NCBI GenBank assembly: GCA_019693395.1
Contig: JAAMXP010002940.1
Span: forward strand, 1 to 23,884
Direction: 5' to 3'
DNA length: 23,884 nucleotides
Source: Ettlia oleoabundans
Lineage: Eukaryota; Chlorophyta; Chlorophyceae; Chlamydomonadales
Notes under the pieces: generated by a model
What the model saw: the letters and a program-made list of their open reading frames with translations, nothing else
What the model was told of the DNA's origin: nothing
Database searches by the model: none
Shown here: in pieces, positions 1-23,884 of the stretch
How the letters are laid out: the number at the start of each line of letters is the position of its first letter
Numbering within the stretch: position 1 is the first letter of the stretch
Translations under genes and position numbers: made by a program

Positions 1-20
1 CCCTCATCCCCACCCCGCAG

Positions 21-791
21 CGCCAAGGGCCACCTGCTTAATGCCGGCATCTGCCAGCTGTGCTCCGCTGACGTGGCCACCATCCGTACCGCGCTGGAGC
101 GGTACTGCGACATAGACCTAAACTTTGAGAACAGCAGGGAACACAGCTTCCTGGTGGTGAGCTGCAGCAGCAGCATGCGTGCCACAGATTGGTCTTACAA
201 TAGGAGAAACAGCAGGGACATGCAGCAGCTGTTTGTGTGGTCCAGGAGGGAAGCTGGGGTCTCAGATCATACTTGGCAGATTGTGGCACAAGCAATGAGT
301 AGCGGCCCGGCTATCATCCGCACCTTTGCATATCTTGTTGGTCCTCAACGCTTTCTTCTCTTACTCCTTTCAACAAACAGGCCCTGACAGAGGCGCTAGA
401 GGCGGGTGATGTGGATGAGTTCACAAATGCGGTGGCGGAGTTTGACTCGTTGACACGGCTGGACACGTGGAAGACAACCATGCTGGTGAGAACCCCACTG
501 GCAGCAGAATGGGCGGTGGGTGCTGGGTGATGGGTGGGCGAGGTGGTGGTATGGGTGTGGGGTGGGGTGGGGTGGGTGGGTGGGGGGGCATTTGTGCCTG
601 CGCAGGCTGTTTCTTGCTGTGGAAACAGTGTGAGCCCATCAGTGAGGAGAGCAAGTTGATTGGCAGTGGTGCGCTGTTGCATGTGGGTGCAGTGCTTTCA
701 GCTGGCCTTCCTTACAACCAGTGTGCTGCAGGTCCGCGTGAAGCGCAAAATATCGAGCAGGGATGAGGTGGAGGAGGAGGATTTGACGTGA
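21..791 (+). CDS. alpha-SNAP (soluble NSF attachment protein), C-terminal exons, 5' partial
   Basis: Alpha-SNAP binds assembled SNARE complexes on membranes and recruits the ATPase NSF, which takes them apart after vesicle fusion. Three coding exons are visible: 21-156, 381-485 and 732-791. Their phases agree, and the introns have GT-AG ends (donors GTGAGC and GTGAGA). The spliced product reads AKGHLLNAGICQLC, then RYCDIDLNFENSRE, EFDSLTRLDTWKTTML and finally the acidic tail EEEDLT before TGA. Known family features matched are the SRE motif in a late helix, the EFDS-x-x-x-LD-x-W-x-TTML stretch, and the acidic DLT-type C-terminus of plant alpha-SNAPs. Only about 100 of the usual roughly 290 residues lie here; the rest is upstream of the window. 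The CCCCGCAG at 13-20 is the acceptor of the preceding intron. The gene converges on copy 1 of the unknown family. The identification is strong. Confidence 0.93.
553..588 (+). other. G-rich quadruplex-type tract in alpha-SNAP intron 2
   Basis: Seven closely spaced runs of three to seven G, separated by one or two bases, lie on the coding strand inside the second intron. This satisfies the usual four-run pattern for an intramolecular G-quadruplex in DNA or pre-mRNA. Confidence 0.75.
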
Positions 792-1069
792 TTCACATTG
801 TATCCTGGCCGCGCACTGCCAGCTGCGAGCGGCTTGTTGGGCTGGCAGCTGGCACCCTAGCCGCCAACTTGGCCTGTCCCTGTGCCCCATCACCAGTTGG
901 CGCTCCGTGGCGCAGCCACTGCCGGCACCACAGCTTCTGCTATTGCCGGTGTTCAATCAACGAGTAGTGGGCATGTACCACTTGCCAACCCCCCAGCCAC
1001 TGATGGCCACCAGGCTGAAGCGGCGCCTTTGCCACGCTCCATCTGCTGTGTGGATGGGGCACCTCACGG

Positions 1070-1074
1070 TGTAA
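1070..1074 (+). terminator. UGUAA polyadenylation signal, alpha-SNAP
   Basis: TGTAA lies about 280 nt after the TGA of alpha-SNAP. UGUAA is the usual green-algal poly(A) signal. A UGUAA for the opposing gene lies only about 110 bp further on, so the two transcripts probably end close together or overlap slightly. Confidence 0.5.
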
Positions 1075-1184
1075 CAACATCACTATCCTGTTTTTGTGCT
1101 TCCAAAACCAAGTAGCGGCTTCACTCGCATTCACTTTAGAGCGGTCCCTGACGAAGGCTGCTGCCCAATGTTGTTCTGTGAGTT

Positions 1185-1189
1185 TTACA
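1185..1189 (-). terminator. UGUAA polyadenylation signal, copy 1
   Basis: TTACA on the + strand reads TGTAA on the - strand, 505 nt past the last base of the copy 1 stop codon. Copies 2 and 3 have the same motif at 505 and 515 nt. Confidence 0.45.
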
Positions 1190-1693
1190 GAGCAGCAGTT
1201 TTGACATGCTATGGTCGATGCGCAACAGTACAGCAGGTAACATCCGCATTAGGTTGGGGTCACAGGACCTGACAGAAGTACAAGTGTTGTGCGAGAGCAG
1301 GGACAGGTGTGTACATCGTGACTGGGACACAGTGTGCAAGGCACAGGATAGAAGTGCGCAGCGGGGGACTTATTATGGGAAATGAAACAGATTGGAACTT
1401 ATTTGTAATGATCTGAATCAAGGGGAAGAACACAAGCGGCGGATCCAAATGTTGCAGGACGGGCAGGGTTTTGAGTTTCTGGGCAACAAGGCGGGAGAGC
1501 ATGGAGGGTTCTTATGTGGCACAGCCAGCAATCAAACGCTCATACGAGTGAGAACTTGACAAGGTGGCAGGGCAAGGAGAGCAACTCTGGTGGCAGCAGC
1601 ACCAACAGTTCTAAATGTCAAACATAATGCCGTTGATAGTAGTGCCAGGCCTGAGCCCATGAGAGGTATGCAGCGTGTATGCATGGGAGGAAT

Positions 1694-2871
1694 TCAATGC
1701 ACAGGGACGGCAACATGCTGTGGCGCTGGGCTCAGCATGCCCTTCAATTTATAAAGCCAGCCATCCAGAGGGCTGCCGGCCATTGTGGGTGTGCCGGAAC
1801 TGCTCTGACTCCGCCCGCTAGAGGTGGAGCATGGCGGCAGCGGCAGCGGAGCTGTGCCCACCATTGCCATTTCGATGCTGCTGGTCCCGCACACAGCCGG
1901 AGCGATTAGGTGGCCGACATGAGCCGCCGGCTGAGCATCAGCATGGGCAGTAAGCCGGCTGCGTTTGGCTGGCTGCTCCAGCACTTTGGGCGGCGTCACA
2001 GTGCACTCCAGCGTCGGTGGCGGTGCATCAGCGACTCTGCTGCCAGCCGGGGGTGATGACGCTTCTGCTTCTGCATCTGTTGCTGCTTCTGCTGGCTGTG
2101 TTGGTGGAGGTGGTGCTCGTTGTGGCGCTGCTGCTGCTGCTGCTGCTGCTAGGGGTGCGGGGGCTGAGGTCGCGATGGATTTTGACGAAGGCAGCTTGCT
2201 GATACATGGGGCTGATACATGCACAGTGCGCAGGTACACAGCAGTCTCCCCGGGTGGCACGCCGTTCAAAGACCGTGGTAGACTGACGGTCAGCTCTGGT
2301 CGGCCGCGGCGCTGCAGCAGCTGGCACGGGCGGCCTGTTGCCACCGATTGCTGGCGCCAAGCGAGGTCCCCTTTCGCCGCAATCGATCTGATGTTGTAGG
2401 CCAGCTGCCGCTCCCTGAGCATGTAGTAGACTGCGGCACGGCAGAATGGTCGGTCGGGTTCCAGTTTCAAAATCAACAAACTGGTGTGCAGCTTGTACTA
2501 CAGGTGAAAGTTTTCAAGGGTGGACGATTGGACGGCCAAGAGTTGAAGCACCAGCAAGGCTGGAGCGGCAGCGGGACGGGCGGCTGCTGGCGTTGCCCAT
2601 ATTGGGGGACAGCAGCACACCAGGCGATCCCACCTGTTGGCGACTGCAATCCTGCTGGCCAGAGGTCGATTGCGCCCGCTGCATCCCTGCAAGCGCAGCG
2701 GGCCGCGTGGGCGTCAACGGAGGGGGATGCAGTGACGGGTCTTGGACTCGACCACCAGATGTACTCTCCGCACGGCAGGCCAGACATTGCTTGCCTGCAA
2801 TCTGGGACCTCCCGGCAGCACGACACACAACGCCGGCAGCCCGCCTGCGGTAGGTTGAGAGCGGTGCTCAT
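1694..2871 (-). CDS. Unrecognised Cys-motif family protein, copy 1
   Basis: I do not recognise the family. The model has three exons, 2795-2871, 2634-2686 and 1694-2430, which join in frame to 288 residues ending in TGA. Exon 1 gives MSTALNLPQAGC followed by the cluster C-x2-C-V-x-C-x6-C. The middle exon is 53 nt and ends in LWPAGLQSPT. Exon 3 opens with VYYMLRERQL, followed by AWRQQSVA and LLQRRGRPELTV, about 75 residues likely to be one folded domain. An Ala/Pro-rich linker then carries the basic motif EQPAKRSRLT, and the C-terminus has LYKLKGMLSPAP. The Cys cluster and basic motif suggest a zinc-binding nuclear protein; this is inference. The first intron (2687-2794) begins with GC inside the consensus AG/GCAAG. 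Its 108 nt also leave the frame open if retained. The ATG was chosen because copy 3 starts at the matching place. The exon structure is firm; the function is unknown. Confidence 0.7.
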
Positions 2872-3232
2872 CCGGTGGTAGGCCTCTTAAGTGCAAGTAT
2901 GACAAGATGCAAATTAAACAAATGAATGCAAGACGAAAAAATCAAAAGTGGTATAAGCCAGGTCCCAAGCCGGGCTCGGGGCAGCGCGTGGAGACCGCGT
3001 TGTGTGCCCCTCCTAGGAGCCTGACTCAAAGGGGCACCTTTACCTCATCAGGGGTTAATGCATTTTGAGCTTTGGAACCATGCGCAAATAGGATACGATC
3101 GTGGGAAAGCTGGTCACCAACGGGAGCACGCCCATCGACGCATGCGCTGCCGTTGGCCCTGCCGCCAGCGGCCCTTGAGCATAAGCGCTTCGAAAGCTGA
3201 GCGAGACTCAGTCCATTGTTGTATAACCAAAT

Positions 3233-3237
3233 TTACA
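3233..3237 (-). terminator. UGUAA polyadenylation signal, copy 2
   Basis: TTACA on the + strand, 505 nt downstream of the copy 2 stop codon, the same distance as in copy 1. Confidence 0.45.
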
Positions 3238-3448
3238 GTTCATCACGTGTTCATATTCAAAACTTTCAAAGAAGGAAGGTGACAATATTGGTTCATCCTC
3301 ATCAAAACTAGGGCCAAGCACGGTTGACATGAAAAACTGTGGAGCGCAGTCAGGGTGGGCTACAAGCCAAGGAACGTGGAAGGGTGTACAGATTTTATTT
3401 AACAAGTGAGTAGGGGTGCATCAAAGTTGCATCCGGAATATGCCTTTA

Positions 3449-3472
3449 ATGACGGAGCAGATGACGGAGCAG
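3449..3472 (+). repeat. Tandem 12-bp direct repeat
   Basis: ATGACGGAGCAG occurs twice head to tail. It lies in the presumed 3' UTR of copy 2. No function is evident. Confidence 0.8.
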
Positions 3473-3741
3473 ATACTGGACAGCAGGTGTCATGGGAAGG
3501 ATTCACAGAGCAACGAGGATTGCGTTTATAAGGTCCCTCAACTCGGGACATGGAGAGACTTGAAAAAGCACGGCGGCATTGCCGCGACTACACCAATCAA
3601 CGTGCCAGCAGTGCCAAAGGGGCAAGAGCAGGCAGACAAGCAGGCAGGCGGCGCCAACAGCTCAGCGACACGACCGTCGTGATGTGACGTATAACAGGTG
3701 CAACATGCAGTGGCAGCAGGAAATTATCATTTAACGTCAAT

Positions 3742-4842
3742 TCATGCATACATTTGCAGGTTTACCTCATTCAGAATCTGTTGTAGGAAGCATTGAGCAT
3801 TCAATAGGCACTGTTCAGCAGGTGCCGACAGCGGCGGCAGGTGGGGCGGGCTCAACATGCGTTTCAAATTCCGCAACAGGGCTGCTAGTGGGACTCTATT
3901 CACAGCACGGGGGCCACAGAGTGGTGCACATACAGCGGGCTGGCTGCAGCCATTGGCAGCTGGCAGCTGCAGGGCGATAACAAGCGGGCCGGGGGTGAAG
4001 CCGGGGGCGATGAGGTGCACATCTGCCACCCCTGCTGTGCTGCCGTGTGGCGCTGCTGGGCGTTCTGCTGTTGCTTGCGCTGCCGTATCATTAAGAAGCA
4101 CGGCGGCCTGCTCCTGCAGCCGTGGCGGCGTGTCCTTGTGTGTGAGTGACACCGCTGCCATTGCTGCTGTCGCTGGACTCGCCTCTGTATTGGTTGCCTG
4201 CTGCGGCTTCGGGCAAGCACCCACCGGCTGTATGGCATGCACAAACTTTATGCTTGCGTTGGACCGCATGCCACTGCCTGCGGCAAGCGGCAGCTTGACG
4301 GTTAGTTGCAGGCGGCTGCGACGCTGCAGCAGAGCGTTGGGGCAACCTGCCGCCACTGAGTGCTGGCGCCAGGTGGCCGCGGCACCCGCCATTTCGGCAC
4401 ATTGTATGTTCAGGTTGAGCTGACGCTCCCGCAGCAGGTAGTAGACTGCAGCATAGGGTAGATGACATAGGGTGACCAGGTTTGATAATGCAGGGGCCAA
4501 GCACGAACGGCCCACAACGGCCCACAACGGGGGACAGCTGCAACTGTGGCACTCTGGGGGCGGGGCCTGCATGGCGGAAGGCCGTATCGTGCCTTACCCG
4601 TCGGAGATGGCAGTCCTGCAGGCCACATGTTCATAGTGCCGTCTTGGCTACTGCACAAGGTTCAAACCGAAGTTGGTCACTTGGAGCTTGAGCGCGGGTC
4701 AACTAGATAGGGGTGTCGTGCAGAGTATGATCTAGAACATTACAACCGAGGCACACCTGCATACGGTGAGTTCATGGCACGCAACGCAGTGTCGGCAGCT
4801 CTTCAGCCCGCGTCCCGTTGGGAAGGGACGGGTGTGTCCCAT
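3742..4842 (-). CDS. Unrecognised Cys-motif family protein, copy 2
   Basis: Second member of the family, in tandem with copies 1 and 3. The exons are 4757-4842, 4598-4650 (53 nt) and 3742-4445, joining to 280 residues with a TGA stop. Exon 1 reads MGHTRPFPTGRGLKSCRHC and continues as C-x2-C-x2-C-x5-C. It then splices at AG/GTGTGC, because the frame runs into a stop soon after. The middle exon ends in MWPAGLPSPT. Exon 3 begins VYYLLRERQL, followed by LNIQCAEMAGA, TWRQHSVA and LLQRRSRLQLTVKLPL. The linker keeps TPPRLQEQ but has lost the KRSR motif of copies 1 and 4. The C-terminal LLRNLKRMLSPP motif is present, followed by about 30 extra residues. It shares IQCA-x-M-x-GA with copy 3, so the two look like the more recent tandem pair. 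Function unknown. Confidence 0.7.
4508..4528 (+). repeat. Short tandem repeat in copy 2 intron 2
   Basis: The unit CGGCCCACAA is repeated twice in a row inside the second intron of copy 2. It is probably slippage without function. Confidence 0.55.
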
Positions 4843-5961
4843 TGCGGTATGAACTCTGGACGAGGTTAAACGGACCAAACCAAAGACATATGCGACGATG
4901 TGCTAAAAGGAAGGCTGCTGACAGAAACGATGGTGGGTGACACGTGGAAGCACTCGCAGATGCTTGGGGTTTAGGCGCTTTTCTTCGCCTTCTCGTCCAT
5001 AAACACATTTTGGTGTCGCCAGCAACCGTCGACTGTGGGCAACAAGGTGTCCTGAGCCCTGCAGCTGACCGCCGTCTCTCAAAATAACTCTCCAGCGTCT
5101 GGCGTGTCTGGGCCTGCTAATACAATCAAACTAGTGACAGCGCATAACAAAGTGGTGTTTAGCTTGGTTGGTTTTGGGGGGCCTGACTTGTTGGGCTTGG
5201 GGCAACCACTACAGCGGCAGCGGCAGTGGGTGGCATGTTGATGGCAACGTCAGCAGATTGAGCATGCAAACTCGGTCGGGGAGGCAGAAGAAGGCAGGCA
5301 GCGAGGGTCCCACACATATTGCATCAATGTCACAGTAAGGTCGGACCCGCTGTCCTTTGCAAGGGCGCACACGCAAGGCTCTCTGACAAGTGCCCCCGCC
5401 TGCCTCACATCTCTTGGCTGTGCCGTTTGAGTCAGAGAGCAGTTACAAGGAGCTACGAGCTCTGAATTTCACGCTTGAATGGAAGCTTGCAAAAAATGGA
5501 AGCAGAATTCCTTTCAGTACAGCCATCATGTCAATACGACTGCTGAAAGGAGCAATAGCAGGGGGGAATCCAGGGTGTTGCGGGTCAGTTCATTGCAAGG
5601 AGGAAGGGCGGTCGGCTGAGGGCCCATTGGTCGCTTTGGTGGTGGATGCCTGGGTGCATGGAGGGTGGGTAAGTGGGCGCATGAGCGAAAGCAAGAGGAT
5701 CTGAGGTAGCCCCTAGGTAAGGGGGAGGGTTGACAACGGGTTGCGCTGAGGCCGGCGGCGTGCGGCGTTGATGGCTGAGAGGGGAGATGATGAGCGGAAG
5801 ATGCATCGGAAGGCCACTGAGAAAAAGCAGTGACAGGGAACAGACAGAGACACACTGTGAAACAACAAACAACAGCACAGCTGTGGAAAAAGGGGAAAAG
5901 GGTCGCCAAAACCGGGAAACAACAAGAACAAGCAAGGGAAGCAGGGAAACGCATCAAGCGC
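4843..5961. other. Copy 2 upstream region and copy 3 3' region
   Basis: About 1.1 kb with no supported gene. The half nearest copy 3 is presumably its 3' UTR (UGUAA at 5443-5447 on the - strand), and the half nearest copy 2 its promoter. No TATA-like element or strong repeat was seen, and the open frames here lack family resemblance. Confidence 0.4.
5443..5447 (-). terminator. UGUAA polyadenylation signal, copy 3
   Basis: TTACA on the + strand, 515 nt after the stop codon of copy 3, close to the spacing in copies 1 and 2. Confidence 0.45.
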
Positions 5962-6961
5962 TCAGCAGGCACACAGGGCGGGGGGCTGCAGCGGGGGGGT
6001 GATGATGACCTTGAACCTGCGCAGCAGCACTGTCAGCGGGCTGTGATCGGGCGAAGATCCAGAACGTGGCGTGGATGCGGCGCTGCGGTGGCTGTGGCTG
6101 GTGGCAGCCGACAGCGGCATGCCGCTGATATGAGAGTTGGGGGAGGCGATGAGTATGGCCAAGTGCTCTGCCGCTTGCTTGGGCGCTGCTGCAGCTGCAT
6201 TGCAGATGTACGTCGGAGCCTGCTCCTGCACCTGGGGCCGCGTGTCCCAGTTCGTGCTGGGGGCTGCTGCTGGTGGGGCCGTGGCTGCTGCTGCCGTTGC
6301 CGCTGGTGCTTGGGCGGCCGCTGGCTGCTGCAGCTTCTGGCACACCCAGGCCCGCTGCATCTCACGCACAAAGACCAGACAGTCCCCTCGCTGCAGGCCG
6401 CTGCCTGGGATCAGTGGCAGGTTAACGGCCAGCTGGGGGCAGCCGCGGCGCTGCAGAAGGGCGCAGGGGCGGCTCGCCGCGGATGATGCTGGGCGTCGCC
6501 AGGCGGAGGCTCCTTGCATTTTGGCACACTGGATGTGCAGGTCTAGCTGGCGCTCCCGAAGCTTGTAGTAGACTGTAGGCGAGCGAGAGAAGGCGGCAGC
6601 GAGAGGCGAGCGGTCAGGTGATGCAGTCAACAAGCAGGTGAGTGGTGTACAGAGTTGGCAGCGGCAGCGGCGGCGGCAGGCGGGACTACCAGGCGCGGCC
6701 CCTCAAGCCCCTGGCTCTCACCTGTCGGGGAGCTCTGTCCCGCCGGCCACATGTTCACCGTGGAGCCTCGGTTTCTGCAGCAGGGAGAAGGGGAACAGGT
6801 GTGTTCGTCAGCCCCCGCGGGCATGGCTGGTCATGATCGGGGCGCGGCCAGCGCAGGTTTGCAGCCTTCCTAGGTACATCAGCGCACCTCATCTTGTCGA
6901 ACCGGCAGTCTACACAGTGGCTGCAGCCCGCGGGCCGCGATAGGGCTGTGAAGTGGCTCAT
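5962..6961 (-). CDS. Unrecognised Cys-motif family protein, copy 3
   Basis: Third tandem member. The exons are 6888-6961, 6722-6774 (53 nt) and 5962-6572, giving 245 residues with a TGA stop, the shortest of the four. Exon 1 reads MSHFTALSRPAGCSHCVDC. The only phase-compatible donor I find, AG/GTGCGC, splices just before the codon for the fourth Cys, so this copy would keep three cysteines rather than four. The middle exon ends in MWPAGQSSPT. Exon 3 has VYYKLRERQL, IQCAKMQGA, LLQRRGCPQLAVNLPL and GDCLVFVREM, then a linker with QVQEQAP but no KRSR. It ends with LLRRFKVIITPP. Divergence in the otherwise constant W-R-Q-x-S-V-A segment (here WRRPASSA) and the lost Cys suggest relaxed constraint, although the reading frame is intact. 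Function unknown. Confidence 0.65.
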
Positions 6962-7818
6962 AGGGGGCGCTGCAGACCAGCTGGTCTGTGTGAATGGTGT
7001 TGATGGTGCACTTTGGGCTCGCCGTAGCGCAAGCGTGCAGACAGCCGGTTGAACAACATGGGAATGGCCAGTGGACGGCCAAGTGAGGGAAAATCCTTTA
7101 GGAAAGGAAGTGCCTCGGCTTCAACGCAGCTGCGCACAGCTTTGTCGCCCCCACTGCATGTTGGGTTTTTCTTCCTATGCCCCCCGGAAACACTAGAAAT
7201 CGCCGAATGCGGCTGTCGCGAGCGTGAACCCAGGCCACTAGGCGCAGTCCCAAGGGTTGATCGACCACTTCCCTCCTTGTCCCCCCCCCCGGCCTAAGTA
7301 CTGACTCCAGAGTTGCAGGTAGCTTGAAGTGTTCACGCTTCTGTCAAGGGTGTGGATTGTGAAAGCCCCAATTCTTGCCAATTGCAGCTGCAGCGGATTA
7401 ACCCCAACACCTAGGCGTGGGCGGCGGGTGGAATGGCGTCCAGCCAAAAACGCAAATGCCACACCAGTTGTGAGGCCAGGCCGCTGCAGGCAAAGCAGCT
7501 CCCGAGGGTTTCAGCTCCCTCAAGTTCCCCGTAGCCTATTACTAGATCCCGGCAGCTCTGTTACAGCACTGGTCACAGCGCACAATTGTCTCAACAGTTG
7601 CACTTTGTTCCTCTGCAGCAAGGCGCTCCAAGCCAGCCAAGTGCGGGGCAGCAAAAGATTGAAATGCAAGTAGTGAGAGTGTGCCAACAAGAGCGCTGAT
7701 GAACAACTAGCTGGAACCACCAACGGGACTGTTTAGAGGGAGAAAAGGGTTCTTTGAAGTGGGGGCTGCCGGCTAGCTCTGACGCCGCCATTGCCAGCTG
7801 CTGCTGCTGCTGCTGCCG
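6962..7818. other. Copy 3 upstream region and 3' region of the AP2-like/SAND-like gene
   Basis: No supported gene. The part just above 6961 is the presumptive promoter of copy 3. The part below 7819 is the 3' UTR of the next gene, with UGUAA at 7561-7565 on the - strand. A run of ten C lies near 7280-7289. CAG-type repeats continue from the coding end of the upstream gene into 7780-7818. Confidence 0.4.
7561..7565 (-). terminator. UGUAA polyadenylation signal, AP2-like/SAND-like gene
   Basis: TTACA on the + strand, about 255 nt beyond the proposed TAG stop at 7819-7821. Confidence 0.4.
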
Positions 7819-10800
7819 CTACAGTTGCTCCTGTTGGCGCTGCTGCCGCGGCTGCTGCTCTTGATGTCCTGGTGGCGATGCATCCAAGGCCTGCAGTGCT
7901 TCCAATATCGCCGCCACTGCAGGATCGACAACAGGAGGCACGAGAGTTGGGACTGCAGGATGACACAGTACCTGACAGCGACAAATGGCAAGAAGGGCTG
8001 CCTGCTGGGCCTGCAAGGAAAGGGGCACAACAGTGATATGAATGGTGCCAAAATCATGCAGGCGAAGCAGATGAGCAACTTCCCGCCCTGCCTCCAAACA
8101 CGGGCCTGGCAGCGGCTCTTCCAGCATGCCGCCCACAGACCTTGTGCCACAACAGCTGAGACACAACCAAATATCACCCACAGCGGCCTGCCTCACGCTG
8201 CTGCTGCGTCACTCCGCCCTCCAGGCACCAGTTGCGCCCCTTCATGTTCACAGCCGCCGACCGCCACTTGTGCCCCGACCACGCCAAGTGTACCGCAGTG
8301 GGGCGAGGCGTCACCTGCGGCTGCAGCTGCTGCACGTGCGCCCCCTGGGCCAGCACCAAGCACTCGCACCGGCGGCTGCAGGCAGCGGGTGAGCGGCAGC
8401 CCACCACACAAGCGGGGACCGGGTGTGAGGGCTAGTCAGGAAGGAGGGGTGGGGAGTAAGCATGCAGCCTGCTGGTGATTGCTGGGTGGGGGAATGCATA
8501 GCTGGCAATCTTCTTCACAAACCCTGATATGTCGGCTCTAGTAGACAGGGCACAGCCAGGCATGCACAGCCAGGGGCTGGCGGCGGCTTTGGGAAGCTAG
8601 CTAGCTGGATGGCTCACCTGGCTTTCCGGGTGTCGGAGCCAGGTTGGGGGTGTGGCGGCTCCGCATGCAGCACCAGCAGTCGCTCCATGAGCGCCAGCCC
8701 CCCCACGCCGCGGCAGTTGCGGCAGTACAGCAGTACATCTCCCGGGGCGGGGGACATGACCCCAGCGGGGGACGGCGACTGTGGCGGCTGCTGCAAGGGG
8801 TGAAGATGAGGGCTGGGCTGGGGCGAGGATGGGCCTGCTGGCGGGCGCGCTCTACCATTGCTGCCTGCTGCCGCCCCAGCTATCTGATGCATTACCACAG
8901 CAAGCAAATCCTGCAGGCCGCGCAGGGCAGGAGGTGGAGGCCCTGACGCAGCTGCAGCTGCCTCCACAGCGGCGGCGCCCGGGCACGCCCACTGCTGCAC
9001 CACTTGCGGCTGCAGCTTGTGCCCTTGATGCTGCTGCTGGTGCTGCTGGTGCTGCTGGTGGTGCAGCGCTGCTGGGGGCTGCTGCATTGGGTGCAGTCCG
9101 TTCTCCTGCTGCTCCTGATGTCCTTCCTGCTCCTGCTGCTGCCCCTCGTCCTCTTGCTCATGCCTTGCCTGCCGTTGTTGCTGCTGCTGCTCCCCCCCTT
9201 GTTGCTGCTCTTCCTGCTGCTGCTGACGCTGCTGTTGCTGCCTTACCGGCCAACCCTCTTGCCGCTGCTGCTGCGGCTGCCGCGGCTCCTGTTGCTCCCC
9301 TGGCGCCTTATCATCCTCATGCTCCTGTGCGCAACCGCCCTCCCCGCATGCCGCCAGCAAGTGAAGGCCATTGCCCGACACCTCCTGCTCCTCAAATTCT
9401 TTGTCAGCCAGCAGCTTGTCCGCCTGTTGCTCAGCAGCAGCCGACCCTGCCAGTCCAGCAAAGCTGCCCACCAGCTGAATGGGCGGCAGCTGAACAGCAG
9501 CACCAGGAGGGGCCGCCGTGGCGCCACTAGGCAGCAGCAGGCATGCCACTTCGTCAAGCCATCCGCAATCCCGCAGCGTGCGTAGCGTGACGCGCAGCTG
9601 CTCCAGGGTCCCGGCCTCCCTCAGCAGCTGCATCACCTGCTCGTGCCCGCAAAAGCTGCAGGGCAGGGCGGCATGCAGATGCATACAGCAGGTGGTCCGT
9701 GGGTCGGGAAGCTGCCGCTTGAAGACACCACACCCAAGCGCACTCGAGAGGCTTGACATATGTGACAGGCATGGTGGGTGCTGCCAGCAGGCAGCCAGGG
9801 AGCTGCAGCAAGCAAGCAAGGCATGGTGCGGAAGGCGACTTCCTGGCACCAAATTACTGCGCCATCACTGCAAGGACAGCGCGTACAGCCCGCCCCCCAG
9901 CCACCCACCTGTCCCACGGGAATGGCGTGGCCTCTGTCGGTTGCAGCTCCACACCACGCACCCCCTGCTTCCACAGCAGCGCCAGCGCGAGCCCCACCGC
10001 TGCGCCCATTTGCTGTTGGCAGCACACTGTTTGGCGCCACTGGATTGAGCAGCCTGCCTCGGGCCAATGCATGTTGGCCACCCACACCCTGGCTTGCGCG
10101 TTCCAGCTGATGCCACAGAACTGAGGGACGGCTCCCGTGCCACGGCTGGCTGCAGGCGCTGCTGCGGTGCCCGCACTCGCTGCTCCTGCGCCCGCACTAG
10201 CCGCCGTCGGCAGTCCGCCTGTAGCGGGGGCAGGTCTTGCTGTTGCTGCCGGTGCTTTGTGGCTCCGCGGCCCCTTGGCAGCAGCTGGAGCCACACGCTG
10301 CTGAGCCCCTCTGTTCTTCTTCTGCTGGTTAGGGTGTTGATGCCGCTGGTTGCGTTGCAGTGACCGCTGCGTGGGTGGCGCCCCAACCGGCTTGGCAGAC
10401 AGCAGTTCAGGCAGCCACTCAGATTTCAACCAGCTGGCATCACAACACGGCACACCGGCCACCCACGCCTGCCCCTGCTGCCGTGATCGAAGCAGCCAGC
10501 TGTTCATGTGCTGCTGCCAGTCAGCCTCACAAGGCAGAAAGGCTGCCGCCACAGCGATTGCTCGGCTGCTGTGTGCACGCTGTGCATGCTGGGATGCCGC
10601 CGGGCCCCGGTCGCTGTCTGCCCCTTCTGAGTCTGGCGTACACTCACGCAGTCTACCGAGCCTAGAGCGTTGCCGCCTGATTGGCACTGGCTGCTGCTCC
10701 ACCTGCTGCTGCTGCTGCTGCTGCGCTGGTTGCTGGGACGACTGCTGCCGCCCGGCAGGCTGTTGCCGCCCGGCGGGCTGTTGCTGCCCGACCGGGCCCT

Positions 10801-13339
10801 GCAGCCGCTTCTGTGGCGCCCTCTTCCTGGCTGCACCACCCTGCCCGACCTCCTCCTCCTCTGCCGGCCGCTTGCGCCTGTAGCCGCTGCTAGTGGCGGC
10901 AGGGCCCTGCGCTGTGCTGGGTGCTGAGGTGGCGGCAGCATCTGCTGGGTCGGGGCAGGGCTGGGGCAGCGGCTGATCTGCATCGTATGCTCGGGCTGCC
11001 AGCGACAGGAAACCCTCCACCTGCGGTTGCCAAGGGCGGCAACAACGACCAACACAACCATCAGCAAGGGGTTGGGTGACGCATCAGGATGACAGCATGG
11101 AGCTGGAGCACAGGCAAGGAGAGCTAGCCCTAGCTTATAATATAGTGTGCAACATCAGCGGTGGGTGCAAGCAGCAGGGAGCCAAGGATGTTGGTTGTGG
11201 ATCATGCGAATGCTGTGGTTGTGAATAAAACCTGTGAATTGGGGCTCTGGGAGGAAAGCAAACCTGCAGCTGAGCCAAGTATGCGATTAGGTCGCGCCAG
11301 GTGGGCAGCTCTGACAGCATGCAGGCCAGAGACGCATCCTGGCAGTACCTGCAAGAACTATATGATAGTACCACGACGTTGAAAGGCAGTGCAATATTGC
11401 TACGAGAATCAATACAGCGCCAAAGCATTATAATGGCAGGCATGTAGTGCAGCGTGATGTGCACAAGCAGCGGCAGGCACCGGGACGTAATGAGGAACGA
11501 AGCACACGCGTCATTGTTGAGGTGTGCAAGCAGCACAAGCCGACAGCAGGCGGAGGCGCCGCTTCAGTGTTTAAAACCGCGCCGTCGCACCGGCGCACTG
11601 GAAAGTTGAACACGAGGCGGGGTGGGCCCCCATTTGTCGCCGCCGGCTGCGGCCCAGCCTGCCACTCGTGCCAGATCAGCGCCAAGTCGCGCAGCAGTGC
11701 AGCCTCTGCAGAGGAAGACCGTGCCGCCGAAAGATTCCAAACAGTAGAAATGCTGGCCAATTATTAAAGGGATGGCAGCGTAACGGGCATGAAATGGGTA
11801 GGGGCAGCATATCACCGCCACAAGAGCATGAGGTGTTGGGGCTGAGGGTGCTCTCAGCTGCCCTGCATGCTGTTGCTGCCAGCTACACCTGTCACGCAGA
11901 ATTGTTCCAAGCGCTTGAGAGGAACCAAAGGCCCCTTGCTGCCGCTATGGCCCACAAATATCAGTGTTAAATGAAGGTGCAGCCCAACACTTTTAGACAA
12001 GGACAAGGGTTGCTCTGCTGTGCAGCTCACCTAGCTCGCTGCCTGTTGCAAGGACCTGCCGCTCAGCCCGGGCCTCATTCCGGGGTCTCCCCTGATCATC
12101 CAGGCGCAGAGACACGTGTGCCTGCCAGGCCCCGCCAGCCAGCCTGACTCCCAGATAATCGCTGGCCGCCTCCCCTGGCCCCAAGCTGCCACTGCCGGTG
12201 CCGCTCACGCTGCGAGTACCGCCTGCTGCTGCTAGGCTGGTGGGTGCTGGTGCTGCTGTCGGGTGCGTGGCAGCAGCGGAATGTGGTGCTGGGTCTGCGG
12301 AGTGCATAGCTGCAGCAGCTGGGGCGGCCTGGCCGCCGTCTGAAGCCCCCCAGCTGGTGGGTGCTGCCTCTTCACTCAAACTGCCACCGGCCTCGCCGGC
12401 ATCTGAAGGGCTGGGGCGGTCGCGGATGGGTAGTGTGGGTGGCCCTGCTGCCTGCTGTTGTGCAGGTGTAGGCACAGGCGCTTCACGGCTGCCTGCCAGC
12501 ACCGGGACCGGCGGCGCCCTTGTGGCATGGCGCGGTGCAGCCGCGCTGCCAGCCTCATGCCCTCTGTCCCCTTCTGCCAAAGGCTCGCTCTTCACGACAC
12601 CAGCCAGCTCTTGAGCCTCTGTGGCTGCTGCTGGTGATGTGGCAGCCGCTGCTCCGCTAGGATGCGCCGCGCTGCCGCTGCTGCGGGCCCCCTGCCCTGC
12701 GGCGCCGCTGTCGCCAATAGCCGCTGCCTGGCCTGCGCTCTCCTGAAGGCTGCTGATTAGCTCCTCCACGCTGCATTCCCTCAAGATGTCCAGCATGCCC
12801 TCAGCGCCCCAATCAACGACATCCTCCTCATTTGCACAGGCCTGCAATACACGGCGGCGATGGGTTGGGCGGCAGGCAAGGGGGACGGGGGCGGACTTGG
12901 CAGGCTGGGCCGCTCTCACCTGCGGCAACTCCCTGGCAATCTCGTCGGCCTTTTCTGCCAATCCGGGAGTGTGCAAGCAGTAGTGCAGGCGAAGGAGTCG
13001 TAGGGCTCCCAAAGCCTGCCCCTCCTCATCAAAAATCAGTTCCGGTGTGACATCCGGGCCGGGAAAGATCACTGCCCAGTGGTCGTTGTCCCGCGCTTCC
13101 ACCCGGCCCGGCAACATCGTCGGTTTGAGAACGAAGGCCTTGTTCACAGGGCCCCTGAACCTTTCAACAACACCACTTTCGGTTGTATCTGCAACAATGA
13201 AGCGACCACCAGTTCTTGCCTAGTTCTACGTGGTGCTGCCAGGTTGGCTGCCGTCATGGCAGAGGAGCTTGCGCAGGGGCACTTTGCGCTGAGGGCCGCC
13301 TGTCAGCAGCAGACAGGAGTATGCAATGTGCCCCGCCAT
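7819..13339 (-). CDS. Putative transcriptional regulator with three AP2-like modules and a SAND-like region
   Basis: The proposed exons are 13283-13339 (doubtful), 12920-13219, 12031-12841, 11591-11705, 11264-11348, 9909-11020, 8618-9655, 8229-8375 and 7819-8155. All phases agree and give about 1,330 residues. Module 1 (about 50-145) has HWAVIF and IFDEEGQALGAL. Module 2 (about 346-457) has YLGVRLAGGAWQAHVSL, LATGSELEAALLRDLA and FNFP. Module 3 (about 755-860) has FCGISWNAQARVWVA and TPFPWD. These resemble AP2/ERF folds (W-x-A, E-x-AA-x-x-D-x-A, NFP) in degenerate form. Basic stretches YRRKRP and RKRAPQKR could be nuclear signals. A Gln-rich linker (about 900-1100) precedes YCRNCRGVGG, RRCECLVLAQ and HKWRSAAVNMKG, which recall the SAND domain of algal RegA-like proteins. 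Of these calls, AP2-like is moderately sure and SAND-like tentative. The 5' end is uncertain: ATG 13339 needs a 63-nt intron to remove two TAG codons, and the first uninterrupted ATG is at 13117. The 8156-8228 intron is also a best guess. Confidence 0.6.
8229..8750 (-). other. SAND-like Cys/Trp region, split by a 242-nt intron
   Basis: GDVLLYCRNCRGVGGLALM and MERLLVLHAEP come from the end of one exon. RRCECLVLAQ, VTPRPTAVHLAWSG and HKWRSAAVNMKG come from the next, joined in phase 2. SAND domains of plant ULTRAPETALA and algal RegA-like proteins have a Cys-x-Cys element, then a T-P-x-x-F-x-x-H-stretch and a K-W-R/K-x-S core. Here Cys-x-Cys, TP, His and KWRSA occur in that order. The Phe and spacing are not standard, so this is tentative. 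Confidence 0.4.
8720..9400 (-). other. Gln-rich low-complexity linker
   Basis: CAG/CAA runs on the - strand encode a linker dominated by Gln with scattered Glu, Arg and His (for example QQQQRQQQQEEQQQGG). It separates AP2-like module 3 from the SAND-like region. Such tracts are common in green-algal regulators and are probably disordered. The + strand of the same DNA reads as a leucine-rich frame, which is an artefact. Confidence 0.75.
11591..12163 (-). other. AP2-like module 2 (best preserved), split by an intron
   Basis: The clearest AP2-like unit. SDYLGVRLAGGAWQAHVSL is encoded up to 12031. After a 325-nt intron, GEL-type phase-1 joining gives SELEAALLRDLALIWHEWQ, and the unit closes with PRLVFNFP. 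AP2/ERF domains run from Y-[RK]-G-V-x-x-x-x-x-x-W-x-A through E-x-A-A-x-A-Y-D-x-A to L-N-F-P. Here the tyrosine, glycine-valine, W-x-A, double Ala, Asp-x-Ala and NFP landmarks survive, while the central strand is atypical. Confidence 0.55.
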
Positions 13340-14124
13340 GGCTATAATCAAGCGACAGGGCTATATGACGAACAGCTTGATCATCAATACTACATCAAAT
13401 GCTCAAACTGCCAATCGTCCATTCAACAGACAATGCAACACCCGTTGCGGCCATCAGTGTTGAATGATTAGTGTCAGTCACAAAAAGGCCTGCAGTCACT
13501 GTCTGTAAGACCGGCAGCATAATGCGCTTTAAGGTTGAAAAGGCAATGCCACAAGTGGGACTCTGGGTGACGTGGAGGGCGGTGGATGGTTGGATCCACG
13601 CTCCGGAGCGGTGCAGGTTGGCAGCAGCGGCTTCGGGCTGGAAATGCTGTGCCTTGTGCCTGTTCCCACGGCCACCAAAGCTCATGTGCTCCTTTCAAAA
13701 GGGCCGAGAAATTATCCCCCGCTGTGGTTTTGCTTATTGAATGATAACTGCAGCAGGTTTTGTGCGCTGGCGGCGGACTGGCATAGCGGCGATTGCCTGC
13801 AGCGCCCAAGGACAGCCAGGTGCGGGCCCTCTGCACAACCAGTACTGTTGAAAATAAGTCTTACACGCGGGGGCGGCATATTGTCCGTCTAGTCGAGCAG
13901 CGGTAGCGTTGGAGAATGCGATGGGTTAGGTCAGGTTACGCGCGTGTGAACCTGACGGGTAGCTACAGGTCACTGCCCCCGGCCGCCCTAGAAAGGCTGC
14001 TCACCGTGTTGATTATATGAATCTAGCCAACGCTTTTCATCAAACGTCCATTTTCTATATATTTTCCAAGCAAGAACCACGAGTCTGTGCCTTTGCTTGC
14101 ATAGCACCGCTTGCGGTCTCGACG
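13340..14124. promoter_or_regulatory. Divergent intergenic region between the AP2-like/SAND-like gene and copy 4
   Basis: About 785 bp between two genes transcribed away from each other, so both promoters should lie here. The side near copy 4 is locally AT-rich (14010-14070) and contains TATATAT. The opposite side has no obvious TATA element. Open frames on the - strand (for example from ATG 13685) have no clear splice path into the downstream gene. Confidence 0.45.
14056..14062 (+). promoter_or_regulatory. TATA-like element upstream of copy 4
   Basis: TATATAT lies in an AT-rich patch about 63 nt upstream of the chosen ATG at 14125. It supports starting there, because the in-frame ATG at 14017 lies upstream of this element. 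Confidence 0.4.
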
Positions 14125-15216
14125 ATGCCGCGGCTTACACTAGGGTGCCGCCACTGCGTGACATGCCACAAGATGGACTTGTGCGGGTGGGTTTTGCCTG
14201 GGCCCGCAGATACCGGACCGCGTGATGAGCCGGCATGTCCATGCTGCGCTGCGTCATGCAAGTCTTTAATACCGCTCCATCGTGCACCATGCTGCAGAGA
14301 CAAAAGAGGTGCAATGGTTATGTGGCCCGCGGGCTTGCAGTCGCCGCAAGGTAACTTCCCGCTGTTGCTGCCGCCGCCGCTGCCGCTGCCAGGAGCATAG
14401 TTGCCAGTGCCACAGCAACAAGTGCAGCCATGTTCACTCCACATATATCTGAGTTGCTCATCGCCTCGCGCGCTTTCTGCTGCAGTCTACTTCATGCTGC
14501 GTGATCGCCAGCTTGCCCACACCATCAAAGCTGCCGAGGAGGAGGGGCCCGCCGCCTGGCGGCAGCGCTCGGTGGCGGCAGGCCAGCCCTGCAAGCTGCT
14601 GCAGCGCCGCGGCCGCCCACAGCTGACCGTCAAGCTGCCGCTTACTGCGGGATATGGCGTGCAATACGGCGACCGTGCTGTGTATGTACGTGCAGTGCAG
14701 CCCGCTCCTGCCTCTTGGTGGCGTGGCAGCCTGGCGGCCCCAGCCTCCACAGCCCCCAAGCCAGCAGCAGCAAGCGGGTCAGCAGCAGAGGCTGCCCCCC
14801 CACAACCCTCCTTCCCTGCACGGGACTGCCGTCTGCACATGGGCACACCGCCGCAGCTACTGGAACAGCCCGCCAAGCGCAGCCGCACCACGGTGGTGGC
14901 GCAGCCCCATGCAGCACTAGCCCCCGCTGGCCCCGCCCTTGCCTCACACCCGATCGGCCACTTCATCGCCGGCGCAGCACCCAGCAGACGCAGCGCATGC
15001 AGCGCAGCGCCAGTGGTCATCCCCATGCCGCCCTGCAGCGGCAGCAGCAGGAGCAGCAGCACCAGCAGCAGCAGTAGTGCATCAGTCTCGCCGGCCTCTA
15101 CCTTTCATTCCGCCGCCTCGTCTGCTGCCGCCAGCCCGCTGGTCGCTTTCTTCAATCGGGTGCGAGACATGCTCAGCCCTGCCCCACAGCTCGCTCGTGG
15201 CATCGCAGCTTACTGA
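14125..15216 (+). CDS. Unrecognised Cys-motif family protein, copy 4 (inverted)
   Basis: Fourth member, on the opposite strand to the others and about 7 kb from copy 3. The exons are 14125-14186, 14298-14350 (53 nt) and 14486-15216, giving 281 residues and TGA. Exon 1 reads MPRLTLGCRHCVTCHKMDLC, a C-x2-C-x2-C-x5-C cluster. The middle exon ends in MWPAGLQSPQ. Exon 3 begins VYFMLRDRQL, then AWRQRSVAAGQPCKLLQRRG, QLTVKLPL and YGDRAVYVRAVQ. The linker carries EQPAKRSRTT and a Ser-rich tract, and the C-terminus has VRDMLSPAP. The KRSR motif groups it with copy 1. The first intron (111 nt) leaves the frame open if retained and would add a CPCC and further cysteines. An in-frame ATG at 14017 is an alternative start. 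No UGUAA is seen downstream; AATAAA occurs at 15617-15622. Function unknown. Confidence 0.7.
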
Positions 15217-16218
15217 GAGCGAGTGGCTTGCTTCCTATGTTGGCGCATGCTGCTGCCAAGCTATACACAGACGTGAGCGTTATGATGTGCTGCACTGAAG
15301 AGAGTGGTTGATTTGCCACCTGTTGATACAGACTGATCTGTTCCCCCATCTGTCCCCTGGCTATTTTTTCCCACCTTGGACTGTCATGCTGCCCACTGCC
15401 CATCATTCCCCTTCCACCCATCACCTATCCCCCGTACCGCGCTGGTTGCAAGATGCCAAATATAACCCCTATCAACACCAACTGCATTTTCAACAAGCCA
15501 ACATTTTCACCAACAACGAAGTGAGCACTTTCGCGTCGTTGTTGTATATTACAATTTACTCGAAACGTAAATACTTTCCAACGAAGTAAGGCACCTATCT
15601 TGCAAGAAAGAATGGGAATAAAGAATCCGGGGCTAAACATTTGCCTAAAGAGGGCTAGGATTTAGAGTTGGCATGGGTGGGCTGATCGAGGACGAAAGGA
15701 CTTAACACGGACGGAAATGGGGTTGGGTTTTCTCCAGAAAAGGAACAACAAGGCAGGCAGAAAAGACATTGATCCAAAAGAGCAGACAACTGATTTTGCG
15801 CACAGATGGGAGCAAAAGTGTGCACGTCCAGGTTAAGCACGCTGGGTCTGGGAGTGCCGACAAGGGGGCTTGAGTTTCTTGGAAGGGGTAATTTGCAATG
15901 GGGGCTGCCAGCCACTGAGTTGACCCTGCCAGCACCGAGGGGCACTGACAGCTGGCTGTGAAATGCAGCGGCAGAGGGCTGATGCTGGCGGCCTGGTCTT
16001 GAAGAAGATAGGAATGAGATGGTGGGGTGAGGAACAAGCGGGCGACCTGTGATTTCAAAAAGCCGACCGCCCCTGCCCAGTTCAACCGAATGGTGGCTTG
16101 CAGCGCAGGCAGGATGGGGTAGTACATGGCGCAGCGGGGTGCGCTGCGCCACTGACAGGGTCAGATGCACCTGCTGTTCAGTGGGGGCGTAAACCGCTGC
16201 CCCAGTGTAGTGTTAGGC
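15217..16218. other. Convergent 3' region between copy 4 and the OSCA-like gene
   Basis: About 1 kb with no supported gene, presumably two facing 3' UTRs. The middle (15450-15620) is AT-rich for this window. It has TGTAA on the - strand at 15548-15552 for the channel gene and AATAAA on the + strand at 15617-15622 as a possible signal for copy 4. An open frame on the - strand at 15655-16170 has no recognisable motif. Confidence 0.4.
15548..15552 (-). terminator. UGUAA polyadenylation signal, OSCA-like gene
   Basis: TTACA on the + strand in an AT-rich patch, about 670 nt past the TGA of the channel gene. It is the nearest UGUAA found on that strand. Confidence 0.35.
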
Positions 16219-19200
16219 TCAGGTCTCCCTGGGCTGGTGTGCGTCGTGGGCAGGGCCGGAGGCGTTGCCCCCATCCAGGTTCTGGCTCGTTGCATCCTGG
16301 AAGATGTCCTGCGCATCGTGGAAGGAGGTGGTCTCCCGGCCCACACGCACACCTGTGCCTGCGCCGATCGCCGCAGAAGCGGCAGCGGCGGCGGCAGCGG
16401 CGGCGGCAGCCGCCTCAGCGGAAGCGTTGGTCGCAGCGGTAGCAGCATCATAGGTGTAGACGGGCGCTGTGGCTGCGAGGGGCGGGGGAGGAGAGGAGGG
16501 ATCAGCCTGTGAGGGGAGAGAAGCGAAAAGGGCAGTAGCGAAGCAAAGCAGTAGCGATGCAGTCAGGCAGGGCCCAACATACTGTGCGTGGCAAAAATGG
16601 CATGGTGCTCTTTCGAGTTTATCGCTGTAATGTGTGGTGCAACCATTGTGTGGGCGACGCCACGACAAGACCCTGGTGCTGCTGGTTGCCGCGGCTGCCA
16701 CAACTGTTGCAGCTGGCAGGCAATGTTAGTGCCCCCGCCGTGCTGGTGCTGTTCTCACCGGAGCTTGATGCGGGCTTGCCGCTCTCAACGTCGCCAACCT
16801 CCACTTCACCCTCCTCCTGCAAGCACAGAGGCACGACAAATGTAAAGACGTCTGAAGACATTTAGGAGCAGGAGCCGCACGAGGCAAGATGGCAGAAGCT
16901 CATAAGCAGGGTACGTAAGTAGATAGAATGCCGCCATGGGAGGCTTCAGCGGGCAATTTGACAGGTTTACGCCTTGGCGCTGCTGGGGTCGGCAAGAGGC
17001 AGCAACCCTGTCTATGTCACATGTAAAGATACCCAACCCCTTTACGAAGGTACCTTAACTACGCCTGATACCAAGTCAGTCTGCCTATGGCGTCACACAG
17101 CAGCCGGCCAGCTGGCACCAGCTCAGCTCACCGAGTCGTTGGGATGAGCAAACAGCTTTTCGTCCTCGCCTCCAGCCAGCACAGCAGACATGCGCCCCGC
17201 CTCATCAAGGGCCTGAGCGTGCTCCTCCTCACTGCAGGGCGGCAGCAGCCAAGACGTGAACAGGAGGGGGGTTGGCGGGACGTCATTTGGCAGCAAGGCA
17301 AGGCGAGTAAAGAGGCGCAACGCAGGGGCAGAAAGGGCATGGTCATCAAGGGTAGCCAGTGAGAACTGAGAAGCAGCTCGGCTCGTGCATTCCCATCTCC
17401 CAGCCCACCCTCACCACAGCAAGAGGCATAAAGTCTCCCTTGATGCCTTCCCGAGTTGAAGACAAAACTAGCACAAGCCAGGGTCAAACTGGAAGAAGAA
17501 TCCACCCTGGTCCTGCTTTTATAAGGGGCTACACCCTTGTCCCACCCACCTGAACTTGAATGATGGCGACACGTAGCGCCCGCTCACCTCCGCCTCAACC
17601 TCCTTGGCAAGCAGCCGGGAGTCGCCCTGCACACCGCAGCATGAACACAGCGCAGCGAAGCACATCAATGTTTCTGTGAAGCACGACATAACGTGGTAAC
17701 AGGTGCATATAGCATCATACCAAGTCCTGCTCCCGCAACCACCAGTAGCATGGTTGTTCAACAACCACCCACCTTGGCGGCCCTCTCACGGTTGTCCATC
17801 TCTGCAGCGCTGATGAGCGACAGACACTCCTGGGGACGCCAGAAACGCTTGTGGGCGGCAATCCTGCGCACCAACAGCGGGCGGCAGCGGCGGCATGAGG
17901 TCGGATTCACGGCAGCAATTGCAGCTCGCCGCCTTCAGCCTGCTCCTCAGAGCGCAATACCTAGGCAAGGAGGACGCGGTGCCCATCTCCGGCATGCTGG
18001 CACCCGCCAAACACAAGCATTCGCACACATGCACGTGATGGTGGGCATGCTGCGCAGCACTGCAGCTACCCACCAGAACATGAAGTCGACAGGGAGCAGA
18101 ATGAGGACGAGTATGGGGGCGCCGACTGACTCCTTGAGGCCCAGCAGTGCCATCATCATGACGTGGAAAATGACCATGCCCAGCATGCACTGGTCAAACA
18201 CCCGGGTCCAGACCTGCAACGAGGGTGGGGGCGCGGGGATGGGGGGGGGGGGGGAGGTTGTCAACTGACAAAAGCAAGCATACAAGCAGCCAAACAGGCA
18301 AAGATGGCAAACCTAGGGTCAAGCAACCTGTAACTCGTGATGCTGCCCACACTGCCTGGCTCACCAGGCCGCCGCTCTGGTAGGTCGGGTTGTAGACGTA
18401 CACCTGCTGGTACTTCCTGCAGCAGTACAACAGTACCACACATGAGGCGGCAGGTGGTATGGCCATAGAAGCGGCAATGCAGAAGCTGCTACCCGTGCTC
18501 CTGCCTGGCCTGGCCGGGCATTGAACAAATACCGGAGCTGCACCCTCCCAAGCAACAACCACCCGACATGCCAGCAGCAGCCCACAATGTGCCCTCACCA
18601 GACGATGTAGTTGAATGCGTAGTAGGCCACAGCCACGGGGGTGATGATGGGGCACACAGTGCAGAACACCTGCGCGGGTACAGGGTGACAAGGTGGCGTC
18701 AGTGCGTGGGAATGGTCAGGAGCAGTTGGGCGACCGAGTTGAGGGAAATGGCAGTGGGAGCTGACTATTTTGCTAATAATACGAGATTGAGTTGAGACAA
18801 TGGGGTTGATTACAGCTCTGTGCAGCCTTTGCCTGCACCCACCACCACCCAAGCATGTCACCAGACTGTGCAGTGACCCACTCACAATGCCCAGCAGGAA
18901 AGCAATGGTGTCATTGGGGATGACTGTGCCGTACTTCATGCTCTGGTCCTGCCACAGGCGCGCCTGCAGACACACATGATGAGGAGGGGGTGGGGGCCGG
19001 GGATGTTTAGCAAGATGCAGGACAAGGTGGGCGAGATCTACTGTGCCCCAGGTTTGATATTCAGACGTAAAAAGCACTTGGCAAAACCCATCAGGCATTA
19101 GGCTCAAACCGCCCGCCCACCTTGGCCCGCTCTGTGCCCGCCAGGAAGCGCGACTTGATCCAGAAGATGATGAGCGGGACGATGCGCATGAGGGTCAGCG

Positions 19201-22200
19201 CGGAGGTGAGCAGGGCTTCAAGCAACTGCGGGCAGGAAGGCAGCCAGGGACAGGAGGAACAGAGAGGGTTACGGCAGTGGTTAGTACCTGCTATATTGCT
19301 TGTCCACGGGGCGGGGATGGAAAAGAGGAATCACGCTTAACATGAGGGAAGGGGTGTTGGTTTGCCCGTGGTCCTGCTAAACACCAACTCAGTATGCATG
19401 GGCAGCTTGTACCTTTTCATCGAAAAAGGAACACTCAATCGGGTAGGTAACTGAGCATCAACTGAAATACTAACAAGCAAGCAACCCGGTGTCTGGGACG
19501 CACCCACCCATCCGGCAGGGCCTTGCAGGCACCAGCAGTGGACCCACCAGGTATGTGGTGAAGAAGATGGCGGTTTGTGGTGCGCTGGTGCCCAGGATTG
19601 TGATGATGGAGCTGCAACAGGAGTAGGGGGTAACAAACAGTAGGTACATGTACTAGGCAGCCAATATGGCGTGCAGCAATAACCACGGGCCCTGGCCCCT
19701 CACTTAAGAACAAACAGACAAGCGCTGACCTGCCCCGCCCTGCCCACCACCTCTTTCGTAACCCACCCTCCTGCGGCACCCATCAATCCGCCCCCTCACC
19801 CCGGGTCATTGATGAACTGCTGCAGCTGATTGGCAAAGGTGCCGGCGATAAAGGAGCCCAGGAAGAGAGTGATCACCTGCGTGCACAACACAGAAATAGG
19901 AAAAAATATCGAGAAGGGGCCACAGCTAAGTGGGCGCAAGACGCGCCTCCCTTCCTGCACCGCCTAGTTCTGCAATCAACACGCATAACACGCACCTTAA
20001 CAATTCGAAAATGCGCACTCACAAGGCAATGCACCAACAGCGCACCAATCGCCGAAAAACAGCCAAAAAACAGCAGCCACCTGAGTCGCCCACCTGGAAG
20101 TAGAAGTAGCGAGAGACGAGGCCCAGGTCAATCTGGCTCTCAGACACCATGCCTGAGAACTGCGGACAAGGACAACCCGAGGAACAAAAGACACATATTA
20201 GCACAACAAACGAAAGGGGGGAGGGCAGCCGAGGCGGACCTCTGGACAGCAGGCATTATGTGGTGGGTCGACTTGGGGCAGTGGGTGGAGTATGATCACA
20301 GCCTGATAAGTTAGCTGGCAGCGACAAACGACTCAGCCACACCCACCTTGTTCATCATTGTGATGAAGATGGGCACCAGGATGAGGAAAATCTTGAGGGC
20401 CAGACCAGGGAGCATGCCAGTCAGTAGCGCGCCAGCCATCGGGATGGAATTGACAAAGCTGCAGGGTACATTGTGGGGGGAAGAGACCCTTACGCTTAGC
20501 AATCACTGACATTGCACTCGTGCAAAAATAAGCGCAACGCTAGGTTCATCAACACCCTAGCTGCATTGCAATTGGCCCCTGGTTTGGCATTACAACTGTA
20601 AACAAGAAATGCAAGAATAACAGGTAAGGAAAGCCCACCTGAGGAAGGAGTTCATTGACAGCAGGCCCTGCACCGCTGTGACGGGGATCATGAAGAAGGC
20701 GCACATGGCAATGTACAGCGCGTACATAGCGATGGAGCGACCTGCGTCGGTGGGTTTGTGGTGCAGGGAGGGAAGAAGGGCGTTTTGAGGCGGTTGGAAA
20801 GATTTGTAATGTGCCAGTCCTTGCAGTGGAACAGTCCCATGGCCCTTCCTTGCTTCCAGGTACCTCCACCTCCACGGTTGCAAATCCTGGTCACCTTGGC
20901 AGCCCCGCCACCCTCTCACCCCAGATTGCTCACCAGAGCGCTCCCACACACGGAATCCCAGGTTGGGCCAGAAGATCTCCTCGGCGCGGGGTGCGGCCTG
21001 GCACCTCCAGGCGCTCAGGTCCTCGCTCATCAGAGTGCGTGCAGCAACAACCTGCGGTGATTGCACAGGAAAGGATATTTCAAGCAAGTCCATAGCATGA
21101 ACATGGTCCAATGTGTATTGAGCAAATTCTGATTCTTTCCATGTATTTGACCAGGTCTTGCGCACAAGCAGCCACAGCCTCCCTCCCTCACACCGGCCTC
21201 TCCCCACCTGGCTGGTGCGGCGCCTGAAGGTGACGAATGCGGCAGGGAAGACGTTGGAGGGCTCACGCGCACGCTCCTGCTCCTCAAGGATCGCCCGGCG
21301 CAGCTCAACCAGACGGTCCCTGCGGCCACAGAAAAACCAGGAAGATGACAAGAGAGGCTAAAACCTTAAATCACTGTGCACACACCACCTTGCTGAGGCG
21401 GTTCTTGCCCCCATTCGGAGTAGAGCCATCTATAGTGTGCTGTATCAAGTGACAGTGCAAAGTACCCCGGGCGATGCAGCGGCAGTAAAGCGACAGTACA
21501 GCGGTGCAGTGCTGGTGTACCGCAGGCACCTGTAAAATTCCAAGGCATCAACCTTGACCGGTTTCACGCCGTACTTCTCACGGCCCCAGGCGCCCATGGC
21601 AGCACCAATCACCGTGACCTGCGGCACACACCAGAAGGGGCGGTATACACATGCTTGTAAGGCGCGGTTCAAGGTCGGTAGCACGGGATGGTGTAGCACG
21701 CGTGGTGCCCAGTACGGCAGTTCGGTAAGGATCCCTTCAAATGGAGTCCGCCACCTTGCCTTTCCACTCTACAACAACCTCAATCAAGCGACAACTTAAG
21801 CTCACTGCATCTAAACAATAACACATGCACCAGCGTCACCAGCTCCAGCGACACCCCAGGCCCACGCACCTTCTTAGGCTTGAGCTCCTTGCCCCTGCGC
21901 TTCAGGGAGATGTAGTTGTCCACCAAGTCGGTGCAGGCCTGCCTGAGCTTCTGGTACTCAGCCACAAGCGGGTCCAGCTTGGAGGTGTTGTGGCACACGT
22001 GAACCTGCAAGGGAGGGGCGCACAGGCAAGGTGGGGGATATCAGCATCAATGCATCTGGCAGTATGACAAGCAAAATGGTGCAGGGCAGAGGGCGGTGCC
22101 CAGCTAAGTGCAGGAGGGCCAAGTTGGGCAACAGCGTAGGTAACCAGAGCACACCCACCCTGCCAACACAGCACCCCGCCAACACAACACAACACAGCAT

Positions 22201-23797
22201 CAAAGCCGTACGGCCACACAGCGACAATGAGGAAAGCGTCGGTCTCCCTCCCCCACTCACCGCCGCCAGGTCCTCGCCATAGATGCGCCTGAACTCTGCC
22301 TCGATCATGCCCTCAACGCTGCCCCCAGCCGCAGCAATCTGCGAACCAAGGTGGTGTGGGTGGCATGGCACGAGTTTGGCAAGTTGTTAGGAAGCCTGCT
22401 ACCAATACCATCAATAAATAGTTGGCCTTAGTCTACACATCCTCCCTTGATCTCTCCCCTTCTTTGGCCCAGCATGCCACGCATGCCGCACTTTCCGTCT
22501 TCGCCCAGCCCTTTCCCCAAAACGCTTACTCACCCCTTCCACCGCCTCGGCCCATGCGTCGCGCATCTCGAAGCGTCCGCTGCCGGCGTTAAGCTCCGCA
22601 CCCTGCCGACCCTGGGCATCCAGGTTGGCAGCCTCTGCAGACATGAGGCAGGACAAGAGATGCAAGCAAAGGCTGGATCTTGGTCCTGTTCGTCTGGCGT
22701 GGCAATTTGATATCAAGTCTGTCATCGGCTGGTAAACAATGCAGGGGTAAGCAACAGCCGATGATGATCAGTACACGTGCATGCTCCAATGGTCAGATCA
22801 ACCAGGCCCAAACCCTCCACCAGGCCTGTCATACACCCAGGTTGTACCCTGCACGTGACTGTAACCACTTTGCCTGCCACCCTCAACTTCAGCCCAACCC
22901 AATGCAAATCCTGACCAACCCACCACACAACACTACCAAACAATTCTGAATACGCACCCAGATCATCACCCCTGGACGCAGCAGCAGTCAGGCTGGCCTC
23001 CACCCTGCCCGCTCTCTTGGCCACAGCAGACCTGCTGTTCTGTGCCAGGGCTGCAGTCTGCTGGTAGGCCTTCTCCTTGACGCCTGTGGGCAGCCAGGCA
23101 ACATTGGTCTGATAGTTGAGCTCAAAACAACCGTCCCAATCATCGTCAGTTGAGGACCGTTTGCTGGAGGAAGGCAGAAACATTTGCAAAGCTCTGTCCA
23201 CATCGTTCTCAGCGCTCCTGCCAGCCCATCGCAGCCCAGCCACCCCCTTCAACCACTCACTTTTGGGCAGCAGCCTTAGCAGCGTGCCGTCGGCACGGGC
23301 GGGGATGGTGCCATACACCACACCCGGCACATCCTGGCACAGCACGGTGTGGCTCTCTGCGCCCGCCGGCTGGTTGAGAAGGTAGAAGATGCGCAGACGC
23401 AGCGCCTCTTTGTTGTACCTGCAGGCGGGACAGGTCCGTTATGACAGACAGTACAAAGGCCAGCACGGGTCCCAGGTGCTCCAGTGCAGAAGGAGTGAAG
23501 CTGCAATACACCACAGAGTAGCTGGAAGAAAGGAGTAGGAAGGCAGGGCGCTGGGGGCTGACGCCAGCGCCGCCTCCACCTCGCATGCTGTGGCTATGTT
23601 GTGCCGCTGTGCATGCTAAGCCCCCTGCTGAAGGGGCCCAGTCGGGCGCCGCTGGCCCCAGGCTGGCTCCGTCCTCACACTGCCTCACTGCCCCACTCAC
23701 TTCCAGAGCACGTAGAAGGCAAAGAGTGAGACGGCCCAGGTGACCAGGGCGTGGGCCCACAGCCGTGGGGAGCCGGGCGGGATGTTGGAGATGGTGG
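16219..23797 (-). CDS. OSCA/CSC1-type (DUF221) hyperosmolality- or mechano-gated cation channel, 5' partial
   Basis: OSCA/CSC1 proteins are TMEM16-fold membrane channels that pass Ca2+ on osmotic or mechanical stress. Twenty-four exons are visible, among them 23701-23797, 23261-23418, 22958-23163, 21870-22004, 20934-21051, 20639-20741, 20347-20458, 19121-19225, 18074-18213, 17773-17863 and 16219-16472, coding about 845 residues. In order: HALVTWAVSLFAFYVLWKYN at the end of an N-terminal membrane helix; the cytosolic domain with CQDVPGVV, a charged helix (LVAEYQKLRQ) and NVFPAAFVTF; AEEIFWPNLGF; then a membrane core including FFMIPVTAVQGL, LKIFLILVPIF, FITMMNK, QLQQFINDPG, NDTIAFLLGI, CPIITPVAVAYYAFNYIVW and LILLPVDFMFW. 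RFWRPQECLSL starts a soluble, acidic tail with 12 consecutive Ala. The family match is strong. Phases agree at every junction except 23261/23163. The N-terminus lies beyond the window. Confidence 0.93.
18241..18254 (+). repeat. 14-G homopolymer (C-tract of a channel-gene intron)
   Basis: An uninterrupted run of G on the + strand is a C-tract in the channel intron just upstream of the acceptor at 18214. It probably serves as the pyrimidine tract and is prone to slippage. Confidence 0.8.
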
Positions 23798-23884
23798 CTG
23801 CATAGCAAGATTGAAAGGGTGGGGTGGGAAGGAGGGTGGATGTGTGGCGGGGGCCGCGGGTACGTGTTGGGTAAATGTTGAACG

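What the first reader, a model, noticed from the sequence alone, without database searches (positions are those of the whole stretch)
1694..15216. Four-member family with an invariant 53-nt middle exon and no recognisable function
Copies at 1694-2871, 3742-4842, 5962-6961 (- strand) and 14125-15216 (+ strand) share C-x2-C-V-x-C in exon 1. Each has a middle exon of exactly 53 nt in phase 2/1 encoding G-x4-WPAG-x-x-SP, and an exon 3 opening with VY[YF]-x-L-R-[ED]-R-Q-L. All also share LLQRR, a P-x-x-x-E-Q linker motif and an LK/VRDMLSP-type C-terminal motif. Open frames and exact exon phases kept despite large sequence divergence argue for selected, functional genes. I know of no family that matches.
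Basis: partly seen in the sequence, partly recalled or inferred. Interest (0 to 1): 0.78.

Follow-up and report, generated by a model that had tools for sequence, protein, structure and literature searches.

The report
Uncharacterised Chlorella-type nuclear protein gene family
Four neighbouring green-algal genes belong to a fast-evolving, unnamed protein family that occurs as predicted proteins in several Chlorella-type algae and looks like a set of small nuclear regulators, but whose job is still unknown.

Summary
Four three-exon genes lie where stated; exon 2 and exon 3 are alike in all six pairs, introns and flanks mostly not. A profile of outside proteins hits the four exon-3 frames at E 1.9e-63 to 3.1e-38.

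It is not a four-member family. This 32.9 Mb genome holds two more copies; three protein searches gave 32 relatives, those with organism names from Chlorella vulgaris, C. sorokiniana, C. variabilis and Micractinium conductrix. The middle exon is 65 nt in the two other copies: phases are kept, length is not. Pfam, NCBIfam, PHROGs and PDB gave only chance-level rows; both AlphaFold models are poor.

Architecture: CxxC[VL]xC plus a fourth Cys or His five or six residues on (10 of 11), a mostly helical WPAG/VYY core, a linker with a nuclear-import-like motif (32 of 38, absent from copies 2 and 3), and a C-terminal amphipathic segment beside SP/TP. I infer small nuclear adaptors or regulators, possibly nucleic-acid-binding (0.45). 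Ordinary in kind, unnamed as a family; the tree suggests at least four paralogue lineages predate the split from C. vulgaris.

The parts
1694..2871 (-). Copy 1: exon 1 2871-2795 (77 nt), exon 2 2686-2634 (53 nt), exon 3 2430-1694; 288 aa; nuclear-import-like EQPAKRSRL; intron 1 begins GC
3742..4842 (-). Copy 2: exon 1 4842-4757 (86 nt), exon 2 4650-4598 (53 nt), exon 3 4445-3742; 280 aa; no KRSR motif
5962..6961 (-). Copy 3: exon 1 6961-6888 (74 nt), exon 2 6774-6722 (53 nt), exon 3 6572-5962; 245 aa; no KRSR motif and no fourth Cys/His
14125..15216 (+). Copy 4: exon 1 14125-14186 (62 nt), exon 2 14298-14350 (53 nt), exon 3 14486-15216; 281 aa; KRSR motif, MLSP segment
14146..14184 (+). Putative metal site of copy 4 in exon 1: C-x2-C-V-x-C-x5-C
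   Evidence: metal binding itself is inferred
14486..14703 (+). Conserved core of exon 3 in copy 4 (VYF...RAVQP), the most conserved part of exon 3

Best explanation
A cluster of four functional genes (three in a row on the minus strand, one inverted 7 kb away) of a lineage-restricted green-algal family. Each encodes a protein of 245-288 aa with an N-terminal metal-site pattern (Cys3 plus Cys or His), a compact mostly helical core, a proline/alanine-rich linker that in most members carries a nuclear-import-like motif next to a TP site, and a C-terminal amphipathic segment between SP/TP sites. Most likely they work as small nuclear regulators or adaptors: the N-terminal part binds a nucleic acid or protein partner, the import motif places the protein in the nucleus, and the C-terminal segment recruits another factor, with proline-directed phosphorylation as a possible switch. 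Shown: gene models, family, motifs, a pattern of change that fits selection on protein. Inferred: splicing, metal binding, nuclear location, partner binding, phosphorylation. Copies 2 and 3 lack the import motif and may have diverged in role or location.
For: Exons conserved, introns and flanks mostly not. Changes over all 15 pairs of the six copies in the exon-3 core: codon positions 1, 2, 3 differ at 0.370, 0.362 and 0.526; pN/pS 0.50-0.81 in the core and 0.62-0.79 over exon 3, 15 pairs each. Profile of outside proteins E 1.9e-63 to 3.1e-38. CxxC[VL]xC in 11 of 38 rows, shuffled rate 0.001; a Cys or His 5-6 residues on in 10 of these 11: Cys in c1, c2, c4, P0003, P0004 and His in c5, c6, P0007, P0028, P0029. 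K[KR]x[KR] in 32 of 38, shuffled rate 0.032; in the alignments it mostly follows a TPPxLxEQ-like motif. SP/TP in tails 167 against 126 expected, highest of 200 shuffles 151. C-terminal segment: hydrophobic moment above the shuffled mean in 27 of 28 measured, mean z 1.24; both models place a helix there. Tree: c5 with a C. vulgaris protein 100/97, c6 with P0018 and a C. vulgaris protein 97/99, c4 with C. vulgaris 005830 and P0012 96/94.
Against: No function-bearing homologue was found. The AlphaFold models are poor (mean pLDDT 57.0 and 59.9; pTM 0.32 and 0.25), so neither a metal-bound fold nor a DNA-binding fold is shown. Copies 2 and 3 lack the import motif, copy 3 also the fourth ligand. CxxCxxC is also compatible with an iron-sulphur site (recalled). 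The C-terminal segment could be measured in only 28 of 38 rows, and the pattern that picked it already asks for hydrophobic residues at spaced places, so the moment is biased upwards. pN/pS is not low, so constraint is loose, and synonymous sites are near saturation. No expression data.
Confidence: 0.45

Rival explanations
1. The proteins are DNA-binding transcription factors of a new zinc-and-helix domain type.
For: Cys/His metal-site pattern, basic residues in the VYY-LRERQL helix, nuclear-import-like motif and a C-terminal amphipathic segment resembling an activation or repression peptide.
Against: No sequence or fold match to a DNA-binding domain; the family evolves fast; copies 2 and 3 lack the import motif.
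Confidence: 0.2
2. A redox or iron-sulphur protein family: CxxCxxC plus Cys/His holds a cluster, and the KRSR motif is not used for import.
For: Three cysteines within seven residues; one His as a ligand is known in some iron-sulphur proteins (recalled).
Against: Cys/His exchange at one position is more usual for zinc (recalled); K[KR]x[KR] is in 32 of 38 rows; no match to such families.
Confidence: 0.12
3. Former genes in decay, or frames open by chance in GC-rich DNA (antisense frames are also open).
For: Long antisense frames overlap the copies; copy 3 has lost several motifs.
Against: The exon-3 frames of all six copies are open over 606-732 nt; the sense frames match proteins predicted in other algae; introns and flanks have mostly diverged while exons have not.
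Confidence: 0.05
4. Copies derived from a mobile element or a virus gene.
For: Several copies in one genome, four of them on one 24-kb contig.
Against: Six copies found in 32.9 Mb, each with two introns at the same phases in my models; no relative among viral contigs, phage records or bacterial and archaeal genomes, each call with one query and limited sensitivity.
Confidence: 0.03

Closest known systems
Hypothetical proteins of Chlorella vulgaris (D9Q98_000495, D9Q98_009528, D9Q98_001246, ACK3TF_005830, ACK3TF_005823), C. sorokiniana C2E21_4080, C. variabilis CHLNCDRAFT_136637
   Same: Same core and tail motifs; E 1.6e-52 to 2.7e-44 for six of them and 2.4e-26 for D9Q98_001246. In the tree the C. 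vulgaris and C. variabilis proteins group with window copies or with the two other copies.
   Different: None has an assigned function. The C. sorokiniana protein falls in a group without any copy of this genome. P0002, P0005 and P0006 start inside exon 2, P0001 inside exon 1 and P0027 inside exon 3 as annotated, so the Cys motif is missing from these models.
Micractinium conductrix protein named citrate synthase methylcitrate synthase (P0007)
   Same: Full member including CxxCVxCx5H, WPAG, VYY and EQPAKRSRL.
   Different: The name fits nothing seen in the sequence; it looks like an annotation error. No Pfam domain is listed for it.
Small zinc-site (Cys3-Cys/His) nuclear proteins in general (recalled class, not a test)
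   Same: Short Cys/His cluster, import-like motif, low-complexity linker, short C-terminal recruitment-like segment.
   Different: The spacing C-x2-C-x2-C-x5-[CH] matched no Pfam family in these searches.

Membership tests
Chlorella-type WPAG/VYY family (defined here) | Core VY[YF]-x-LRERQL ... AWR ... LLQRRG-x-P-L ... P matched by a profile of outside members | tested here: met
   four of four window copies at E <= 3.1e-38
Chlorella-type WPAG/VYY family (defined here) | Exon 2 with WPAG, entered in phase 2 and left in phase 1 | tested here: met
   six of six copies in this genome as modelled; length 53, 53, 53, 53, 65, 65 nt; no transcripts
Chlorella-type WPAG/VYY family (defined here) | EQPAKRSR-like import motif in the linker | tested here: inconclusive
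   in c1, c4, c5, c6 but not c2, c3; K[KR]x[KR] in 32 of 38 rows
Cys3-Cys/His metal-binding domain | C-x2-C-x2-C plus a fourth Cys or His at fixed spacing | tested here: inconclusive
   10 of 11 rows with the Cys motif, copy 3 lacks the fourth ligand and copy 1 has spacing six; metal binding not testable here
Helix-turn-helix of the excisionase/MerR type (considered from memory for TVYYMLRERQL) | Match to a Pfam helix-turn-helix model | tested here: not met
   no such model among the matches at E <= 10 for 15 members; the second model gives one long helix there
Citrate synthase (name on P0007) | Citrate-synthase domain | tested here: inconclusive
   no Pfam domain is listed for P0007 and no citrate-synthase model is among the families matched by the alignments that hold its core; its full length was not scanned here

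The most novel reading that the evidence does not exclude
A new class of green-algal transcription or chromatin regulators built on an undescribed zinc-and-helix DNA-binding domain, restricted to Chlorella and its kin, with paralogues older than those species and with Cys/His ligand exchange marking two subfamilies.
Probability: 0.18. Interest if true: 0.6.

Novelty: new member of a known kind. Interest (0 to 1): 0.36.

Why it matters
It shows a small unnamed, nuclear-looking gene family kept in several paralogue lineages across Chlorella-type algae, which are used in biotechnology. It gives a list of members and testable parts (metal site, import motif, C-terminal segment). As a kind, lineage-restricted, clustered families of unknown function are common, so the general lesson is modest.

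Tried and rejected
Known-domain reading: Pfam, PHROGs, NCBIfam, PDB sequences and PDB folds (52, 53, 67) gave only chance-level rows: Pfam VERL 0.093 (one of six proteins), KAAG1 0.044 and Pellino_RING 0.19 (one of 22 each), PAGK 0.029 and DUF6093 0.043 (one of 15 each); one PHROG at 0.096 and one NCBIfam model at 0.27 (one of six each); PDB a Cas3 chain 0.084 and a photosystem repair factor 0.28, none; folds none, one row at E 6.1. A helix-turn-helix resemblance of TVYYMLRERQL was considered from memory and dropped (model). An Fbw7/Cdc4-type degron reading of TPPxLxEQ was considered from memory and dropped, as the conserved acid lies at +6 and not +4. An AP2 resemblance of the gene between copies 3 and 4, seen by eye, was tested and not met. 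Rfam gave nothing in the window. Literature by gene name: none of seven locus tags found; two topic searches listed nothing that I recognise as this family (listings and abstract starts only, no paper was opened). My first genome pattern asked for the wrong bases before TGG; its 19 matches are not used.

Limits: two of three protein searches scored only the 7,995 and 7,997 candidates sharing most words, so the family size is a lower bound. The tree used 28 of 32 outside proteins; P0009, P0014, P0023 and P0032 were left out because their models look like intron read-through, or are very long or short; P0024, P0025 and P0028 sit on long branches. Alignments used parts of the set: A2 19 of the 25 proteins then known plus six copies, A4 16 of 32 plus six copies, A5 26 of 32 plus four window pieces, A6 nine of 32 plus six copies.

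Full report
Check of the observation. The window is contig C849 of a 32.9 Mb genome in 1,230 contigs. The named relatives of these proteins are from Chlorella and Micractinium, so I take it for a Chlorella-type green alga (inference). Gene models were built for each copy: copy 1 2871-2795, 2686-2634, 2430-1694; copy 2 4842-4757, 4650-4598, 4445-3742; copy 3 6961-6888, 6774-6722, 6572-5962 (all minus); copy 4 14125-14186, 14298-14350, 14486-15216 (plus). The middle exon is 53 nt in all four with phases 2 and 1. Copy 1 needs a GC donor. Minor corrections: copy 3 has G-x5-WPAG and ends IITP.

Beyond chance. Pairwise comparison of the segments against 20 shuffles gave, of six pairs each, above all shuffles: upstream 0, exon 1 4, intron 1 0, exon 2 6, intron 2 2, exon-3 core 6, exon-3 tail 6, downstream 1. 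A profile of the 32 outside proteins hit the four exon-3 frames at 1.9e-63, 3.5e-57, 4.5e-40 and 3.1e-38; the next frame had 0.0075 and the best of the reversed window 2.7. The outside proteins had been found by searches that began with the copies, so this is not a fully independent test. Exons 1 and 2 are too short to score well by that profile: the frame holding exon 2 of copy 2 had 0.0096, of copy 1 0.11 and of copy 4 0.18; exon 2 of copy 3 is not in the list. Codon positions 1, 2 and 3 of the exon-3 core differ at 0.370, 0.362 and 0.526 over 15 pairs of the six copies, and pN/pS is 0.50-0.81: constraint is present but loose, and synonymous sites are near saturation.

Family size. Six-frame searches of the genome with three family queries found the same six places each time; a fourth, more divergent query found these six and one row at E 0.289, which I do not count. 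The two extra copies are on C753 (exons 13223-13305, 13435-13499, 13660-14333) and C458 minus strand (49944-49844, 49734-49670, 49506-48770). Both have a 65-nt middle exon with the same phases. So the phases are shared and the length is not. From protein lengths alone, the C. vulgaris members P0003 and P0004 should have 56 nt if the splice points are kept (inference).

Relatives elsewhere. Three protein searches returned 25, 6 and 10 rows, 32 different proteins in all. Those with an organism name are from C. vulgaris (five), C. sorokiniana, C. variabilis and M. conductrix (one each); P0028 is from EukProt without a species shown; the other 23 show none. In nine of them (P0009, P0010, P0014, P0015, P0016, P0023, P0024, P0025, P0032) the residues just before VY (EY in P0023) are not those of exon 2; in eight the residue before is Ala and in one Val, as expected if an intron ends GCAG or GTAG at that place. 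This suggests that intron 2 is shared widely (inference from protein letters). No relative was found among viral contigs, phages or bacterial and archaeal genomes, each call with one query.

Tree. With 34 rows (six copies, 28 of 32 outside proteins) the window copies group with C. vulgaris 005830, 005823 and 009528, C. variabilis, P0008 and P0012 at 98/94; c4 lies with C. vulgaris 005830 and P0012 (96/94), c2 and c3 are sisters (96/82) with P0008 and C. vulgaris 009528 next to them (93/90 for the four), c5 pairs with C. vulgaris 000495 (100/97), c6 lies with P0018 and C. vulgaris 001246 (97/99); c1 is not resolved against C. variabilis. This suggests that at least four paralogue lineages (c4; c2/c3; c5; c6) predate the split from C. 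vulgaris, and that c2 and c3 split later; the c2/c3 link to C. vulgaris has only 93/90.

Anatomy. Of 38 rows (32 outside, six copies), CxxC[VL]xC is in 11, which as far as I can tell are the rows whose models reach that part of exon 1; of the 11, 10 have a Cys or His five or six residues on. The Cys form is in c1, c2, c4, P0003 and P0004, all inside the 98/94 group; the His form is in c5, c6, P0007, P0028 and P0029, all outside it. Copy 3 has neither. The K[KR]x[KR] motif is in 32 of 38 (shuffled rate 0.032), absent from P0012, P0024, P0027, P0032, c2 and c3. HL[IVL]A is in 30 of 38 (0.014); a loose form of the C-terminal motif is in 27 of 38 (0.016). SP and TP in tails number 167 against 126 expected. 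The C-terminal segment could be measured in 28 of 38; 27 have a hydrophobic moment above their shuffled mean, mean z 1.24, but the pattern used to pick it favours such segments.

Structure. Two AlphaFold2 jobs (P0003 with the 31 other outside proteins; P0029 with 25 others and four window exon-3 pieces) gave mean pLDDT 57.0 and 59.9. Only the core is moderately confident (blocks of 74-89 over residues 51-100 of the first; 75-88 over residues 31-60 and 86 over 71-80 of the second): a helix within or after VY[YF]-LRERQL, short helices, and a less sure C-terminal helix. Foldseek found no PDB match for the first and one meaningless row (E 6.1) for the second. So the fold is not known.

Mechanism. 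I favour small nuclear regulators or adaptors: N-terminal metal site and helical core for a partner, import motif in the linker, C-terminal amphipathic segment for recruitment, proline-directed sites as possible switches. Gene models, family and motifs are shown; splicing, metal binding, location, partners and phosphorylation are inferred. The lack of the import motif in copies 2 and 3 speaks against a uniform nuclear role. The DNA-binding version is possible but unshown.

Known or new. No model in the libraries used covers it, and none of seven locus tags appears in the papers searched. The named relatives are in public databases as hypothetical or uncharacterised, apart from P0007, which bears an enzyme name. 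I rate it as a new, unnamed family of a common kind: a lineage-restricted, clustered family of unknown function.

Noticed in passing
window 1-790, + strand: C-terminal exons of an alpha-SNAP (NSF attachment protein) gene; a roughly hand-joined piece matches PF14938 at 8.5e-32.
   Followed up: partly
window about 18595-21357, - strand: Frames that resemble a channel of the OSCA/CSC1 type: weak matches to RSN1_7TM (0.0032, 0.034) and PHM7_cyt (0.0063), all below the curated cut-offs.
   Followed up: partly
window about 8600-13220, - strand, between copies 3 and 4: Long glutamine- or alanine-rich open frames with two GVR/GIS-W-A-like stretches that look AP2-like by eye but match no AP2 model.
   Followed up: partly
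P0007 (Micractinium conductrix): A member of this family carries the name citrate synthase methylcitrate synthase, probably an annotation error.
   Followed up: partly
window 22722-23438, - strand: A 238-aa open frame without Pfam match.
   Followed up: no
window 2794-2789, start of intron 1 of copy 1: The splice donor aligned with the other copies is GC (GCAAGC), not GT.
   Followed up: partly
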